A stretch of 64,000 nt of DNA from Selenomonadaceae bacterium (GCA_017554235.1 JAFZIV010000010.1:1-64000), one strand, 5' to 3'; numbered from the stretch's first letter, positions 1 to 64,000 are shown. Numbers and translations are program-made. The notes: a model not told the origin generated them from the sequence alone.

Positions 1-160
1 CTGAATAAAAAAGTTTTAATACCGGTGGCTCGCCGGGAATTCACGACTGTGGAGTGTTACAGCAAACGTTAGTAGGTAAGCCGAGAACGGACACGAGGAA
101 GCAGTAAGACAGAATCGCGAGGTATGTCCGAATCATCTTGACATAGGTGACTATGTTTTA
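1..160 (+). mobile_element. 3' tail and right end of an IS200/IS605-family tnpB element
   Basis: Frame 1 of the first 72 bases reads ...VARREFTTVECYSKR then stops. This resembles the usual C-terminus of IS200/IS605 TnpB proteins, which ends in a PEFTPVE-like motif. Frame 2 of the following bases reads REVCPNHLDIGD, a stretch I associate with the end of these elements. In this family the region also encodes the 3' part of the guide (omega/reRNA) RNA. A 6-bp hairpin at 141-156 fits the subterminal palindrome of the right end. The rest of the element lies before the window, so it cannot be said whether tnpB is intact. Recognition is from memory of the family, not a search. Confidence 0.45.
141..156 (+). 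repeat. right-end hairpin of the IS200/IS605 element
   Basis: ACATAG (141-146), loop GTGA, CTATGT (151-156) form a perfect 6-bp stem. IS200/IS605 transposases recognise such subterminal hairpins instead of terminal inverted repeats. The exact cleavage site cannot be placed. Confidence 0.45.
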
Positions 161-185
161 AGGAGCAGCAGCAGCGGTAGGAACA

Positions 186-278
186 TTATCTTCTGCCGTT
201 AAAAATTTTCTTGCTGATGTAGTTGGCGACAATTCCTTAAAGTACACCAATTACAAAAGCACCGAGCGCACTAAGCAC
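186..278 (-). pseudogene. interrupted 30-residue hydrophobic holin-like ORF
   Basis: A GTG start at 278 follows a strong AAAGGAGGTGATT ribosome site (285-294). It encodes VLSALGAFVIGVL, an in-frame TAA (237-239), then GIVANYISKKIFNGRR and TAA (186-188). The joined peptide has a hydrophobic segment followed by a basic tail, like the short holin-like or type I toxin-like peptides of Firmicutes. The ochre stop would leave only 13 residues, so I call it a pseudogene. Alternatively the 13-residue peptide is the real product. A clear promoter precedes it and the IS200/IS605 end lies just beyond its 3' end. Confidence 0.4.
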
Positions 279-334
279 AGTAATCACCTCCTTTCGCCGT
301 CAATTTGCCGACGTAAAGGAACGGCATTGATGAA

Positions 335-362
335 ATTATAGCACAAAAATTTTAACTTGCAA
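335..362 (-). promoter_or_regulatory. sigma-70-type promoter for the small hydrophobic ORF
   Basis: On the minus strand, TTGCAA (362-357), a 16-bp spacer and a perfect TATAAT (340-335) lie about 57 bases before the GTG start. Confidence 0.55.
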
Positions 363-426
363 AAATAAAATTGATGTGCTAAGATTTAATCATTAAACAA
401 AACAAAATCTTTCATAAAAATTAGAA

Positions 427-453
427 AACGCTCCATGAATGGAACGGAGCGTT
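427..453. other. perfect 8-bp hairpin in the rpsO upstream region
   Basis: AACGCTCC (427-434) and GGAGCGTT (446-453) pair perfectly around an 11-base loop. No T-run follows on either side, so it is not an obvious terminator. Apart from this and the hairpin at 518-546, I see no gene between about 363 and the rpsO promoter. Confidence 0.4.
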
Positions 454-517
454 AGTGCGAGGAAGGCACACGATCTACTCCTTGAAGAAGTGGACTTTTA
501 AATAAGAAATTTTAAAT

Positions 518-556
518 GCCGTCTGGAGATTGTAACTCTAGGCGGCTACTTTTGTG
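518..556 (+). terminator. possible intrinsic terminator upstream of rpsO
   Basis: GCCGTCTGGAG (518-528) pairs with CTCTAGGCGGC (536-546) along 11 positions including G-T pairs. It is followed by TACTTTTG, a weak T-tract. The other strand has an A/T-rich flank too, so it could work in either direction. Confidence 0.35.
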
Positions 557-598
557 CAAAGCACGAGGATCGCTTATTGTTAAATGCAAAAATTCTTC

Positions 599-627
599 TT
601 GACTTAATCTTTTTTTTTAGATATACT
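599..627 (+). promoter_or_regulatory. rpsO promoter
   Basis: TTGACT (599-604), a 17-bp spacer rich in T, and TATACT (622-627) make a near-consensus vegetative promoter. It leaves a leader of about 160 bases before the rpsO start. Confidence 0.65.
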
Positions 628-693
628 GATTTTAGTTTAGCAATTAGACTTTCGCTTTTACTCGTGGGTGGTTCACGATATGCTACACAGGAA

Positions 694-793
694 GTTCGCA
701 GAAAAAGTTTTGCGGACAGTCCTCAACACAGTTTGCCGAGACTCCGACGCAGACTTTGTTGTAAGGATTTATCACAAAGAGGAGGAGTTTTTA
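694..793 (+). promoter_or_regulatory. structured rpsO leader, likely S15 autoregulatory element
   Basis: Two stems fold in the leader: 694-701 with 710-717 (8 bp with G-T pairs), and 725-736 with 749-760 (12 positions, one mismatch). The second ends about 17 bases before the ribosome site. S15 is known to bind structured leaders of its own mRNA in several bacterial groups, including Firmicutes. The binding itself is inferred, since I could not compare the sequence with a leader model. Confidence 0.5.
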
Positions 794-1060
794 GTGCTTG
801 ATAAAGAAGCCAAACAAGAAATTATGGGCAAGTACGGTATGCACGAAGGAGATACCGGATCGCCTGAAGTTCAAATCGCGCTGTTGACTGCAAGAATCAG
901 TTATCTTACAGATCATTTGAAGGTTCACAAAAAAGATCATCATTCACGTCGCGGTCTTTTGAAAATGGTTGGACAACGTCGCCGTCTTTTGAGCTACCTC
1001 AGCAAGAAAGACATCAATCGTTATCGTGAGATTATTGCGCAACTTAACCTTCGCAAATAA
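794..1060 (+). CDS. rpsO: 30S ribosomal protein S15
   Basis: Primary 16S rRNA-binding protein of the small-subunit platform. The 88-residue product from the GTG at 794 has the usual family length (about 89) and contains [18 protein letters not shown], the HHSRRGLL segment and RRRLLSYL, all typical of S15. The start is set by the AAAGAGGAGGAG ribosome site ending 6 bases upstream. The same frame stays open to ATG 668, but that would add 42 unrelated residues that read through the leader hairpins. The gene stands alone with its own promoter, leader and terminator. Confidence 0.97.
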
Positions 1061-1094
1061 ATTTTTCTTAAAAAACCCCATATAAAATTTTATC

Positions 1095-1123
1095 GCACAT
1101 CTTTAAGGTGTGCAATTTTTTTT
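1095..1123 (+). terminator. rpsO intrinsic terminator
   Basis: GCACATC (1095-1101) pairs with GGTGTGC (1107-1113) and is followed by AATTTTTTTT. Confidence 0.8.
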
Positions 1124-1133
1124 AAAATATTTT

Positions 1134-1162
1134 TTGACGAAGTGGCAATGTTAATTTAAAAT
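1134..1162 (+). promoter_or_regulatory. promoter of the flgG-flgJ operon
   Basis: TTGACG (1134-1139), a 17-bp spacer and TAAAAT (1157-1162) precede the flagellar genes by about 60 bases. A TACGATAA at 1171-1178 weakly resembles a sigma-28 -10 element, but its -35 is poor. Confidence 0.5.
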
Positions 1163-1222
1163 ATAACGAATACGATAACTTATTAGGAAAATTTTTTTAA
1201 CTCTTAGGAGGCTGTTTTTACT

Positions 1223-2014
1223 ATGATGAGAGCTTTGTGGTCTGCGGCGTCCGGTATGATTGCCCAGCAGACAAATATGGACGTTGTAGCGCATAACCTT
1301 GCTAACGTCAACACTTTCGGCAATAAAAAAGTCCGCGCAGAATTTCAAGATTTAGTGCATCAAACTCTGCGCGATGCGGGTGGTGCCAGCGGTAACGGCA
1401 CTCAATATCCTCAGGGCATGCAAGTTGGTCTCGGTGTTCGCGTTGCGGCGACGAACAGAATTTTTAGGCAAGGACCTTTACAGACGACTGACAATCCCAG
1501 CGATATTGCCATTCAAGGCGAAGGCTTTTTCCAAATTCAACTTCCCGACGGCACGACAGCTTACACACGCGACGGTTCTTTCAAACTTGATTCAAACCGC
1601 CGCCTTGTCACGAGCGACGGATTTTTGCTTGTACCAAACATTACGCTTGAAGATAGTGCCACGATTGACAGCCTTGTAATCAGTCAAGACGGTCGTGTTT
1701 CAGACACTCCTGCGGGCGGTGAGCAAACCGAAATTGGGCAGATAACTTTGGCGCGTTTCGTAAATCCTGCGGGACTTATGGCTTACGGAAAAAATCTTTT
1801 CTTAGAAACTGCCGCATCAGGTGCGCCGGTTGAAAGTGAACCGGGAGCGGACGGGGCAGGTATTCTTACGCAGGGGGCTTTGGAAATGTCGGGCGTTCAA
1901 GTCGTCGAAGAAATGGTTAATATGATTGTTTCTCAACGCGCTTATGAATCCAACGCAAAGGCGGTTACCACTTCCGATTCAATGTTGGAAACGGCTAACG
2001 GCTTGAAACGTTAA
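1223..2014 (+). CDS. flgG: flagellar distal rod protein FlgG
   Basis: Forms the distal part of the flagellar rod crossing the periplasm. The 263 residues match FlgG in length. The N-terminus MMRALWSAASGMIAQQ and the following HNLANVNTFG carry the rod/hook signature. The C-terminal segment with MSGVQVVEEMVNMIVSQRAYE is the conserved C-terminal rod motif. The ribosome site TAGGAGG lies at 1205-1211. It heads the operon flgG-flgA-flgH-(two unknown ORFs)-flgI-flgJ, an order seen in other Negativicutes. FlgF is the nearest relative, but the length and N-terminus favour FlgG. Confidence 0.93.
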   Translation: MMRALWSAASGMIAQQTNMDVVAHNLANVNTFGNKKVRAEFQDLVHQTLRDAGGASGNGTQYPQGMQVGLGVRVAATNRIFRQGPLQTTDNPSDIAIQGEGFFQIQLPDGTTAYTRDGSFKLDSNRRLVTSDGFLLVPNITLEDSATIDSLVISQDGRVSDTPAGGEQTEIGQITLARFVNPAGLMAYGKNLFLETAASGAPVESEPGADGAGILTQGALEMSGVQVVEEMVNMIVSQRAYESNAKAVTTSDSMLETANGLKR

Positions 2015-2023
2015 AATAATTTT

Positions 2024-2041
2024 TAATGCGTAACGCGTAAT
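2024..2041 (+). repeat. GCGTAAT tandem word at the flgA start
   Basis: TAATGCGTAACGCGTAAT covers the spacer and the first bases of the flgA start codon. Nearly the same 18-mer recurs at 14022-14039 across the stop codon of the YnbB-type gene. Because of it, flgA has no recognisable ribosome site. Confidence 0.5.
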
Positions 2042-2747
2042 GAAGAAATTTATACTTACACTGATTTTTATGGTGATATTTTCGCCGATAACTTTTGCCA
2101 AGCAAGTTTTATCCGGCGGACAAATTGAGACGATTGCACTTTCTGAAATTGAAACGGCACTTGAAGAACGTGGAGAATTTCGGCGGCACGAAGTTAATTT
2201 AATGCGAAGCTTGACTAATCTGACTTTGCCGGAAGGAATTATTGATGTTAAAATTTTATTACCGTCGACTTCGATAAGTTATTCGACGACAACGCCTGTT
2301 AAGGCGAGAATTTTTGTAAACGGCAAGCCATATCGCGACGTAACTTTTATGGTGTCGATAAAAGTTTTTGATTTGGTGCTGATAGCCAATCACGATTTAC
2401 GAATTGAAGTACCTGTAAGTGAATCAGATTTTCGTATTGATGAAATTGCGGTTGACGGACGCACGGAATATATCAAAGACCCTAAAGAAGTTATCGGACT
2501 TGTGCCTCATCGATTTATCCGCGCAGGTTCACCCGTTACTATAGATTATTTTCAGCAACCCGTTGCAGTTGAAGCGGGACATGTTGTAAAGATAATTTTC
2601 AAACAAAACGGTTTACAAGTTGCGGCTAAGGGAATTGCAATAAATCGCGGTAGAATCGGTCAAGTTATTAAGGTTAAAAATGAGGCGTCGCAGAAAATTT
2701 TATCTGCGCGGGTAATTGATTCGCAGACGGTTGAAGTTGTTTCGTAG
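2040..2747 (+). CDS. flgA: flagellar P-ring assembly chaperone FlgA
   Basis: Periplasmic chaperone needed for FlgI to assemble the P ring. The 235-residue protein starts with a Sec signal peptide (residues 1-20, ending TFA). The C-terminal half is an SAF-like region: LVPHRFIRAGSPVTIDYF, then AGHVVKIIFKQNGLQVAAKG and IGQVIKVKNEASQKI, all typical of FlgA. It lies 25 bases after flgG. No Shine-Dalgarno sequence is visible before ATG 2040, so translation probably depends on coupling with flgG. Confidence 0.9.
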   Translation: MKKFILTLIFMVIFSPITFAKQVLSGGQIETIALSEIETALEERGEFRRHEVNLMRSLTNLTLPEGIIDVKILLPSTSISYSTTTPVKARIFVNGKPYRDVTFMVSIKVFDLVLIANHDLRIEVPVSESDFRIDEIAVDGRTEYIKDPKEVIGLVPHRFIRAGSPVTIDYFQQPVAVEAGHVVKIIFKQNGLQVAAKGIAINRGRIGQVIKVKNEASQKILSARVIDSQTVEVVS

Positions 2748-2791
2748 TTTTTAAAATTTTTATTAAAAGCTAAGACGGAGGTGGTTTATTG

Positions 2792-3370
2792 ATGTGGAAA
2801 AAAATTTTTGCAGTACTTTTGACGTTGGCGTTTTTGGCAGTTCCTTATACGGGTAATGCAAAATCTTTGTGGGTCGACAGAAGTCACAGTATTTTTGCCG
2901 ATAAAAAGGCGCGTGACGTTGGAGACATTTTGACGATTGTAATTAGCGAATCGACAACGCAGACGGCTACAAAGTCAACTTCTAATTCTAAATCCGCTTC
3001 AGTAGGATTAGACGCCGGAATTGGTATATTTAGTTTTTTGAAGGCGGCATCGGCGGGCGGAAGTGATTCATTTAAGGCAGACGGTGCGGCTAGCGACACG
3101 AGCAGATACAGCGGCAGAATTACCGTTACTGTCGTTGAAGTTTTGCCTAATGACAATATGATTGTTGAAGGTACTCAATCTATTTGGCAAAATCGTGACG
3201 AACACAAAATCACTCTGCGCGGGATAATTCGTCGTGATGATGTGCTTATGGATAATACCGTACCTTCCTACAAAGTTGCCGATGCTACGATTAAATTCGA
3301 CGGCAAAGGTCCGCTTAACGCTAAACAGCGGCAAGGTATTTTGACGCAGATTTTCAATTTCCTTTTCTAA
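2792..3370 (+). CDS. flgH: flagellar L-ring protein FlgH
   Basis: Forms the outer-membrane L ring around the rod. The start ATG 2792 follows GGAGGTGG (2777-2784); a TTG at 2789 is less well placed. Typical motifs are SLWVDRSHSIFADKKARDVGDILTI cut short (about residues 26-50), RYSGRITVTVVEVLPNDNM, and the C-terminal LNAKQRQGILTQIF. Oddly, the signal region (LTLAFLAVPYTGNAKS) has no cysteine, so the lipobox that anchors the proteobacterial protein is missing and the product should be an ordinary Sec substrate. Its presence shows the cell has an outer membrane. Confidence 0.92.
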   Translation: MWKKIFAVLLTLAFLAVPYTGNAKSLWVDRSHSIFADKKARDVGDILTIVISESTTQTATKSTSNSKSASVGLDAGIGIFSFLKAASAGGSDSFKADGAASDTSRYSGRITVTVVEVLPNDNMIVEGTQSIWQNRDEHKITLRGIIRRDDVLMDNTVPSYKVADATIKFDGKGPLNAKQRQGILTQIFNFLF

Positions 3371-3374
3371 GCAT

Positions 3375-3725
3375 ATGGAAAACGAATTAGAAAAAGATTT
3401 TTTAATAGCGCAAAGTCTTAGCGCAATGGCTAAAACTTTTTATGTAAAAGTTTCTAAGCCACTTACGAATCAAGACAGTTGGTATTTAAAGAAAGGCTCG
3501 ATGGTTACCGGCGTCAAGGTAATCGCAGAAGGTACAGAAATTCGCGAAGTGGAAAGACTTATTCGCGATTATCCTCTGCCTAATGGAGAGAAAACTAAAG
3601 CTAAAGATTGGTTTAAAGTCAGAGGTACGGCATTAATTACTGATGGTACAAATGAAGTGGTTGCAGAATTACATTGGTATCAGTGTAAAGATATAGGGAA
3701 GGTAGAGTATAAACAAAAAATTTAA
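3375..3725 (+). CDS. unknown 116-residue protein inserted between flgH and flgI
   Basis: I do not recognise this protein with certainty. It starts four bases after the flgH stop, without a visible ribosome site, so it may be translationally coupled. It has no signal peptide. The C-terminal third (DWFKVRGTALITD ... AELHWYQCKDIGKVEY) resembles, from memory, short C-terminal toxin domains of polymorphic toxin or phage-associated proteins that end in an HWYxxxxIGKVE-like strand. The N-terminal part (QDSWYLKKGSMVTGVKVIAEG) fits no family I can name. A toxin role would require the next ORF to be its immunity partner. That is speculation from layout and weak motif likeness; a flagellum-related role is also possible. 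Confidence 0.6.
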   Translation: MENELEKDFLIAQSLSAMAKTFYVKVSKPLTNQDSWYLKKGSMVTGVKVIAEGTEIREVERLIRDYPLPNGEKTKAKDWFKVRGTALITDGTNEVVAELHWYQCKDIGKVEYKQKI

Positions 3726-3741
3726 TTAGCAGGTGATGTTT

Positions 3742-3990
3742 ATGCTGTTTAGATACAAAGGAGACGGAAAAAAAGTTTCTTTCGTTACAGGCGAAATTTA
3801 TAAAGCAATGAAAATTTCTGACAAAATGGGAGAAGGTTACGCTATTTTTGATGAAGGTGAAGATTGGTATCGTTATAGTGTCAATTTCGTTAATAAAAAT
3901 TTTGATGAAGTTTCGATTATAAATTTATCTTCTGAAGGGATTCATTTTAAATCAGATGATTCTTCCGCGCCAATTTCACATTTAGCCTGA
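3742..3990 (+). CDS. unknown 82-residue protein, possible immunity-like partner
   Basis: ATG 3742 follows AGGTGA (3731-3736); GTG 3733 and ATG 3736 are in frame but overlap that site. The sequence has VTGEIYKAMKISDKMGEGYAIFDEGEDWYRYSVNFV. This resembles the small Firmicutes proteins that pair a GKxY strand with a DExGEDxxxYP-like strand and often sit beside polymorphic toxins. It is acidic, lacks a signal peptide, and is 16 bases from its neighbour. The likeness is pattern-level only, and its function is unknown. Confidence 0.6.
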   Translation: MLFRYKGDGKKVSFVTGEIYKAMKISDKMGEGYAIFDEGEDWYRYSVNFVNKNFDEVSIINLSSEGIHFKSDDSSAPISHLA

Positions 3991-4003
3991 CGAGGTGAAG
4001 CGT

Positions 4004-5113
4004 ATGAAAAAAATTTTTTCCGCATTGGCAATACTTTCACTTTTAATGTTGGTTGGTTCAACTGTCTTTGCTGAATCATCCACAACGCGTATAAAAGATA
4101 TTGCCAAAATTCAAGGTGTTCGCAGTAACCAACTTATGGGTTACGGATTAGTTGTCGGTTTGCCCGGTACAGGTGACACAGATAAAACTCCGCAATCAAT
4201 TTCTTCTATAATTTCAATGCTTAGGAATTTTGGAATAACTGTCGATTCGTCAAATTTAAAAGCTAAAAACGTTGCCGCAGTTATGGTAACGGCAACTTTA
4301 CCGCCGTTTGCTCGTGAAGGTGATACGATTGATATTGCCGTAAGTGCAATGGGTGATGCCAAAAGCATTCAAGGCGGTACATTAATTCAGACACCTTTAC
4401 TTGCTGCTGACGGTGAAATTTACGCCGTTGCACAAGGTCCCGTTTCAACCGGCGGATTTATCGCAGGCAATGGCGGAGGTAACGCACAGAAAAATTTTCC
4501 TACTGTTGGTATAACTCCCAACGGTGCTATCATTGAGCGTACAGTCGAAGATGAAATTGGTACACGTGGACAAATTTCATTAAGTCTTGCCAATGCTGAT
4601 TTTACAACCGCGTCGAGAATTGCGGCGGCAATTAATAATATGTACGGCGGCGCGGCTAAGGCGGCTAATGCGGGGCGCGTTGATATTCTTATACCGGGTT
4701 ATTATCGTACAAATGTTGTTGACTTTATCGCGTCGATTGAAGAGCTTGAAATTTTGCCTGACAATATTGCTAAAATTGTTGTCAATGAACGTACGGGAAC
4801 GATTGTTATGGGCGGCAATGTTACCGTTGATGAATGCGCGATAACTCAAGGTGGCTTGTCGATTAAAGTAACACGCACTAAAGAAGTCTCGCAACCGGAT
4901 CCTTTTTCATACGGTACTACGATTGTGACAAGCAATACAGAAACTGAAACAGAGGAACAACTTTCAAACTCAATCGTTATGTCGCCGACTGCTAACATTA
5001 ATGATATTGTCGGTGCGCTTAATGCCGTTGGTGCAACGCCTCGTGATTGCATTTCGATTTTGCAGGCAATGAAGGCGGCGGGAGCTATTCACGCTACTTT
5101 AGAAATTATTTAA
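4004..5113 (+). CDS. flgI: flagellar P-ring protein FlgI
   Basis: Builds the P ring in the peptidoglycan layer. The product has 369 residues, near the usual 365-370. ATG 4004 is preceded by GAGGTGA (3992-3998); the in-frame GTG 3995 lies within that site. A signal peptide ends at about VFA. Family motifs follow: RIKDIAKIQGVRSNQLMGYG, LVVGLPGTGD, ATLPPFAREGDTIDI, GGTLIQTPL, and the C-terminal DIVGALNAVGATPRDCISIL. Its partners FlgA and FlgH are upstream in the same operon. Confidence 0.96.
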   Translation: MKKIFSALAILSLLMLVGSTVFAESSTTRIKDIAKIQGVRSNQLMGYGLVVGLPGTGDTDKTPQSISSIISMLRNFGITVDSSNLKAKNVAAVMVTATLPPFAREGDTIDIAVSAMGDAKSIQGGTLIQTPLLAADGEIYAVAQGPVSTGGFIAGNGGGNAQKNFPTVGITPNGAIIERTVEDEIGTRGQISLSLANADFTTASRIAAAINNMYGGAAKAANAGRVDILIPGYYRTNVVDFIASIEELEILPDNIAKIVVNERTGTIVMGGNVTVDECAITQGGLSIKVTRTKEVSQPDPFSYGTTIVTSNTETETEEQLSNSIVMSPTANINDIVGALNAVGATPRDCISILQAMKAAGAIHATLEII

Positions 5114-5170
5114 GGGATAAGTGAAAAAAACTATTCCTTATTACATATTCCCTAAAAAGGAAGTGAGATT

Positions 5171-5575
5171 ATGCAAATTGACGGTATGATTTTAATGCCG
5201 AATATGACTTCAACAAATTCTGCGGTGACAGGTTCACATCTTGTACAAAAGGAAGGTCGCTTTCAAGACGAATTGGACGCCGCGCATGAACGCCTTGAAA
5301 AATCTGCTAAAGCGGGCGTATTGACTAAAGAACAGATTGCTCAACGTAACAAAGATATTCGAGACGCGTCAATACAGTTGGAAGCGTTAATGCTGAAAAT
5401 GCTTTACAATGATATGTGGAAGACTGTCCCTAAGGATACATTTTTTGGCGATGATAACGCGATGGATATTTACCGCGATATGTATCACGAGGAATTAACT
5501 AAACAAATGGCTCAAAACGGCGGGATTGGACTTGCTGATTTCATTTACAATCAGCTTGCAACTCCGCAAAAATAA
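5171..5575 (+). CDS. flgJ: rod-binding protein FlgJ (N-terminal domain only)
   Basis: The 134 residues match the rod-binding domain of FlgJ: QLEALMLKMLYNDMWKTVPK, then MDIYRDMYHEELTKQMAQNGGIGLADFIYNQL. The muramidase domain that follows in gammaproteobacterial FlgJ is absent, as in many other phyla, so a separate enzyme must open the peptidoglycan for the rod. The ribosome site GGAAGTGAG lies at 5160-5168. It ends the flagellar operon seen here. Confidence 0.88.
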   Translation: MQIDGMILMPNMTSTNSAVTGSHLVQKEGRFQDELDAAHERLEKSAKAGVLTKEQIAQRNKDIRDASIQLEALMLKMLYNDMWKTVPKDTFFGDDNAMDIYRDMYHEELTKQMAQNGGIGLADFIYNQLATPQK

Positions 5576-5691
5576 GTTTTATGATATTTTCAAGTTTTTA
5601 AATCTACTTTTCTTTTGGCGCAAAAGTTTAAACGTCCTTGTGCGCCTCTCCTGTTTCTAAGTTTACAAAAATCTATGAAGGGAGTTTTTCT

Positions 5692-6171
5692 ATGAGAGAA
5701 CTTTTAGAAATTTTAGAGGGTAATGCAAGAATTTCAACCGCCGAATTGGCGTCCATGTTGCAAAAATCTGAAGACGAAGTTAAGGAACAAATTGCACTTC
5801 TTGAACGCGAAAAAATTATTATGTCCTATTCGACGTTAATAAATTGGGAGCGTTACGGCGAAGAATTAGTCACGGCTGTTATTGAAATAAATCTTACTCC
5901 TCAACGTGAAGTAGGTTTCGACGCGCTTGCCGAAAGAATTTGCCGCTTTGATGAAGTGCGAACGGTTTTTCTTATGAGTGGAAATTTTGACTTGCTCGTA
6001 GTTGTACAAGGTAAATCACTTAAGGAAATTTCAAACTTCGTGGCAAAGCGTCTTTCCACAATCGAGGGCGTAACACAGACGCGCAGTCATTTCCTGCTGA
6101 AAGAATACAAGAAGGATGGAATAATCCTTGAAAACGAAGAGCAGGATAGAAGGCTGGTGATTGTTCCGTGA
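5692..6171 (+). CDS. Lrp/AsnC-family transcriptional regulator
   Basis: Amino-acid-responsive regulator of about 159 residues. The N-terminal winged helix (about 1-55; ARISTAELASMLQKSEDEVKEQI) is followed by an RAM/AsnC ligand-binding domain (GFDALAERICRFDEVRTVFLMSGNFDLLVVVQG). ATG 5692 follows AAGGGAG (5678-5684); an upstream in-frame ATG at 5638 would add unrelated residues. Its TGA overlaps the GTG of the aminotransferase (GTGA), so the two are translationally coupled. The pair is common in Firmicutes, and the regulator probably controls its own operon. A hairpin (GGCGCA/TGCGCC, 5616-5647) lies just upstream. Confidence 0.88.
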   Translation: MRELLEILEGNARISTAELASMLQKSEDEVKEQIALLEREKIIMSYSTLINWERYGEELVTAVIEINLTPQREVGFDALAERICRFDEVRTVFLMSGNFDLLVVVQGKSLKEISNFVAKRLSTIEGVTQTRSHFLLKEYKKDGIILENEEQDRRLVIVP

Positions 6172-7325
6172 ATTGGAACGATAAGCTTAGCACTTCAGTA
6201 CAATCGATTGCGCCCAGCGGTATCAGAAAATTTTTTGACATTGCCGCGCAGATGGAAGATGTAATTTCACTTGGCGTCGGCGAACCTGACTTCATAACTC
6301 CTTGGTCGATTCGTGAAAGTTGCGTTTATGGACTTGAACGCGGCTATACAAGTTACACTGCCAATCGCGGTATGCCGGAACTTCGCGAGGAAATTTCTAA
6401 ACATTACAAGCGGCGTTATAATCTTGATTACAACTCTGATAAAAATATTTTGGTAACAGTCGGCGTCAGTGAAGCCCTTGATATTGCTTTACGCGCAGTT
6501 ATCGACGTTGGCGACGAAGTTTTAATTCCTGAACCCTGCTATGTTTCCTATCAAGCTTGCACTATTTTAGCGGGCGGTATACCTGTTTCTGTTGACGCAA
6601 AAATTGATAATGAATTTCGTATTACGCCGGAGGAACTTGAACCGCACTTGACACCTAAAACTAAGGCAATTTTAATTGGTTATCCCAACAATCCTACGGG
6701 CGCGGTTATGGGAAGAAAAGATTTGTTGAAGATTGCGGAATTTGCCGAAGCACACGACTTGATTGTTATATCAGATGAAATTTACGGCGACTTGACTTAT
6801 GACGGCGTTCATGAATGTTTTGCCGCCTTGCCGAATATGCAGGACAGGACGATTTTGTTAAACGGTTTCAGTAAAGCTTATGCGATGACAGGTTGGCGAA
6901 TCGGTTACGCATTGGGCAACGAAGATTTTATTGGCGCAATGACAAAAATTCATCAATATACAATGCTGTGTGCTCCGATTACCGCGCAGGTTGCCGCAAT
7001 TGAGGCGTTAAAGAACGGCGAAAAATATATGAAAAAAATGGTTGCCGAATACGACAGACGTCGCAGGTTGATTTATGACGGATTGAATAAGTTAGGCTTG
7101 AAATGTTTTGAACCGAAAGGCGCGTTTTATATTTTCCCTGACATTACGTCGAGCGGTTTGACGGCTGAAGAGTTCGCAGAAAAATTAATACGTACTGAAA
7201 GAGTTGCGCTTGTACCGGGAACTGCTTTTGGGAAATCGGGAACAGGTCACGTCCGTTGCTCTTATGCGACGAGTATTGAAAAAATTTCAGCCGCGCTAAA
7301 AAGAATTGAAAACTTCTTAAGTTAG
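6168..7325 (+). CDS. class I/II PLP aminotransferase
   Basis: Cytoplasmic fold-type I aminotransferase of 385 residues (AspC/PatA-like). Visible landmarks are VISLGVGEPDF, YTANRGMPELREEI, IGYPNNPTGAV (binding N and P of the NPTG motif), VISDEIYGDLTY, and the PLP lysine in NGFSKAYAMTGWRIGYA. Near the C-terminus, GHVRCSYATS carries the substrate-carboxylate arginine. The substrate (aspartate, aromatic or branched-chain) cannot be told from sequence. It is coupled to the Lrp regulator through a 4-base overlap and ends at a terminator. Confidence 0.93.
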   Translation: MNWNDKLSTSVQSIAPSGIRKFFDIAAQMEDVISLGVGEPDFITPWSIRESCVYGLERGYTSYTANRGMPELREEISKHYKRRYNLDYNSDKNILVTVGVSEALDIALRAVIDVGDEVLIPEPCYVSYQACTILAGGIPVSVDAKIDNEFRITPEELEPHLTPKTKAILIGYPNNPTGAVMGRKDLLKIAEFAEAHDLIVISDEIYGDLTYDGVHECFAALPNMQDRTILLNGFSKAYAMTGWRIGYALGNEDFIGAMTKIHQYTMLCAPITAQVAAIEALKNGEKYMKKMVAEYDRRRRLIYDGLNKLGLKCFEPKGAFYIFPDITSSGLTAEEFAEKLIRTERVALVPGTAFGKSGTGHVRCSYATSIEKISAALKRIENFLS

Positions 7326-7331
7326 AAGGTT

Positions 7332-7371
7332 AAGCTGTCGAAAAATATTTTAGTCGACGGCTTTATTTTTT
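7332..7371 (+). terminator. terminator after the Lrp-aminotransferase operon
   Basis: AAGCTGTCGA (7332-7341) pairs with TCGACGGCTT (7354-7363), with one G-T pair, followed by TATTTTTT. Confidence 0.8.
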
Positions 7372-7385
7372 AAGGAGGAATTTTT

Positions 7386-8495
7386 ATGAAAAAATTTACA
7401 AAAAAATTAGCGGCAAGCGTAACTGCCGCCGCATTGGGTTTATCACTGATTGCTACACCGACTCCTGCTGAAGCATTAAGTTGGGGAGACGCAATTAATA
7501 TCGGCGGTGCTGTAATTTCTGCCAACCAGCAAATGGCGCAACTTAAAAAGGAAATTGACTACATCGACCAGACTGAGGAGGGAAGGCAAGCTCTTTATCA
7601 ACAATTCCGTAAGGAATATGGCGTTGTCGAAGATGTAACGACTAATCAGAGGTTAGACACGATTGTAGAAAATCTCACGTCGGCTGTTGCAAAAGTTGAT
7701 CCAACTATTAAGGATAAGCCCTACCTTTACTTTGTGGCAAATCAGAAAAGTGTAAATGCCGCTTGTGGAGTCGGTCACGTTATGATGGTGCATTCAGGGA
7801 CTTTTGAGTTCTTTTCGACAGACGACGAGATAGCCGCTATTGTCGGTCACGAAATGGGACATGGACAAAAAGACCACGTCGTTAAAGGTGCGAAAAATCG
7901 TATTAATCAGCAGATGATTGCGCAGATTGGAGTTGCCGCCGCCGGTGGTACAACGCTTGCAGGAATAATCGGTACACTGGCACTTACAAACACTGTTGCT
8001 GACTACGGCAGAGGTAAAGAGGCTGAAGCAGACGATTTAGCTTGGGAATATCTGTTGCATACGAATTACAATCTTGGTGCAACCGCCGCCGCTATGCAAA
8101 AATTTGTTGAGGCTGGCTACGGTAAAAAACAATCGGGTTTAGAAAGTCTTTTCAATCCTTCAGACCATCCCAACAGCGAAAAACGTCGTGATAGCTACGC
8201 CAAAAAACTTTTTGAATACAGCAATAAACATGCTGAAGTTGACAAGAAAACTCTCAAAGTTATGGTTAATAAGAAAGAATTTTTACTTCCTGCCGCTACA
8301 GAGAAAATGTCTTCAGGTGAACGCGCATATTTTGTATTGGGAAATCTTGCCGCCGCGTATCATAAAGGACTTGATAAGCAGGAGGCTTACGCGTCCAGCG
8401 GAACGGTTTATCTTGGCGATCAAGCAATTTTCACTCCGGCGGAAGGTGATGTAGACGCCGAAACTTTAGCGGCACGTCTTAACGAAATTAAGTAA
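7386..8495 (+). CDS. secreted M48-family metalloprotease
   Basis: Zinc endopeptidase related to HtpX/BepA catalytic domains, here exported. Of 369 residues, the first 30 form a Sec signal peptide ending PAEA. The catalytic motif HEMGH lies in IVGHEMGHGQKDHV, and the third zinc ligand is the glutamate in GKEAEADDLAWEYL. HPNSEKRRDSYAKKL is the conserved M48 segment for this subgroup. The C-terminal about 90 residues are an uncharacterised extension. Likely role is periplasmic protein quality control. It follows its own ribosome site (AAGGAGGAA) after the upstream terminator. Confidence 0.9.
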   Translation: MKKFTKKLAASVTAAALGLSLIATPTPAEALSWGDAINIGGAVISANQQMAQLKKEIDYIDQTEEGRQALYQQFRKEYGVVEDVTTNQRLDTIVENLTSAVAKVDPTIKDKPYLYFVANQKSVNAACGVGHVMMVHSGTFEFFSTDDEIAAIVGHEMGHGQKDHVVKGAKNRINQQMIAQIGVAAAGGTTLAGIIGTLALTNTVADYGRGKEAEADDLAWEYLLHTNYNLGATAAAMQKFVEAGYGKKQSGLESLFNPSDHPNSEKRRDSYAKKLFEYSNKHAEVDKKTLKVMVNKKEFLLPAATEKMSSGERAYFVLGNLAAAYHKGLDKQEAYASSGTVYLGDQAIFTPAEGDVDAETLAARLNEIK

Positions 8496-8632
8496 CAAAA
8501 ATATTTTATTCGCCACTGCAGGGCTTACTGCAGATTTTTTTGCAGAATACGGAAACTAATTTGTCAGTTCATTAGCAATTTAAAATCTTCTATTTTTTAT
8601 AGTGTGTTGGCAAAGTCAACATCGGTAAAGAA

Positions 8633-8735
8633 GAGGCGCACAAGGACGTGCGCCCCGCCCGCACCCTGAGCGTGATGCGAAGGTTGCGGGCTGTTTTCTC
8701 TTTGCTAGCGTTTCTCTTTTGCGTCAAAAGAGAAA
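8633..8735. repeat. three-hairpin intergenic repeat, copy A
   Basis: The 282-base gap between the M48 gene and the diguanylate cyclase holds three hairpins. GGCGCAC/GTGCGCC (8635-8641 with 8648-8654), GCCCGCA/TGCGGGC (8657-8663 with 8685-8691), and TTTCTCTTTTG/CAAAAGAGAAA (8711-8721 with 8725-8735). The same arrangement recurs at 55318-55414 with matching sequence blocks and compensating stem changes. The remaining gap sequence shows no gene. The last hairpin could also stop transcription of the minus-strand operon. Confidence 0.65.
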
Positions 8736-8777
8736 TGCTTATATTTTTTGTACAAAAAGAAAAATTAAATTTAACAT

Positions 8778-11183
8778 TTATCTGACTTCTTCGCCAAATT
8801 TCGCTTTAAGGGCTGACTTGTGATTGTACATTGCAACATCAGCTTTATGGGCTACGGCAGAAAATTCCATTCCCGCTTCGTAAACACCAAGTCCGCGTGC
8901 TACGGATACTGTAAGCGTATCGCCTGCCGCCTCAAAATGTTCTTCTGCCGCTTTTTCATCAAACAGAAGGAGAAGTTCTTCTCGTTTGTCGTAATCAGGT
9001 CCTTGCAGTATAGCCGCAAATTCATCGCCACCGATACGATAAACAGGACTGTGTGCAAAAACTGTACAAATTACTTTCGCGGCATGTCTAATCAATTCAT
9101 TTCCGGCATCATGTCCGTAGTTGTCATTAACTTTTTTCAAGAAGTTTGCGTCAAATATTACAACGCCGTAAGCAAGGTCAGGCACTAATTTATTTTGCGC
9201 GTCAAGTTCATTCGCCTTGCTGATATAAGCCGCCGCATTACGCAGACCCGTCAATTTGTCACGATAAACATAAATTTCCAACTTGCTTGCCATTTCACGA
9301 ATACTGCGAACCAAAATTCCTAACTCGTTGCCTGATTCGTAAGAAATTTTTACGTTAAGATCGCCCGACGCTATACGTTTTGCCGCGTCTGTCATGCCAG
9401 ATAACGGACTTATTGCTTTAGACGCCAAAGTAATGCTAAGAAGGGAAATTATCATCGCCACAATAATACTTGCCGCGATAAGGTGCATTAAAATTCGGTT
9501 ACGTTCATAATAAACTTCGCTTAAAGGCATTTCAATGCCTAACCACATACCATTAGCTAAATAAATGTCCATTTCTTGAAATTCGGGATTGGGCTTAAAA
9601 ACACTGCCTTGCGGTTGATCTCTGTGATAAAGGACATTATTGTTACGATTCAAAATGTAAACAGAACCGTAATTATATATGGACATACGTCGAATTTCTT
9701 GGATAATAAAATTGAAGTCAATATCCATACCGAGTACGCCTATAAATTTTCCGTCAACATACAACGGAGCTACATAAGAGATAACATAAAAATTCGTTAC
9801 AGGGTCGTGATAAGGTTCAATCCACGTTGCGCATTTGCTTCTGTAGGGTATGTAATACCAACCGACATTCAGCGCATCGTCCGGCGAAAATGGAGCAAGG
9901 TCAACAGGTTCACGCGGTATAAAAGGTGAAAGCGCACCTTCCCAACGATCATCTTCGCGTTGCATGGAAAAGCCGCCCTTAGTACCTTCAATTTCAGGTA
10001 TCAGTCGCAGATAATAAGAAACACTTCCGTCTATTCCGACAGCGATAGCATGAAGGTCCTTTTTCATTTTATCAAGATAATTTTTCCTGTAAACTGCGTC
10101 CCCTTCCAGCTTGTCATAACTGTCAAGAGCCTCTAAAGCTTGAATTTTCATACCGTTGACTGCTTGCCGCACACAATAAAATGTTCTGTACAACCTTTCA
10201 CGACAAATAACGCTCATGGCGTGCAAGGATTCATTAGTTTGAGATTCTGCCAATTCTCCCAATGCTAAGGAACTTCCCAAGCTTAATACCGTCGCAGTAA
10301 AAAATACCGTCTGCGATACCAAAAATACAACTTCTACCATTATGGAACGACGATAGCGGAAAAGAAAATACAGCATCATTAAAAGATAAGCGTCTATAAC
10401 AGACAGACATTCCATTATAGCATGCAACCAAACTTTTATATCGTCTGCTCCATACAGTTGAAAATTGCTTATGTAAATAATGCCTATTGGAAAGAAAAGG
10501 TAAAATATCAATGCCATAAGTCTTACCCTATGAGCATCGCTTAAGATTGTGTTATTTTTTAACTCTTCTGTTTCTTCGGGCACAATTCCTTTAGGATGAT
10601 AGAAGGGATAATTTTTACTTACCAACGTGAAAAACCAAGCAATACTTAAAAATATCGCTATGCAAAAATCATTAATGAAACAGGCAAGCATATACGTTGG
10701 GATTGCTGCTGACCGTTCCGAGCCAATCCAACCTGATAATATTTCTAATTCTGCAGGCGTTGCCGTCAATCCTCGAAGTACCGAAGTCACGGCAAAAGTC
10801 GCAAACATAATTAAAATAAATTTCTGAAGTGTATTTCCTGTAAGCGCAAAAGGATATTTTTCTGATTCAACTTTCCATTTATGCCAGATAAAGCAAGGTA
10901 AGTATCCTGCAATAAATACCCAAAATCCTCGCGCAAAATACATAAACGGATTGCCCATTTCGTTTTCGTGGAAAATAAATTCGTTAAGTTCGGCGGGTAT
11001 AAATAAACTTCCGACATATACGCCTACCGCCGCCAACGGTCCCCACATAATTCCCAACACAGGCGGTATAAATACGGCTAGATTTACAATTTTGTCAGGT
11101 ATTGTGGTTAAATATCCTGCGTATGACGCAACCAGCCAATAAAAGAAGGCTGACAAGAAAAATCTGTGTAATTTCTGTTTCAT
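8778..11183 (-). CDS. membrane diguanylate cyclase with periplasmic sensor (dCache-HAMP-GGDEF)
   Basis: Makes cyclic di-GMP from two GTP. In 801 residues it has an N-terminal multi-helix membrane region (about 1-310, MASE-like), a periplasmic PDC/dCache-like sensor (about 325-560, with FIGVLGMDIDFNFI), a transmembrane helix, a HAMP segment (AKRIASGDLNVKI) and a C-terminal GGDEF domain. The active site reads RIGGDEFAAI (about residues 716-725). The inhibitory RxxD site expected just before it is AHSP, so product inhibition is probably absent. ATG 11183 overlaps the stop of the binding-protein gene (ATGA), and its ribosome site AAGGAGG lies inside that gene. It probably responds to the ligand bound by that partner. 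Confidence 0.9.
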   Translation of the reverse strand: MKQKLHRFFLSAFFYWLVASYAGYLTTIPDKIVNLAVFIPPVLGIMWGPLAAVGVYVGSLFIPAELNEFIFHENEMGNPFMYFARGFWVFIAGYLPCFIWHKWKVESEKYPFALTGNTLQKFILIMFATFAVTSVLRGLTATPAELEILSGWIGSERSAAIPTYMLACFINDFCIAIFLSIAWFFTLVSKNYPFYHPKGIVPEETEELKNNTILSDAHRVRLMALIFYLFFPIGIIYISNFQLYGADDIKVWLHAIMECLSVIDAYLLMMLYFLFRYRRSIMVEVVFLVSQTVFFTATVLSLGSSLALGELAESQTNESLHAMSVICRERLYRTFYCVRQAVNGMKIQALEALDSYDKLEGDAVYRKNYLDKMKKDLHAIAVGIDGSVSYYLRLIPEIEGTKGGFSMQREDDRWEGALSPFIPREPVDLAPFSPDDALNVGWYYIPYRSKCATWIEPYHDPVTNFYVISYVAPLYVDGKFIGVLGMDIDFNFIIQEIRRMSIYNYGSVYILNRNNNVLYHRDQPQGSVFKPNPEFQEMDIYLANGMWLGIEMPLSEVYYERNRILMHLIAASIIVAMIISLLSITLASKAISPLSGMTDAAKRIASGDLNVKISYESGNELGILVRSIREMASKLEIYVYRDKLTGLRNAAAYISKANELDAQNKLVPDLAYGVVIFDANFLKKVNDNYGHDAGNELIRHAAKVICTVFAHSPVYRIGGDEFAAILQGPDYDKREELLLLFDEKAAEEHFEAAGDTLTVSVARGLGVYEAGMEFSAVAHKADVAMYNHKSALKAKFGEEVR

Positions 11184-12241
11184 GTTCCGTCAGCCTCCTT
11201 GAAATCTTTTTCCATGTCAATTTTAAAAGCTCTACAGGCTTCTTCGCCATATTTTTTCTTTAATTCTTCACGAAGAGGTTGCACTCTTTCTTTGAAAAGT
11301 TCTAATTGTTCGGGAGTAAGATCAATAATTTCTAAACCGTCTCGTTCAAACTGCGCCCGTATTTTTGCTTCTTCCGCTTCAAGATAATCACGACCCCACT
11401 CGCAAGCCTCGCGCATTTTTTCACGGAGCAATTTTTGTGTTTTAGGTTCTAATTGATCAAAAATTTTACGATTGGCAACGAACAAATAATTTTCATAAAG
11501 ATAATTCCAGACCGTCATGTATTTTTGAATTTCGTCTATATGTCCCGACCGCATAAGGAAAAAGCCGTTGTCTTGACCGTCGACAACGCCTTGACGAATA
11601 GCGACATTAAGTTCACTCCAGCCCAACGGAACAGGTTTTGCGCCGAGTGCCGAAAAGAAAAGTCTGTAAACTTCCCCGCCCAATACGCGAATTTTCATAT
11701 CCCTAAGGTCGATGGGAGCGCGAACTGAATTACGATTACTTGTAAGTTGACGCATGGCGTTATGAGTTGAGCCGAGATAAACTAAACCGTATTCAGCAAG
11801 TACTTTTTCGTAATACTTTCCGCCCGTATCATCGATAACTTTACGCGCTTCCTGATAACTTGAGAAAGACCAAGGAATCGTTGCAACTTCCAATCGAACG
11901 TCAAGCATTGACATAGTGCCGGAAACATACGCGCCGAGATCTACAAATCCGTCTGTCAACGATCGAACAGCTTCATTTGTATTTCCACCGGTTAATTCGT
12001 CATTGGGATAAAATTCAATCTGCACATTTCCGCCGGACGCTTCCGCTACCAATTCCGCAAATCGCCGCGCAGTTAATGTTTCGATACCTGTTTCCGTACC
12101 GTTGCCAGTCATAACCAAGCGTACCTTTTCATAATCGGAATTTGCTTTAATTGGTTGAGATTTTTCTGATTGTTTAGCACAACCGCTTAATAAAATCATT
12201 ATGCCGAACAATGCGAAAATCTGCATAAGGTATCGTCGCAT
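11180..12241 (-). CDS. TRAP-type (DctP) solute-binding lipoprotein
   Basis: Periplasmic binding protein of the TRAP dicarboxylate family, 353 residues from ATG 12241, which follows AAGAGGAGGAA (12251-12261). A further in-frame ATG at 12283 would put 14 charged residues before the signal. The lipobox is LLSGC. Family motifs are ARRFAELVAEASGG, FYPNDELTGGNTNEAVRSL, the arginine-containing LRDMKIRVLG, and ELNVAIRQGVVDGQDN. No DctQ or DctM permease genes are nearby, and it is instead fused by a 4-base overlap to a diguanylate cyclase. I infer it serves as an extracellular sensor rather than in transport. Confidence 0.9.
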   Translation of the reverse strand: MRRYLMQIFALFGIMILLSGCAKQSEKSQPIKANSDYEKVRLVMTGNGTETGIETLTARRFAELVAEASGGNVQIEFYPNDELTGGNTNEAVRSLTDGFVDLGAYVSGTMSMLDVRLEVATIPWSFSSYQEARKVIDDTGGKYYEKVLAEYGLVYLGSTHNAMRQLTSNRNSVRAPIDLRDMKIRVLGGEVYRLFFSALGAKPVPLGWSELNVAIRQGVVDGQDNGFFLMRSGHIDEIQKYMTVWNYLYENYLFVANRKIFDQLEPKTQKLLREKMREACEWGRDYLEAEEAKIRAQFERDGLEIIDLTPEQLELFKERVQPLREELKKKYGEEACRAFKIDMEKDFKEADGT

Positions 12242-12436
12242 TTTAGAAATTTCCTCCTCTTTATATCGGAATAAAATATTCAAGTCATAGTTTTAATAAA
12301 TTTAATTATGCCCTAAATTTAATTAAAAGTCCATAGAAAATTTTTTAAATTTAAAATATAACTTCAGGATGATAACAAAAAATTTTTTTCATTTTTTAAG
12401 ATTTTTTGCGAAAAAATTATTTGCTTTTTAAAAATA

Positions 12437-12465
12437 TTTCAAGACTCGTAAAAATGTGGTATAAT
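12437..12465 (+). promoter_or_regulatory. promoter of the CsoR-type repressor gene
   Basis: TTTCAA (12437-12442), a 17-bp spacer and a perfect TATAAT (12460-12465) lie 28 bases before the ATG. The rest of the 252-base divergent gap is very AT-rich and shows nothing else. Confidence 0.55.
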
Positions 12466-12493
12466 CTCAAAAAAATTTTTAACGGGGATTAAA

Positions 12494-12796
12494 ATGCACG
12501 AACATATTTTGGAAGACGGCACGGTTATAAAACATCAGCATAAAAAAACAAAAGTTGTACTTAATCGAATGGCGCGTCTTATAGGACATTTAGAAGCTAT
12601 AAAACGTATGATTGAGGACGGGAGAGACTGCGCGGAAGTTTTGATACAACTTTCTGCAGTTGATTCTGCGATAAAATCTGTCAGCCGCGTTATCCTTAAA
12701 GATCATATGGAGCATTGCATTATAGATGCGATTGACAACGGCGACAAGCAAGCTATCGAAAATCTTCAAAAAGCTATCGAACAATTTATAAAGTAG
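12494..12796 (+). CDS. CsoR/RcnR-family metal-sensing repressor
   Basis: All-helical DUF156-type repressor of 100 residues. Cys46, His71 and Cys75 (in RDCAEVL and DHMEHC) reproduce the C-H-C set of copper-sensing CsoR rather than the HCHH set of RcnR. That makes Cu(I), or a reactive sulfur or electrophile signal, the likeliest inducer. The N-terminus is His-rich (MHEHILEDGTVIKHQH). No copper exporter gene is adjacent. Instead it precedes the YnbB-type enzyme by 11 bases, so the two appear to be one operon. Confidence 0.88.
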   Translation: MHEHILEDGTVIKHQHKKTKVVLNRMARLIGHLEAIKRMIEDGRDCAEVLIQLSAVDSAIKSVSRVILKDHMEHCIIDAIDNGDKQAIENLQKAIEQFIK

Positions 12797-12807
12797 GAGA
12801 ATTAATT

Positions 12808-14031
12808 TTGAAAGAAAAAATTTTAAAGTTGAAGGCGGAAGTTCTCGACGAAGTTGCAGAAAGTTTTAAACGCGTTGATGAAGTTGCAGAATTTAATACA
12901 CAAAAAGTTTTAGACGCAATGCGCGAGCTTAAAGTTTCGGACGCGCATTTTAAAACGTCGACTGGTTATGCTTACGGCGACATTGGACGCGAAAAATTAG
13001 AAGAACTTTACGCGAAAATTTTTAAGGCAGAATCAGCATTGGTAAGGACGCAATTTGTTTCAGGCACTCACGCATTGGCAACGGTGCTTTTCGGTATCCT
13101 TCGACCCAATGACGAAATGATTTCTTTAACCGGTGCGCCGTATGATACAATGCAAACTGTCATCAGTAACGGTAAAGGTTCATTGAAAGAATTTGGCGTC
13201 ATTTATCGCGAAATTGATTTGACGCAGACGGAAAATTATTTTGACGAGATAAAAAATTCTATAACGCCTAAAACGAAGTTAGCATTAATTCAAAAATCGC
13301 GCGGCTATTCGACACGTAAAACTTTAACCATTGATGACATTGAAAAAATCTGCGCGGCAGTGAAGGCAGTTAATCCAAATTGTGTGATTTTCGTTGATAA
13401 TTGTTACGGCGAATTTGTTGAGCGACGTGAACCGATTGAGGCGGGCGCGGATATTATTGCGGGAAGTCTGATAAAAAATATTGGCGGCGGACTTGCACCG
13501 ACCGGCGGATATATCGTTGGCAAAAAAGATTTAGTTGAACTTGCAAGCTACAGATTAACTGCGCCCGGTATGGGCGGTGAACTCGGCGCAAGTTTAGGTA
13601 CTCCGCGTCTTTTGTATCAAGGATTATTTTTAGCTCCTCATGTCACCGCGCAGGCTCTTAAGGGCGCGATTTTTGCGGCGGGAATTTTTTCACGATTGGG
13701 CTACAAAGTTTTTCCTGCAACAAAAGATTTACGCGGAGATATTATTCAAGCCGTCGAATTAAACTGCGCGGAAAAATTAATCGCGTTTTGTCAAGCCATA
13801 CAAAAATTTTCGCCCGTCGATTCATACGCAGTACCTGAAGCTTGGGAAATGCCCGGTTATGAAGATAAAGTCATAATGGCGGCAGGAACTTTCGTACAAG
13901 GTGCGTCAATCGAACTTAGCGCGGACGGACCTTTACGCGAACCCTACGCGGTTTATTTGCAGGGCGGCTTAACTTTTGAACACGCGCAGATTGCAATTTT
14001 GGCGGCGGCAGAAAATCTTGTTAATGCGTAA
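12808..14031 (+). CDS. YnbB-type PLP enzyme (methionine gamma-lyase-family protein)
   Basis: Cys/Met-metabolism PLP-dependent family, often annotated as aluminium resistance protein or methionine gamma-lyase-like. The TTG start follows AGGAGA at 12795-12800. Of 407 residues, STGYAYGDIGREKLEELYAKIF, RTQFVSGTHALATVLFG, FVDNCYGEFVE, and the PLP lysine in IAGSLIKNIGGGLAPTGGYI are typical. The true substrate of this family is uncertain. In Bacillus the relative lies near hfq/glnR. Here it is paired with a CsoR-type sensor, which could tie it to sulfur chemistry. Confidence 0.88.
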   Translation: MKEKILKLKAEVLDEVAESFKRVDEVAEFNTQKVLDAMRELKVSDAHFKTSTGYAYGDIGREKLEELYAKIFKAESALVRTQFVSGTHALATVLFGILRPNDEMISLTGAPYDTMQTVISNGKGSLKEFGVIYREIDLTQTENYFDEIKNSITPKTKLALIQKSRGYSTRKTLTIDDIEKICAAVKAVNPNCVIFVDNCYGEFVERREPIEAGADIIAGSLIKNIGGGLAPTGGYIVGKKDLVELASYRLTAPGMGGELGASLGTPRLLYQGLFLAPHVTAQALKGAIFAAGIFSRLGYKVFPATKDLRGDIIQAVELNCAEKLIAFCQAIQKFSPVDSYAVPEAWEMPGYEDKVIMAAGTFVQGASIELSADGPLREPYAVYLQGGLTFEHAQIAILAAAENLVNA

Positions 14032-14039
14032 TGCGTAAT
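14022..14039 (+). repeat. GCGTAAT tandem word at the end of the YnbB-type gene
   Basis: TAATGCGTAATGCGTAAT spans the last codons and the stop (14029-14031). It is one base different from the copy at 2024-2041. Confidence 0.5.
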
Positions 14040-14064
14040 AAAAAATTTTTAGGAGGCTAACTTT

Positions 14065-14976
14065 ATGAAGAAAAAATTAATATTGGCATTAATGGCATTG
14101 ATGATTTTGACATCAGCCTGTGGAACTACTGATAAAAATCAATCGTCGGTAGTTAATGAAGTTGCGCCAAAAATTTCTTCTGCTAAAGCGTCAAGCATTT
14201 ATAACGGCATGGACGCAAAAGTTGAAGAGATTTTGAATGACGGCTCGGAATACGCCGTTTATTTGGCTTACCCGCAAAGTTCTGATGAAGTTTATTTGTA
14301 CAATTCGCAAAAATGGCGTTCGGCAAGTATGATAAAAGTTTTCATTTTGGCGACAACAATGGAAATGGTTAAAGACGGAAATTTGTCCCTCGACCAACAA
14401 TTAACATTAAATTATTACGATAAAGTTGGCGGCGCGGGAATTTTGGGCGGCTATCCTGACGGCAGCAATCTTTCACTGCGTGAAGTGCTTAGGTTGATGA
14501 TAACACAAAGCGACAACACCGCAACTAATATGATTATAGATTTAGTCGGCATGGATACAATTAACGATTATGTTCGCGAAAAAGGCTATAAAGATACAAT
14601 TTTGCAACGAAAAATGATGGATATGGACGCGATTTATTCGGGGCGTGAAAATTATTCGTCGGTTAAAGATTTGGGAAATATTTTCTTAAAAATTTATAAT
14701 CACAAATGCGTTAGCAAAGAATGTGATGATGTAATGTTAGATTTTCTTCTTGGACAAACTGATACTGAATGCTTTAATACCGCACTGCCGGGATTGAGTA
14801 TAGCGCATAAAACAGGCGCATTGGCAGGACTTTTTGACGACGGCGGTATAATTTACGGCGGACCTTCAGGCGATGTGATTTTAGTCATTATGACAGAAAA
14901 TTTTGCGGGCGAATCAATTGTTATCGAAAGTATGAAAAATTTTGCACGTTACGTAGTTTATGATTTCGCGCCGTAA
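14065..14976 (+). CDS. class A beta-lactamase-related serine hydrolase lipoprotein
   Basis: The 303-residue protein has a lipobox (LTSAC, cysteine 19) and the class A penicillin-recognising fold. SxxK is in RSASMIKVF, SDN is in TQSDNTATN, and KTG is in AHKTGAL. Where true class A enzymes have Glu166 in the omega loop, this protein reads QRKMMDMDAIYSGRENYSS, with no clear equivalent. Efficient beta-lactam hydrolysis is therefore doubtful, and a role on peptidoglycan peptides or as a weak binder is possible. The ribosome site is AGGAGG. It lies 33 bases after the YnbB-type gene. Confidence 0.85.
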   Translation: MKKKLILALMALMILTSACGTTDKNQSSVVNEVAPKISSAKASSIYNGMDAKVEEILNDGSEYAVYLAYPQSSDEVYLYNSQKWRSASMIKVFILATTMEMVKDGNLSLDQQLTLNYYDKVGGAGILGGYPDGSNLSLREVLRLMITQSDNTATNMIIDLVGMDTINDYVREKGYKDTILQRKMMDMDAIYSGRENYSSVKDLGNIFLKIYNHKCVSKECDDVMLDFLLGQTDTECFNTALPGLSIAHKTGALAGLFDDGGIIYGGPSGDVILVIMTENFAGESIVIESMKNFARYVVYDFAP

Positions 14977-15023
14977 CTCATAAATTTATATCAAAAAATT
15001 TTTGCGTCGAAAAAACGCGCCAC

Positions 15024-15052
15024 TTGTAAATAAAAAGAAAGCGTGTTAAAAT
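15024..15052 (+). promoter_or_regulatory. mreB promoter
   Basis: TTGTAA (15024-15029), a 17-bp spacer and TAAAAT (15047-15052), 55 bases before the TTG start. A small GAGAG/CTCTC hairpin lies just before the ribosome site. Confidence 0.5.
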
Positions 15053-15107
15053 TTCGGCGCATTTAAATTTTTTGAGAGAATTAACTCTCGGAAGGGAGTT
15101 TTTAATT

Positions 15108-16091
15108 TTGTTTGGAATGACTACAAGCGTAGGAATAGATTTAGGAACTGCAAATGTTTTAGTATTTGTCAAAGGCAAGGGAATAGTTTTACGTGAACCC
15201 TCTGTAGTAGCGGTCGATAAAGATAATGATACGATATTGGCGATAGGTGCAGAGGCACGCGAAATGATTGGACGAACGCCGGGAAATATCGTTGCCATAA
15301 AGCCGTTGCGCGACGGTGTAATTGCTGATTACGATATGACGGAAGCAATGATTCGCCATTTTCTTGAAAAAGTCGTCGGACGTTCATTTTTATTCAGACC
15401 GCGCGTAATGATTTGCGTACCAACAGGTGTTACTATCGTCGAAAAACGTGCAGTACAAGAAGCGGCGGAACAAGCCGGAGCCAAAACTGCTGAATTGATT
15501 GAAGAGCCGATAGCTGCCGCACTTGGTGCAGGCATAGATATTTCCGAGCCTATTGGTTCAATGGTCGTCGATATTGGCGGCGGAACTTGCGATATTGCCG
15601 TAATTTCTCTTGGTGGCATTGTCAACGGTGACAGCTTACGCATTGCGGGTAATCACTTCGACAAAGATATTGAGGCTTACATTAAGAAAAAATATAATTT
15701 GATGATTGGTGAACGTACCGCCGAAAATATTAAAATAGAAATTGGCGCGGCATTTGAAGGCGCACGCAATTCTAAAATGGAAGTCAGAGGGCGCGACGGT
15801 ATTTCAGGCTTACCTAAAACTATCGAAGTTACTACCGAAGATACGGTTATAGCATTGCAGGATTCTGTTGATAAAATTGTTGAAAAGGTTAGAAAAGTGC
15901 TTGAAGCTACTCCGCCTGAACTTGCCGCTGATATTATCGACAGGGGAATTATTTTGACTGGCGGCGGCGCGATGCTTTACGGACTTGCTGAATTGATTCG
16001 TAAAGAAACAGATATTCCTACGTCGGTTGCTGACGATCCGTTAAGTTGCGTTGCACTTGGCACGGGTAGAGCTTTGGAAGGATTTAAATAA
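15108..16091 (+). CDS. mreB: rod-shape actin homologue MreB/Mbl
   Basis: Filament-forming ATPase that guides lateral wall synthesis. The 327-residue product starts at TTG 15108 (MFGMTTSVGIDLGTANVLVF), typical of MreB/Mbl, with GGAAGGGAG upstream. Actin-fold motifs are GIDLGTANVLVFVKGKG (phosphate 1), MVVDIGGGTCDIAVI (phosphate 2) and GIILTGGGAMLYGL (adenosine). The usual partners mreC and mreD are not adjacent, which favours an Mbl-like paralogue. It is transcribed alone, with a terminator after it. Confidence 0.95.
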   Translation: MFGMTTSVGIDLGTANVLVFVKGKGIVLREPSVVAVDKDNDTILAIGAEAREMIGRTPGNIVAIKPLRDGVIADYDMTEAMIRHFLEKVVGRSFLFRPRVMICVPTGVTIVEKRAVQEAAEQAGAKTAELIEEPIAAALGAGIDISEPIGSMVVDIGGGTCDIAVISLGGIVNGDSLRIAGNHFDKDIEAYIKKKYNLMIGERTAENIKIEIGAAFEGARNSKMEVRGRDGISGLPKTIEVTTEDTVIALQDSVDKIVEKVRKVLEATPPELAADIIDRGIILTGGGAMLYGLAELIRKETDIPTSVADDPLSCVALGTGRALEGFK

Positions 16092-16106
16092 TTGTATGAA
16101 TTTTTT

Positions 16107-16128
16107 CTGCCGCGTGGCAGATTTTTTT
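16107..16128 (+). terminator. mreB terminator
   Basis: CTGCC (16107-16111), loop GCGT, GGCAG (16116-16120), then ATTTTTTT. Confidence 0.75.
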
Positions 16129-16148
16129 ATTTTTAAGGAGGAGTTTTT

Positions 16149-18518
16149 TTGATTGAACTTTTAGCACCTGCAGGAAATTTTGACGCACTCAAAGCCGCCG
16201 TTAATGCCGGTGCAGACGCTGTCTATTTAGCGGGTGAAAATTTCGGCGCACGTGCCTACGCTGATAATTTTTCGCGTGAAAATCTTATTGACGCTGTTAA
16301 ATTCGCCCATCTGCGCGGCGTTAAAATTCACGTAACAACCAATACAATTTTAGCTGATGATGAACTTGAAAATTTTGCTGATTATATTAAATTTCTTAAA
16401 AAAATTAACGTCGACGCTCTTTTAGTTCAAGATTTGGGCGCAACTAAAATTATTCAAGAAATTGCTCCTGAAATTCCTCTTCACGCCTCAACTCAAATGA
16501 CTATTCATAATCTCGACGGCGTTAAAATTTTGGAAGAACTTGGATTTTCTCGCGTTGTTTTGAGTCGCGAACTTTCTTTAGCCGAAATTGAACACATTTC
16601 TAAAAATTCTTCGATTGAAACTGAAATTTTTATTCACGGCGCACTTTGTGTTTGTTATTCCGGTCAATGTCTTATGAGTTCTATGATTGGCGGGCGCAGT
16701 GGAAATCGCGGTCGTTGCGCTCAACCTTGCCGTCTCCCTTATAATCTCGTTGATGAAAATGGTAAAAATATTTTAGATAATGTCGGCGAATATATTTTAA
16801 GCCCTAAAGATTTAAATTCTCTTGAACTTTTGCCGCAAATTATTTCCGGCGGCGTAACTTCCTTAAAAATCGAAGGCAGAATGAAACGCCCCGAATATGT
16901 TGCTACAGTCGTAAAAGTTTATCGTGATGCGATTGACGGAAAAATTTCTCCTAATTCGCAAAAAAATCTTTCGCAAATTTTTAATCGCGACTTCACAACC
17001 TCTTATCTTGAAGGCAATCCGCGCAGAAATTTAATCAGCGATAAGCGTCCCAATAATCGCGGAATTTTAATTGGGCGCGTAACTAAAATTTTTGAAAATA
17101 AAATTACTCTCAAACTTACGGAAAAAATTTCTGCAGGTGACCAACTCGAAATTTGGGTAAAAGTCGGCGGACGTGTAACTTTTACTGTTGAAAATTTTTC
17201 TGTAAATGAGGATTTTTGCACGATTGAAACTAAAAATCTGCGCGGCGTTAAAATTCACGACAGAGTTTTTAAAATTTTTGACGCTGAATTAACTGCCGAA
17301 GCTAAAAAATATTTTAACGGAGAATATCAGCGAAAAATTCCTGTTGACGCTAAAGTTACTGCGAAAATTAATCAGCCGCTTATTTTAACTATGACTGACA
17401 TTGACGGAAATTTTGCGACGGCTAAAACTAATTTTATTGCCGAAATTGCCAAGAATCGCCCATTAACTTTAGACACGATACAAAAACAAATTGGTCGGCT
17501 CGGTAATTCTGTTTTTGCGTTGAGAACTTTGGACGCTGATATTGACGAAAATATTATGATTCCTATTAGCGAATTGAACGAAGTCCGCAGAACTGCTACC
17601 GAAAATTTGGAGTTACAACGCTTAAAAAGTAGTCAGTGGTCAGTGGTCAGTGGTCAGTGGAAAATTGAAAATTTTAATCGTGAATTTGAATCTACAAAAA
17701 TCGTTGCTCAAGTTGATACGATAGAAAAAATAAAAGCCGCACTCGATAACGGCGCGGACGCAATTTTATTTGGCGGAGAAAATTTTTGTCACAGAATCGT
17801 AACTCCTGATGAACTTTCAAAAGCTGTAGAATTTGTTCACAATTATGGAAAAGAAATTTATCTTGCAACTCCAAGAATCATTCGCGAAAGTGAAATTTTT
17901 GCCCTCGAAAAAACTTTATCTGTAAAAAATTTTGACGCGGTTTATATTCATAATTTAGCGACGCTTAACATTTTAAAACATTTTAAGCCCGCGCAGATTC
18001 GGACAGATTTTTCGCTGATTGTTTTTAATTCGCAAACTATTGAATTTCTTAAAAATTTGGGCGTTGACGGAGTAACTCTTTCGCCTGAATTGACTTTGGA
18101 GCAAATTAAAACTTTGGCGAAAAAATCTCCTTTGCCTGTTGAATGTATTGTTCACGGAAGGCTTGAATTGATGATTAGTTCTTATTGCGCGATGGGAACT
18201 TTTTTGAGCGGCGATAAAGTTTGCAGTCATCCTTGCAGAAAAAATAATTTTTATCTTAGTGACAGAAAAAATATTTTATTTCCCGTCGTGACTGACCAAT
18301 TTTGTCGTATGCATATTCTTAACTCAAAAACTTTGTCGATGATTGAACAGCGAAATACTTTTGAAAATGTTGACAGAATCAGAATTGATTGCAGATTTTT
18401 AACGACTGATGAAACTGCAAATATTATACGCGCTTACAAATTTGGCGGCAGTGAAATTGAAAATTATACTCGCGGACATTATTTTCGCGGCGTAACTAAT
18501 TTTGAAGATAACAATTAA
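16149..18518 (+). CDS. U32-family peptidase/RNA-hydroxylation protein
   Basis: Large member (789 residues) of the U32 family, whose relatives include RlhA/TrhP, which act in RNA hydroxylation, and collagenase-like proteins. The TTG start follows AAGGAGGAG. The N-terminal barrel starts IELLAPAGNFDALKAAV. The cysteine cluster is in GALCVCYSGQCLMSS and RGRCAQPCRLPY, with LSPKDLNSLELL and SLKIEGRMKRPEYVATV after it. A second, diverged U32-like half runs from about residue 515 and has its own VHGRLELMISSYC and CSHPCRKN motifs. Residues about 495-506 come from an in-frame TCAGTGG repeat (see 17633). Whether it acts on RNA or protein cannot be told here. Confidence 0.9.
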   Translation: MIELLAPAGNFDALKAAVNAGADAVYLAGENFGARAYADNFSRENLIDAVKFAHLRGVKIHVTTNTILADDELENFADYIKFLKKINVDALLVQDLGATKIIQEIAPEIPLHASTQMTIHNLDGVKILEELGFSRVVLSRELSLAEIEHISKNSSIETEIFIHGALCVCYSGQCLMSSMIGGRSGNRGRCAQPCRLPYNLVDENGKNILDNVGEYILSPKDLNSLELLPQIISGGVTSLKIEGRMKRPEYVATVVKVYRDAIDGKISPNSQKNLSQIFNRDFTTSYLEGNPRRNLISDKRPNNRGILIGRVTKIFENKITLKLTEKISAGDQLEIWVKVGGRVTFTVENFSVNEDFCTIETKNLRGVKIHDRVFKIFDAELTAEAKKYFNGEYQRKIPVDAKVTAKINQPLILTMTDIDGNFATAKTNFIAEIAKNRPLTLDTIQKQIGRLGNSVFALRTLDADIDENIMIPISELNEVRRTATENLELQRLKSSQWSVVSGQWKIENFNREFESTKIVAQVDTIEKIKAALDNGADAILFGGENFCHRIVTPDELSKAVEFVHNYGKEIYLATPRIIRESEIFALEKTLSVKNFDAVYIHNLATLNILKHFKPAQIRTDFSLIVFNSQTIEFLKNLGVDGVTLSPELTLEQIKTLAKKSPLPVECIVHGRLELMISSYCAMGTFLSGDKVCSHPCRKNNFYLSDRKNILFPVVTDQFCRMHILNSKTLSMIEQRNTFENVDRIRIDCRFLTTDETANIIRAYKFGGSEIENYTRGHYFRGVTNFEDNN
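17633..17660 (+). repeat. four tandem TCAGTGG heptamers inside the U32 gene
   Basis: Four perfect copies of TCAGTGG lie in the coding sequence and are translated as SQWSVVSGQW. The word matches the TCAGTGGTCAG arm of the palindrome before alr (40750-40760). The block falls at the junction between the two U32-like halves, where an insertion would be tolerated. Confidence 0.8.
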
Positions 18519-18539
18519 AATATCAGCGGAAGATATTTT
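18517..18539 (+). other. hairpin after the U32 gene
   Basis: AAAATATC (18517-18524) and GATATTTT (18532-18539) pair perfectly around AGCGGAA. The U32 stop lies inside the first arm. No T-run follows beyond the stem, so termination is uncertain. Confidence 0.4.
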
Positions 18540-18590
18540 GGAAATTGAAAAAAGATTGCCGAATTTTTTATTTTTGAGCGTAAAACTGGC

Positions 18591-18620
18591 TTGACTTAGC
18601 TTTAATGGCTATTGTAAAAT
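18591..18620 (+). promoter_or_regulatory. promoter of the polysaccharide gene cluster
   Basis: TTGACT (18591-18596), an 18-bp spacer and TAAAAT (18615-18620). Transcription from here would start near 18627, after the first in-frame ATG at 18605, which supports the later start used for the next gene. Confidence 0.45.
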
Positions 18621-18658
18621 CTATAAAAAATTTGCGAATGGGGGCGCGTTTTAAAACG

Positions 18659-19702
18659 ATGCCTGAATATATTGTAGCGGCACTGATAGCGATGGCTTGT
18701 GTGATAATCTTAACGCCGGCAGTGATAAAATTAGCAATTCATACGGGCGCGGTCGACAAGCCGGACGCTCGTAAAGTTCATAAATCACCAATCCCACGAA
18801 TAGGCGGACTGGGCATATATATTTCATTTATGATAGCAACTTTCGTTACGGTTTCAACGTCGAATCTTGACGGAGAATCTATGCACGAAATTATGGGGCT
18901 AATTGTCAGCGGAAGTTTAATTGTTTTAATTGGGCTTGTTGACGATTATAAAAATTTACCTGCGAAAGTTAAACTGCTTGGACAAATTTTAGCGGCGATT
19001 GTCTTTGTCATATGTTTCGACGTAAAAATTGACGTTATCACAAATCCTTTTTTAGGTGATTATATTTATTTGGAATGGATAGCCGCACCTGCAACAATTT
19101 TTTGGCTTGTAGGCTTAACAAATACGGTCAACTTAATTGACGGTCTCGACGGTTTAGCGGCAGGCGTTTCGGCAATAGCGTCAATAACAATTTTACTCGT
19201 GGCACTTAAGCAAAATTTTTTCCTCGTATCGATTTTGACGGCGGCATTGGCGGGTTCAGCATTTGGATTTTTATTTTACAATTCGCACCCCGCAAAAATT
19301 TTTATGGGCGACACTGGCAGTATGTTTTTCGGATTTATGCTTGCAGGAATTTCAGTAATTGGCGCGTTCAAAAGTACGGCGACAATCGCGTTAATCGTTC
19401 CGATTTTGGCATTGGGCTTGCCAATCCTCGATACAACTTTTGCAATAGTTAGACGTTACAGAGGCGGTCAACCAATTTTTAAACCCGACAAAGGACATTT
19501 GCACCACAGACTTTTGAGTTTAGGATTTACTCACAGGCAAGCAGTTTTGTTAATGTATGTTATCAGCGCGTTGTTGGGAGTGAGCGCGGTTGCCTTGACG
19601 GAAGTCAACAGCCAAATTGCTATTCTGATTTTAATAATTGTCGTCATTGCGGTTATTTACGGTGCTAAAAAAATTGGTGTCCTGCGACTTAGGCGCGAAT
19701 AG
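18659..19702 (+). CDS. undecaprenyl-phosphate sugar-1-phosphate transferase (WecA/TagO/MraY family)
   Basis: Integral membrane enzyme that moves a GlcNAc-1-phosphate-type group to undecaprenyl phosphate, starting surface-polymer synthesis. From ATG 18659 it has 347 residues and about ten membrane segments. Family motifs are HKSPIPRIGGLGIYI, the catalytic aspartates in LIVLIGLVDDYKNLP, NTVNLIDGLDGLAAGVS, FMGDTGSM, and KGHLHHRLLSLGF. An ATG at 18605 would add an 18-residue basic extension but lies inside the promoter. It heads a group with a glycosyltransferase and UDP-GlcNAc 2-epimerase. Confidence 0.92.
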   Translation: MPEYIVAALIAMACVIILTPAVIKLAIHTGAVDKPDARKVHKSPIPRIGGLGIYISFMIATFVTVSTSNLDGESMHEIMGLIVSGSLIVLIGLVDDYKNLPAKVKLLGQILAAIVFVICFDVKIDVITNPFLGDYIYLEWIAAPATIFWLVGLTNTVNLIDGLDGLAAGVSAIASITILLVALKQNFFLVSILTAALAGSAFGFLFYNSHPAKIFMGDTGSMFFGFMLAGISVIGAFKSTATIALIVPILALGLPILDTTFAIVRRYRGGQPIFKPDKGHLHHRLLSLGFTHRQAVLLMYVISALLGVSAVALTEVNSQIAILILIIVVIAVIYGAKKIGVLRLRRE

Positions 19703-19720
19703 ATTTTTGGAGGGATTTTT

Positions 19721-21607
19721 TTGGAAGAAAATTTTTTTATTCACTGTCCCAATGAAAATCATTGGAGAATTAATGATGCTAATCGCGCTGACGAAAAAAT
19801 TATTTCGCTTAAGGATGAGTACAAAAAATATTGGCAGAAAATAATTGCCGGTGAAAATTTTGCGCTGGTTCGTTATGCAGACGGAGAACGTTTGCTTATG
19901 TTTGGAACTAAAATTAAATCACAAGAAGGATGGCATGCTCCCGAATGCGTAACACGTTTAGGAGCGGATTTAAGAAAATCGTTAGGACTTGCCGCACCAA
20001 ATTTTGTTTATGCTATATCTTGTCCGTGTTGTGATTCTGAAGCTTATTATTGGTATATGAACAATCTGCGCGGTTGCAATGTAACTTTTTCAAACATTTG
20101 GATTAATGCAAACTTCGCCACATTTTGGGAAGATTTTAATAAATTGGAACGCGATGCCGTACTGGTTACAAATTATCGCGGTAAAGGTAAAAAATTTGGG
20201 CGACTTAACATAAAGAAACATTACTTTATTGATGATGAATGCGTAAATTTTTGGGAGCAGGAAGGACAATCACTTATTCAAAAAATAATTTCAGATACTG
20301 GTCACGAAAAAAATTTGTTATACGCCGTTTCAGCAGGTCCAATGTCCGGGTTAATTATCCGAGCACTTTATGAAAACAATCCTGATAATTGCTATATTGA
20401 TTTTGGTTCGGCACTTGATATTTTTATTCATAATAAAATTACCCGCCTTTATATGGTCAAGGATACACCCTACGCAAATCAAAATTGTTGGATGTTCAAC
20501 AGAGAGAAAGTTAATTTTGATGTTGACGTTGTACTTTCCGCTTATAAACGTCCGCAAGTTTTGGCGCAACAGTTTGAGGCTATAAAAAATCAGACTCTTA
20601 AGCCGCGCAGAATTTTTCTTTACCAAGACGCGGTTAAAGCTGGCGAACCAAAAGTTGTACTTGACGAAAAAATTTTAAGTCAACTTGACGGCTACGAAAT
20701 TGCTACGGAAAATGGCGGCGTCTGGAAACGTTTTGAATATGCGGCAGAAAAAACTTTATCGCCCTATGTTTGTATTTTTGATGATGATACAATTCCCGGG
20801 CGACGTTGGCTTGAGAATTGTCATATGCATATGGAGCAATTCAGCGGTGTTTATGGCACTAACGGAATAATTTTGATTGACATTAATGATTATCCGGAAG
20901 AATATACTAACGTTGGTTGGCATCTGTCCAATGAAAGGACTTTTGAAGTAGATTTTGTAGGACATTCTTGGTTTGTCAGACGCAAATATTTAAATTGGAT
21001 GCTCGAAAAACCTTACAAAAATCGGTATAAGTATTCAAGCGAAGATATGTGCTTGTCTTATGCTTGCTTGGAACATGGTGTAAAAACTTACGTTCCGGCG
21101 CATCCTAAAAATATTTTGTCACTTTGGGGATCCATTCCAGAATATGGAATTAAATATGGGAATGAATCAGTAGCAGTTTCTTCAAATGCGAAAAAACTTT
21201 CTGCGATGAAAGTTTCGTTAATTGAAATGCACAATGACGGCTGGAAAATATTATTTGAAAGAAATCGACGGTTTATCCAAAAAAATTCCGCGAAGGTTAC
21301 ATCTGAAAGTTTTTGTAAAAACGTGGACAATCTCATAAAAATTTTAAATGAAGTTCCAACTTTTTTTATGGGCGAAAAAAAATATTTTGAAACAGTAAAA
21401 ATGTTACTCGGCTTAGACTATTCCAAATATATCGTTATCGACGAAGATAATATAATTGAGGGCAGTAATTTACTTACATTTTTGAAACCTAATGAAATGT
21501 ATATAATTTTTGCGGATTGTTATGACCAAATTAAAGAATTTTTGGAATTAGTCGGAATGAAAGAAAATCAAGATTTTATGAACGGAAAAATTTTACTTAC
21601 TGATTAA
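19721..21607 (+). CDS. two-domain glycosyltransferase (GT-D plus GT2-like)
   Basis: Predicted cytoplasmic sugar transferase of 628 residues with a TTG start after GGAGGGA. The N-terminal part (about 45-255) resembles the GT-D fold family: ALVRYADGERLLMFG near the start and the LLYAVSAGPMSGLIIRALY segment. The second part (about 265-480) is GT-A/GT2-like, starting VDVVLSAYKRPQVLAQQFEAI, with IFDDDTIPG as the metal-binding aspartates and a later SSEDMCLSYACLEHG. The last about 130 residues match nothing I know. It sits between the initiating transferase and the epimerase, so it probably extends the same surface glycan. Confidence 0.8.
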   Translation: MEENFFIHCPNENHWRINDANRADEKIISLKDEYKKYWQKIIAGENFALVRYADGERLLMFGTKIKSQEGWHAPECVTRLGADLRKSLGLAAPNFVYAISCPCCDSEAYYWYMNNLRGCNVTFSNIWINANFATFWEDFNKLERDAVLVTNYRGKGKKFGRLNIKKHYFIDDECVNFWEQEGQSLIQKIISDTGHEKNLLYAVSAGPMSGLIIRALYENNPDNCYIDFGSALDIFIHNKITRLYMVKDTPYANQNCWMFNREKVNFDVDVVLSAYKRPQVLAQQFEAIKNQTLKPRRIFLYQDAVKAGEPKVVLDEKILSQLDGYEIATENGGVWKRFEYAAEKTLSPYVCIFDDDTIPGRRWLENCHMHMEQFSGVYGTNGIILIDINDYPEEYTNVGWHLSNERTFEVDFVGHSWFVRRKYLNWMLEKPYKNRYKYSSEDMCLSYACLEHGVKTYVPAHPKNILSLWGSIPEYGIKYGNESVAVSSNAKKLSAMKVSLIEMHNDGWKILFERNRRFIQKNSAKVTSESFCKNVDNLIKILNEVPTFFMGEKKYFETVKMLLGLDYSKYIVIDEDNIIEGSNLLTFLKPNEMYIIFADCYDQIKEFLELVGMKENQDFMNGKILLTD

Positions 21608-21622
21608 AAGTTAGGTGTTATA

Positions 21623-22774
21623 ATGGAAAAATTGAAAGTTATGGCGATATTCGGCACGCGCCCCGAAGCTATAAAAATGGCTCCCGTAATTTTGGAGCTT
21701 GAAAAGTTTTCTGACAAAATCGATACAACCGTTGCCGTCACCGCGCAACATCGTGAAATGCTTGACCAAGTTTTAAATTTGTTCAAGATAACTCCAAATT
21801 ACGATTTAAATATAATGTCGGCGGGGCAAACTCTTTTTGACATAACCAGTCGCGCGTTGTTGGGCTTGAATAAAATTTTGGAGGAAGTCAAGCCGAATAT
21901 AGTTTTGGTACACGGCGACACGACTACAACATTTGCGGGCGCACTTGCGGCATACTATCATCAAAATTCCGTCGGACACGTCGAGGCGGGATTGAGAACG
22001 GGCAATAAATTTTCGCCATACCCTGAAGAAATGAATCGTAAGTTGACGGCGGCATTGACTGATTTAAATTTTGCGCCGACGAATACGGCTAAAGAAAATC
22101 TCCTGCGCGAAGGTGTTGACGAAGATAAAATTTTTGTCACCGGCAATACGGTTATCGACGCACTTTATAAAACTGTTCGACGTGACTTTAAATTTTCAGA
22201 TGAACTTTTAAACGGAATTGATTATAACAAGCGAATAATTTTGGTTACGACACATCGGCGCGAAAATTGGGGCGAGCCGTTAAGAAATGTTTATAAGGCA
22301 TTGAAAAAATTGGTTGATGAATTTTCTGACGTAGAAATAATTTTCCCTGTACATAAAAATCCTATGGTACGTAATGTGGTTGACGAAGAGCTTGGAAATT
22401 TACCGCGCGTCCATTTGACAGACCCGCTTGACTATGAACCTTTTGCAAATTTGATGAGCCGAGTAAAATTAATTTTGACTGATTCGGGCGGCGTGCAGGA
22501 AGAAGCACCGGCATTGGGTAAACCTGTTTTGGTACTGCGCGGTACGACTGAAAGACCTGAAGCAGTCGACGCGGGAACGGTTAAACTTATCGGCACTGAA
22601 TTTGAAAAAGTTTACGCTAATGCAAAATTATTGTTGACGGACGACGACGAATATAAAAAGATGGCGGAAGCTGTCAACCCATACGGTGACGGCGTGGCGG
22701 CAAGAAGAATCGTGCAAGCCATTTTGTGGAGCTATAAACTTGCTGATGAAAAACCTGCGCCATTTATCGCGTAG
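21623..22774 (+). CDS. wecB: UDP-N-acetylglucosamine 2-epimerase (non-hydrolysing)
   Basis: Interconverts UDP-GlcNAc and UDP-ManNAc in the cytoplasm. The 383 residues are the normal length. Motifs are MAIFGTRPEAIKMAPVI, VTAQHREMLDQVL, VLVHGDTTTTFAGALAAYY, GHVEAGLRTGNKFSPYPEE, THRRENWG and LTDSGGVQEEAPALGKPVLVLR. It closes the three-gene group and suggests that the polymer contains ManNAc or a derivative. Confidence 0.96.
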   Translation: MEKLKVMAIFGTRPEAIKMAPVILELEKFSDKIDTTVAVTAQHREMLDQVLNLFKITPNYDLNIMSAGQTLFDITSRALLGLNKILEEVKPNIVLVHGDTTTTFAGALAAYYHQNSVGHVEAGLRTGNKFSPYPEEMNRKLTAALTDLNFAPTNTAKENLLREGVDEDKIFVTGNTVIDALYKTVRRDFKFSDELLNGIDYNKRIILVTTHRRENWGEPLRNVYKALKKLVDEFSDVEIIFPVHKNPMVRNVVDEELGNLPRVHLTDPLDYEPFANLMSRVKLILTDSGGVQEEAPALGKPVLVLRGTTERPEAVDAGTVKLIGTEFEKVYANAKLLLTDDDEYKKMAEAVNPYGDGVAARRIVQAILWSYKLADEKPAPFIA

Positions 22775-22784
22775 AAAATTTTGC

Positions 22785-22813
22785 TTGACATTTTTAACGT
22801 TGAAAGCTAAAAT
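22785..22813 (+). promoter_or_regulatory. tRNA-Ser promoter
   Basis: A consensus TTGACA (22785-22790), a 17-bp spacer and TAAAAT (22808-22813), 14 bases before the tRNA. Confidence 0.7.
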
Positions 22814-22827
22814 ATCTACGCAAACAA

Positions 22828-22913
22828 GGAGAGGTGTCCGAGTGGTTTAAGGAGCTGGTCTTGAAAACCAGTGATGTCGAAAGGCACCGTGGGTTCGAAT
22901 CCCACCTTCTCCG
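22828..22913 (+). tRNA. tRNA-Ser (anticodon UGA)
   Basis: Acceptor GGAGAGG pairs with CTTCTCC, with discriminator G at 22913. The anticodon stem-loop is CTGGT-CTTGAAA-ACCAG, with TGA at 22862-22864. A long variable arm (TGATGTCGAAAGGCACC) marks a class II tRNA, and the T arm is GTGGG-TTCGAAT-CCCAC. CCA is not encoded. It reads UCA and related codons. Confidence 0.97.
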
Positions 22914-22929
22914 CTAAAGAAAAATTTTA

Positions 22930-22957
22930 TGCCGCGTAGTAATGCGGTAATTTTTTT
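22930..22957 (+). terminator. tRNA-Ser terminator
   Basis: TGCCGC (22930-22935) and GCGGTA (22944-22949) form a 6-bp stem, followed by ATTTTTTT. Confidence 0.7.
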
Positions 22958-23067
22958 GTCCAAAATTTAAGTTATCAACGATTATCTTGAAATGGCAGGA
23001 AAAAGAAAAGTCGCGGCGAATTTTGCTAGGAAATATATCAAGATTTAAATTAGGAGGGGCGGAGATT

Positions 23068-24141
23068 GTGAAGAGGGATACTTTGTGGGAAGCATATCTC
23101 AAGCGAGGAATGAGTCGCCGCAGTTTCTTGAAAGGTTGCGTTGCGTTGACTTCCCTTTTGGGACTTAGCACGGATATGCTGTCAACAGTTGTAGAGGCGG
23201 CGGAAAAAAAACCGTTGCCGGTAGTAATTTGGATACACGGACATGAATGCACGGGTTGCGATGAATCTTTCATAAGGTCGGCGTCACCGTTAGCATCGGA
23301 CGTAGTTTTAACGACAATCGCGCTGGAATATGACCATTTACTTAGTGCGGCTTGCGGTGCGCCGTTTGAAGCGCATTTGGACGAGACGATTAAAAAATAC
23401 AACGGCAATTATATTTTAGCGGTCGAAGGTGCGGTTGCGACGAAGGCAAGCGGCGTACATTGTATGTCTGGCGGACATACTTTTTTGCATACGTTGGAGA
23501 AGGCGGCGAAAGGTGCGGCGGCTATCATTGCTTACGGTAGCTGCGCGGCATACGGCGGAATACAAGCGGCGGCTCCCAATCCTACGGGTTCTGCCGGAAT
23601 TTCTCATTTTGTCGGCGGAAAACCTGTTGTCAACGTTCCCGGTTGTCCTCCAATTCCTGAAGTTATGACTGGCGTTGTAATGCACGTTGCTTTATTTGGA
23701 ACTCTTCCGCCGTTGGACGGTGATAACAGACCTAAACAGTTTTTCGGCAATCGTATTCATGATACTTGTTACCGTCGTCCGTTTTTTGATGCAGGAATGT
23801 TTGCTGAAACTTTTGATGACGCAGGCTCTAAGGCTGGCTGGTGCCTTTACAAACTCGGTTGTCGCGGTCCTGAAACTTATAACTCTTGCGGCAATTTACG
23901 TTGGTGGCAAGGTATGAGTTATCCAATTCAGTCGGGCGCACCTTGTATCGGTTGCTCAAACGCGCATTTCTGGGACGAAGCTCCGTTTACTACGCGCCTG
24001 CCGCAATACGGCAAACTTGGTGACGCTGATAAAATTGGTGTTGCATTAGGCGTTATGACTGCCGCCGGTGTCGGTGCTCATGCAGTTGCAAGCATTATCC
24101 AACGCAATAAACGCGACGATTTAACTAAGGAAGAAGAATAA
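23068..24141 (+). CDS. [NiFe] hydrogenase small subunit, Tat-exported
   Basis: Iron-sulfur subunit that passes electrons from the NiFe site. The GTG start 23068 follows AGGAGGGGCGGAG. Residues 16-22 are SRRSFLK, a Tat signal. Proximal cluster ligands include Cys61 and Cys64 (HECTGCDES), the cysteine in YGSCAAYGG, and VPGCPPIPE. Medial and distal clusters use RIHDTC, GWCLYKLGC, and GAPCIGCSNAHFWD. A C-terminal hydrophobic helix (GVALGVMTAAGVGAHAVASII) anchors it. Length is 357 residues. It is the first gene of a membrane-bound, periplasm-facing group 1-type hydrogenase operon. Confidence 0.95.
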   Translation: MKRDTLWEAYLKRGMSRRSFLKGCVALTSLLGLSTDMLSTVVEAAEKKPLPVVIWIHGHECTGCDESFIRSASPLASDVVLTTIALEYDHLLSAACGAPFEAHLDETIKKYNGNYILAVEGAVATKASGVHCMSGGHTFLHTLEKAAKGAAAIIAYGSCAAYGGIQAAAPNPTGSAGISHFVGGKPVVNVPGCPPIPEVMTGVVMHVALFGTLPPLDGDNRPKQFFGNRIHDTCYRRPFFDAGMFAETFDDAGSKAGWCLYKLGCRGPETYNSCGNLRWWQGMSYPIQSGAPCIGCSNAHFWDEAPFTTRLPQYGKLGDADKIGVALGVMTAAGVGAHAVASIIQRNKRDDLTKEEE

Positions 24142-24186
24142 ATTTTTTAAAAGCTGAAAGCTAAAACCTATAAATGAGGTGAAATA

Positions 24187-26076
24187 ATGGCACACGTTGT
24201 AGTAGACCCTATCACGAGAATTGAAGGGCATCTGCGCGTTGAAGTCGAGGTAAACGAAAAGGGACAAGTTACAGACGCCATATCAAGCGGTACTGCATGG
24301 CGCGGACTTGAACTGATTATGAAGGGCAGAGATCCCCGCGACGCTTGGGCATATATTCAGAGAATTTGCGGCGTCTGTACGACGGCTCATGCTCTTGCGT
24401 CTGTCCGCGCAGTTGAAGACGCGCTCGGAATTGCTATTCCTAAAAATGCAAATTATATCCGCAACATTATGGCGGCGACTTTAACGGTACAAGATCACCT
24501 TGTACACTTTTATCATCTTCACGCGCTGGATTGGATCAGCCCTGTTGAGGCTCTTGCCGCTAATCCAACAAAAACTGCAGAACTTCAAACTGCGCTGATA
24601 CAAAATTATCGACTTAACCTGCGCGTTCCCAACGAAGTTACGACAGAAGCTTACCCGCATGATTTTCCGGCGGCAACTGCACAATATTTCGCGGCAATTC
24701 AAGCTAAGGTTAAAGGTATCGTTGACAGCGGACAGTTGGGAATTTTCGCGGCTAATTGGTGGGATCATCCCGATTATAAAATTTTACCTGCTGAAGTTCA
24801 TTTATTGGCAGTTGCGCATTACCTTGAAATGCTCGACAAGCAACGCGAAATTGTTACGCCGCATGTAATTTTCGGCGGAAAAAATCCTCACCCTCATTAC
24901 GTTGTAGGCGGTATGCCCTGCGCAATTTCGTTGACTGACGGTAACGCACCTGTCAATACTGCACGGCTTGCAATCGTCGACAGAGCCGTAAATTTCGCGC
25001 GTTCACTCATCAACAATTATTATCTGCCTGACTTAATCGCGATTGGAAATATTTATGTCAAAGCAGGTAAAGTTGACGGCGGCGGACTTGCCAAAACTCG
25101 TGTACTTGCCTTCGGCGATTATCCGCAGGAAAATTACAAAGGAACTTCCAATGACGGCGGCGGTTACTTTGAAAATCTTTTGGTTCGCTCAAACGGCGTC
25201 GTCGAAGATTTTGGTAAAGGACTTGCCAACGCGAAATTCTTTGAACTTAAAGCTGAAGACCTTAAGGAAGATTTTGCGGAAGGCGTTCAGCACGCTTGGT
25301 ATAAATATCCCGATGAAAATGACCGTCATCCTTGGGAAGGTATCACTGACCAAAATTACACCGGCCCTAAGACGGGGACAGCTACCGAATGGCAGACGCT
25401 TGACGAAAGCGGAAAATATTCTTGGCTTAAAACTCCGAAATGGAAAGGTAAACTTTGCGAAGTCGGACCTTTGGCGCATTACATTATTATCTACGTTAAA
25501 TCACAAAAAGGCGCGTTGCCGAATCCCACTTGGGCGGAAAAAATGATGCTTGATCAAATTGCCGCAGTCAGTGGAGTGTTGGGCGTTCCTGCCGAAACGT
25601 GGATGCCTACAATGGTTGGTCGTACTGCTTGCCGCGCTCTCGATGCACAACTTGCCGCAGAGATTAATAAATTCTTCTTCGACAAACTTATTGCCAATCT
25701 CAAGACGGGCGACACGGCGACGATGAATAATGAAAAATGGTATCCTGATACTTGGGCTAAAGAATGTCATGGCGTTGGACTTTACGAAGCACCTCGCGGC
25801 GGATTAAGTCACTGGGTACAGATTAAAGACGGCGTGATTGATAATTATCAGTGCATTGTTCCTACGACGTGGAATGCTTGTCCTCGTGACGATAAAGAAG
25901 GACACGGCGCATTTGAACTGTCAATGATGGATACTCACGTTGCGGACGCTAATAAGCCGCTGGAAATTGCCCGCGTAGTTCGTTCATTCGATCCTTGTAT
26001 GGCTTGCGCAACTCATATGTATAACGCGAAAGGGGAGGAAGTTTCCGTATTTTCTACCGCCCCGCATTGGAGGTGA
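24187..26076 (+). CDS. [NiFe] hydrogenase large subunit
   Basis: Catalytic subunit of 629 residues that splits or forms H2. The N-terminal nickel motif is RICGVCTTAH (Cys61, Cys64). The C-terminal motif is DPCMACATH (Cys604, Cys607, His610). About 19 residues follow that histidine and would be removed by a maturation protease after nickel insertion. No protease or hyp genes occur in the window, so maturation factors are encoded elsewhere. It lies 45 bases after the small-subunit gene, with a GAGGTGAA ribosome site. Confidence 0.97.
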   Translation: MAHVVVDPITRIEGHLRVEVEVNEKGQVTDAISSGTAWRGLELIMKGRDPRDAWAYIQRICGVCTTAHALASVRAVEDALGIAIPKNANYIRNIMAATLTVQDHLVHFYHLHALDWISPVEALAANPTKTAELQTALIQNYRLNLRVPNEVTTEAYPHDFPAATAQYFAAIQAKVKGIVDSGQLGIFAANWWDHPDYKILPAEVHLLAVAHYLEMLDKQREIVTPHVIFGGKNPHPHYVVGGMPCAISLTDGNAPVNTARLAIVDRAVNFARSLINNYYLPDLIAIGNIYVKAGKVDGGGLAKTRVLAFGDYPQENYKGTSNDGGGYFENLLVRSNGVVEDFGKGLANAKFFELKAEDLKEDFAEGVQHAWYKYPDENDRHPWEGITDQNYTGPKTGTATEWQTLDESGKYSWLKTPKWKGKLCEVGPLAHYIIIYVKSQKGALPNPTWAEKMMLDQIAAVSGVLGVPAETWMPTMVGRTACRALDAQLAAEINKFFFDKLIANLKTGDTATMNNEKWYPDTWAKECHGVGLYEAPRGGLSHWVQIKDGVIDNYQCIVPTTWNACPRDDKEGHGAFELSMMDTHVADANKPLEIARVVRSFDPCMACATHMYNAKGEEVSVFSTAPHWR

Positions 26077-26081
26077 AATCG

Positions 26082-26774
26082 GTGAAAGCTGTTAAAGAAG
26101 TCAAGCGGAAGGAGTATTATATTTTTAGCCCGTTCCTGCGAATTTTTCACTGGATAATGGCATCGCAGATTGTGATTCTGTTCATAACGGGATTGTTGAT
26201 AACTAAGCCGATGAATGTTTCAACTACCGAGCCTTTCTTCACGGTAACTTCAATGGACTTGGTGCGCGATATTCATTTCGTTGCGGCGTTTATCCTCTGC
26301 GCGTCGTTAATTTTGCGCGTTTACGGCTTTATCGTCAACAAAGGCGACAGACTTTTCCCGCGTGTATGGGAAGGGCATTTTTATGAAGAAACGGTCGACG
26401 TTGCTTTACATTATATGCTGTTGAAGCCGCATCACGCATCATTTTTACGTAATCCTTTGGCAAGAATGTCTTACGCGGGATTGTACGTCTTTTTGGCGAT
26501 TGAAATTTTAACCGGCTTTGCAATGTACTTTATGACATCGCCGAGTACGACGGGCGGAATACTTTTCGGTTGGGTAAATATATTTTTAACCAGTGAAATG
26601 ATGACGCATTATATTCATCATTACGTGGCTTGGTTCATAATTCTTTTCGCAATCGGTCATATGTATATGGTTGTCCGCGCAGAATTTATGGAAGGTGAAA
26701 GCGAAGTTTCCAGTATGTTCAGCGGCAAAAAAATTCTTGCTCATACTCCTAAAGATGCAAACGAATTAGAATAA
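26082..26774 (+). CDS. hydrogenase b-type cytochrome subunit
   Basis: Four-helix membrane cytochrome b that links the hydrogenase to the quinone pool. Residue pattern: FSPFLRIFHWIMASQIVILF (first helix, haem His), LVRDIHFVAAFILC (second), and HYIHHYVAWFIILFAIGHMY (fourth, several His). The GTG start 26082 has GGAGGTGA five bases upstream, which overlaps the large-subunit stop at 26074-26076. An in-frame TTG at 26067 would overlap the previous gene. The 230 residues match HydC/HyaC family length. Direction of electron flow is not deducible, but uptake to menaquinone is usual. Confidence 0.93.
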   Translation: MKAVKEVKRKEYYIFSPFLRIFHWIMASQIVILFITGLLITKPMNVSTTEPFFTVTSMDLVRDIHFVAAFILCASLILRVYGFIVNKGDRLFPRVWEGHFYEETVDVALHYMLLKPHHASFLRNPLARMSYAGLYVFLAIEILTGFAMYFMTSPSTTGGILFGWVNIFLTSEMMTHYIHHYVAWFIILFAIGHMYMVVRAEFMEGESEVSSMFSGKKILAHTPKDANELE

Positions 26775-26795
26775 AAATTTTTTTAAAGTTACTGG

Positions 26796-26828
26796 GCGGT
26801 TAGTAAAATTTTTGCTAGCCGCTTTTTC
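26796..26828 (+). terminator. hydrogenase operon terminator
   Basis: GCGGTTAG (26796-26803) pairs with CTAGCCGC (26815-26822), followed by TTTTTC. Confidence 0.8.
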
Positions 26829-26861
26829 ACTTTGTCAACATTATTGAAGGAGAAAGTTTTT

Positions 26862-27422
26862 ATGATTATTTTAGCTTCCGGCTCTCCTCGTCGCGAAGAA
26901 TTATTGAAGAAAATCTGCGCGGAATTTTTAATCGTCCCATGCAACGCGGAGGAAGTTACCAGCGCGGAAAATCCTATGGATTTAGCTGTTGCCAATGCAA
27001 AGTTGAAAGCTGAAACCGTTGCAAAAAAATATCCGCGTGATGTCGTAATCGGCGCAGATACCATTGTAGTTTTTGACGGAAAAATTTTTGGAAAGCCAGA
27101 CGGTGAACGCGGTGCATTTGAAATGTTGAAAAAACTTTCCGGCAATCGTCACGAAGTCATTACAGGTTTAGCTATCGTAAAGGACGGCAAAACTTTTTCA
27201 GCGGCTGAAGTCACGGAAGTTTTTTTCGGTGAAATGACGGACGAAGATATTTTAAATTACGTGGCGACAGGTGAACCGCTTGACAAGTCAGGCTCATATG
27301 CTCTTCAAGGCGGCACCGCGCAGTTTATCGAAAAAATTCACGGCGATTGGTCTAATGTAGTTGGCTTGCCTCTTTATCGGTTAAGACTTCTTGCAAAATC
27401 TGTCGGCTGTAACTTCAACTAA
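26862..27422 (+). CDS. maf: Maf-type nucleotide pyrophosphatase
   Basis: House-cleaning phosphatase acting on dTTP, UTP or modified nucleotides. ATG 26862 has GAAGGAGA about 8 bases upstream; an in-frame start at 26832 lacks a site. The 186-residue product begins MIILASGSPRREELL. It has VVIGADTIVVFDGKIFGKP, the catalytic-aspartate region, then GSYALQGGTAQFIEKIHGDWSNVVGLPL, typical of the YhdE/Maf subgroup. It is a single gene, convergent with the sensor kinase. Confidence 0.94.
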   Translation: MIILASGSPRREELLKKICAEFLIVPCNAEEVTSAENPMDLAVANAKLKAETVAKKYPRDVVIGADTIVVFDGKIFGKPDGERGAFEMLKKLSGNRHEVITGLAIVKDGKTFSAAEVTEVFFGEMTDEDILNYVATGEPLDKSGSYALQGGTAQFIEKIHGDWSNVVGLPLYRLRLLAKSVGCNFN

Positions 27423-27468
27423 ATCAAGGGAAATCTCCGCCGAATTGACGAAGACAAGCTTTAAAATT

Positions 27469-30400
27469 TTAAGCAAGCAATTCCAAAATTTTTTCCCAAT
27501 CTGGTTTAGACGCCGCAATTTTCAATTCCGCAAATTTTTTAGCGTCATCGGGCGGCAATTTATATTCCTCCAAAGATTGAATCACAAATTGCATTGAATC
27601 ATAATCAAAAGTTTGCGCAACTTCTTTCATTGTTTCGTAGGCTTCGGCAAGTTCATCTTCATCAATCAGCGGCTTGCTGTCGTCCTCGCCTTCAACCTTT
27701 ATCAACGGCGACAATTTTTCAGCAAAACTTATGTAAAGTTCCAAAAGTCCGTCAGTAAATTTTTTAATTTCATCGACGTAACCGGCATTTCCAGCATCTT
27801 CAAGACGCCGCGCTTTTTCGCTAAGTTCATTTGCTCCAATAACTCGCGCAGAACTTTTCAACGCGTGAACTTTAACCGTATAATTTTTTATATCATTATT
27901 ACGATAAAAATCAGCAATTTCTTTCGCGCCTGCTGTGACAGACTGCGCAAAAACCGTTAAAGCGTCAAGATATGATTCAACGTCGCCGCAATGTTCGATT
28001 CCGTCTTTTACATTAATTCCCGAAATTTTATTCAACCAATCTGGAATTTTTTCTTCCTCAGTCTCTTCAACAGATTCATCAGATTTAAAAATAACTTTAT
28101 CTTTCGGCAAATATTGTATCAAAATATCTTCAAGTTTTTCACTGTCAATAGGTTTTGTCAAATAATCTTGAAAACCCGCGTCCAAATACATTTTTCTTGC
28201 GCCGCTGATTGCGTTAGCAGTTAATGAAATTATCGGCGTTGACAAATTTAAATTATTTTTAAGGATTTTCATTCTTTTCAGCGTTTCAATTCCGTCAATG
28301 CCGGGCATTCTGTGATCTAAGAAAATTATATCGTATTTTTTATGTGCGACGAGTTTAAGACATTCATAACCGCTTTCAGCCGTAGAAATTTTAATTTTTG
28401 TCTGCTTAAGCAAACCTTTTACAACAGTTAAATTCATAACCGTATCGTCAACAACTAAAATTTTTGCGTCAGGCGCGATAAATTTTTCTTTATATTTTTT
28501 ATGTTGACAAAGCGAATGTCTGTAACTGTCAGCAAAATTTCCGATTGGATGACAGTTAATAATTTTTTGTTCAAGTTCAAAATAAAATTCCGAACCTTCG
28601 CCGTAAACACTCGAAACTTGCAAAGAACTTCCCATCATTGATAAAAGTCCTTGCGTAATATTCATTCCCAAGCCCGTGCCTTCAATAGTGCGATTTCTTT
28701 TTTCTTCAATTCTTTCAAATGCGCTGAAAAGTTTTTTAATATCTTCCGGCTTAATTCCAATTCCCGTATCTTTTACCAAAACGCAGAGCAGAATTTTATC
28801 TTCAGAAATTTTTTTATAAGAAATTTTTAAAGTTACGCCGCCTTTTTCTGTGTACTTAACCGCGTTCGTTAAAATATTTGTGATAATTTGTTTTATACGA
28901 ATTTCATCGCCGTAAAGTTCAGTCGGCAAATTTTCATCAGCTTCAATGTGAAATTCCAAATTTTTCTTTTCGGCGCGTTTTTGAACCATATGCACCAAAT
29001 CGTTGAGCAATGAACTTAAAGAATATTCTACGGGAATAATATCCATTTTTCCCGCTTCAATCTTAGAAAAATCTAAAATATCATTGACAATTCCAAGCAA
29101 AGAATTTCCTGCACTTCTAATATTTTCCGCGTATTCTAAAATTGTTGAGTCCGTCGATTCGCGCAAAATCATTTCATTCATACCTAAAATTGCATTAATC
29201 GGCGTTCTAATTTCGTGACTCATATTTGAAAGAAATTGCGACTTAGCCTTATTCGCTGCCTCTGCCGCCTTTACCGCGTCTTGTAAATGTTCATTTGTCG
29301 CGTTAAGTTCATCTGTCGTTGCCTCAAGAAATGATGCTAAACGTTTTGCGAGTGGAACAATTACTTCTAATTTATCCAAATTAACGTGTAAATCTTTCGT
29401 TAAAATTTTTTTAGCAGGTCCTTCACGGAATCCAACTGAAATTACTGCAGAACCAACTAATCCGCCTTGACCTTTGTATTTATAAATTTCTCCTTGACTA
29501 AGACAATAAATCATTTCGGAATTTATTTTTTTAAAAATGTTAAGTTCAAGTTCCGAATCTTCATTTAAAAAAACTGTGCGTGCTCCGCAAATGTAAAGCG
29601 TAAGAGCTTGCGCTCCAAATTTTTTTAAACGTTCTCCTGTTTTTTCAGATTCATTTATCAAATCGTGAGGATTTCCGTAACTCAAACGAATTTTTTCACC
29701 GCATTTAATGTCAGTCGAAAGATAAATTCTTCCCATTTCGTCATAAATCGCAGGAACGCGAGCAACGTCAATTCCTCCACGATTTACCAGAAGAGGAAAT
29801 TCAAAGACGTTAAACATTAAAAATTCATTTGGAACAATATGCAAATATTTTTTGTAAATTTCAATGGCAGGAATATTATCAACTGAAACTAATCCGGTTG
29901 ATCCGATTGTTTCGGTAACAGTCATTTCCTTGCCGATTGGTCGCCAACCAAAATTATAATTTGCACAAATGTGTAAATCTTCGCCGCTATACGCCGCCAA
30001 AACAATTCCGTCGTTATGATATTCATTGCCCATAACAAATTGCGTCATATTTTCGTTACGAAGTTCCTCAATTATGCTTTGATATTTACAAGCAATTTTT
30101 TCTTTATGAACCCAACCTGCAAGTGCGCCGAAAAAAGGAATATTTTCAAAATCTTTCGTCCCTTCGCTCAATCCGTCTGACAAAAAATCTTGACCGCTTG
30201 CGCACACAACTTCGACGCCTTTAAGATTAGGAATTGTTTTCAATATTTCGTGCAATGACGAAGTAGTTTTATTAATGTTACCGGCTTCGCGATTAACGTC
30301 TTTAGAGTCAACTTCAAAAATTGTTACGTGAGACGTTTCGTAGTAAAAGAAAAAACAACTGATAACCGCGTAAATTTCAACTTGAGTAGTCGATTCAAGT

Positions 30401-30663
30401 ACCCAATCTTTGCCTTTACCGCTTGCCTTAAATTTGTTATAAAAATTCGTCATGGAGACGCCGATAATTTTTGCTTTCGGAAAAGTATTTTTTAAAAGAT
30501 AATGCAAATTTCTTGCGTCCGAATCAATAAACTGCGCGGTCATCACTTTAAACAAAACTTCTTTAGCATTGATAAAATCTTCATCTTTCTGAAGTTTTGT
30601 AACCCAACGCATAAATTCTTCTTTACTTTTAAGTTTTACGGTTTTCTGTTTCAAATTAATCAT
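27469..30663 (-). CDS. FIST-domain hybrid histidine kinase (HisKA-HATPase-REC-HPt)
   Basis: Soluble multi-step phosphorelay protein of 1064 residues. FIST N- and C-domains (about 35-420), which bind small ligands in related proteins, are followed by a coiled segment (about 440-475). HisKA has the phospho-acceptor His483 in NMSHEIRTPINAILG. The ATPase domain shows NILTNAVKYTEKG and GTGLGMNITQGLLS. The receiver has Asp783 (FLDHRMPG), and the C-terminal HPt has His933 (VHALKSSARVIGA). No transmembrane segment is seen. ATG 30663 has GAGGGA directly against it; TTG 30654 (residue 4) would be better spaced. No separate response-regulator gene is adjacent. Confidence 0.92.
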   Translation of the reverse strand: MINLKQKTVKLKSKEEFMRWVTKLQKDEDFINAKEVLFKVMTAQFIDSDARNLHYLLKNTFPKAKIIGVSMTNFYNKFKASGKGKDWVLESTTQVEIYAVISCFFFYYETSHVTIFEVDSKDVNREAGNINKTTSSLHEILKTIPNLKGVEVVCASGQDFLSDGLSEGTKDFENIPFFGALAGWVHKEKIACKYQSIIEELRNENMTQFVMGNEYHNDGIVLAAYSGEDLHICANYNFGWRPIGKEMTVTETIGSTGLVSVDNIPAIEIYKKYLHIVPNEFLMFNVFEFPLLVNRGGIDVARVPAIYDEMGRIYLSTDIKCGEKIRLSYGNPHDLINESEKTGERLKKFGAQALTLYICGARTVFLNEDSELELNIFKKINSEMIYCLSQGEIYKYKGQGGLVGSAVISVGFREGPAKKILTKDLHVNLDKLEVIVPLAKRLASFLEATTDELNATNEHLQDAVKAAEAANKAKSQFLSNMSHEIRTPINAILGMNEMILRESTDSTILEYAENIRSAGNSLLGIVNDILDFSKIEAGKMDIIPVEYSLSSLLNDLVHMVQKRAEKKNLEFHIEADENLPTELYGDEIRIKQIITNILTNAVKYTEKGGVTLKISYKKISEDKILLCVLVKDTGIGIKPEDIKKLFSAFERIEEKRNRTIEGTGLGMNITQGLLSMMGSSLQVSSVYGEGSEFYFELEQKIINCHPIGNFADSYRHSLCQHKKYKEKFIAPDAKILVVDDTVMNLTVVKGLLKQTKIKISTAESGYECLKLVAHKKYDIIFLDHRMPGIDGIETLKRMKILKNNLNLSTPIISLTANAISGARKMYLDAGFQDYLTKPIDSEKLEDILIQYLPKDKVIFKSDESVEETEEEKIPDWLNKISGINVKDGIEHCGDVESYLDALTVFAQSVTAGAKEIADFYRNNDIKNYTVKVHALKSSARVIGANELSEKARRLEDAGNAGYVDEIKKFTDGLLELYISFAEKLSPLIKVEGEDDSKPLIDEDELAEAYETMKEVAQTFDYDSMQFVIQSLEEYKLPPDDAKKFAELKIAASKPDWEKILELLA

Positions 30664-30746
30664 TCCCTCATAAAATTTTTAATATACTACCATAAAAATA
30701 TTTTTTGTGCTAATATTATGATTAAAATATTTCGGGAGGAATTTTT

Positions 30747-31127
30747 ATGAAAATTGAACACATTGCCGCTTATGTGAAAGATTTGGAAGGAGCGAAAAAT
30801 TTTTTTGAAAAATATTTTGGAGCGAAGTCCAATGAACTTTATCACAATACTGAAAAAAATTTTAAATCGTATTTTTTAAGTTTTGGTAATGGTGCGCGTC
30901 TTGAAATTATGAACAAACCCGAACTTGAAGCGTCGAGAAGTTTAAATCGCGTGGGATTGATTCATCTTGCGTTTAGTGTTGGGAGCAAAGAAAAAGTCGT
31001 CGAACTTACGGAAAAGTTGAAGTCCGACGGCTTTAAAATCATGAGTGAGCCGCGTACAACGGGCGACGGATATTTTGAAAGTTGTGTACTTGGCTTTGAA
31101 AATATTCAAATTGAGATTACGATTTAA
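30747..31127 (+). CDS. VOC-superfamily (glyoxalase-like) protein
   Basis: Small metal-binding dioxygenase/lyase fold of 126 residues made of two beta-alpha-beta-beta-beta repeats: MKIEHIAAYVKDLEGAKNFFEKYFG with a probable ligand His5, and GLIHLAFSVGSKEKVVEL with a second His. The last strand (IQIEITI) holds a Glu in the usual ligand position. Lactoylglutathione lyase is the default annotation, but the substrate is not known. The ribosome site is GGGAGGAA. Its stop overlaps the stop of bioY by four bases on the opposite strand. Confidence 0.8.
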   Translation: MKIEHIAAYVKDLEGAKNFFEKYFGAKSNELYHNTEKNFKSYFLSFGNGARLEIMNKPELEASRSLNRVGLIHLAFSVGSKEKVVELTEKLKSDGFKIMSEPRTTGDGYFESCVLGFENIQIEITI

Positions 31128-31675
31128 AAATTTTTTTGCATTCGATTTAATCTGACGCCTAAAAATGCCGCCGCTAAAGTTTTTATGACGCCGCCCGGTA
31201 TGAACGGTAAAACAGCCATTGTGAAAGCTTGACTGATTGAAATTTCCATGACGAGATACATTGAGATTAATCCGCCGATGTAAGTTATTGGAGTTGCCGT
31301 CAACAAATCTGCGATGACGTAGCGCGAAAATTTTGGCGTTGAACCTTTTACCTCGCTTAAAATAGGATAACTGATTAACCACGCTAAAATAAATCCGCCG
31401 GTTGGTCCGAAAATTTTTCCTAAACCTGACGTACCTCCTGCAAAGACAGGAAGTCCGGCAATTCCGAGCAAAATATAAATTAAAATTACTGTGAAAGTTT
31501 GTCGCGGTGTTAAAATGAACGCCGTCAAGCTTAATACCAACGTTGACGCCGTAACAGGTGCCGGTGTAAAAGGCAACGGAAATGAAATATAAGCCGCCGC
31601 GCAACATAAAGCTACGCACATTGACATTTTTGTAAGTTCGGCGGTTGAAATTTTTTTGTTCTCGACTAATGGCAT
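31124..31675 (-). CDS. bioY: biotin transporter BioY
   Basis: Substrate-binding (S) membrane component of an ECF-type biotin importer, about 183 residues with six hydrophobic segments. It shows ISFPLPFTPAPVTASTLV, the family's signature, GIAGLPVFAGGTSGLGKIFGPTGGF broken by short loops, and PFIPGGVIKTLAAAFLG near the C-terminus. I chose ATG 31675, nine bases after TTGGAG. ATG 31684 and TTG 31690 are in frame but overlap that site. No EcfA/T genes are nearby, so it uses a shared energising module or works alone. Confidence 0.93.
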   Translation of the reverse strand: MPLVENKKISTAELTKMSMCVALCCAAAYISFPLPFTPAPVTASTLVLSLTAFILTPRQTFTVILIYILLGIAGLPVFAGGTSGLGKIFGPTGGFILAWLISYPILSEVKGSTPKFSRYVIADLLTATPITYIGGLISMYLVMEISISQAFTMAVLPFIPGGVIKTLAAAFLGVRLNRMQKNF

Positions 31676-31705
31676 TGTTTTCATCTCCAAAATTTTTTCT
31701 CGTGA

Positions 31706-31734
31706 ATTATAGAAAAAATTATCGTCAACGTCAA
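31706..31734 (-). promoter_or_regulatory. bioY promoter
   Basis: On the minus strand TTGACG (31734-31729), a 17-bp spacer and a perfect TATAAT (31711-31706). The -35 hexamer is repeated directly (GTTGACGTTGAC), which may serve as a regulator site, but it does not match the BirA operator. Confidence 0.6.
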
Positions 31735-31895
31735 CTTAAAAAAAGTTTACGAAAAAAATTACGGCGGAGAAAAATTTTCTAAAAATTTTTAAATTGCTTA
31801 TTGCAAGTTTGAAATGTTTTGTGCTAAAATAGCGTCCATAAGTTAAGTGGATTAATTTCCAAAGTGTTTATGATATTTTTTTGGGAGGTTATTTT

Positions 31896-32894
31896 ATGCC
31901 GTTAATTAAAACCACTGCAATGTTTAAAAAAGCTCACGAGGGCGGATTTGCGATTGGCGCATTCAACGTCAACAACATGGAAATCGTACAGGGCATCACC
32001 ACCGCTGCTGCGGAACTCAATTCTCCTGTAATTCTTCAGTGTTCTGCCGGCGCAAGAAAGTACGCAAATTCCCGTTATCTCGTTCATCTTGTTCGTGCGG
32101 CTCTCGAAGTCAACGACATTCCGATTGCGTTGCACTTGGATCATGGTCCCGACTACGCAACCTGCAAATCTTGTATCGATGATGGTTTCACTTCCGTTAT
32201 GTTTGACGGCTCGCATTATTCCTTTGAAGAAAATATTGCAAAGACAAAGGAAGTTGTCGAATACGCGCATGCTCATAACGTAGTTGTTGAGGCTGAACTC
32301 GGACAGCTCGCAGGCGTTGAAGATGACGTAAGCGTTGACGCTGACAAAGCACACTATACAAAACCTGAAGAAGTTGTTGAATTCGTAAGCAAGACAGGTT
32401 GCGACTCTTTAGCAATCGCTATCGGCACAAGTCACGGCGCATTCAAATTCACGCCTGAACAATGCACACGTAACCCTGAAACCGGCGTTCTTGAACCGCC
32501 CGAACTTCGTTTTGACATTCTTGCCGAAATCGAAAAACAAATTCCCGGTTTCCCGATTGTTCTTCATGGTGCGTCCTCCGTTGCTCCCGAGTATGTCAAA
32601 ATCATCAATGATAATGGCGGCAAACTTAGCGATGCAGTAGGTATTCCCGAAGCTCAGCTCCGTAAAGCGGCAAAATCTGCAGTTTGCAAAATCAACATTG
32701 ACTCCGACCTTCGTCTTGCAATGACTGCCGGTATTCGTGAACACTTCATGGCACATCCCGAACATTTCGATCCTCGTCAATATCTTGCTCCCGGTCGTAA
32801 CTACATCACCGAACTCGTAAAACATAAGATCCGCGAAGTACTCGGTTCTGAAGGCAGTGCGCCCGGAATCATGGCATTAGTCAACGAATACTAA
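31896..32894 (+). CDS. fba: class II fructose-1,6-bisphosphate aldolase
   Basis: Zinc enzyme that splits fructose 1,6-bisphosphate in glycolysis and makes it in gluconeogenesis. ATG 31896 follows GGGAGG; the upstream in-frame TTG lies inside that site. The 332-residue product has AFNVNNMEIVQG, the zinc-site HLDHGPDYATCKSCIDDGF, MFDGSHYSFEENI, VEAELGQLAGVEDD, and the phosphate-binding VLHGASSV and INIDSDLRLAMT. Codon use is biased to C-ending codons more than in neighbours, as expected for a highly expressed gene. Confidence 0.96.
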   Translation: MPLIKTTAMFKKAHEGGFAIGAFNVNNMEIVQGITTAAAELNSPVILQCSAGARKYANSRYLVHLVRAALEVNDIPIALHLDHGPDYATCKSCIDDGFTSVMFDGSHYSFEENIAKTKEVVEYAHAHNVVVEAELGQLAGVEDDVSVDADKAHYTKPEEVVEFVSKTGCDSLAIAIGTSHGAFKFTPEQCTRNPETGVLEPPELRFDILAEIEKQIPGFPIVLHGASSVAPEYVKIINDNGGKLSDAVGIPEAQLRKAAKSAVCKINIDSDLRLAMTAGIREHFMAHPEHFDPRQYLAPGRNYITELVKHKIREVLGSEGSAPGIMALVNEY

Positions 32895-32924
32895 TATCTA
32901 AATTTTTCGTCCGCGTAAGACGAT

Positions 32925-32968
32925 AAAAAAATCCCCCGTCAAGGTTCTCTTGATTGAGGGGATTTTTT
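32925..32968. terminator. bidirectional terminator between fba and the AEC gene
   Basis: AAAAAATCCCC at the left pairs with GGGGATTTTTT at the right around a partly paired loop. Both flanks give T-runs, so it can end fba on the plus strand and the galU operon on the minus strand. Confidence 0.85.
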
Positions 32969-32974
32969 AGTTGC

Positions 32975-33928
32975 TTAGAAAATTCCCAGCGTCTTGAAAA
33001 ATAAAATCCAACAAAATATCGTAAAGCACGATAACGCCGAAGTGAACACTACACAATTTCCCGCTAAGTCCGCGTCGCCGCCCATTTGTTGCGCCATAGC
33101 AAAGGATACTACCGCGCAGGGTGTTCCGAAAATCGCTATCAATGTTACAAAGTCTATTCCGCGAAATCCTAACAAAATTGCTACCGTCAAAATTATGCTC
33201 GGCACTAAAATTAATCTGCCGAATACGCAAGTTAAAAGTTGTCGTCTATGTTCGTGAGTACTTCCGAATTTAAATGACGCGCCTAAAATTATCAAAGCTA
33301 CGGGAGTCGTTGCCGCTGAAATTTGCCCAATCGGTTTTAAAATCGGTGCAGGGACGTTTATTTCCAAATTCAAAAATATTGCTCCGGCTATCGCGCCAAG
33401 TATCATTGGATTTTTTAACACGCCTTGCAAAATCGGTAAAGGCGCAAACTTTCCACCGCGAAATGTTTCCAACGCCAGCACCGCCAAAATATTATACATT
33501 GGAATTATTACGGCTATCATCATCGTTGCCGTCGCAATATTTTGGTCGCCAAAAATATTTGTAACAATCGGAATGCCCATTAAAACAAAATTACTGCGGA
33601 AAATCGCTTGCACCATTACGCCGCGCCGTCGGTTATCTTTTTCAATGCGTGGAACTATCAGCATTAACAGCGTAAAAATTACCAGTACAGCACCTGCGCC
33701 GAATAACATTAATTTTGGGCGAAACGTCGACGCTAAATCCGTTGTGTAAATGCTATGAAACATCATGCAACAGAAAAATACGCGGAATACCATGCGGTTC
33801 ATATGGTTTAATTCTTCGTCCGTCAACCATTTCTGATATTTTACGAACGCGCCGATTGCCATTAGACAAAACATCGGTACAACCGCGCTTAACGCTACAA
33901 TAAAGTTGCTGAAAAATTCCTCGTTCAA
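32975..33928 (-). CDS. AEC-family (auxin efflux carrier) transporter
   Basis: Integral membrane permease of 317 residues with about ten hydrophobic segments in two halves. Typical are ALSAVVPMFCLMAIGAFVK near the start, MGIPIVTNIFG, GVLKNPMILGAIAG in the middle, and FGTPCAVVSFAMAQQMGG late in the second half. Bacterial members export or import organic acids such as malate, but the substrate here is not known. The start appears to be TTG 33928. It is the last gene of the minus-strand group behind galU, 16 bases after the glycosyltransferase. Confidence 0.88.
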   Translation of the reverse strand: MNEEFFSNFIVALSAVVPMFCLMAIGAFVKYQKWLTDEELNHMNRMVFRVFFCCMMFHSIYTTDLASTFRPKLMLFGAGAVLVIFTLLMLIVPRIEKDNRRRGVMVQAIFRSNFVLMGIPIVTNIFGDQNIATATMMIAVIIPMYNILAVLALETFRGGKFAPLPILQGVLKNPMILGAIAGAIFLNLEINVPAPILKPIGQISAATTPVALIILGASFKFGSTHEHRRQLLTCVFGRLILVPSIILTVAILLGFRGIDFVTLIAIFGTPCAVVSFAMAQQMGGDADLAGNCVVFTSALSCFTIFCWILFFKTLGIF

Positions 33929-33944
33929 AATTTTTTAACGCCTC

Positions 33945-35066
33945 TTATAATTTATTAAGTTGCGACTGAAGTTGCTGAATTTGTTCCTGCTGTTGCTTGA
34001 TAACTTGATTTTGTTGCTGAATATGTGCGTGCATCTGCTGAATCATTGTGCTTTGACGATCTAAATTTACATTAAAGACATTCATTCGGCTGAAAATAAA
34101 TGCCATTAACTCATTTTTGTTTTCTACGTCTTCAAATTCTTTGCGAATAAATTCATCAAATTGCCACGCCGGTATCTGCGCGTAAATTTCCTGCAAGTAT
34201 CCGCAACATTCTCTTACCCAAACTTCAAATGCCAAATGTTTTACGTCAGGGTGTTTTTGGAAAAATTCCCGCTCACGCAAAAATTTATCTAAAACTTGAA
34301 AACCGTCGTTCAACTCGCCAATCCATCTATGAAAATTTTTTTGAAGATCCATTTTTTTATGCGATATAGAATTTTCAACCACGCGATAAATATTCATCAT
34401 ATTCGGTACACGCACATATTTTTTAGCAGAGCAGACAATACAACAGGTAAATATAGTATCTTCACCTATAGCAATATTCTTCATACGTATATCGTTTTCC
34501 AATATAAAATCTCGACGAATCATTTTCGACCAAACATTCCAAAGAAATCGCCGATTATATAAGTCTTTCACACGTTCAGATAAATCCTCAGTTATTAACG
34601 TTGGTTCTTTTACCAATTCGCCGGATTGATAACCTTCCAACGTAAGTGGAGAGTTACCGTCATTAAATTGAAAATATCTTTCACAGTGTACAACATCAGC
34701 ATCAAATTTTTTTGCAATCGGGTAAAGTTCCTCCAACGCAGTTTTCGTTATCATATCGTCACTATCCACGAAATGAATATATTCTCCTCTGGAAAGACTT
34801 ATTCCTATATTTCTTGGAGTTCCCGCACTTCCTGAATTATTTTTTCGTCGAATAAGTTTAAGCTTATCGTCTTCCATCTGGTTAAATTTAGGCAGGTAAC
34901 TTTCAACAACTGCGCGGCTGGTATCTGTCGAACAATCATCGACAACGATAACTTCAAAATCTTTAAACGTTTGCGCCAAAATACTGTCGAGACATTCGCC
35001 GATATATTTTTCCGCGTTGTACATAGGAATAACAATTGATACTGCGTGAATAGTTTTTTTAATCAA
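33945..35066 (-). CDS. GT2-family glycosyltransferase with glutamine-rich coiled-coil tail
   Basis: Cytoplasmic or membrane-associated transferase of 373 residues. The GT-A domain starts VSIVIPMYNAEKYIGECLDSI, with VVDDCSTDTS and the metal-binding FVDSDDM. The last about 35 residues are almost only Q, H, I and L (IQQMHAHIQQQNQVIKQQQE) and should form a coiled coil, perhaps for oligomerisation. I chose TTG 35066, eight bases after AGGAG. It overlaps the acyltransferase stop by eight bases. ATG 35093 is in frame but lies inside that gene and lacks a site. Confidence 0.9.
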   Translation of the reverse strand: MIKKTIHAVSIVIPMYNAEKYIGECLDSILAQTFKDFEVIVVDDCSTDTSRAVVESYLPKFNQMEDDKLKLIRRKNNSGSAGTPRNIGISLSRGEYIHFVDSDDMITKTALEELYPIAKKFDADVVHCERYFQFNDGNSPLTLEGYQSGELVKEPTLITEDLSERVKDLYNRRFLWNVWSKMIRRDFILENDIRMKNIAIGEDTIFTCCIVCSAKKYVRVPNMMNIYRVVENSISHKKMDLQKNFHRWIGELNDGFQVLDKFLREREFFQKHPDVKHLAFEVWVRECCGYLQEIYAQIPAWQFDEFIRKEFEDVENKNELMAFIFSRMNVFNVNLDRQSTMIQQMHAHIQQQNQVIKQQQEQIQQLQSQLNKL

Positions 35067-35985
35067 TTTGCAATCTCCTATTAAATCCTGCAACTTCTTC
35101 AGGCGTAAATTCTACGCGCATTGACTTCCACCTGTCGTGTAACCAAAACCATTCTTCAGGATATTTTTTTATATGCTCCTCCGTCAAAGTCGCCAATTTC
35201 TGCGTCATCTGAAAAATATCTGCGCGTTTATCAGAAGTTTTTTCTACAGTCAAAGGCGGTAAAACTTCAAGAGTATGTGTTCCGTCAGAATTTTTGTGCA
35301 TAAAAGCAGGGAAAATTGGAATTGATTTAAATCTTGACATTGACGCCGCACCGGTTACGTAATTCGTTGCGCGATTGAAAAATTTTACTATAACGCCGTC
35401 GTTTCGTCCAACATCTTGATCCATTATCAAGCCGATAAAATGCCCTTCGTCCATCATCTTGTACATCTCACGGACGCCGCTACGATATGTTATGTGCATT
35501 CCGATCATTGTACGAAATTCATTAATAAATCTATCCGCGCCTGCAGATTTTTGTTTCTTGGCAACACCGACAAGCGGAATACCGTATTGGGCAAACGCAC
35601 CGCCCATAAGTTCCCAATTATCACTATGACAAGTCGCAATTACCGCGCCGCGTCCGTTTCTATTTGGCGAGTTAATATAATCTGTCAAATATTTCAGTCC
35701 AACAATTTTCACATAGCTTTTCATCATACCTTTAAGGCGTGGAAAATTTAAAACTTCCATTGCTATCGAGCCAAGATTTACCGTACTGATTTTTGCTATC
35801 CGCGCAGATTCTTTTTCGTCGACGTTAAGGCATTGACGAATATTTTCAAGAGCAATTTTTTTACGCTTAGACGGCAACAAAATCCACATTAAAGTTGCAA
35901 GCCAGCGTCCTATCGTTAAACAAAAATTCAGCGGCAGGTGACACGCTATCCAACTTAAAATTTTCAGCAGAGAATATTCAATCAT
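35059..35985 (-). CDS. lipid A biosynthesis acyltransferase (LpxL/HtrB-like)
   Basis: Inner-membrane enzyme that adds a secondary acyl chain to a lipid A precursor, 308 residues. The N-terminal hydrophobic helix is followed by the catalytic HX4E motif in CHSDNWELMG, then IGLIMDQDVGRNDGVIVKFFN, and PEEWFWLHDRWKS near the end, all typical of LpxL/LpxM. ATG 35985 overlaps the galU stop; TTG 35991 is an alternative. Together with FlgH/FlgI it shows a lipopolysaccharide-type outer membrane. It is co-transcribed with galU and a glycosyltransferase, a sensible envelope set. Confidence 0.92.
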   Translation of the reverse strand: MIEYSLLKILSWIACHLPLNFCLTIGRWLATLMWILLPSKRKKIALENIRQCLNVDEKESARIAKISTVNLGSIAMEVLNFPRLKGMMKSYVKIVGLKYLTDYINSPNRNGRGAVIATCHSDNWELMGGAFAQYGIPLVGVAKKQKSAGADRFINEFRTMIGMHITYRSGVREMYKMMDEGHFIGLIMDQDVGRNDGVIVKFFNRATNYVTGAASMSRFKSIPIFPAFMHKNSDGTHTLEVLPPLTVEKTSDKRADIFQMTQKLATLTEEHIKKYPEEWFWLHDRWKSMRVEFTPEEVAGFNRRLQID

Positions 35986-36883
35986 AGTCAAGCATTTCGT
36001 CCATATTATTCATAAGTTCCTGCAGATAATTTTTCAATTCATCGGCAACAGAGGGATTCCTCAATGCAAATTCGATATTCGCCTGAATGAAACCAAGCTT
36101 CGTGCCAACGTCGTAACGATGCCCTTTGAAAACATAAGCGTACATAGCTTCTTCCTTAGCAAGACGTTTTAAAGAGTCTGTCAGCTGAATTTCTCCGCCC
36201 GCACCTTTCTCCTGATTCTCAAGGTATGAAAAAATCGACGGCGTTAAAATGTAGCGTCCCAAAATTGCAATATTGCTCGGCGCAGATTCTCTCGGCGGCT
36301 TTTCAATTAAATCTCTAACTTTGTAAACGTCGTCGTCAATATGCTTACAATCGGCGATACCATATTTGCTGACAACGTCGTAAGAAACTTCTTGCACGCC
36401 TAAAATAGAAGTTTTGTACTCTGAAAAAATTTCAACCATTTGTTGAAGGACGGGCTTTTTAGAAATTACAACGTCGTCGCCCAACAATACAGCAAAAGGT
36501 TCATCGCCTATAAAGTGACTGGCAGTCAAGACAGCGTGACCAAGACCGAGCGGTTGTTTTTGTCTGATGAAGTGAATATTTGCAATTTCAGGAATGGAGC
36601 GCACCATTTCCAACATTTTTTCTTTACCATTTTTTTCGAGTTCCATTTCCAATTCGATTGAGCGATCGAAATGATCTTCGATTGAACGTTTATTCCTGCC
36701 CGTTACAATGATGATGTCTTCGATACCGGCGGCGGCGGCTTCCTCTACAATGTATTGAATCGTAGGTTTGTCGACAATCGGCAACATTTCTTTTGGCTGT
36801 GATTTTGTTGCAGGTAAAAATCTCGTCCCGAGACCTGCGGCGGGAATTACTGCTTTTCTGACTTTCAAATTTTTATCCTCCAT
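35978..36883 (-). CDS. galU: UTP-glucose-1-phosphate uridylyltransferase
   Basis: Makes UDP-glucose for envelope glycans. The 301-residue protein has KAVIPAAGLGTRFLPATKS, KEMLPIVDKPTIQYIVEEA, FIRQKQPLGLGHAVLTA, FAVLLGDDVV, IADCKHI and KGHRYDVGTKLGFIQANIEFA. It heads the four-gene minus-strand operon and its ribosome site is GGAGG. Its start faces cheR across a short divergent promoter region. Confidence 0.96.
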   Translation of the reverse strand: MEDKNLKVRKAVIPAAGLGTRFLPATKSQPKEMLPIVDKPTIQYIVEEAAAAGIEDIIIVTGRNKRSIEDHFDRSIELEMELEKNGKEKMLEMVRSIPEIANIHFIRQKQPLGLGHAVLTASHFIGDEPFAVLLGDDVVISKKPVLQQMVEIFSEYKTSILGVQEVSYDVVSKYGIADCKHIDDDVYKVRDLIEKPPRESAPSNIAILGRYILTPSIFSYLENQEKGAGGEIQLTDSLKRLAKEEAMYAYVFKGHRYDVGTKLGFIQANIEFALRNPSVADELKNYLQELMNNMDEMLDYD

Positions 36884-36902
36884 AAAATTTTTTACGCTGA
36901 TA

Positions 36903-36911
36903 ATTATAACA
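36903..36911 (-). promoter_or_regulatory. extended -10 element before galU
   Basis: The minus strand reads TGTTATAAT, a TGn extension joined to a perfect -10 box. The matching -35 region is poor, which fits an extended -10 promoter. Confidence 0.4.
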
Positions 36912-36920
36912 CATTTTTCG

Positions 36921-36949
36921 TTGAAAATATTTTTTCTTTCTGATAAAAT
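36921..36949 (+). promoter_or_regulatory. cheR promoter
   Basis: TTGAAA (36921-36926), a 17-bp spacer and TAAAAT (36944-36949), about 40 bases before cheR. Confidence 0.55.
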
Positions 36950-36988
36950 TTAAATGATTAAATTTTAAAATGTGAGGAGGAATTTTTT

Positions 36989-37774
36989 ATGGACGATAAG
37001 GATTGGGAAATTTTTAAACAGAAATTGAACACGAAGACGGGTATTGACCTGCAGCTTTACAAGGAAGCACAAATGCGCCGTCGTATCGGCAACTTGGTGA
37101 CTCGTGCGGAATGTAAATCTTTCACAGAGTACTTTGATAGCGTTGCCAAGAGCAAAGAGACTTTCGCAGAATTTATCGAGTACTTGACGATTAACGTTTC
37201 GGAATTTTTCCGCAACCCCGATAAATTTGACATTGTAGAAAAGGATGTTATTCCGTACCTTCTTAAGCGTTCGCCGAAGATGGCTATTTGGAGTGCGGGC
37301 TGTTCAATCGGTGCCGAGCCGTATACGCTTTCAATTATTATGAAGGAACTTACGCCGAATGTTCGCCACAGAATTTTAGCAAGCGACCTCGATATTGAAA
37401 TTCTTGCGAAGGCAAAACGTGGCGTCTACACCGAATCCGAAATTAAGGCTATGCGTCCCGACCGTAAAACAAAATATTTCACGAAGACACCTGACGGTAA
37501 TTTCGCCGTTAAACCTGAAATTAAATCTGCCGTCGAATTTAAGCGGCATAATTTGTTAAAAGATCCTTTTGAAACGGGATTTGACTTGATACTTTGCCGT
37601 AATGTCGTAATTTATTTTACAGAAGAGGCGAAAGACCAACTTTACGCGAATTTCTTTAAAGCACTTAAGCCAGGTGGAATTTTATTCGTTGGTGCGACGG
37701 AAGCTATTTTGAATTATCGCAAACTCGGTTACGTCAGCTACAAGCCTTTCTTCTATCAAAAGCCGGAAGCATAA
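36989..37774 (+). CDS. cheR: chemotaxis protein methyltransferase CheR
   Basis: Transfers methyl groups from S-adenosylmethionine to glutamates of chemoreceptors. The 261-residue protein has the small N-terminal CheR domain (FKQKLNTKTGIDLQLYKEAQMRRRI cut into its helices) and a Rossmann domain with WSAGCSIGAEPYTLSI, ILASDLDIEILAKAKRGVY, FDLILCRNVVIYF and LKPGGILFVGATE. No other che genes are adjacent. A ribosome site GAGGAGG precedes it. Confidence 0.95.
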   Translation: MDDKDWEIFKQKLNTKTGIDLQLYKEAQMRRRIGNLVTRAECKSFTEYFDSVAKSKETFAEFIEYLTINVSEFFRNPDKFDIVEKDVIPYLLKRSPKMAIWSAGCSIGAEPYTLSIIMKELTPNVRHRILASDLDIEILAKAKRGVYTESEIKAMRPDRKTKYFTKTPDGNFAVKPEIKSAVEFKRHNLLKDPFETGFDLILCRNVVIYFTEEAKDQLYANFFKALKPGGILFVGATEAILNYRKLGYVSYKPFFYQKPEA

Positions 37775-37792
37775 GGGCTTAGGACTTAGAAA

Positions 37793-38722
37793 ATGCAACT
37801 TGAACGGTTAAAAAAAATTATCGGCTGGGCTTACGAGAAAAGCAAATTTTATCAGCAATCCTTCGATAAAGCAGGAGTTACGCCGAAAGATATTCAAACT
37901 CTCGACGATATAAAAAAATTTCCGTTTCTTACTTTGTCTGAACTCAATCGTGAAGACTCAATGGATTTTTTAACTTTGCCATTGTCAAGTATCATCAGAA
38001 TTAATTACGTTGAAGATTCAGACGCGGGAATTAACGTTACGAATTTTTACACGAGGGATGACATTGTAAAAAATGTTGAAATGATGATTCGTTGCTTGCA
38101 AGCGGCGAAAATTCATCGCGGTTCAATCGTCGGAGTTCAGGGCGAATTGTCAGAGAGCAGATTTTTGGACGTGATTTACGCACTGGAATCAATGGGCGTT
38201 ACCGTTGTACCGCTCGGCAATGATTATCGTCGTTGGATTGCGACGCTTGAAAATTTTGGTATGGATATGTTAATCAGTACGCCTAAGCTTGCCGTTCAAC
38301 TTGTTATCCAACTTCAAGCCGTCGGTAAAAATATTGCCGATTATCCCATACGAAAAATTATTTGCTTGAATACGAACAACATTCAAAATCCTTTGCAACA
38401 GCACATTGAGGAACGCACAGGCGCGGCGGTTTACAACCTTTTTGCACCGGCGGAAATTGGAACTGCGGGATTAATTTTCCAATGCAGTAACACTTCAGGG
38501 CATCATGTACAAGAGGATAATTTTTTCGTTGAGATAGTGGACTTTGCAAGTGATAAAATTTTTGAAGACGAAGAGCATATGGGCGAGCTTGTCATTACTA
38601 CTTTGACCGCGCAGGCTCGTCCGCTTATTCGTTACAGGACGCGGCAAGCTGTAAGACGTATGAGCGGTAGTTGCATTTGCGGCAGAAATTTTTTGCGGCT
38701 TGCAACTCCTTTCACAAAGTAG
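37793..38722 (+). CDS. degenerate, C-terminally short phenylacetate-CoA ligase-like protein
   Basis: Clearly PaaK-like at its N-terminus (YEKSKFYQQSFDKAGVTPKDIQTLDDIKKFPFL in pieces), but only 309 residues against about 430 for the family. The P-loop expected as SSGTTGKPT is EDSDAGINVT, and the RYRTGD motif is RYRTRQ, losing the ribose-binding Asp. VYNLFAPAEIGTAG stands where the family has a YGxTE motif. The C-terminal cap domain is nearly absent. CoA-ligase activity is therefore unlikely; it may bind a nucleotide or acyl group or be decaying. The frame is intact and it lies 18 bases after cheR. Confidence 0.75.
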   Translation: MQLERLKKIIGWAYEKSKFYQQSFDKAGVTPKDIQTLDDIKKFPFLTLSELNREDSMDFLTLPLSSIIRINYVEDSDAGINVTNFYTRDDIVKNVEMMIRCLQAAKIHRGSIVGVQGELSESRFLDVIYALESMGVTVVPLGNDYRRWIATLENFGMDMLISTPKLAVQLVIQLQAVGKNIADYPIRKIICLNTNNIQNPLQQHIEERTGAAVYNLFAPAEIGTAGLIFQCSNTSGHHVQEDNFFVEIVDFASDKIFEDEEHMGELVITTLTAQARPLIRYRTRQAVRRMSGSCICGRNFLRLATPFTK

Positions 38723-38782
38723 AAAAATTTTATATCAGACCGTCAAGCAAATTTTTAGATTGATTAATTAACGGAGAATCAT

Positions 38783-39334
38783 ATGGAATCTGAAGTTAAA
38801 TATTACAACGCATTGGCTGTTCGTGCTCGCGGTGATGAAGAGGCGTTTACCGAAATGTATCGACATTTTTTTCCGCGCGTTTACAATTTTATTTATGCGC
38901 GTATGAAAGACGTTGACGCGGCGGACGACGTTGTAAGCACGACGTTTATGAAGGTTTACGAGAATTTAGACCGATATAATCCTACTAAAGCGGCGTTTTC
39001 AACTTGGTTGTTTCGTATCGCGTCAAATTCTATGGTAGATTATTTTAGACGGACTCAAAATTGCGTCGAAGTTGAATGGGATGAAACTTTTGACCCGCCT
39101 GCGCCTGAATATCAAGCACCGGAGGCACAAGCACTTGATAAAGAAGGTAAAGCGGAAATTTTGAAGGCACTAGATAAACTTAATGAACGCGAACGAAGAA
39201 TTGTTGAGTTGAAATATTTTTCTGATATGGGCAACAAGGAAATTGCGGAGGTTCTTGAAATCAGTGCCAACAATGTCGGCGTAGTACTTCACGGAGCGTT
39301 GAAAAAATTACGTAAGATTTTGGGCGAGGAATAA
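38783..39334 (+). CDS. ECF-type RNA polymerase sigma factor
   Basis: Alternative sigma factor of 183 residues. Region 2 (about 18-90) has FTEMYRHFFPRVYNFIYARM, DVVSTTFMKVYENLDRY and FSTWLFRIASNSMVDYFRR. Region 4 (about 125-180) has LNERERRIVELKYFSDMGNKEIAEVL and a helix-turn-helix ending LKKLRKILG. The linker is acidic and proline-rich. A membrane protein gene follows after three bases and may encode its anti-sigma factor. Confidence 0.92.
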   Translation: MESEVKYYNALAVRARGDEEAFTEMYRHFFPRVYNFIYARMKDVDAADDVVSTTFMKVYENLDRYNPTKAAFSTWLFRIASNSMVDYFRRTQNCVEVEWDETFDPPAPEYQAPEAQALDKEGKAEILKALDKLNERERRIVELKYFSDMGNKEIAEVLEISANNVGVVLHGALKKLRKILGEE

Positions 39335-39337
39335 ATT

Positions 39338-39727
39338 ATGGACGAGGAAAAGGATAAAATTTCGCAAAATGTTGATGAAAAAATTTCTGAATCGTCAACG
39401 CAGATAAACGAAGTCAAAGACGAAGGCAAGAAATTTTTTAACATTAACATACGGACAAGCACAAAGTGGATATTAGCCATTTCGATAATACTTTTTTTGT
39501 TGTGTGGAATTTTAGTTTACGCGTCAATATATGCGGGGCTTGAAGTCGAAATTTGGCAGGCGGCAATTTGGGGATTGTGCGTTCCTCTGTCAATCTACGC
39601 AATAGTTATGCGTTCAGTTGCCGCAATAATTTTTGAGTTAATTTTATTTTTCGGCGTATCATTAATTCCCGCGTGGCAAATGGGCTATGAATATTTTCGA
39701 CCTGTCATTGAAAGAATTATAGGCTGA
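39338..39727 (+). CDS. unknown membrane protein, candidate anti-sigma partner
   Basis: I do not recognise a family. The 129 residues have a charged cytoplasmic N-terminus (about 1-42, rich in D, E, K, N) and two or three hydrophobic helices (WILAISIILFLLCGILVYA; AAIWGLCVPLSIYAIV; IIFELILFFGVSLIPA). The start is three bases after the sigma-factor stop, so the two are surely co-transcribed. In ECF systems this position often holds the anti-sigma factor, with a cytoplasmic sigma-binding segment and a membrane anchor. No zinc-binding HxxxCxxC motif is present. Its stop abuts the holA stop on the other strand. Confidence 0.7.
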   Translation: MDEEKDKISQNVDEKISESSTQINEVKDEGKKFFNINIRTSTKWILAISIILFLLCGILVYASIYAGLEVEIWQAAIWGLCVPLSIYAIVMRSVAAIIFELILFFGVSLIPAWQMGYEYFRPVIERIIG

Positions 39728-40723
39728 TTATCTGCGACAAAGTTTGATAACAATTTTTTCAAGAGCTTCAGCACCTGCGCGACCAATTTTGAAATTAAAG
39801 TCAACGTCCGCCAATTCCAAAAAACTTTCTTCCAACAATTTTGATGAATAACTTGCCGCCGCTGAACCAATTTTTTGAGCGATAAATGGGCTGGACACTT
39901 CAAGCGGTTTTATGAGTTCCTTCGACTTCATACCGCGCTTGAGATAAAATTTTGCCAACATTAACTGCCGCACATGACGCACCAGTAAACCGATAATCAG
40001 CGGAATTTTGTAAACGTCGCGCAGTTGGTTACGCAAAATCACTAACGCTTTTTCTGTTTGCTTAGCGTTAATGGCGTCCATTATAGCAAAATTGGAAAGT
40101 TCTGGCGGCTCTGTCAAAAGTTTTTGTAAGTCGACTTCGGTAATAGTATCTCCGCTGACGTATGACGCAATTTTATTTATTTCGTTTTCAAGATACCACA
40201 AAGAAATTTCCGGCAAAACTTCAATTCGTTCAGAAAAAAATTTTCGTGCTTGACCGTTCATAGTTTTTCCGATTGATTTTAATTTTTCGTTAAGCCAATC
40301 GCCGACTTCCCATGCGCGAAGCGGTTCAGCCTCCAAAACTGCGCCGACTTTTGAGATAGTCTTGTAAAGCTTACGTCGCTTGTCTGCAGATTCTGTAATG
40401 AAAATTACATACGTCGACGGCATTATATCAGCTAAAGATTTTTCAAGCGATTCAAACTTGCCTTCACCTGAAAAAAATGTCGCGTTACGCACAATCACGA
40501 CGTTTAAGCTTGTAAACAGCGGCGAAGTCTCAATCAAATTTATCACGTCTGAAATTGGCATTTTGTCTTTGTAGTCGAGAGTGAAAATATCTTGACGAGA
40601 AATTTTCAGCTTGGACAAAATTTTTTCTCGTGCCTTGTCAACGTAGAAATTTTCTTTGCCGCTCAAAAGATAAACTTGCTTTAAGCCGCCGTCAAGTTCC
40701 TTCATAAAATCTTTAAAGTTCAA
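39728..40723 (-). CDS. holA: DNA polymerase III delta subunit
   Basis: Clamp-loader subunit that opens the beta sliding clamp, 331 residues. It begins MNFKDFMKELDGGLKQVYLLSGKENFYVDKAREKIL in pieces typical of HolA. The segments NVVIVRNATFF, VIFITESADKRRKLYKTI and LWYLENEINKIASYV follow, and the C-terminal collar domain shows LLVRHVRQLMLAKFYLKRG. It is transcribed toward the sigma-factor gene and has a palindrome behind its start. Confidence 0.93.
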   Translation of the reverse strand: MNFKDFMKELDGGLKQVYLLSGKENFYVDKAREKILSKLKISRQDIFTLDYKDKMPISDVINLIETSPLFTSLNVVIVRNATFFSGEGKFESLEKSLADIMPSTYVIFITESADKRRKLYKTISKVGAVLEAEPLRAWEVGDWLNEKLKSIGKTMNGQARKFFSERIEVLPEISLWYLENEINKIASYVSGDTITEVDLQKLLTEPPELSNFAIMDAINAKQTEKALVILRNQLRDVYKIPLIIGLLVRHVRQLMLAKFYLKRGMKSKELIKPLEVSSPFIAQKIGSAAASYSSKLLEESFLELADVDFNFKIGRAGAEALEKIVIKLCRR

Positions 40724-40742
40724 AATATCACCTGCTTAGTTA

Positions 40743-40816
40743 ATAGTGATCAGTGGTCAGTGATCATTAATCAGTGAAAAAAAATTCTGACCACTGACCA
40801 CTAATCACTGACTACT
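40743..40816. repeat. TCAGTGG-type palindrome between holA and alr
   Basis: TCAGTGGTCAG (40750-40760) pairs perfectly with CTGACCACTGA (40787-40797), and further AGTGAT/ATCACT words extend the arms. It lies in the divergent gap between holA and alr and could overlap both promoters. The core word is the one repeated four times inside the U32 gene. Confidence 0.75.
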
Positions 40817-40831
40817 TAAAGGAGAAACAGT

Positions 40832-41935
40832 ATGATTAATAGAGATGCCCGCGCAGAAATTAATCTTGGCGCAATTCGGCATAATTTTACGGAGATTCGC
40901 CGCCATATTCAACCTACCGCTAAACTTTGTGCCGTCGTCAAGGCTAATGCTTACGGACATGGCGCGATTGAGGTTTCCAAAATTGCCGTCGAATGCGGCG
41001 CAGATTTTTTAGCCGTTGCAACCGTTGATGAAGGGCTTGAACTTCGCCGCGCAGGTTTCAACCAACCAATTTTAATTTTGGGATTAATTCCGTATAACGC
41101 TGTAAGTGTTGCCGTTGAAAATAAATTGACAATGACGGTTTCAGATTTTGAATTGGCGGAAAAAATTTCGGACGCCGCCGCAAAAATCGGTACGGTTGCA
41201 AAAATTCATTTGGCGATTGAAACAGGTATGGGAAGAATCGGAATTTTTCCTGATAACGCCGTTGATGTTGCCGCGCAGATTGACAGCTTGCCCAATGTTG
41301 AGTTGGAAGGAATTTTTACGCATTTTGCCGACGCTGATATTAAAGATAAAACTTTTACGCTTAATCAGTTGGAAATTTTTAAATCGACTGCCGAAAAAAT
41401 TCGTGCTTGCGGGATTGACATAAAAATTTGTCACGCCGCCGAATCTGCCGCAATTTTGGAGTTGCCCGCAGCTCATCTTGATATGGTACGTGCAGGAATT
41501 ATTTCCTATGGCTTTTATCCGTCTAGCGAAGTTAAACACACTATAGAACTTAAGCCCGTGATGAAATTAATTGCGCGTGTCGTTTATTTGAAAAAGGTTC
41601 CGCAGGGTACGCCAATTAGTTACGGGCGGGAATTTGTTACAAAACGTGATTCGGTTATAGCAACTTTGCCAATTGGTTACGCGGACGGTTATATACGCGC
41701 TTATAAAAATTTTCACGTTGAGATTAACGGGCAACTTGCGCCGATTGCTGGGCGTGTTTGTATGGATCAGTTTATGGTTGACGTTACGGACATTCCCAAC
41801 GTAAAAATTGGCGATGAGGCAATTTTATTTGGTTCAAAATTAATTACCGGCGACGATGCCGCTAAACATCTTAACACGATTAATTATGAAGTTACTTGCT
41901 TAATTTCAGAGAGAATACCTCGCGTTTATGTTTAG
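40832..41935 (+). CDS. alr: alanine racemase
   Basis: PLP enzyme making D-alanine for peptidoglycan, 367 residues. The PLP lysine is in AVVKANAYGHGAIEVSK. It has HLAIETGMGRIGIFPDN, FTHFADADIKD, RAGIISYGFYPS, ISYGREFVTKRDSVIATLPIGYADGY in pieces, and AGRVCMDQFMVDVTD. The ribosome site AAGGAGAA is well placed. Palindromic repeats flank the gene on both sides. Confidence 0.96.
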   Translation: MINRDARAEINLGAIRHNFTEIRRHIQPTAKLCAVVKANAYGHGAIEVSKIAVECGADFLAVATVDEGLELRRAGFNQPILILGLIPYNAVSVAVENKLTMTVSDFELAEKISDAAAKIGTVAKIHLAIETGMGRIGIFPDNAVDVAAQIDSLPNVELEGIFTHFADADIKDKTFTLNQLEIFKSTAEKIRACGIDIKICHAAESAAILELPAAHLDMVRAGIISYGFYPSSEVKHTIELKPVMKLIARVVYLKKVPQGTPISYGREFVTKRDSVIATLPIGYADGYIRAYKNFHVEINGQLAPIAGRVCMDQFMVDVTDIPNVKIGDEAILFGSKLITGDDAAKHLNTINYEVTCLISERIPRVYV

Positions 41936-41937
41936 AT

Positions 41938-42001
41938 TAGTGAATAGTAAACAGTGAATAGTGGATAGTTTAATTACTGCCAACTACTAACTATTCACCA
42001 T
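41938..42001. repeat. GTGAATAGT-type palindrome after alr
   Basis: GTGAATAGT (41954-41962) pairs with ACTATTCAC (41990-41998). Further imperfect copies of the same word lie on each side, the right arm running into the end of the HAD gene. It separates two convergent genes and may act as a terminator, although no long T-run follows. Confidence 0.6.
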
Positions 42002-42823
42002 TTACCATTTACTAAAAAATTTTTCAATCGCCTTTAAAACGCCGTCGTGATCGTTATCATCAGTCACATAATCGGCGATTTTTTTTATTTCTTCACACGC
42101 ATTTCCCATAGCCACAGCAAGCCCAGCCGTCTGCAAAATTTCTAAATCGTTAAAGCCGTCACCAATCGCAACACATTCATCAACGCTGATTTTTAAAATT
42201 TTACAAAGTTCACGAAGTCCCGAACCTTTAGTAATATTTTTTGGCGACGCCTCTAAACTTGTTCCCTCCGCAAAAACTAATTGTAAATCAAAATTTTTCA
42301 TACGCTCAACCGTTCTGTCTCGTGATTCCTGCGTTAAATGGTAAAGATTTACTTTCAAAACTTTTTCGGGATTATCATAAACATATTTTTTAAAATCATC
42401 ACAGCGTACACAAATTTTATCAAACATTTTCTGATAAATCCCCATATGAAATTTTTCCATTTGCTCAATATCTTTTTGCGCGGCTATAGAATTTTTCAAC
42501 GTCAAAAGATGAATCATTGCGCCTTCGTCAAGTCCCGCGTCAATCAGTTTGAAAATTAAATCCTTCGCAACAGGATGAATCGATAAAACCTGCGCGGAGT
42601 TAAAATTATAAATAATTCCGCCACTTATTAAAATTCCATATTGCACGAACTGAAAATCTTTTTTATAGTCGACAAGCTCGGCAAGCCCGCGCCCAGTCGA
42701 AACTACAACATAAACACCGCGCTTTGAAAGTTCCTCAAGTTTAGTTACTGTCGCAGGTGTAATTTTTTTTTCGGAATTTAAAATCGTTCCGTCCATATCA
42801 AACGCTAAAAGTTTGTATCGCAT
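42002..42823 (-). CDS. Cof-type HAD phosphatase
   Basis: Sugar-phosphate or cofactor phosphatase of the HAD IIB group, 273 residues. Motif I is LLAFDMDGTILNSEKKI, motif II is VVVSTGRG, and motifs III/IV are KGSGLRELC and VAIGDGFNDLEIL, followed by AVAMGNACEEIKKIADYVT. The substrate is not predictable. Its start overlaps the siroheme gene by 19 bases, with GGAGAAA upstream, so the two are coupled. Confidence 0.92.
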   Translation of the reverse strand: MRYKLLAFDMDGTILNSEKKITPATVTKLEELSKRGVYVVVSTGRGLAELVDYKKDFQFVQYGILISGGIIYNFNSAQVLSIHPVAKDLIFKLIDAGLDEGAMIHLLTLKNSIAAQKDIEQMEKFHMGIYQKMFDKICVRCDDFKKYVYDNPEKVLKVNLYHLTQESRDRTVERMKNFDLQLVFAEGTSLEASPKNITKGSGLRELCKILKISVDECVAIGDGFNDLEILQTAGLAVAMGNACEEIKKIADYVTDDNDHDGVLKAIEKFFSKW

Positions 42824-43440
42824 AATTTTTTCTCCAAATATTTTTTCAAGCCGTCAATGTCACCACTCTTAAGCAGTTGCCAAATTTCAGGCGTTAAACC
42901 TTCTCGCCAAAATTTTGTTCGTGCCTTATCGTCCGGTAAAATTTTTTTGACTTCTCGTCTAAGTTCGGAAATTATTTTTAATCCTTCGTCGAAGTTTGAA
43001 TCAAATTCCGTTTCTAACATTTCACGGACAAATTTTGAAAACGCAGGAGAATTTCCGCCCGTTGAAATAGTCAACATAAAATCGCCGCGTACAATCTTCG
43101 ACGGTACCGTAAAATCTCCGTCAAAATCTGTTACGACGTTGACCAAAAAATTTTTTTCCCGCGCAGATTCGGCAATAAATCTATTAACTTCAGCGTCATC
43201 AGTTGCCGCAATTAAAATCAGTCCGTCAGAAATTTTTTCTGTAGAATATTTTTCGCGAATTAATTTAATTTTCCCTGCGTCGACCAACTTTGAAATTTCC
43301 GCGCAGATTTCAGGCGCAATAACTTCAACTTGCGCACCGGCTTCAAGTAAGCCGCAAATTTTTCTGTAAGCAACTTTGCCGCCTCCGACAACGACGCATT
43401 TTTTATTTTCGACGATTAAATTTATTGGATAAACTTTCAT
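42805..43440 (-). CDS. precorrin-2 dehydrogenase / sirohydrochlorin ferrochelatase
   Basis: Oxidises precorrin-2 and inserts iron to make siroheme (the CysG N-terminal or Met8p-type enzyme), 211 residues. The start MKVYPINLIVENKKCVVVGGGKVAYRK in pieces holds the NAD-binding GGGKVA motif. LILIAATDDAEVNRFIAESA and DFMLTISTGGNSPAFSKFVRE follow. The methyltransferase half of CysG is absent. It lies nine bases after fbp and before the HAD gene on the minus strand. Confidence 0.93.
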   Translation of the reverse strand: MKVYPINLIVENKKCVVVGGGKVAYRKICGLLEAGAQVEVIAPEICAEISKLVDAGKIKLIREKYSTEKISDGLILIAATDDAEVNRFIAESAREKNFLVNVVTDFDGDFTVPSKIVRGDFMLTISTGGNSPAFSKFVREMLETEFDSNFDEGLKIISELRREVKKILPDDKARTKFWREGLTPEIWQLLKSGDIDGLKKYLEKKLCDTNF

Positions 43441-43449
43441 CTTAAAAAA

Positions 43450-45360
43450 TTATTTTGGCTGAAGTTGTCCCGATTGATACGCTTCCAAAAGTTTGTTCAA
43501 TCCAATAATTTCATCGTAAATATCTTTCTTGCCGTGATCCGTGTCGCCAATCGTCAAGCGCGTATTCCTAAGCTCAATAATTTTTGATTCTGACTCAATG
43601 TCCGTATTATTTTTTAACGCCGTCTTAATGTCGGCAATTTTTTCGTGTTGCAAGATACGAATACTGCGCGAATTTGAAATCAGCGTGTAGCCGGAAATGC
43701 CCGTCTTCTTGTGATACGGTCGACTAAAGCCGCCGTCGATACAAAAAACTTTTCCATTAGCTTTAATAGGCGATTCACCTTGACTGACTTTAACGGGAAC
43801 ATGACCGTTGATAATGTGTCCGTTTTTCGCGTCAAGCCCAAATTCTTCCAAAATTGCATTGCAAATTTTTTCATCGTCAATCAAGTCATAATAAAAATCG
43901 GACGGCTCTTTATAAGTTTCCTCGTCTTTGAGAAATGCCCGCTCAAAAGTATGAAATTCTCTTCCTGCAATCGGTGAAAGCAATCCGCACCATAAAAAAT
44001 ACATAAAATCTAAATCTGCGCGGTTACGTTTCAAATAAGCTTGACGGGCGCGTTGGTCGACATAATCAAAATAATTTTTACCAAAATATTTTTTATTGTC
44101 GAAAGTAATTTCCTTAAAAGTTCCGTCCTCATTCATCGGCACATTGGCATGGAAAAGTAAATTTCCATTGTAACAAATGTAAACGCCGCCTTTTTGGTAC
44201 AAATAATTTAAATGAACATTCAACAAAGAACTTTCCATAAAATTATCTTGAAGTTCCTCAATAATTTTTTGTTCATCATCCGTCAAAGAGTAACGGTCGG
44301 ACGCGTCACGTTGAATTGTCGGGAATGAAACATTTTCTTTCAATTCGTAGTCAATACCGTTAATTGTCACGCAATTTTTTTCAAAATTAATTTTGTCAAG
44401 CAAAAGGCGGCTTTCCATTTTAAAATCGGGATTTCTACGAATCAGTTGTCCTTCAAGCTTAAACATAATCATTTCGATAGCTTTTTCGGCGGCTTTAATC
44501 GGTTCATAGTCGGGATAAATATTCGACGCAAAAATTATAAGCGGACGCAAACTGATTCCGTAACCGCGCTCCAAAACGTCAGTGTTGCCGTAATGCAAAC
44601 TATTTTTTACAACTGTTGCCGCGCAGATTTCACTACCTAACGCCGCGCCAATCCAAACTACATCATGGTTGCCCCATTGAATATCTACGTCTGGTTGCTC
44701 CATAAGCAAATTTAAAATCGCGTCGGGGCGGTTGCCTCTGTCAAAAAAATCTCCTACAAAATGCAAACGATTTACCGCTAACCGTTTTATCAGTACCGTA
44801 AACGCGCAAATAAAATCTGCGCCGCTGTCAATCGCTACAATCGAATCCAAAAGTTTTTTATGATAAATCGCCTGCGCGGACTCGGATTCAGGACGCGTAT
44901 TAATCAGCTCGACAATTATTGACGCATAATTTTTCGGTATTAACTCACGCACTTTGAATGAAGGATATTTGTAAGACATAAACTTCGACAACTCTAAAAG
45001 TTGCGAAAGATTTTTCAAATACCAATCGGAAGTATCAAGCCCGCGTGATTTAATCTGCTTAATTTTTTCTTCAGGATAATAAATCAGCGTGCAAAATTCC
45101 GCCTTCTCCTCCGTCGTCAAGCGAACGCCGAAACAAAAATCAACTTTTTCATGAATGACGCCCGAACAATTATTGATTATGTGCGAAAATAAATCGTATT
45201 CGCCGTGCAAGTCGCTCATAAAATGTTCTGTGCCTTTTGGCAAACTTAAGCGCGATTGCAAATAAATTAATTTCTCATAAATCGATTCTTTTGTAGGATA
45301 TTTTTCTGACAAAATCCTAAGCAAGCTGTCCAAATAATTTTCTTGATTTTCATTCGGCAT
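43450..45360 (-). CDS. fbp: class III fructose-1,6-bisphosphatase
   Basis: Gluconeogenic phosphatase of the Firmicutes type, 636 residues, with a calcineurin-like metal site. Seen are FMSDLHGEYDLFSHIINN (metal motif), HFVGDFFDRGNRPDAILNLL, WGNHDVVWIGAALGSE, YLKRNRADLDFMYFLWCGLL, GHVPVKVSQGESPIKANGK and CIDGGFSRPYHKKTGISGYT. It is the first gene of a minus-strand trio with the siroheme enzyme and HAD phosphatase. The combination with aldolase at 31.9 kb fits growth on organic acids. Confidence 0.96.
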   Translation of the reverse strand: MPNENQENYLDSLLRILSEKYPTKESIYEKLIYLQSRLSLPKGTEHFMSDLHGEYDLFSHIINNCSGVIHEKVDFCFGVRLTTEEKAEFCTLIYYPEEKIKQIKSRGLDTSDWYLKNLSQLLELSKFMSYKYPSFKVRELIPKNYASIIVELINTRPESESAQAIYHKKLLDSIVAIDSGADFICAFTVLIKRLAVNRLHFVGDFFDRGNRPDAILNLLMEQPDVDIQWGNHDVVWIGAALGSEICAATVVKNSLHYGNTDVLERGYGISLRPLIIFASNIYPDYEPIKAAEKAIEMIMFKLEGQLIRRNPDFKMESRLLLDKINFEKNCVTINGIDYELKENVSFPTIQRDASDRYSLTDDEQKIIEELQDNFMESSLLNVHLNYLYQKGGVYICYNGNLLFHANVPMNEDGTFKEITFDNKKYFGKNYFDYVDQRARQAYLKRNRADLDFMYFLWCGLLSPIAGREFHTFERAFLKDEETYKEPSDFYYDLIDDEKICNAILEEFGLDAKNGHIINGHVPVKVSQGESPIKANGKVFCIDGGFSRPYHKKTGISGYTLISNSRSIRILQHEKIADIKTALKNNTDIESESKIIELRNTRLTIGDTDHGKKDIYDEIIGLNKLLEAYQSGQLQPK

Positions 45361-45463
45361 AGGAGACGCTCCCTTCGTCTGAAAAATTTATTTATCATAT
45401 GATAGCACAAATTGAAATTTAGTGTTAAAATTATTTTGAAAAATTTTTAACGTGGTGATGTAA

Positions 45464-46192
45464 ATGTTGGAATTAAAAAATATTTCTTTTAATGTTGTCG
45501 ACGGAGATAAAAACGTTGAGATAATAAAAAATTTAAGTCTTAAAATCCCCAATAAAAAATTTGTTGTCTTGACCGGTCCGAATGGCGGCGGTAAATCGAC
45601 TTTGGCAAAAATTATCGCAGGAATTGAAAAACCTACTGAAGGAAAAATAATTTTTAACGATGAGGATATTACCGAAAAAAATATTACTGAACGCGCAAAT
45701 TTGGGAATCAGCTTTGCATTTCAAAATCCCGTGAAATTTAAAGGCTTGGAAGTTATCGACTTACTTAGATTGTCGTCAAGAAAAAAATTATCAATGGACG
45801 AAGCTTGCGAATATCTTTCAGAAGTCGGACTCTGCGCGAAAGATTATATCCATCGTGAAGTAAATTCTTCATTGTCTGGCGGAGAATTGAAACGCATTGA
45901 AATTGCTACGATTTTGGCGCGACAAACAAAGTTATCTATTTTTGATGAGCCTGAAGCCGGTATTGATTTATGGAGCTTTCAAAATCTGATAAAAATTTTT
46001 GAAAGAATGCGGAAAGAAATTCATAACAGTTCGATAATAATTATTTCGCATCAGGAACGCTTGATTAGCATTGCGGACGAAATTATTGTCCTTGCTGAAG
46101 GACAGATTCAGTATCAAGGCAACAGTGAAGAAATTTTGCCGAAAATTATCGGTACAAAATCAATTTCAAGCGTTTGTAACAAACTTAAGTGA
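45464..46192 (+). CDS. sufC: Fe-S cluster assembly ATPase SufC
   Basis: ABC-type ATPase that powers the SufB scaffold, 242 residues. Walker A is LTGPNGGGKSTLAKII, the Q-loop is FAFQNPVKFKGL, the signature is SSLSGGELKRIEIATIL, and Walker B is LSIFDEPEAGIDLWSF, followed by the switch histidine in IISHQERL. It lies 12 bases before the only SufB-like gene. Confidence 0.94.
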   Translation: MLELKNISFNVVDGDKNVEIIKNLSLKIPNKKFVVLTGPNGGGKSTLAKIIAGIEKPTEGKIIFNDEDITEKNITERANLGISFAFQNPVKFKGLEVIDLLRLSSRKKLSMDEACEYLSEVGLCAKDYIHREVNSSLSGGELKRIEIATILARQTKLSIFDEPEAGIDLWSFQNLIKIFERMRKEIHNSSIIIISHQERLISIADEIIVLAEGQIQYQGNSEEILPKIIGTKSISSVCNKLK

Positions 46193-46204
46193 GGAAGTGA
46201 TATT

Positions 46205-47131
46205 TTGTTTAAGATGGACGAAATTCAAAAAAGGATTCTGAAAGAAGTAGCCGGTTTACATACAATTCCTGTTGGCGCATATAACTTTCGAGTCAACGGC
46301 AAACTTGCGGGACGTTCAAGCAGTAATAACATTGAAATTTCCGGCAAAGATGACGGCTCCGGAATTGACATTCAAATAAAAGACGGAACAGTTAATGAAA
46401 GCGTTCATATCCCCGTAGTTTTGAGTGCAAGCGGCTTGACTGAAACAGTTTATAATGATTTTTATATCGGTACAAATTGCGACGTTTTAATTGTTGCAGG
46501 TTGCGGGATTGATAATTGTGGCAGTCAAAATTCCGAGCATGACGGCGTACACAGATTTTTCATCGGAAAAAATTCAAAGGTTAAATACGTTGAAAAACAT
46601 TACGGCTCCGGCGACGGTACAGGCAAAAGAATTTTAAATCCCGTCACTGAAGTTAAAATGGACGAAGGCAGTACGCTTGAAATGGAAATGGTTCAAATTA
46701 AAGGCGTTGATTCTACAAGACGAATGACGACAGCTGAATTGGATTCAAATGCGCGGCTGATAATTCGTGAAAGATTGATGACGCATGGCGAACAAAAAGC
46801 TTGGAGTAAATATCGAGTCGAACTTAACGGCGAAAATTCCAGCGCAGATGTTGTAAGTCGCGGCGTTGCTAGGGACAAATCTTATCAAAAATTGGACTTG
46901 TGCATTGTCGGCAACGCGGCTTGTCACGGGCATACGGAATGCGATTCAATAATTATGGACGAAGGAAAAATTTTAGCTGTACCGTCTTTGGAAGCCAATC
47001 ACGTTGACGCAATGCTTGTTCACGAAGCCGCTATAGGTAAAATTGCAGGCGAACAGCTGATAAAATTAATGACGTTGGGATTGACTGAAAAAGAGGCTGA
47101 AGAACAAATTATCAACGGATTTTTAAAATAA
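46205..47131 (+). CDS. sufB: short SufB/SufD-like Fe-S scaffold protein
   Basis: Scaffold partner of SufC, 308 residues against about 470 for usual SufB. The TTG start follows GAGGAAGTGATA. The SufBD beta-helix region is recognisable: ILIVAGCGIDNCG-like core (VLIVAGCGIDNC), HRFFIGKNSKVKYVEKHYG, RRMTTAELDSNARLIIRERL, SRGVARDKSYQKLDL and the C-terminal EANHVDAMLVHEAAIGKIAGEQLIKLM in pieces. No sufD, sufS or sufU gene is adjacent. A two-gene SufCB set with a short scaffold resembles the minimal SUF (SMS) systems described in archaea and some anaerobes. Confidence 0.88.
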   Translation: MFKMDEIQKRILKEVAGLHTIPVGAYNFRVNGKLAGRSSSNNIEISGKDDGSGIDIQIKDGTVNESVHIPVVLSASGLTETVYNDFYIGTNCDVLIVAGCGIDNCGSQNSEHDGVHRFFIGKNSKVKYVEKHYGSGDGTGKRILNPVTEVKMDEGSTLEMEMVQIKGVDSTRRMTTAELDSNARLIIRERLMTHGEQKAWSKYRVELNGENSSADVVSRGVARDKSYQKLDLCIVGNAACHGHTECDSIIMDEGKILAVPSLEANHVDAMLVHEAAIGKIAGEQLIKLMTLGLTEKEAEEQIINGFLK

Positions 47132-47158
47132 TTTTGAGAAAAATTTTAACTTCAAACT

Positions 47159-47203
47159 AAAAAATCTGCACGAACATTTAAGTTTATGCAGACTTTTTTA
47201 TTG
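47159..47203. terminator. bidirectional terminator repeat, copy 1
   Basis: AAAAAATCTGCA pairs with TGCAGACTTTTTT around a 16-base loop, giving T-runs on both strands. It serves sufB and the convergent outer-membrane gene. A run of 34 bases (47159-47192) is identical to 48326-48359 in the same orientation. Confidence 0.8.
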
Positions 47204-47255
47204 GCGAAATTAAACGCCGTTTATTTATGACTCAAAAATTTTTATAATTACAAGA

Positions 47256-48176
47256 TTAAAAATCATAGCTGATACCGGCAAACGGTCCGCTAAGACGCAA
47301 TTTAGCATCATCGTTATGTCTATGGGCTTTTACTTCAATCCTTCTATAACCGACATTGATTCCGAAATTCTCTATGGGTTTGTAATGAAGTCCTGCTTCA
47401 ATGTCGTAGAAGTGTCCGTAACCACCGAGAGGAAGACCTTCAATTTGGGCGTAAGCTTTCAACTCCGGCATAATATATGCGTAACCACCGATACCGAGCG
47501 TAGGAACGGGAACGCCAAATTTTTCGCTTCTTTCTTCGTATTGCGTGGCGGATATTTGATTCCCGTTGTCATCAACGGCATATCCTTGACCATTTACTTT
47601 ACCTTGCCAATACATTCCTGTGAGACCGTACATCCAGTCTACACCATAATTTTCTTCGGTAACAATGGGATTCGTAATGTCCAACTTCAAGTAATGGAAA
47701 TCACTTTGAGAATGTACATTGCCGTTGACGCCGTATCTAATATTATCTACAATGAGTCCTCTACCCAAAGTGTTTGCATCTACATCTCCGGCACCATGAA
47801 CGTGAATATAATCCAGCTTAAAACGATTGTACTGGAAAATAAACTCAGGTGCGTTATCATTGCCGAAACCTAGCGTGTCTTTAAAACCCACGTCTCCGCC
47901 GTTAAATGAAGTTTTGTCCGTATGTACTTTAGCGTCGAAATGCGGCGCATAAAATCTCGCCTGAACGGACATAGGAAGATTTTTGTCAAACATTCCTTTA
48001 ACTCCGAATTTGGTAGGAGCTTTAGTTTTATTCTCGTAGGAAAGCGGAACATGATTAGCAACCTGTTTAGAATCGGTTACTTCATTTTCATCAGTGCTTG
48101 CCGCATAAGCAAAGCCAGATACACCCATTATAGAAACGGCAGTAATTGCCGTCGCCAAAATTTTTTTAAGCATCAT
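47256..48176 (-). CDS. predicted outer-membrane beta-barrel protein
   Basis: The 306-residue protein has a Sec signal (1-25, ending AYA) and then alternating hydrophobic/polar strands of about ten residues (YGVDWMYGLTGMYWQGKV, IGGYAYIMPELKAYAQIEG, IEAGLHYKPIENFGINVGYR in part). It ends in aromatic Phe (ISYDF), the usual barrel signal. I do not recognise a specific family or ligand. It stands alone with a strong promoter, a palindrome at the predicted transcript start and terminator repeats on both sides. The best ribosome site (AAGGAGG, 48216-48222) is about 39 bases before ATG 48176, and an in-frame stop bars an earlier start. Confidence 0.8.
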   Translation of the reverse strand: MMLKKILATAITAVSIMGVSGFAYAASTDENEVTDSKQVANHVPLSYENKTKAPTKFGVKGMFDKNLPMSVQARFYAPHFDAKVHTDKTSFNGGDVGFKDTLGFGNDNAPEFIFQYNRFKLDYIHVHGAGDVDANTLGRGLIVDNIRYGVNGNVHSQSDFHYLKLDITNPIVTEENYGVDWMYGLTGMYWQGKVNGQGYAVDDNGNQISATQYEERSEKFGVPVPTLGIGGYAYIMPELKAYAQIEGLPLGGYGHFYDIEAGLHYKPIENFGINVGYRRIEVKAHRHNDDAKLRLSGPFAGISYDF

Positions 48177-48248
48177 AATTCAGCCAAATTTACACAAAAT
48201 AAATCTAGCGTTTTTCCTCCTTAAAACTACTATTAGATTAACCTTCGG

Positions 48249-48260
48249 AGTGTCGACACT
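48249..48260. promoter_or_regulatory. perfect 12-bp palindrome at the barrel-gene transcript start
   Basis: AGTGTCGACACT starts where +1 is expected from the -10 box at 48267-48272. It could be an operator or a 5' mRNA hairpin. Confidence 0.45.
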
Positions 48261-48266
48261 TTAGAA

Positions 48267-48295
48267 ATTTTAAAACACAAATATAATTTTGTCAA
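48267..48295 (-). promoter_or_regulatory. promoter of the outer-membrane barrel gene
   Basis: Minus strand: consensus TTGACA (48295-48290), a 17-bp spacer, TAAAAT (48272-48267). The predicted leader is about 83 bases. Confidence 0.7.
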
Positions 48296-48325
48296 CTTTT
48301 AAAAATTCATCAAATTTTTGAAATA

Positions 48326-48369
48326 AAAAAATCTGCACGAACATTTAAGTTTATGCAGAGTTCTTTTAT
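48326..48369. terminator. terminator repeat, copy 2 (after hfq)
   Basis: A near-identical copy of the hairpin at 47159, with TGCAGAGTTCTTTT at its right side. It ends the minus-strand hfq transcript and lies upstream of the barrel-gene promoter. Confidence 0.8.
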
Positions 48370-48389
48370 TGCGTTACGAAAATTATTTT

Positions 48390-48659
48390 CTATGCGTTTT
48401 CTTCCTGCGCAGAATCAGCGGGAGCAGGGGAACCTTCAATCGTAACTTTCACAGGCTTTGCGGGAGTAATGGTAGAAATTGCATGCTTGTAAATCAGCTG
48501 CTGTTTACCCATTCCCTCAATAATCACTGTGAAGTTATCGAAACCGCGCACATTTCCTTTAATTTGAAAACCGTTTACAAGATGAACGGTGATAGGAACA
48601 TTTTCTTTACGCGCTTGATTCAGAAATAAATCCTGAATGTTTGGAACTTTTACTGCCAT
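48390..48659 (-). CDS. hfq: RNA chaperone Hfq
   Basis: Hexameric Sm-like protein that pairs small RNAs with mRNAs, 89 residues. Sm1 covers [20 protein letters not shown] and [19 protein letters not shown]; Sm2 is the YKHAISTI motif. The tail (about 70-89) is Ala/Glu-rich and disordered. The ribosome site is AAAGGAGAAA at 48670-48679. It is 348 bases after miaA, an order (miaA-hfq) shared with many bacteria but with an unusually long gap. Confidence 0.97.
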
Positions 48660-49007
48660 TTCTGAAAAATTTCTCCTTTGTAATAAATTTTCGCCGAAAG
48701 GCGAGCGGGCATAAATGCTGATAAAGCCGCCGCCCGCTAGCGTAAAAATCCTTCGCCAATGTTATCCCGCAGTTTTTGTTTGCAACACTGTCCCTGTTGC
48801 TCAGGACTGTTTAATCACAAACCGTAGAGCGGCAGATTAGGATTAACGTCCGCCGGTACCTATATATTTGCAGGTAACGTAGTTAAAACTAAGGCTAATC
48901 ACAGAAAATCCGAGATTTTAAATTTGTTGTTTAGGCAAATTCAGCAACCTATGATTTCTGAAAATTTCTCCTTTAAAGTATTTTTAGCCGAATTAACTTC
49001 GACTTTT
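48660..49007 (-). other. 348-base gap between miaA and hfq with hairpins and a duplicated hfq ribosome site
   Basis: No ORF is convincing here. Read on the minus strand, the block AAAGGAGAAATTTTCAGAAAT occurs near the miaA end (about 48956-48976). It recurs with one extra T right before the hfq ATG (about 48658-48679). Between them are a GCGGGC/GCCCGC stem and a TCGCCTTTCGGCGA hairpin near hfq. Several short direct words (TGTGATTA) also occur. It could be a long hfq leader, an independent small RNA, or a decayed partial duplication of the hfq start. I could not match it to a known RNA family. Confidence 0.45.
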
Positions 49008-49805
49008 CTAATCAACATTAAACCAATAAATATATTTCATACGCCGATACCAAGTCAGCTGGCGTTTAGCAAAATTTCTTGTAGCCTGTTTGACTTTTGA
49101 AATTGCCTCGTCGAGTGAAATTTTTCCTTGAAGATGTTCGACGACTTCTTTATAACCGATACCCGACATTGCTTGAGAATTGGGGTTTACACCTTGACTT
49201 AAAAGTTTTTGCACTTCGTCAACGAGTCCTGCGGCAAACATTTTTTCCGTACGTTCATCAATTCGCTTGTATAAAATTTCTCTTGGCATTGTCAAGCCGA
49301 TTACCAAAGCATTGTAATTTAGTTCGCCCGTCTCCAAAAAATTTTTCTCCTGACTTTTTGCGCCGTCTTCGCTAAATTTGTAACCTTCGACAAGTGCTTG
49401 AATGTAAAGCCCTGTACCGCCCGCAATTATAGGAATTTTACCTGCGCGGTTTAATTCCGTGATAATTGGAGTTGCACGCCTTACAAATTCTGCGACACTA
49501 AATTTTTCGTTCGGCTCAAGGATGTCAATTAAATGGTGCTTAACTTTCACGCGGTCAAGTTCACCGGGTTTAGCTGTGCCGACGTTAAAATTTTTGTACA
49601 CGGACATTGAATCTGCAGAAATTATTTCTGTCCCAAAAATTTCTGCCAACTCTAACGCCAATTTACTTTTCCCAGTCGCCGTCGCACCTAAGATTACTAT
49701 CAACTTTTCTTTCGACGAAGTGTCTGACGAAAGTGATTTTACCCAATTTACAATTTTTGTCAAGTCTAACGGCTCGCCGTCAAATTCTTTTATCTGATTG
49801 CGCAT
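49008..49805 (-). CDS. miaA: tRNA dimethylallyltransferase
   Basis: Adds a dimethylallyl group to A37 of tRNAs that read UNN codons. Of 265 residues, the P-loop GATATGKSKLA begins at about residue 40 after an unusual 33-residue N-terminal extension. ISADSMSVYKNFNVGTAKP, HHLIDILEPNEKFSVAEF, IIAGGTGLYIQALVEGY and the C-terminal QAMSGIGYKEVVEHL with RNFAKRQLTWYRRM identify it. It is shorter than the usual 300 or so residues because the middle insertion domain is reduced. ATG 49805 abuts the stop of the UPF0173 gene. Confidence 0.94.
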   Translation of the reverse strand: MRNQIKEFDGEPLDLTKIVNWVKSLSSDTSSKEKLIVILGATATGKSKLALELAEIFGTEIISADSMSVYKNFNVGTAKPGELDRVKVKHHLIDILEPNEKFSVAEFVRRATPIITELNRAGKIPIIAGGTGLYIQALVEGYKFSEDGAKSQEKNFLETGELNYNALVIGLTMPREILYKRIDERTEKMFAAGLVDEVQKLLSQGVNPNSQAMSGIGYKEVVEHLQGKISLDEAISKVKQATRNFAKRQLTWYRRMKYIYWFNVD

Positions 49806-50465
49806 TTAAATTAATTCGATTGATTCGCCGGGCTTAACAATGTGAACCTGCGCGGACTTTACGAGATTTTTAAATTCTTCGGGATTTTGTTCAATCGGTT
49901 GCCACGTGTTGTAATGAATTGGGATTGCATTTTTCGCGCCAAGAAATTCAACAGCCTTTGCCGCGTCAATCGCGTCCATAGTGAAATGTCCGCCAATCGG
50001 TAAAATCGCATAGTCAATCGCGTCACGCTCGCCAATCAATTTCATATCGCCGAAAAGGCAAGTGTCACCGGCAAAATAAATTATTTTTCCGCCAATCGAC
50101 AAAACATAACCGCAAGCAACTCCGCCGCTGACTCCCGCGCTGTGCATAGCTGGAACCATTCGCGCATAACCGAAAGGCAATTTAATCGTGCCGCCTAAAT
50201 TCATTCCAATAGTTTTGACATTCATACCGCCAAAATCCATAATTTCAGGAATGCCGATAACAGTAACATCGTTTTTATCTATGATAACATCAGCGTCGCC
50301 AACGTGATCGCCGTGAGCGTGAGTTATGAAAAGATAATCTGCCTTAACTTCCTCCGGCTTAATCGTAGCTTGAGGATTGCCCGTCAAAAAAGGATCGAAC
50401 AAAACTTTGTACTTGCCGTCGTCAAGTTGAAAACAAGCATGTCCGTAATAATTAAACTTCAACAA
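49806..50465 (-). CDS. UPF0173 metal-dependent hydrolase
   Basis: Metallo-beta-lactamase-fold protein of about 219 residues. It shows FNYYGHACFQLDDG, the metal motif FITHAHGDHVGDA, YFAGDTCLFGDM and PIGGHFTMDAIDAAKAV. The physiological substrate of this family is unknown. I chose TTG 50465, about ten bases after TTGGAGAG; GTG 50474 overlaps that site. The upstream open frame to 50522 adds a basic stretch with no family match. Its stop directly precedes the miaA ATG. Confidence 0.88.
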   Translation of the reverse strand: MLKFNYYGHACFQLDDGKYKVLFDPFLTGNPQATIKPEEVKADYLFITHAHGDHVGDADVIIDKNDVTVIGIPEIMDFGGMNVKTIGMNLGGTIKLPFGYARMVPAMHSAGVSGGVACGYVLSIGGKIIYFAGDTCLFGDMKLIGERDAIDYAILPIGGHFTMDAIDAAKAVEFLGAKNAIPIHYNTWQPIEQNPEEFKNLVKSAQVHIVKPGESIELI

Positions 50466-50558
50466 ATTTATCACTCTCCAAAAATTTTTTCTAACAAAAA
50501 AGCGCGTACTAAATTTCCGCACCTTAAATTCTACTTTCGTTAAACTTAATCCTGCAAG

Positions 50559-51827
50559 CTAACCGCGAATCAAACTCCAAATTTTTGAAGTCGTATTATT
50601 GGGATTTTGCATAGCCGACAAAATTTTTTCAACAATCGCTACAAAATTTTTCATCGAATTTCTTCCGAATCTTCCGGCGTCGTAAATAAGCCAAAATTCA
50701 TAAAGCCCATCTTCTTTAGAAAAAACTTTTAAGTCAAGAGAATTTGGCGTCGCAGAAAATTCATTCGACGGCGTATCAATTACAACTGCCGTAGCGTCCC
50801 CAATCATTGTATGGTCGTTGAAAATATTTTTTTGAAAAACAAATGTCGGACAATCATCGGCAAGCCCTTCATTGTAGACAACATCCAAACTGCGCTTATA
50901 CGAAAAGCCTGTTTGAATATTGCCTTCAAGTTCGTTGAGAAAATCCTCTACCGTCATATCTTTTTCAAAATCCCATACACAAGGAAAATTATCAAACATC
51001 AATCCCATTACGCGGCGTTCATTAGAATTACTGCGCCCGCTGTGAATAAGCCGCATATAAATATTTTTCGACATACAAAATTTTGCAAGCGACATCATAA
51101 ACACCGCCAGAAAAAATGTAGTTTCATTGCGTTTAGTCTTGCGGAAAAATTCTTCGCTGATATTTTTGAACTTCAGCTTAATTTCGCCTTTCGTCCAAAG
51201 CTTAATCGTCCTAACATCAATCGGCGGAATATTTTTTTCGCGGTTGAAATTTGCAAGTAAATTACGCCAATACTCGTGACCTTTTTCAAGTTCTGCGGAA
51301 GAAATTTTTGCTTCATTTTCAACAAACTCCGCATAACTCGGAAATTTTTCAGGAAGATACCGCCCGTTGTATCGCATATTAATTTCTTTAATGAACAAAA
51401 TCGCAATCGATGTGCCGTCAATAAGTGCTTGATAAAAGTCAAGGTAAAGATATTTTGACGTTGGCGTTTCGATAAGCGTAATATTGTAAAGCGGCTTATC
51501 GATTAATTTGTAAGGTTGCTTCAAAAGTTTTTTGCGCAGAAGTTCAAATTCTTCATCAGAATTTTTTTCTATTTTAGCCGGTATAATTTCCCCGTCGAAA
51601 ACTTGACAAATATCCTGCGTTTCAGGATGAATTACCAATCGGCAACGAAAAATATCGTGAGCTTCTAAGGTCGTGTTTATCGCGTCGGCTAACCTTTCCA
51701 TATCGATAACCGGCGAAAGTTTAAGCAACGCTCCCACATTCATCATGGTAGATTTCGCCCTGTTAAAATGCGTGTCTATGAAAAGTCTTTGAATCGGGCG
51801 AAGAGGATAAAATTTTCTTTCACTCAA
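50559..51827 (-). CDS. stand-alone condensation-domain-like protein with a lost catalytic motif
   Basis: The 422 residues follow the NRPS condensation/acyltransferase fold: YPLRPIQRLFIDTHFN at the start, LADAINTTLEAHDIFRCRLV, LYLDFYQALIDGTSIAILFIKEI, RRVMGLMFDNFPCVWDFEKDMTVEDFLNEL in parts. The HHxxxDG motif reads YQALIDG, so both histidines are gone while the structural Asp-Gly remains. No adenylation or carrier domain genes are nearby. It may be a non-catalytic binder or use another chemistry, as some PapA/WS-like or epimerisation-type relatives do. It lies 35 bases after htrA and before UPF0173 on the same strand. Confidence 0.78.
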   Translation of the reverse strand: MSERKFYPLRPIQRLFIDTHFNRAKSTMMNVGALLKLSPVIDMERLADAINTTLEAHDIFRCRLVIHPETQDICQVFDGEIIPAKIEKNSDEEFELLRKKLLKQPYKLIDKPLYNITLIETPTSKYLYLDFYQALIDGTSIAILFIKEINMRYNGRYLPEKFPSYAEFVENEAKISSAELEKGHEYWRNLLANFNREKNIPPIDVRTIKLWTKGEIKLKFKNISEEFFRKTKRNETTFFLAVFMMSLAKFCMSKNIYMRLIHSGRSNSNERRVMGLMFDNFPCVWDFEKDMTVEDFLNELEGNIQTGFSYKRSLDVVYNEGLADDCPTFVFQKNIFNDHTMIGDATAVVIDTPSNEFSATPNSLDLKVFSKEDGLYEFWLIYDAGRFGRNSMKNFVAIVEKILSAMQNPNNTTSKIWSLIRG

Positions 51828-51862
51828 AAAGCAACCCTCCCTATTTAAGTTACGGTAGTCAA

Positions 51863-52969
51863 TTACTGCCTTTCAGACGCGGGCATTTCCTGCAGTACAA
51901 CCTCAACTGTATGAGTAGTTCTGTCGCGCACATAAGTTATTTTAATAGTGTCACCGACTTTGTGCGTATTGATTGCGGCACGAGCTTCACTTACGGAATT
52001 AACATCCCTGCCATCAATCGACAAAATTACATCGTCGCGTTGTAAACCTGCACGATCTGCAGAACTTCCGAGTTCAACTTGGAAAATGTAAACACCTTTA
52101 TCAATAGAAAGTGAATAGCCGTAACGCGCCGCAGTAGGCTTGTCAAAGAGCTTAACTCCCAAATACGGACGCGCAACATAACCTTTATCAACAAGCTCGT
52201 CCACAACATTTTTAACAGTGTTAATCGGAATTGCAAATGCCATTCCCTCAAAGCCGCTACGTACAATCTTGACGCTGGGAATACCAATTAATTCACCGTC
52301 TGCATTGACAAGCGCACCGCCTGAATTACCTTGATTTATCGCCGCGTCCGTTTGTAAAAAGCTGACTACAGCGTCGCTAGAAATTGTACGATTTAACGCG
52401 CTGATAACGCCAACTGTTACACTGCCGCTATATTCCAAGCCCATAGGATTTCCGATAGCTATGGCAGTTTCACCAACCATAATGTCATCGGAATTGCCGA
52501 ATTTCGCTGTAGGTAAATCTTTAGCGTCAATCTTTACAACGGCAATATCAGTCAGTTCATCCGCGCCGACAAGTTTACCATTGAAAGTCCTGCCGTCAGC
52601 CAGAGAAACAATCAACTCTTGCGAATCCGAAATTACATGATTGTTTGTTACAATGTAGCCGTCATTGCGGAAAATTACGCCCGAACCCCAGCTGGTTGAT
52701 TCGGCTACTTGACGATTGAACATATCACGAGCTACGCCGCGATTAGTTATACCGACAACTGCCGGACCTACTGTCTTTGCAACATTTACAACTGAAGTAT
52801 TTCTATTGTCCGAGATTCGCCCGCTATTTTTATCGTGATTCGCCGCCGCCTCCGTAATCTGTGTATTTATTTCGCCGGTTGATTCTTCCGTTGTGCCACA
52901 ACCTGTAAACGTCAACACAGCAACTGCTGCCGCCGCGCAGATTAACTTAGAAAATTTTCCTAATTTCAT
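51863..52969 (-). CDS. HtrA/DegP-type serine protease lipoprotein
   Basis: Envelope quality-control protease of 368 residues. The lipobox is TFTGC (Cys24). The trypsin-like domain has the catalytic His in YIVTNNHVISDSQE, Asp in DELTDIAVVKIDA and Ser in QGNSGGALVNADG. A single PDZ domain follows (about 270-360; RPYLGVKLF, SSADRAGLQRDDVILSIDGRDV). The lipoprotein anchor in place of the usual membrane helix fits an envelope with a periplasm. The ribosome site is GGAGGTAA. Confidence 0.94.
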   Translation of the reverse strand: MKLGKFSKLICAAAAVAVLTFTGCGTTEESTGEINTQITEAAANHDKNSGRISDNRNTSVVNVAKTVGPAVVGITNRGVARDMFNRQVAESTSWGSGVIFRNDGYIVTNNHVISDSQELIVSLADGRTFNGKLVGADELTDIAVVKIDAKDLPTAKFGNSDDIMVGETAIAIGNPMGLEYSGSVTVGVISALNRTISSDAVVSFLQTDAAINQGNSGGALVNADGELIGIPSVKIVRSGFEGMAFAIPINTVKNVVDELVDKGYVARPYLGVKLFDKPTAARYGYSLSIDKGVYIFQVELGSSADRAGLQRDDVILSIDGRDVNSVSEARAAINTHKVGDTIKITYVRDRTTHTVEVVLQEMPASERQ

Positions 52970-52990
52970 TTTATATTACCTCCGTATATA

Positions 52991-53019
52991 ATTTTACTTT
53001 GTCGAAGGAAATTTTTCAA
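52991..53019 (-). promoter_or_regulatory. htrA promoter
   Basis: Minus strand: TTGAAA (53019-53014), a 17-bp spacer, TAAAAT (52996-52991), about 20 bases before the start. Confidence 0.55.
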
Positions 53020-53101
53020 CTTATGTACTTGAAAAATTTTTATCTTTACGGTAAAGTTTATGTCTACGATTAATTTTCTGTAGGGAAAGGAGAATTTTTT
53101 T

Positions 53102-53155
53102 ATGGACAAAAATTTTTTTCTATGGCGCGGCAAAGTACAGAAAAATGTATCTTGA
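53102..53155 (+). CDS. possible 17-residue leader peptide before the AAA ATPase gene
   Basis: ATG 53102 follows GGGAAAGGAGAA with ideal spacing and encodes MDKNFFLWRGKVQKNVS, then TGA. It is hydrophobic at the start, then basic. The strong ribosome site is the main support, since nothing else in the 246-base gap would use it. It could be a leader peptide or a remnant of a longer gene. Confidence 0.35.
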   Translation: MDKNFFLWRGKVQKNVS

Positions 53156-53215
53156 CCGTGTTAAAATAAAATTGTTTTTGGTAAAGTTTTCTAAGATGAA
53201 AGGGCTGGTTCAAAA

Positions 53216-55291
53216 ATGTTGTATTGCAAATTTCAAATGACTTATGATTGTGATGACGATTCTAAAATGTCAGCGGAAGCGGTTTTCAATTCCAATTCAA
53301 GGCGTGAATGGCGTTATAACGTTGTTGAATTTTGTTCCGAACTTAGCGAAGAAAATTTGGGCGGCAAGATAACTTTTATTGTCTACCGCGCCAAGCCGAA
53401 TATTTTTTGGATGATAGCGGCAGTTGATGACATTAAGCCCTTTACTCCCGCAAAAATTAGTAAACGCATTGAAAAATATCTCGACGATCAGATTGAGCAA
53501 GGCGAATACCTTATGGAAAATGTAAAAATTTCTCGCTTTGAAGAAATCACCGTCGGGCAGTTTAGTAAAATTTGCGATCAAGCTAACCGCTCGGACTATA
53601 TTCACGATTATTTTAGAATTGCCGATATGACGGGCATAAACTGCTTGAACAATGAAAACTTCAAGCTTATGGAAACAATTTGTAGCGAAAAAAAGTTGAC
53701 GTATGCCAACGCTAAGAAGAAGGCGGCTAAACTTCTTGCCGATGAAAGTTTTATGGAGGAACTCGGAAGGATTTATTCCGGCGAAAATTCTAAGCGTTTT
53801 TACGGGCAACCTGTTCATTACAAAATTGTTACCGGCAATACAAAATCCGCGCAGTCACTTGCGGTTTTGCTTGCCGAATCGCTTTACTCAAATAAACGTT
53901 TGACGAATCGTCGTATAAGTTATTTTTCCGGCATTACGGAGAATTGTTATTACGAAGAGGATTTTGAAGGGCTTGTCCATAACGCGGAAGGCGGTGTTGT
54001 CGTAATCGAACTTAGCGGCGAACGCGTAAGGACGGGACAATTTGCACATGCTTACGAAGAAGTTGTAGAATTTATTTCGGAAATTGTTAAAAGGAATTGT
54101 CGTAACACGTTATTCATTTTCGTTGAGATTGTCGATAAGCCGGGATTTTCTCAACAACTTATAGCGAAACTGCAGGACAATATTCATCTAATCGAGTTGC
54201 AGGAAGGCGCGGGCAATCGTGATGACGCGCTGATTTATTTGAAAAATCTTATGGAAGATTCAGATATACCCGACGTTTACACGGATGAAGAACTTATTGC
54301 GGCGATGGGCGACAAATTGACTTTTCGCGCATCAGATATTTATCAAGTGCAGGAAAAACTTTACAGCGACGCCTTAAAAAATAAAAGTTATCCCGCCTAT
54401 CGTGAAGTTGACAGAATTGCCGTTAAGGTTGACGCCATAGACGGGGACGCTTATCAAGAGTTACAAAAGTTAATCGGATTGACGGAGCAGAAAGATTTAA
54501 TCGAACAAATTTTAGCGGCGCATCGCGTACAAAAAATGCGTATGGACTTCGGGCTTGATAAACAAAAGGCGTCGTTGCATATGTCATTTACAGGTAATCC
54601 CGGAAGTGCTAAAACTACTGTGTCGCGTCTTATTGCGGCAATTTTAAGCAAGGAAGGCGTTTTAAAAACGGGACGCTTTGTCGAGTGCGGACGCGCAGAT
54701 TTAGTTGCCAAGTATGTAGGTTGGACTGCTAAAACTGTTCGCGAAAAATTTAACGAGGCTCGCGGCGGCGTATTGTTTATTGATGAAGCTTATTCATTGT
54801 CAGACGGCGAACACTCAACTTTTGGCGATGAGGCAATTCATACTATCGTTCAGGAAATGGAAAATCATCGCGAAGATGTTATTGTAATTTTTGCGGGCTA
54901 TCCTGATAAGATGAAAGATTTTCTTGACCGCAATGAAGGTTTACGCAGTCGAATCGCATTTCATATAAATTTCCCGGATTACAACGCTGATGAATTGATA
55001 GAAATTTTGAAATTAATGGCGGCTAAGAAAAGTTACAATCTCGACGATGAAGTTATTGCGCATTGCAGAAAAATTTTTAAACGCGCCGCAACTAAAAAAG
55101 ATTTTGGAAACGGTCGCTTTGTCCGTAACCTTCTTGAGCAGGCGTCTTTGAAACACGCAAGAAGGATTATTCGCGAACACGAAAATTCCGAAATTACGAA
55201 GGAAGATTTACTTCATTTTACGGTTGAAGATTTCAAAGTAAATGTTGATAAAACTTACAAGGATGAAAAAATTCTCGGCTTTAAGCATTAA
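53216..55291 (+). CDS. CbbX/SpoVK-type AAA+ ATPase
   Basis: Large AAA+ protein of 691 residues. The C-terminal ATPase (about 420-690) has LIGLTEQKDLIEQI, Walker A GNPGSAKTT (residue 460 on), Walker B GVLFIDEAYSL (about 519-529), sensor-1 region VIVIFAGYPDKM and GLRSRIAFHINFPDY with the arginine finger, typical of the CbxX/CfqX group. The N-terminal about 410 residues have no family I recognise, apart from a degenerate ATPase-like part around 200-400. CbbX relatives remodel Rubisco, and EccA-type ones serve type VII secretion. Here a repeat and a terminator separate it from the kinase-chaperone genes, but the same strand and content suggest a functional link. Confidence 0.88.
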   Translation: MLYCKFQMTYDCDDDSKMSAEAVFNSNSRREWRYNVVEFCSELSEENLGGKITFIVYRAKPNIFWMIAAVDDIKPFTPAKISKRIEKYLDDQIEQGEYLMENVKISRFEEITVGQFSKICDQANRSDYIHDYFRIADMTGINCLNNENFKLMETICSEKKLTYANAKKKAAKLLADESFMEELGRIYSGENSKRFYGQPVHYKIVTGNTKSAQSLAVLLAESLYSNKRLTNRRISYFSGITENCYYEEDFEGLVHNAEGGVVVIELSGERVRTGQFAHAYEEVVEFISEIVKRNCRNTLFIFVEIVDKPGFSQQLIAKLQDNIHLIELQEGAGNRDDALIYLKNLMEDSDIPDVYTDEELIAAMGDKLTFRASDIYQVQEKLYSDALKNKSYPAYREVDRIAVKVDAIDGDAYQELQKLIGLTEQKDLIEQILAAHRVQKMRMDFGLDKQKASLHMSFTGNPGSAKTTVSRLIAAILSKEGVLKTGRFVECGRADLVAKYVGWTAKTVREKFNEARGGVLFIDEAYSLSDGEHSTFGDEAIHTIVQEMENHREDVIVIFAGYPDKMKDFLDRNEGLRSRIAFHINFPDYNADELIEILKLMAAKKSYNLDDEVIAHCRKIFKRAATKKDFGNGRFVRNLLEQASLKHARRIIREHENSEITKEDLLHFTVEDFKVNVDKTYKDEKILGFKH

Positions 55292-55317
55292 AGAGCTATA
55301 GTAAAGTCAGAGTAAGA

Positions 55318-55414
55318 GAGGCGCGCAAGGACGCGCGCCCGCCCGCGCAAATCGCCGGATGCGATTTCAGCGGGCATGTTTCTCTTTGTTACCTTCTCTT
55401 TGCGCCAAAGAGAA
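55318..55414. repeat. three-hairpin intergenic repeat, copy B
   Basis: Stems are GGCGCGC/GCGCGCC (55320-55326 with 55333-55339), GCCCGC/GCGGGC (55341-55346 with 55370-55375) with an inner AAATCGC/GCGATTT, and TTCTCTTTG/CAAAGAGAA (55394-55402 with 55406-55414). The order and many bases match copy A at 8633-8735 while stems differ by paired changes. Confidence 0.65.
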
Positions 55415-55451
55415 AGTAATTATAAAAAAATTTATCTTATTGAAAATCTTG

Positions 55452-55473
55452 ACTCCTTTGGGAGTTATTTTTT
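55452..55473 (+). terminator. terminator between the AAA ATPase and kinase genes
   Basis: ACTCC (55452-55456), loop TTTG, GGAGT (55461-55465), then TATTTTTT. It suggests the kinase gene has its own promoter. Confidence 0.6.
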
Positions 55474-55547
55474 CTTTTAAAGGAATTGGCTAAGGTTTAT
55501 CGAAATTAAAAATTATGTTTGGCATATTAATTTTAAGGGGTGATTTT

Positions 55548-56861
55548 ATGGCTGAATTTACGCGCTTAAATAAATTTCAACAAATTTCATTGACGGACGG
55601 TTCAACCGCTACCGTTACTGATAAATTAGGTGAGGGCGGTCAAGGCATTGTTTACCGAGTTAAATTGGACGCAACAGGCGAAGAAAAAGCTTTAAAGTGG
55701 TATTTCGTCGGTAACTTTAAAGAACCCAGAAAATTTTATAATCACTTGGAAGAAAATATCAAAGTCGGTTCGCCGTCCGCCGCCTTCGTATGGCCTGAAC
55801 AACTTACGGTTTGGAATGACGACACGCCTTTCGGATATACCATGCCGATTATGCCGAAAGTTTATGAGAGTTTTCCAAAATTCCTTAACGCCAGAGTTCG
55901 TTTCAAAAGTGAAGAAGCACTTGTAAACGCCGCTTTAAATATGGTTTTGGCTTTTAAGGCTCTGCACAATAAAGGTTACAACTACCAAGATTTGAATGAC
56001 GGAAATTTTACCATAGACCCTAACACGGGAAAAGTTTTAATCTGTGATAATGATAATGTTATGGGGCACGGGCAGTACTCCGGCATTTTGGGCAAGGCTC
56101 GCTATATGGCTCCTGAAGTTGTGCGCGGTGATAGTCAACCTGATAAAATTACGGATCGCTATTCATTGGCGGTAATTTTATTTATGTTGTTCATCGGTGA
56201 ACATCCTCTTGAAGGCAAAAAAACTAATGTTCCCGCCTTGACAAATAAATATGATAAAAGATTTTTCGGCGAAGAACCATTGTTTATCTTCGACAAAAAC
56301 GATAATTCTAATGCACCTGTTCCCGGTCTTCATAGAAATGCGCATCTCTGGAAATTTTTCCCAAGCTTCGTGAAAGATGCCTTCCAACAATCTTTTAGTC
56401 AAGAAAGTTTATTGAAGGGACGTGGCAGACTTCTTGAGCAGGATTGGTTTAATATTTTAATGCGACTTAAAAGTTCTATCGTAAAATGTCCTAAATGCGG
56501 CGATAAAATTTTTATGGAAAGCGATATAGAAACGATTTGCGGAAATCACAAGGTTAAGCCCGTCGGTTATTTGCAATTTCCTAAACGCTCGAATCAAGCC
56601 GTAACTGTGCCGATTGTCGGCGGTGCTGTGCTTTATAATTATCATGTCGACAACTCGTCAGAGGATTTTGCAACGATTGCCGCAGTAATTAAGGAAAAGC
56701 CCGGCAAGTTTGGACTTGAAAATAAAACTAATCGCCGTTGGTTGGTAACTTCTCCCAATGGCAAGACAACTCCCAAAAATCCCGGAGAAGTTTTAGTTTT
56801 GGGTGCGGATTTTAAAATTGATTTTGGTAATAACAATTCCGCGCAGGTTATCGTTAATTAA
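55548..56861 (+). CDS. Ser/Thr protein kinase-like protein with C-terminal zinc ribbon (TerY-P triad kinase)
   Basis: Cytoplasmic kinase of 437 residues from ATG 55548 (AAGGGGTGA upstream). The glycine loop is LGEGGQGIVYRV (27-38) and the VAIK lysine is Lys50. The catalytic loop reads YNYQDLNDGNF with Asp148 where HRDLKPxN is usual, and DFG is DND (167-169). MAPEVVRGD is the APE motif. After about residue 300 comes a zinc ribbon (CPKCGDKIF ... ETICGNH) and a beta-rich tail. No membrane helix. The unusual loops recall E. coli YegI. It is followed after 12 bases by the VWA gene, then PP2C, as in TerY-P triads. Confidence 0.88.
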   Translation: MAEFTRLNKFQQISLTDGSTATVTDKLGEGGQGIVYRVKLDATGEEKALKWYFVGNFKEPRKFYNHLEENIKVGSPSAAFVWPEQLTVWNDDTPFGYTMPIMPKVYESFPKFLNARVRFKSEEALVNAALNMVLAFKALHNKGYNYQDLNDGNFTIDPNTGKVLICDNDNVMGHGQYSGILGKARYMAPEVVRGDSQPDKITDRYSLAVILFMLFIGEHPLEGKKTNVPALTNKYDKRFFGEEPLFIFDKNDNSNAPVPGLHRNAHLWKFFPSFVKDAFQQSFSQESLLKGRGRLLEQDWFNILMRLKSSIVKCPKCGDKIFMESDIETICGNHKVKPVGYLQFPKRSNQAVTVPIVGGAVLYNYHVDNSSEDFATIAAVIKEKPGKFGLENKTNRRWLVTSPNGKTTPKNPGEVLVLGADFKIDFGNNNSAQVIVN

Positions 56862-56873
56862 GGAGAAATTTTT

Positions 56874-57620
56874 ATGAGCGTAATGTTAGATAAAGTTCAA
56901 GTGGTTAAGAGAATGTGTCCCGTAATTTTTATGTTGGACACGTCAGGCAGTATGTCAGGTGCGCCAGTTGGTGCAGTCAATGCCGCGATTGAAGGTGTAC
57001 TTCCCGAGTTAATTTCTATGAATGAAGATAACGCCGATAACGAAATTAAAATTGGCGTTATGACTTTTGATTCGGATATTAAATGGGTTACCGGCGATTC
57101 AGAATTGGTTACGCCCGATGAATTAAAAACTAATTGGCAAGATTTGAATGCTGACGGCTTAACGTCAATGGGTTCAGCTTTTCTTGAATTGAATAATAAA
57201 CTTTCCATAAGTCATGGCTTTATGAAACACGCATCAGGCTCTGTTGCGCCGGTACTTTTCCTTTTGTCTGACGGTGAACCTACTGACGATTACAAATACG
57301 GTTTAAATAAATTGCAGGAAAATAATTGGTACAAAGTCGCCGCGAAAGTTGCCATAGGTTACGGTGAATCCAATGATGATGTCCTGCGCGAATTTACACG
57401 AAATGTTGAAACAGTTTTGCATACTGACAGACCCGAAGATTTGAAAAAATTGATTCGTTTTGTAACAATTACTTCGTCAAGAGTTGCAAGCAGTGGTACT
57501 AATGCCGTATCGCCTGATAACAATCCGGTCGACCCCGACGATAATACCCAGCAAGTTGCAAATGCTCTGCAGGCACAAGGCGGAAGTTTAACTAATGCAG
57601 ATGCAGACGAAACTTGGTAA
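56874..57620 (+). CDS. VWA-domain protein (TerY/YegL-like)
   Basis: Single von Willebrand A domain of 248 residues. The metal-ion site is complete: DTSGSMSG (Asp22, Ser24, Ser26), the Thr in DGLTSMGSA, and Asp in LLSDGEPTDDYKYG. The C-terminal about 45 residues are low-complexity (N, D, P, Q, A). YegL/TerY homologues combine with a kinase and a PP2C phosphatase and are thought to act as scaffold or regulator of the pair. Neither signal peptide nor membrane segment is seen. A terminator-like hairpin follows. Confidence 0.9.
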   Translation: MSVMLDKVQVVKRMCPVIFMLDTSGSMSGAPVGAVNAAIEGVLPELISMNEDNADNEIKIGVMTFDSDIKWVTGDSELVTPDELKTNWQDLNADGLTSMGSAFLELNNKLSISHGFMKHASGSVAPVLFLLSDGEPTDDYKYGLNKLQENNWYKVAAKVAIGYGESNDDVLREFTRNVETVLHTDRPEDLKKLIRFVTITSSRVASSGTNAVSPDNNPVDPDDNTQQVANALQAQGGSLTNADADETW

Positions 57621-57632
57621 TTAATTTTTGTG

Positions 57633-57684
57633 TCAGCGATTAGCGGTTGAGAAAAATTTTCAGCTGCTTTTCGCTGATTTTTTT
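57633..57684 (+). terminator. intrinsic terminator or attenuator inside the kinase-chaperone cluster
   Basis: TCAGCGA (57633-57639) pairs with TCGCTGA (57671-57677). An inner 11-bp stem (57642-57652 with 57658-57668, some G-T pairs) closes on AAAAT, and TTTTTTT follows. It lies between the VWA and PP2C genes, so downstream genes may be expressed at a lower level or from another promoter. Confidence 0.7.
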
Positions 57685-57698
57685 CAGGAGGTGTGATT

Positions 57699-58946
57699 TT
57701 GATAAAATTTCGTGAATTTGCCGCCTCTTCGATAGGTTCAAAATACGCCGAAAGGGGCTGGGATTGTCAAGACAGCTCCGATTCGATTTCATTTGATGAC
57801 GTGCAAGCTATAGCTGTAGCTGACGGTCATGGCGGCGGAGATTATTTCCGCAGTCAAATTGGCTCGAAGTTAGCGATTGAAGTTTTATTTCGTCAGCTTC
57901 GCTATGCTTTTGAAAATATGAAGGATACTGAACGTTTTAGCGATACCGGCATAAAAAATTTTAAATATAATTTCGTCAACGAATGGCGCAAAGCTGTAAG
58001 AAAAGATTGGTACGACAGATTAATTGACGGTAAACCGCTTGGTCAAGATGAAATTCGTTATAAATCAGTCAGCGAAAAATATAAGGCGCGTTACACGTCT
58101 GATAATCCCGACGTCGTCGAAAAATATTTATATGTGGCTTACGGCACAACTTTAATCTGCGCGGTGTCAATAGGTAAACAAATTTTGACGTTGCAAATTG
58201 GTGACGGTTCTTGCGTCCTCCTGCAAAGTAACGGAGAATTTAGCTTGCCGATTCCGCCGGAAGAAGAAAATTTTTTAAATATGACGGTTTCACTTTGCGA
58301 TGACAATTCTGAACTTAAAATCCGTCACGCCGTCATAGATTGCAATTCGCCAAACTCTCCTGCCGCAATTTTTCTTAGCACAGATGGGCTTGATGATTGT
58401 TTCCCTTATTATCAAAATGAAGAGCATCTTTATAAATTTTACGCCGACGTTATAATTGACAGCATGGTAAGAAATTTTTTCTTGGCAACTGAAAAAGAAA
58501 TTCGCGAACAACTTTTGCCCGGTCTGACAAAGAAAGCCAGTAAAGATGATATTTCTTTGGCTTATTTAATTTTGCCGACAGTATTGGAGCTTAGAAAAGT
58601 TTTTGGCAAAATCGACGCACGATATAAGTCGACGCCTGAACCGCCTAAAAAAATTTCTTCCGATGAAAATATTTCGTCAACCGCGCAGAAAAAAGTTGTA
58701 AAAGCTTTCGTGCCGCAAAAACTTTCTTCAACCTCTTCAACCACTACGACAACTAAAATTGCCGAATCAGAAATTAAACTCCCGCCGTTTATGGACATTG
58801 CGCCACCAATTCCTCAACAACCTCCGCAACCGCCAAAACAAACATTATTCAAGGCAAATACTGTGTCCTACGGCGCACCTGTACCTGTCGGCGGAACTCC
58901 TCAAACAGAAACTTTTACGCCGAGCATTTTTAAACCTGCGAATTGA
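57699..58946 (+). CDS. PP2C-family protein phosphatase
   Basis: Metal-dependent Ser/Thr phosphatase of 415 residues, expected to reverse the neighbouring kinase. The TTG start 57699 lies seven bases after AGGAGG; GTG 57693 is in frame but too close. Motifs: RGWDCQDS near the N-terminus, AVADGHGGGDYF with metal-binding Asp42, TTLICAVSIGKQILTLQIGDGSC in pieces, FLSTDGLDDCF, and SKDDISLAYLI with the late aspartates. The last about 120 residues are Pro/Ser/Thr-rich linker with repeats such as STSSTTTTTK and QQPPQPPKQ, a possible docking or phosphorylation tail. Confidence 0.9.
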   Translation: MIKFREFAASSIGSKYAERGWDCQDSSDSISFDDVQAIAVADGHGGGDYFRSQIGSKLAIEVLFRQLRYAFENMKDTERFSDTGIKNFKYNFVNEWRKAVRKDWYDRLIDGKPLGQDEIRYKSVSEKYKARYTSDNPDVVEKYLYVAYGTTLICAVSIGKQILTLQIGDGSCVLLQSNGEFSLPIPPEEENFLNMTVSLCDDNSELKIRHAVIDCNSPNSPAAIFLSTDGLDDCFPYYQNEEHLYKFYADVIIDSMVRNFFLATEKEIREQLLPGLTKKASKDDISLAYLILPTVLELRKVFGKIDARYKSTPEPPKKISSDENISSTAQKKVVKAFVPQKLSSTSSTTTTTKIAESEIKLPPFMDIAPPIPQQPPQPPKQTLFKANTVSYGAPVPVGGTPQTETFTPSIFKPAN

Positions 58947-58960
58947 AAGAAGGCTGATTT

Positions 58961-60073
58961 ATGGCGAACAGTGCTACTTTATATGCGGAAGCTTGCAATT
59001 TCGTGAGACGCAATTCAAATTCTCCGTATTGGCAGAAAAATTTTTATCTGCAGATATTGACGACGATGTTTCAAGAATTGCTTACGACTAAAACTTCGCC
59101 GCTTATTTCAAAATTCTGCGCGGACAGTAAAATAAATTTTGAAGGAAAAAATTTTAAAATTGAACCTGTGCAAAATCCTTCGCCTATACCAACTTCCTTT
59201 GATATGGGAGTTATTCTTTTGGGGCTTGCTTATGCTTTCACTGAAAACATTGACACCTGCGCGACCGTTCACAATAATTACGTCAGAGATATATTTCGCG
59301 GGCAAACTTTGAAAGATGAACTTCGACCAAGTTTACTTAGCGCGTTGCAAACGATTGACGATTGCTTAGAAAAATTTCATGCGGCAGAAAAAATTGTCTA
59401 CGTTGAAAAGCCTGTCGAAAAAGTTGTAGAAAAAATTATTGAAAAGCCCGTTGAAAAAATCGTAGAAAAGATGGTTGATAGAACTGCGCCGCCTAAAATT
59501 ATTTATGACGAAGATAATTTGATGAAGACGTTGGACGATATTGCGCAGAATCGTAAAGCCGATGATGAAAAAATTGTCGACGAAATAAAAAAAGTCCAGC
59601 AGACTATGCAGGACGAACTTAACGCGGTTCAACAAAGTTTGAAAAAAATTTCAGAGATTCGCGAAGAAATAGATTATCGCAGTTTGAAAGAGCCGATTTA
59701 TCAGTTGATTGAACTTTATCGAAAAATTGACGATAACGTAAAGCGTCATCCTATGGAGGATACGGCTAAGGGTTATTCGTCGCTTATGAAACGTTGCGAA
59801 AGTTTTTTGAAGTATGTAAATCAATCTTTGAAAATGCTTGGCGTCGAACTCATAAACGAAACAGATATTACTTTCAATCCTGACAAAAATAAACTTGCCG
59901 ACGATGAACAAGCCCCGCTGGATTCGACTGTTACGAAAATTATAAAAGTCGGCTTCATTTACAAAGGTCAAGTTCTCGAAAAGGCAGAAGTCGAAATTTC
60001 TAAGTCAGAGTCAAGTTCAACGATTAATATTCCAAATTTTTCGGAGGTAAAAGCTGATGAAAATCGGAATTGA
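58961..60073 (+). CDS. coiled-coil protein with a GrpE-like C-terminal domain
   Basis: Candidate dedicated nucleotide-exchange factor for the next gene's Hsp70. Of 370 residues, 1-140 are a helical domain I do not recognise. Residues about 145-172 are a VEKxVEK repeat linker. Residues about 180-290 are helical coiled coil. Residues from 294 (GVELINETDITFNPDKN, then VTKIIKVGFIYKGQVLEKAEVEI) follow the pattern of the GrpE beta domain: GVxxI, FDPxxH-like, VxxVxxxGYxxxxRVLRxAxVxV. The key FDP and GYxxxxRVLRPA are only partly kept. Its end overlaps the Hsp70 start by 17 bases. The GrpE assignment is my inference. Confidence 0.72.
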   Translation: MANSATLYAEACNFVRRNSNSPYWQKNFYLQILTTMFQELLTTKTSPLISKFCADSKINFEGKNFKIEPVQNPSPIPTSFDMGVILLGLAYAFTENIDTCATVHNNYVRDIFRGQTLKDELRPSLLSALQTIDDCLEKFHAAEKIVYVEKPVEKVVEKIIEKPVEKIVEKMVDRTAPPKIIYDEDNLMKTLDDIAQNRKADDEKIVDEIKKVQQTMQDELNAVQQSLKKISEIREEIDYRSLKEPIYQLIELYRKIDDNVKRHPMEDTAKGYSSLMKRCESFLKYVNQSLKMLGVELINETDITFNPDKNKLADDEQAPLDSTVTKIIKVGFIYKGQVLEKAEVEISKSESSSTINIPNFSEVKADENRN

Positions 60074-61520
60074 TTTTGGCACGACGTTTTCATTACCTGC
60101 CGCGATAATTAACGGTCATCCCGCAACTTTATTGCCGGGCGGCGCGTATGGAGTTCCCTCTGTCTTTTATCGCGATGCTAAAATGGGAATTTTAATTGGG
60201 CAACCTGCGGAAAATCGCGGACAACATAAACCCGCTAATGTCGTGCGCAATGTGAAAATGTTTATCCGTGATACGTCGACGAAAGATTTTAGGTTGGACG
60301 GCAGAAACTTTACCAAAAAACAAATCGTCGGCGATATTATTAATGAAGTTGCAAAAATCGCTCGTGAAGAAATTAATTTGAAACAGTTGAAATCGCAAGA
60401 CATTGAAGGCGCAGTAATTTCTGTACCGGCGGCTTTTGATATTCGTGAACTTGATTTTATTAGGCAAGCGGCGGAAGATAATTCAGGGCTTAGGGTATTG
60501 GGCTTTATTCGCGAACCTGTAGCGGCGGCAATTTCTTATTTCAACGCGCCCAGTGCTGAAGATAAAAAAACTATTTTGGTTTACGATTTAGGCGGCGGAA
60601 CTTGTGACGTTGCTATTGTCCGCGCAGATAAAAATTCTAAGGAATGGTACACCGTTTTAGCGTCTGATATGCGGCGAATCGGCGGCAGAGATTGGGACAA
60701 TATTCTTGTTGAAATGATTAAGCTGAAATGTCGCGAAGAAGATGAGTACATAGAATTTAGCAAGCGCGATGAAGAAAAAATCCGTCGCGAGGCTCTTAAC
60801 GTTAAACATAATCTTTCAAAGCTTAATGAATTTGCGTCACAAGTTGAAGTTAATGGCGAAATATACGATTTTGAAATTACGCGCAGGGATTTTGAAAAAA
60901 AATCTTCCGAGTTATTGCAGTCAACAATGAAAATGGTTGATGAACTCAAAAATAAATTCGGCGGCAAGATTGACTACATTGTTTGCGTTGGCGGTAGTTC
61001 TCAAATGCCGCAAGTAAAATCTGCCTTTGAAAAAAATTATCCAGATATTGAATTGAAACTTTATGAGCCGGAAAAAGCTATAGCATTTGGCGCGGCTATT
61101 TACGCGGATCACTTAAAAGAAGAAAATTACCTGCGCGACATCTGCAAATTTTCTTACGGCGCACGATACATTGAAAATTTTGCAAAGTATCACGATAAAG
61201 ACAGGCTTAAAATTTGGAATATCATTTACAAAGATACAAATCTGCCCGCGTCCGGTGAATCGACTTCCTATAAAATTAACGCAGAGCAAAATTCTATTTA
61301 CATTGCGATTTACGAATCAGAATGCACCGATGACATTTACGACCCGGCGAAAGGAAAATATATAGGCGACATTGAAATTACCGGCGTCAAGGACAGTAAA
61401 ACATCGTCGGGCATACTTTTGACGATGACGATTGACAGGAGCGGTTTAATGCACCTGAAGGCGGTTGATAAGCATACGGGAAAATCTGCTGAAGCCGATA
61501 TTCATTTGGAAAGTTATTAA
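60057..61520 (+). CDS. short Hsp70-family chaperone (lidless, YegD/DnaK-like)
   Basis: ATP-dependent chaperone of 487 residues against about 610-640 for DnaK. The ATPase domain is complete: MKIGIDFGTTFS, VYDLGGGTCDVAIV (Asp177), VGGSSQMPQV, FGAAIYADH. After about residue 380 there is a shortened beta domain (SGILLTMTIDRSGLMHLKAVD), and the helical lid is absent. The RGD-type interdomain linker is not obvious. It overlaps the GrpE-like gene by 17 bases and precedes DUF805. No DnaJ-like gene is present in the block. Confidence 0.92.
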   Translation: MKIGIDFGTTFSLPAAIINGHPATLLPGGAYGVPSVFYRDAKMGILIGQPAENRGQHKPANVVRNVKMFIRDTSTKDFRLDGRNFTKKQIVGDIINEVAKIAREEINLKQLKSQDIEGAVISVPAAFDIRELDFIRQAAEDNSGLRVLGFIREPVAAAISYFNAPSAEDKKTILVYDLGGGTCDVAIVRADKNSKEWYTVLASDMRRIGGRDWDNILVEMIKLKCREEDEYIEFSKRDEEKIRREALNVKHNLSKLNEFASQVEVNGEIYDFEITRRDFEKKSSELLQSTMKMVDELKNKFGGKIDYIVCVGGSSQMPQVKSAFEKNYPDIELKLYEPEKAIAFGAAIYADHLKEENYLRDICKFSYGARYIENFAKYHDKDRLKIWNIIYKDTNLPASGESTSYKINAEQNSIYIAIYESECTDDIYDPAKGKYIGDIEITGVKDSKTSSGILLTMTIDRSGLMHLKAVDKHTGKSAEADIHLESY

Positions 61521-61532
61521 GGAGAATTTTTT

Positions 61533-61961
61533 ATGAATGACAAAACTATTCCTGAAATTTTTTTCAAGCGTGAAGGTCGTCTTAATCGTTGGCGTTATTT
61601 TAAGCGTAATGTTGTATTGGGAATTATTTCAAGCTTTATAATGGTTGTTATTGAATTGTTTTTTGGCAACATTAACGAAAATATTTCGACGACCGGCAAT
61701 GTACTTTTATTTGTTGCGATGATGTTAATCCTTGTGCCGTCATATTGTCTTGTGGTACGGCGTCTTCACGATATGGACAGGGACGAACTTTTAGCTAAAG
61801 TTTATATTGCAGGTTGTGCGGCAAGTTATTTTTTAAGTTTTGTTTTGAAATATGATTTTATGCCACTTAGCGTCGTGATGGTAATCGTTGCGCTTTATAT
61901 TTTGTTTGTACCCGGCACATATGGCACAAATAAATACGGTGCTGACCCTTTAAATAACTAA
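61533..61961 (+). CDS. DUF805 membrane protein
   Basis: Small integral membrane protein of 142 residues with four hydrophobic helices. FFKREGRLNRWRYFKRN at the start, RRLHDMDRDEL in the loop, and VPGTYGTNKYGADPL near the C-terminus are DUF805 hallmarks. Function is unknown. Its ribosome site AAGGAGAA lies 12 bases after the Hsp70 stop, so it is part of the same transcript. It could be the membrane target or anchor of the module. Its end overlaps a convergent gene by 12 bases. Confidence 0.9.
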   Translation: MNDKTIPEIFFKREGRLNRWRYFKRNVVLGIISSFIMVVIELFFGNINENISTTGNVLLFVAMMLILVPSYCLVVRRLHDMDRDELLAKVYIAGCAASYFLSFVLKYDFMPLSVVMVIVALYILFVPGTYGTNKYGADPLNN

Positions 61962-62465
61962 AGAAATTATCGCCATAACTGAACTTATTATTATTCCGTA
62001 GGTTATCCTGCGGATTTTTTTTGCGCTCATTGAATTGAAAATTTTTTGTAAATCTTGTACGCCTATTACCAGCAAAATTACAAAAAATATCGTTCCAATT
62101 AAAACTATCGGCTCAAGTAAATTTTCCAAAAAAATTTCTGTCGCGTCAACATTAAAGTCAGATTTAAAACTGGATAAATAAAAAAATTCTGATGCGCATA
62201 TTACTGAAAAAATTCCTATCAATGCTCGCTGTAAAAATTTTTTTAACTTTTTCTTTTTCGCCATCCCAAAATTTATTACCAGCGTCAATATAAAAATTAC
62301 CGTCGTAACGCAAAAAAATTGTTGCGCGTAATGAAAAAATTTTTCCGCACTCGGTAAAAATTCTTTGTTCCCTACAAATGTTTGTAAAATTATCGGCAAA
62401 TTTAATATCGCCAATATGAAAAAAAATGCGCCGTCTGTCTTTACGGCTTTAAAAATTTTCTCCAT
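61950..62465 (-). CDS. membrane protein resembling the N-terminal domain of phosphoethanolamine transferases
   Basis: The 171 residues contain four or five hydrophobic helices (GAFFFILAILNLPIILQ, CVTTVIFILTLVINFG, ALIGIFSVICASEFFYL, IVLIGTIFFVILLVIG, YGIIISSVMAIISLVI). The layout of a helix, SSFKSDFNVDATEIFLENLL, then a helix resembles the membrane part of EptA-like sulfatase-fold transferases. The catalytic domain is absent, and the reading frame ends where the DUF805 gene begins on the other strand. It may be a truncated gene or an independent membrane protein. ATG 62465 is one base from the mnmE stop, so it is coupled to mnmE. Confidence 0.6.
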   Translation of the reverse strand: MEKIFKAVKTDGAFFFILAILNLPIILQTFVGNKEFLPSAEKFFHYAQQFFCVTTVIFILTLVINFGMAKKKKLKKFLQRALIGIFSVICASEFFYLSSFKSDFNVDATEIFLENLLEPIVLIGTIFFVILLVIGVQDLQKIFNSMSAKKIRRITYGIIISSVMAIISLVI

Positions 62466-62466
62466 T

Positions 62467-63804
62467 TCACTTACCTATGCAAAATTTACTAAAAATTTCA
62501 TTGATAACATCTTCGGTTACACTTTCGCCTGTCAACTCGCCGCAAAGTTCCAACGCCGCTTGCAAGTCTACCGATACAAAATCTATACCGACATTATTTT
62601 TTATCGTCTCCCGCGCAGATTCCAAATTTTTTATCGCACGTCTAAAAATATCAGCCTCGCGCTCATCTCTTATAAAATCCATTTCATAATCTATTTTTCC
62701 AACTTTTTCAGAAATTTTTTCTAAAAGTTTGTCAATTCCTGCGCCGGTTTTTGTAGAAATTTTTATTCCGTCAATAAAATTTTTTTGCGGCAAATCGCTC
62801 TTCGTCAACAAAATTATCGAATCAGGCTTTAAAAGTTTAAAAATTTCTTCGTCTTCATCAGTCAACGGTCGAGAACTGTCAAATAACGCCAAAATTAATT
62901 CCGCATTTTTTGCAACTTCTCGCGCTCTGTCAATCCCAATTTTTTCTACGATGTCGCCCGAATTTCTAATCCCTGCCGTATCAATAATTTTTAACGGTAT
63001 TCCGCCGATATTTATAAATTCTTCGATACTGTCGCGCGTCGTGCCGGGAATTTCCGTAACTATAGCTCGTTCGCTGTCCGTCAAATAATTTAACAAACTT
63101 GACTTTCCAACGTTCGGCTTGCCAATTATCGCTGTGCTTAAGCCTTCGCGCAAAATTTTTCCTTGTCGCTGATTTTTTAGAAATTTTTTCAACTCTTCAA
63201 TCTGCGCGGAAATTTTTTCGTCAATATCTTTCAAAGTCACTGCGTCAATATCATCTTCAGGAAAATCTATCAGCGCGTCGATATGCGCCAATACATTTAA
63301 AATTTTTTCGCGAATTTCACGAATTTTTTTTGAAGTTTTGCCGCTCAATCGATTTTGTGCAATATTTAACGCCGCTGATGTTTTAGCTTGAATTACGTCC
63401 AAAACCGCTTGAGCTTGCGATAAATCTATTCTACCGTTCAAAAATGCGCGTTTCGTAAATTCTCCACGCTCTGCAGGACGCGCACCTGCTTGAAAAGTTA
63501 AATTTAAAATTTCACGTAAAACTTCACTGCCGCCGTGACTTTGTATTTCTACAACATTTTCTTTCGTGTAAGATTTCGGCGCACGCATTAACAAAATTAT
63601 TACTTCGTCGAGAATTTTTCCGTCAAAATCTGTCACGTAACCAAAAATTATTTTTCTGTCCTCAACGTCGCAAAGTTTTTTATGATTCGCCGCGCAGAAA
63701 ATTTTGTCGGCTATCTCAATAGAATTTTCGCCGCTTATCCGCACAATCCCAACGCCTGATAATCCCGCCGCCGTTGCTATCGCGCTTATTGTTTCGTTTT
63801 TCAA
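62467..63804 (-). CDS. mnmE: tRNA modification GTPase MnmE
   Basis: With MnmG makes the 5-carboxymethylaminomethyl group on U34 of some tRNAs. The product from TTG 63804 has 445 residues; GAGGTGG lies four bases upstream, while ATG 63828 adds eight residues outside the family start. Motifs are ISAIATAAGLSGVGIVRISG, PKSYTKENVVEIQSHGG, the GTPase P-loop GKPNVGKSSLLNYL, IPGTTRDSIEE, DTAGIRNSGDIVEKIG, LTKSDL, and the C-terminal FCIGK with the catalytic cysteine. It heads a two-gene minus-strand unit. Confidence 0.96.
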   Translation of the reverse strand: MKNETISAIATAAGLSGVGIVRISGENSIEIADKIFCAANHKKLCDVEDRKIIFGYVTDFDGKILDEVIILLMRAPKSYTKENVVEIQSHGGSEVLREILNLTFQAGARPAERGEFTKRAFLNGRIDLSQAQAVLDVIQAKTSAALNIAQNRLSGKTSKKIREIREKILNVLAHIDALIDFPEDDIDAVTLKDIDEKISAQIEELKKFLKNQRQGKILREGLSTAIIGKPNVGKSSLLNYLTDSERAIVTEIPGTTRDSIEEFINIGGIPLKIIDTAGIRNSGDIVEKIGIDRAREVAKNAELILALFDSSRPLTDEDEEIFKLLKPDSIILLTKSDLPQKNFIDGIKISTKTGAGIDKLLEKISEKVGKIDYEMDFIRDEREADIFRRAIKNLESARETIKNNVGIDFVSVDLQAALELCGELTGESVTEDVINEIFSKFCIGK

Positions 63805-63821
63805 ATTACCACCTCGAAAAT

Positions 63822-63849
63822 TTGACAATAAAAATTTTTGTGATAAAAT
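63822..63849 (+). promoter_or_regulatory. promoter of the TSCPD-domain gene
   Basis: TTGACA (63822-63827), a 16-bp spacer and TAAAAT (63844-63849), about 40 bases before the ATG. Confidence 0.6.
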
Positions 63850-63889
63850 TTTATTCCTAAAGTATATTAGTAGTCAAGGGGAGGATTTT

Positions 63890-64000
63890 ATGAAAAATTT
63901 TGCTTACACACCTGAACGCGTTTGCTCGAAGAAAATTAATTTTGACATCGACGATAATAATAAATTGCACAACGTACAATTTACAGGCGGTTGTCCCGGT
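63890..64000 (+). CDS. TSCPD-domain protein (5' part only)
   Basis: The first 37 codons are visible: MKNFAYTPERVCSKKINFDI, then HNVQFTGGCPG at the window end. This matches the start of the small TIGR03905-type TSCPD proteins (usually about 80 residues), relatives of the C-terminal region of some ribonucleotide reductases. Function is unknown. ATG 63890 follows GGGGAGG. The rest lies outside the window. Confidence 0.75.
   Translation, partial: MKNFAYTPERVCSKKINFDIDDNNKLHNVQFTGGCPG

Follow-up and report, generated by a model that had tools for sequence, protein, structure and literature searches.

Introduction

The TerY-P modules are described as exchangeable add-ons to various systems, and in the type II and type III-A CoCoNuTs the TerY-P triad is found together with an Hsp70-like component (PMC11090510). 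Related themes have been reported among the GAP1-N2 conflict systems, one of which consists of an HSP70 and a GrpE, and another of which, present only in actinobacteria, consists of a kinase-zinc ribbon-beta domain protein with a PP2C and a vWA protein (PMC7159879). In the E. coli yeg locus the phosphatase PphC dephosphorylates the kinase YegI (PMC13232886). No targets of TerY-P/Yeg kinase-phosphatase modules are established in the literature that we surveyed.

The locus considered here lies in a stretch of 64,000 nucleotides from a Selenomonadaceae bacterium (GCA_017554235.1 JAFZIV010000010.1:1-64000), which we refer to as the window. An initial annotation of positions 53,216 to 61,961, made from the sequence alone, had read the genes in this region as a kinase-VWA-PP2C triad joined to an Hsp70, a GrpE-like factor and further parts of a chaperone machine. 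We report here how far that reading holds, how often the same genes occur together in other genomes, and how the locus compares with the systems above.

Results

The cassette and its limits

All seven ORFs of the initial annotation are present on the plus strand and in the order that it gave (AAA+, kinase, VWA, PP2C, GrpE-like, Hsp70 and DUF805), and a profile search finds Pfam domains that exceed the curated cut-offs in every one of them (AAA/AAA_lid_6, Pkinase, VWA, PP2C_2, GrpE, HSP70 and DUF805, respectively). The features, with their profile matches or folding energy in brackets, are:

53216-55291, plus strand: AAA+ gene, a neighbour outside the unit (AAA 2.5e-14, AAA_lid_6 1.3e-16)
55548-56861, plus strand: KIN, TerY-P-type Ser/Thr kinase (Pkinase 1.4e-18)
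56874-57620, plus strand: VWA, stand-alone protein of the TerY/YegL type (VWA 7.6e-10)
57632-57684, plus strand: terminator-like hairpin (57632-57678) and T-run in the VWA-PP2C gap (RNAfold -28.9 kcal/mol)
57693-58946, plus strand: PP2C-type phosphatase (PP2C_2 3.6e-28)
58961-60073, plus strand: GRPEL, GrpE-like protein (PF01025 5.3e-9)
60057-61520, plus strand: HSP70, lidless (PF00012 3.8e-52)
61533-61961, plus strand: DUF805 membrane protein, a neighbour outside the unit (DUF805 3.8e-16)

As judged from its sequence, the unit is a predicted five-gene operon, KIN-VWA-PP2C-GRPEL-HSP70. The overlap of the last two genes that had been claimed is real and amounts to 17 nt (60057-60073). The unit appears to start at KIN, since a -35/-10 pair of the consensus TTGNNN-16/18-TATAAT lies about 50-70 nt upstream of the KIN start in 13 of 19 copies of the cassette (below); the window copy has no strict match to this consensus upstream of KIN. 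The housekeeping DnaK and GrpE of the same genome are encoded separately, on contig C19, and the HSP70-GRPEL pair of the cassette is thus additional to them.

Two genes that had been counted as machine parts fall outside the unit. The AAA+ neighbour, previously taken for a CbbX-type remodeller, resembles SpoVK, CbbX and EccA at scores far below their equivalog cut-offs and is AAA only in residues ~410-675. Its relatives are common in the genus, being present in most of the sampled genomes, but they are unlinked to the cassette: they lie on other contigs in four genomes (G011, G025, G021 and G012) and about 60 kb away in a fifth (G016), and our neighbourhood survey found this gene beside none of the other cassettes. 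The window also has a terminator-like site (55450-55467) that separates this gene from KIN, and on these grounds we rejected it as a member. A ClpX-like AAA gene adjoins one cassette copy, L063, which has a different gene order (type B, below), and none is present beside the other copy of that type, L156. Apart from the window, a DUF805 gene accompanies the cassette in the closest relative alone (L044), at a distance of 1.3 kb; it is not conserved beside other cassettes and was likewise rejected. A terminator-like hairpin (61995-62014) lies downstream of DUF805 in the window.

Distribution and gene order

Close homologues of GRPEL were found in 22 of the 189 Selenomonadaceae genomes searched, all of them in a single one of the 30 genera covered, and none was found in the other genera of the family, in plasmids or in viral contigs. 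The named records that carry them are uncultured Selenomonadaceae or Selenomonadales MAGs, one of which is labelled Quinella, and the labels of several name goat or sheep rumen, omasum or duodenum, or reindeer. Phylum-level matches to GRPEL are weak, fall mostly within its GrpE-like portion, and are consistent with canonical GrpE; one further match, in G004, proved to be EF-Ts and was discarded as false.

We annotated the neighbourhoods of the GRPEL homologues by tblastn, phmmer and HMMs. The gene directly 3' of GRPEL is an Hsp70 gene in each of the 23 copies whose downstream sequence can be read, and the full triad lies upstream in 18 of the 20 copies with enough upstream sequence (tblastn finds the triad in L060 also), the remaining copies being cut by contig ends. 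The two copies in which it does not lie upstream are that of G048, taken up below, and one in G012. Most copies have the gene order of the window, KIN-VWA-PP2C-GRPEL-HSP70 (type A), and some of these (L048, L057 and L161) have two VWA genes. In L063 and L156 the order is VWA-PP2C-KIN-GRPEL-HSP70 (type B), with the same five genes in diverged form: the GRPEL of L063 is ~22% identical to that of the window and its Hsp70 ~41-42% identical. The retention of all five parts despite the changed order argues for a functional unit.

Clustering of these genes elsewhere had been chosen beforehand as a test by which the proposed unit could be refuted, and such clustering was found, the five-gene order occurring again in more than 12 other genomes. 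The AAA and DUF805 genes on either side do prove to be unrelated neighbours, as all of the genes would be if they stood together by chance; with a recurrent five-gene order, a second order made of the same parts, and short gaps and overlaps between the genes, we find that explanation of the five scarcely credible.

Its patchy occurrence, confined to a single genus and to 22 of the 189 family genomes, would suit a cassette that serves antiphage defence, in which the switch would detect infection and the Hsp70 machine would remodel a phage or host protein. TerY-P-like modules are known as stand-alone antiphage systems and also accompany CoCoNuTs with Hsp70-like domains (PMC11090510), conflict systems include related themes of HSP70-GrpE and of kinase-PP2C-vWA (PMC7159879), and a type III restriction system adjoins one of our cassettes. 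The cassette has, however, no nuclease, pore or NADase effector, and the PADLOC matches at the locus are partial ones to kinase, AAA and Hsp70 domains, with no system-specific model matched over most of a protein. In addition, several cassettes adjoin genes of a housekeeping type, the recurrent example being a peptide deformylase-like gene (8 loci), and there is no cassette match in viral contigs nor a GRPEL in the plasmids searched. A defence role therefore seems to us unlikely.

The triad and its partners

The catalytic residues of the kinase and the phosphatase, and the MIDAS of VWA, are conserved. K50, D148, N153 and D167 of KIN are invariant in 16 homologues, and its AlphaFold model (pTM 0.71) has protein kinases as its best PDB fold matches. 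The zinc ribbon of the window copy has three cysteines, C314, C317 and C331 (CxxC...C), with an Asn/His pair, and that of most relatives has the form CxxC...CxxC, from which zinc binding is predicted; beyond it lies a C-terminal beta-rich domain (~340-437), for which the fold search was dominated by kinase-domain matches. The MIDAS of VWA (D22xS24xS26, T97, D133) is intact and invariant in 18 homologues. The metal-binding aspartates of PP2C (D44, D231 and D286) are intact and conserved, and its C-terminal tail is variable. The locus thus has what defines a TerY-P triad, namely an adjacent kinase, stand-alone VWA and PP2C, a zinc ribbon C-terminal on the kinase and an intact MIDAS, and we predict that it is a TerY-P/Yeg-type phospho-signalling module. 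The likeness to the E. coli yeg genes that had been noticed earlier is confirmed by HMMs built from the cassette proteins, which score 46 bits with YegI, 58 with YegL, 42 with PphC and 43 with YegD in a search of a five-sequence set, for which bits rather than E-values are the measure. None of these five yeg-locus proteins is recognised as GrpE-like by the cassette HMMs.

Very similar triads that have no chaperone genes are present in a genome of another genus (G127, whose triad kinase scores 672 bits), in G395, and on a Prevotella and a Methylomonas plasmid. The triad is thus not dedicated to chaperones in general and is an exchangeable module. That triads can be paired with other partners, and according to PMC11090510 are added on to a variety of systems, would fit an arrangement in which the triad regulates or effects another process, such as the signalling of metal or envelope stress. 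The Hsp70-GRPEL pair would then serve only to assemble or disassemble the kinase-VWA-phosphatase complex, as maintenance and not as output. We regard this as rather doubtful. The genome G048, which is 99% complete, has GRPEL and HSP70 but no triad kinase anywhere, so the pair can stand alone; the same pairing is retained in both gene orders; and gene linkage alone cannot separate a regulator from a client.

A GrpE-like protein with an additional domain

The product of 58961-60073 had been called GrpE-like, and several lines of evidence bear this out. Its match to PF01025 (E = 5.3e-9, residues 193-348) is over the gathering score, the type A and type B proteins reaching 36.4 and 36.8 bits against a cut-off of 25.8, and a profile made from the GRPEL alignment matches E. 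coli GrpE (1DKG) with E = 0.001 by way of the beta-wing. The AlphaFold model has a 53-residue long helix (184-236), two shorter bundle helices and a C-terminal beta-wing (295-347), and its best 11 PDB fold matches by Foldseek are all GrpE chains (probability 0.98-1.00), including those of GrpE-DnaK and GrpEL1-mortalin complexes. The confidence of this model is moderate (pLDDT 73, pTM 0.40), as is expected for a single chain of an elongated dimer. Failure of the C-terminal part of this coiled-coil protein to fold like GrpE had been named as a refuting outcome; in the model this part does fold like GrpE. We therefore make a firm prediction that GRPEL has the GrpE fold of long helix, helical bundle and beta-wing. 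Residues 1-136 make up an additional, non-GrpE helical domain, which is followed by a variable linker. The N-terminal domains of types A and B share a similar pattern (a start of NSxxLY, and ELxxxxxxSP), with an hhalign probability of 6% that is not significant.

An unusual Hsp70

HSP70 has 487 aa and comprises an NBD and an SBD-beta (PF00012 E = 3.8e-52). The alpha-helical lid is absent, as had been noted: the Hsp70 profile match stops at ~497 of 599, where the protein also ends, and comparison with PDB structures gives the same result. The DnaK ATPase residues D8, T11, K70, E171, D194, GGGT 196-199 and D201 are all present in the type A cassettes examined, and one type B Hsp70 has Arg at the position of K70. 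The position of DnaK R167, a J-domain contact residue, is occupied by Gly in all cassette Hsp70s examined, and HscA and HscC retain the Arg. The DnaK linker VLLLD is replaced by sequences of the NYLRD/FLHD type, in which only L391 and D393 are retained. The Hsp70s of types A and B form one clade (SH-aLRT 94), apart from DnaK, HscA, HscC, YegD and the other Hsp70s of the genome in a tree in which several outgroup branches are long. The cassette has no J-protein gene. From the loss of R167, of the lid and of most of the hydrophobic linker, and from the absence of a J-protein in the cassette, we infer that the cycle of this Hsp70 is set by nucleotide exchange, and possibly phosphorylation, and not by a J-protein.

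Given its modelled fold, GRPEL would be the factor that exchanges nucleotide on the cassette Hsp70. The lobe-IIB loop (DnaK 276-302) is shortened in the cassette Hsp70s, as it is in HscA, so that exchange of the GrpE type is not assured. This shortened loop, the low identity of GRPEL to GrpE, and the presence in it of a large N-terminal domain that is not GrpE and of a variable linker would also suit a scaffold, in which a GrpE-derived coiled coil and beta-wing tether the Hsp70 to the kinase complex through the N-terminal domain with no exchange taking place. The portion of GRPEL that is recognised is, however, the beta-wing, which in known GrpE-DnaK complexes is what opens the nucleotide cleft, and we consider a pure scaffold quite improbable.

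A conserved hairpin between VWA and PP2C

In almost all copies of the cassette the gap between VWA and PP2C holds a strong hairpin with a T-run after it, of the intrinsic-terminator type. This conserved hairpin is an element newly recognised here. Its core, AATCCCTTGA(n)TTTCAGGGGATTTTTCTA, is near-invariant in 16 copies, with one stem base that is A or G and with flanks that have diverged. A search of 60 genomes for the exact hairpin pattern gives 9 matches in 8 of them, one per cassette, and each match falls in the VWA-PP2C gap. Of 20 copies, 16 have a site at this junction according to a simple terminator finder, which reports sites at the other four junctions in 1 of 20, 0 of 17, 1 of 14 and 1 of 13. 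The window and L045 have different hairpins with T-runs at the same position, L157 has a long A+T-rich hairpin with no clear T-run, and L047 has no hairpin in this gap. In the copies with duplicated VWA genes the hairpin sits after the first.

The stem contains a U-G pair, which on the opposite strand is a mismatch, and this would fit a terminator that acts in one direction. A covariation check found no compensatory changes; the case for the hairpin thus rests on its invariant sequence, its position and its T-run, and the primary sequence rather than the hairpin could be what is conserved. There is no Rfam match in the cassette, so the hairpin is not a known RNA family there. Since there is little room for a promoter between the hairpin and PP2C, we read it as a candidate internal attenuator with read-through.

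Discussion

Our preferred reading is that a dedicated Hsp70 machine, which has its own nucleotide-exchange factor, is under the control of a TerY-P-type phospho-switch, the whole encoded in a five-gene operon, and we judge the case for and against it to be evenly balanced. Counting against it are the GRPEL-HSP70 pair of G048, a genome that has no triad kinase, the very similar triads that have no chaperone genes, the shortened lobe-IIB loop of the Hsp70 and the lack of compensatory changes in the hairpin. The parts of this reading differ in standing: the gene linkage and the folds come from the results above, and phosphorylation of the chaperone is what we infer from them. In outline, VWA with metal bound at its MIDAS, together with the zinc ribbon and beta domain of KIN, would assemble a stress-sensing signalling complex, in which KIN would phosphorylate, and PP2C dephosphorylate, GRPEL, HSP70 or the complex of the two. 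The long helices of GRPEL would serve for dimerisation, and its beta-wing, which is seen in the model, would open the Hsp70 nucleotide cleft and so set client release. HSP70 probably acts on a few specific clients independently of DnaJ, since the arginine of the J-domain contact, the lid and most of the hydrophobic linker are lost, and phosphorylation or the exchange factor may stand in for a J-protein as the point of control. If the hairpin that follows VWA does attenuate transcription, then PP2C, GRPEL and HSP70 would need read-through, and we propose that KIN and VWA would consequently be made first or in excess.

Put in its most specific form, the proposal is of an Hsp70 machine freed of J-protein control and gated by reversible Ser/Thr phosphorylation of the exchange factor or the Hsp70, in which an internal attenuator balances kinase and VWA against phosphatase, exchange factor and chaperone. 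In that full form it is tentative, and we doubt that every part of it will hold.

That one operon encodes the triad together with the two halves of a minimal chaperone machine supplies two concrete candidate substrates, and the question of what such modules act upon becomes testable with five small proteins. If the proposal is correct, the Hsp70 is an unusual one, in which the ATPase residues and an exchange factor are present and the J-protein contact, the lid and the greater part of the hydrophobic linker are lost, and it would be a natural case in which to learn what sets off the cycle of an Hsp70 in the absence of a J-domain. A further layer of control that can be tested, that of the stoichiometry of kinase to phosphatase, would come from the conserved hairpin.

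Comparison with known systems

We found no paper that describes the quintet; the TerY-P systems were compared by way of PMC11090510, so that its absence from the literature is unproven, and the Quinella genome paper makes no mention of chaperones or Ser/Thr kinases. Among the closest known systems is the E. coli locus yegI-yegL-pphC(yegK)-yegD, which like the cassette brings together a kinase, a VWA protein, a PP2C and an Hsp70-family protein, all four of them detectably homologous to their cassette counterparts. It differs in that none of its tested proteins is GrpE-like and in that yegD is on the opposite strand; moreover YegD has neither the DnaK linker nor K70, reaches only 43 bits, and falls outside the clade of cassette Hsp70s in the tree, where its branch is very long. 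The TerY-P triad (Anantharaman et al. 2012, as cited in PMC11090510) shares the TerY-like VWA, the PP2C and the kinase with its C-terminal zinc ribbon, but as far as the account in PMC11090510 goes it includes no dedicated pair of Hsp70 and GrpE.

The Hsp70 homologues of CoCoNuTs have degenerate ATP-binding motifs (PMC11090510), whereas the ATPase residues of the cassette Hsp70 are intact. The CoCoNuT Hsp70 homologues also sit with McrB-type GTPases and HEPN nucleases; the profile search of the proteins around the window cassette found no McrB-type GTPase or coiled-coil nuclease partner. The two GAP1-N2 themes are called non-overlapping and are built around a GTPase and GAP1 (PMC7159879), whereas the cassette joins both sets of genes in a compact operon, among whose genes Pfam recognises no GTPase. 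FNIII-repeat proteins are a further mark of the GAP1-N2 systems. In the kinase-HSP70 fusion of Pirellula a Ser/Thr kinase is physically coupled to an Hsp70, which recalls the linkage of the two in the cassette, but the fusion is a single protein for which no VWA, PP2C or GrpE is reported (PMC1262709). Finally, the housekeeping DnaK and GrpE are, like the cassette pair, an Hsp70 and an exchange factor with the GrpE fold, from which the cassette Hsp70 departs in having no lid, Gly for R167, an NYLR-like sequence for VLLL and a shortened lobe-IIB loop. On these comparisons we rate the cassette as a predicted variant of the TerY-P/Yeg systems that has its own pair of Hsp70 and putative exchange factor.

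Neighbours of the cassette and variation within it

The SpoVK/CbbX-like AAA gene (window 53216-55291) is common across the genus, and about 400 N-terminal residues of its product are without a Pfam match. A different AAA protein, ClpX-like (PF07724 plus ClpB_D2-small; L063:4967-6274), is encoded immediately upstream of the type B cassette (gene order VWA-PP2C-KIN-GRPEL-HSP70) of genome G046; it is absent upstream of the other type B cassette, that of G012. The phosphatase of the G046 cassette (L063:7074-8735) has a beta-rich-looking C-terminal stretch that, judged by eye, resembles the C-terminal domain of the kinase. At another locus the cassette is flanked by type III restriction-modification genes and a gene for an AbiU-like protein (L053:3943-5796 and 13665-18430). 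In genome G002 the usual hairpin between the VWA and PP2C genes is replaced by a long, A+T-rich, near-perfect palindrome (L157:1045-1138), which may be a small mobile repeat.

Two RNAs lie elsewhere in the window, each scoring above its Rfam gathering threshold:

46-107, forward strand: RAGATH-18 RNA (RF03064; 67 bits, gathering 45)
48742-48955, reverse strand: HEARO RNA (RF02033; 90 bits, gathering 83)

Related Hsp70 genes and triads

The source genome has further Hsp70-like genes on contig C64, where one lies on either side of a gene for a 736-aa coiled-coil protein (L064:6896-12205). In the second of the pair, several of the residues needed for ATPase activity are substituted (T11A, K70T, E171T and T199M in E. 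coli DnaK numbering), and the pair with its coiled-coil protein looks like another specialised Hsp70 system. Genome G127 carries a kinase-VWA-PP2C triad very similar in type, followed by genes for two proteins with no confident family match and for a DUF4145 protein (L129:3182-11530); perhaps these downstream proteins are a different effector governed by the same switch.
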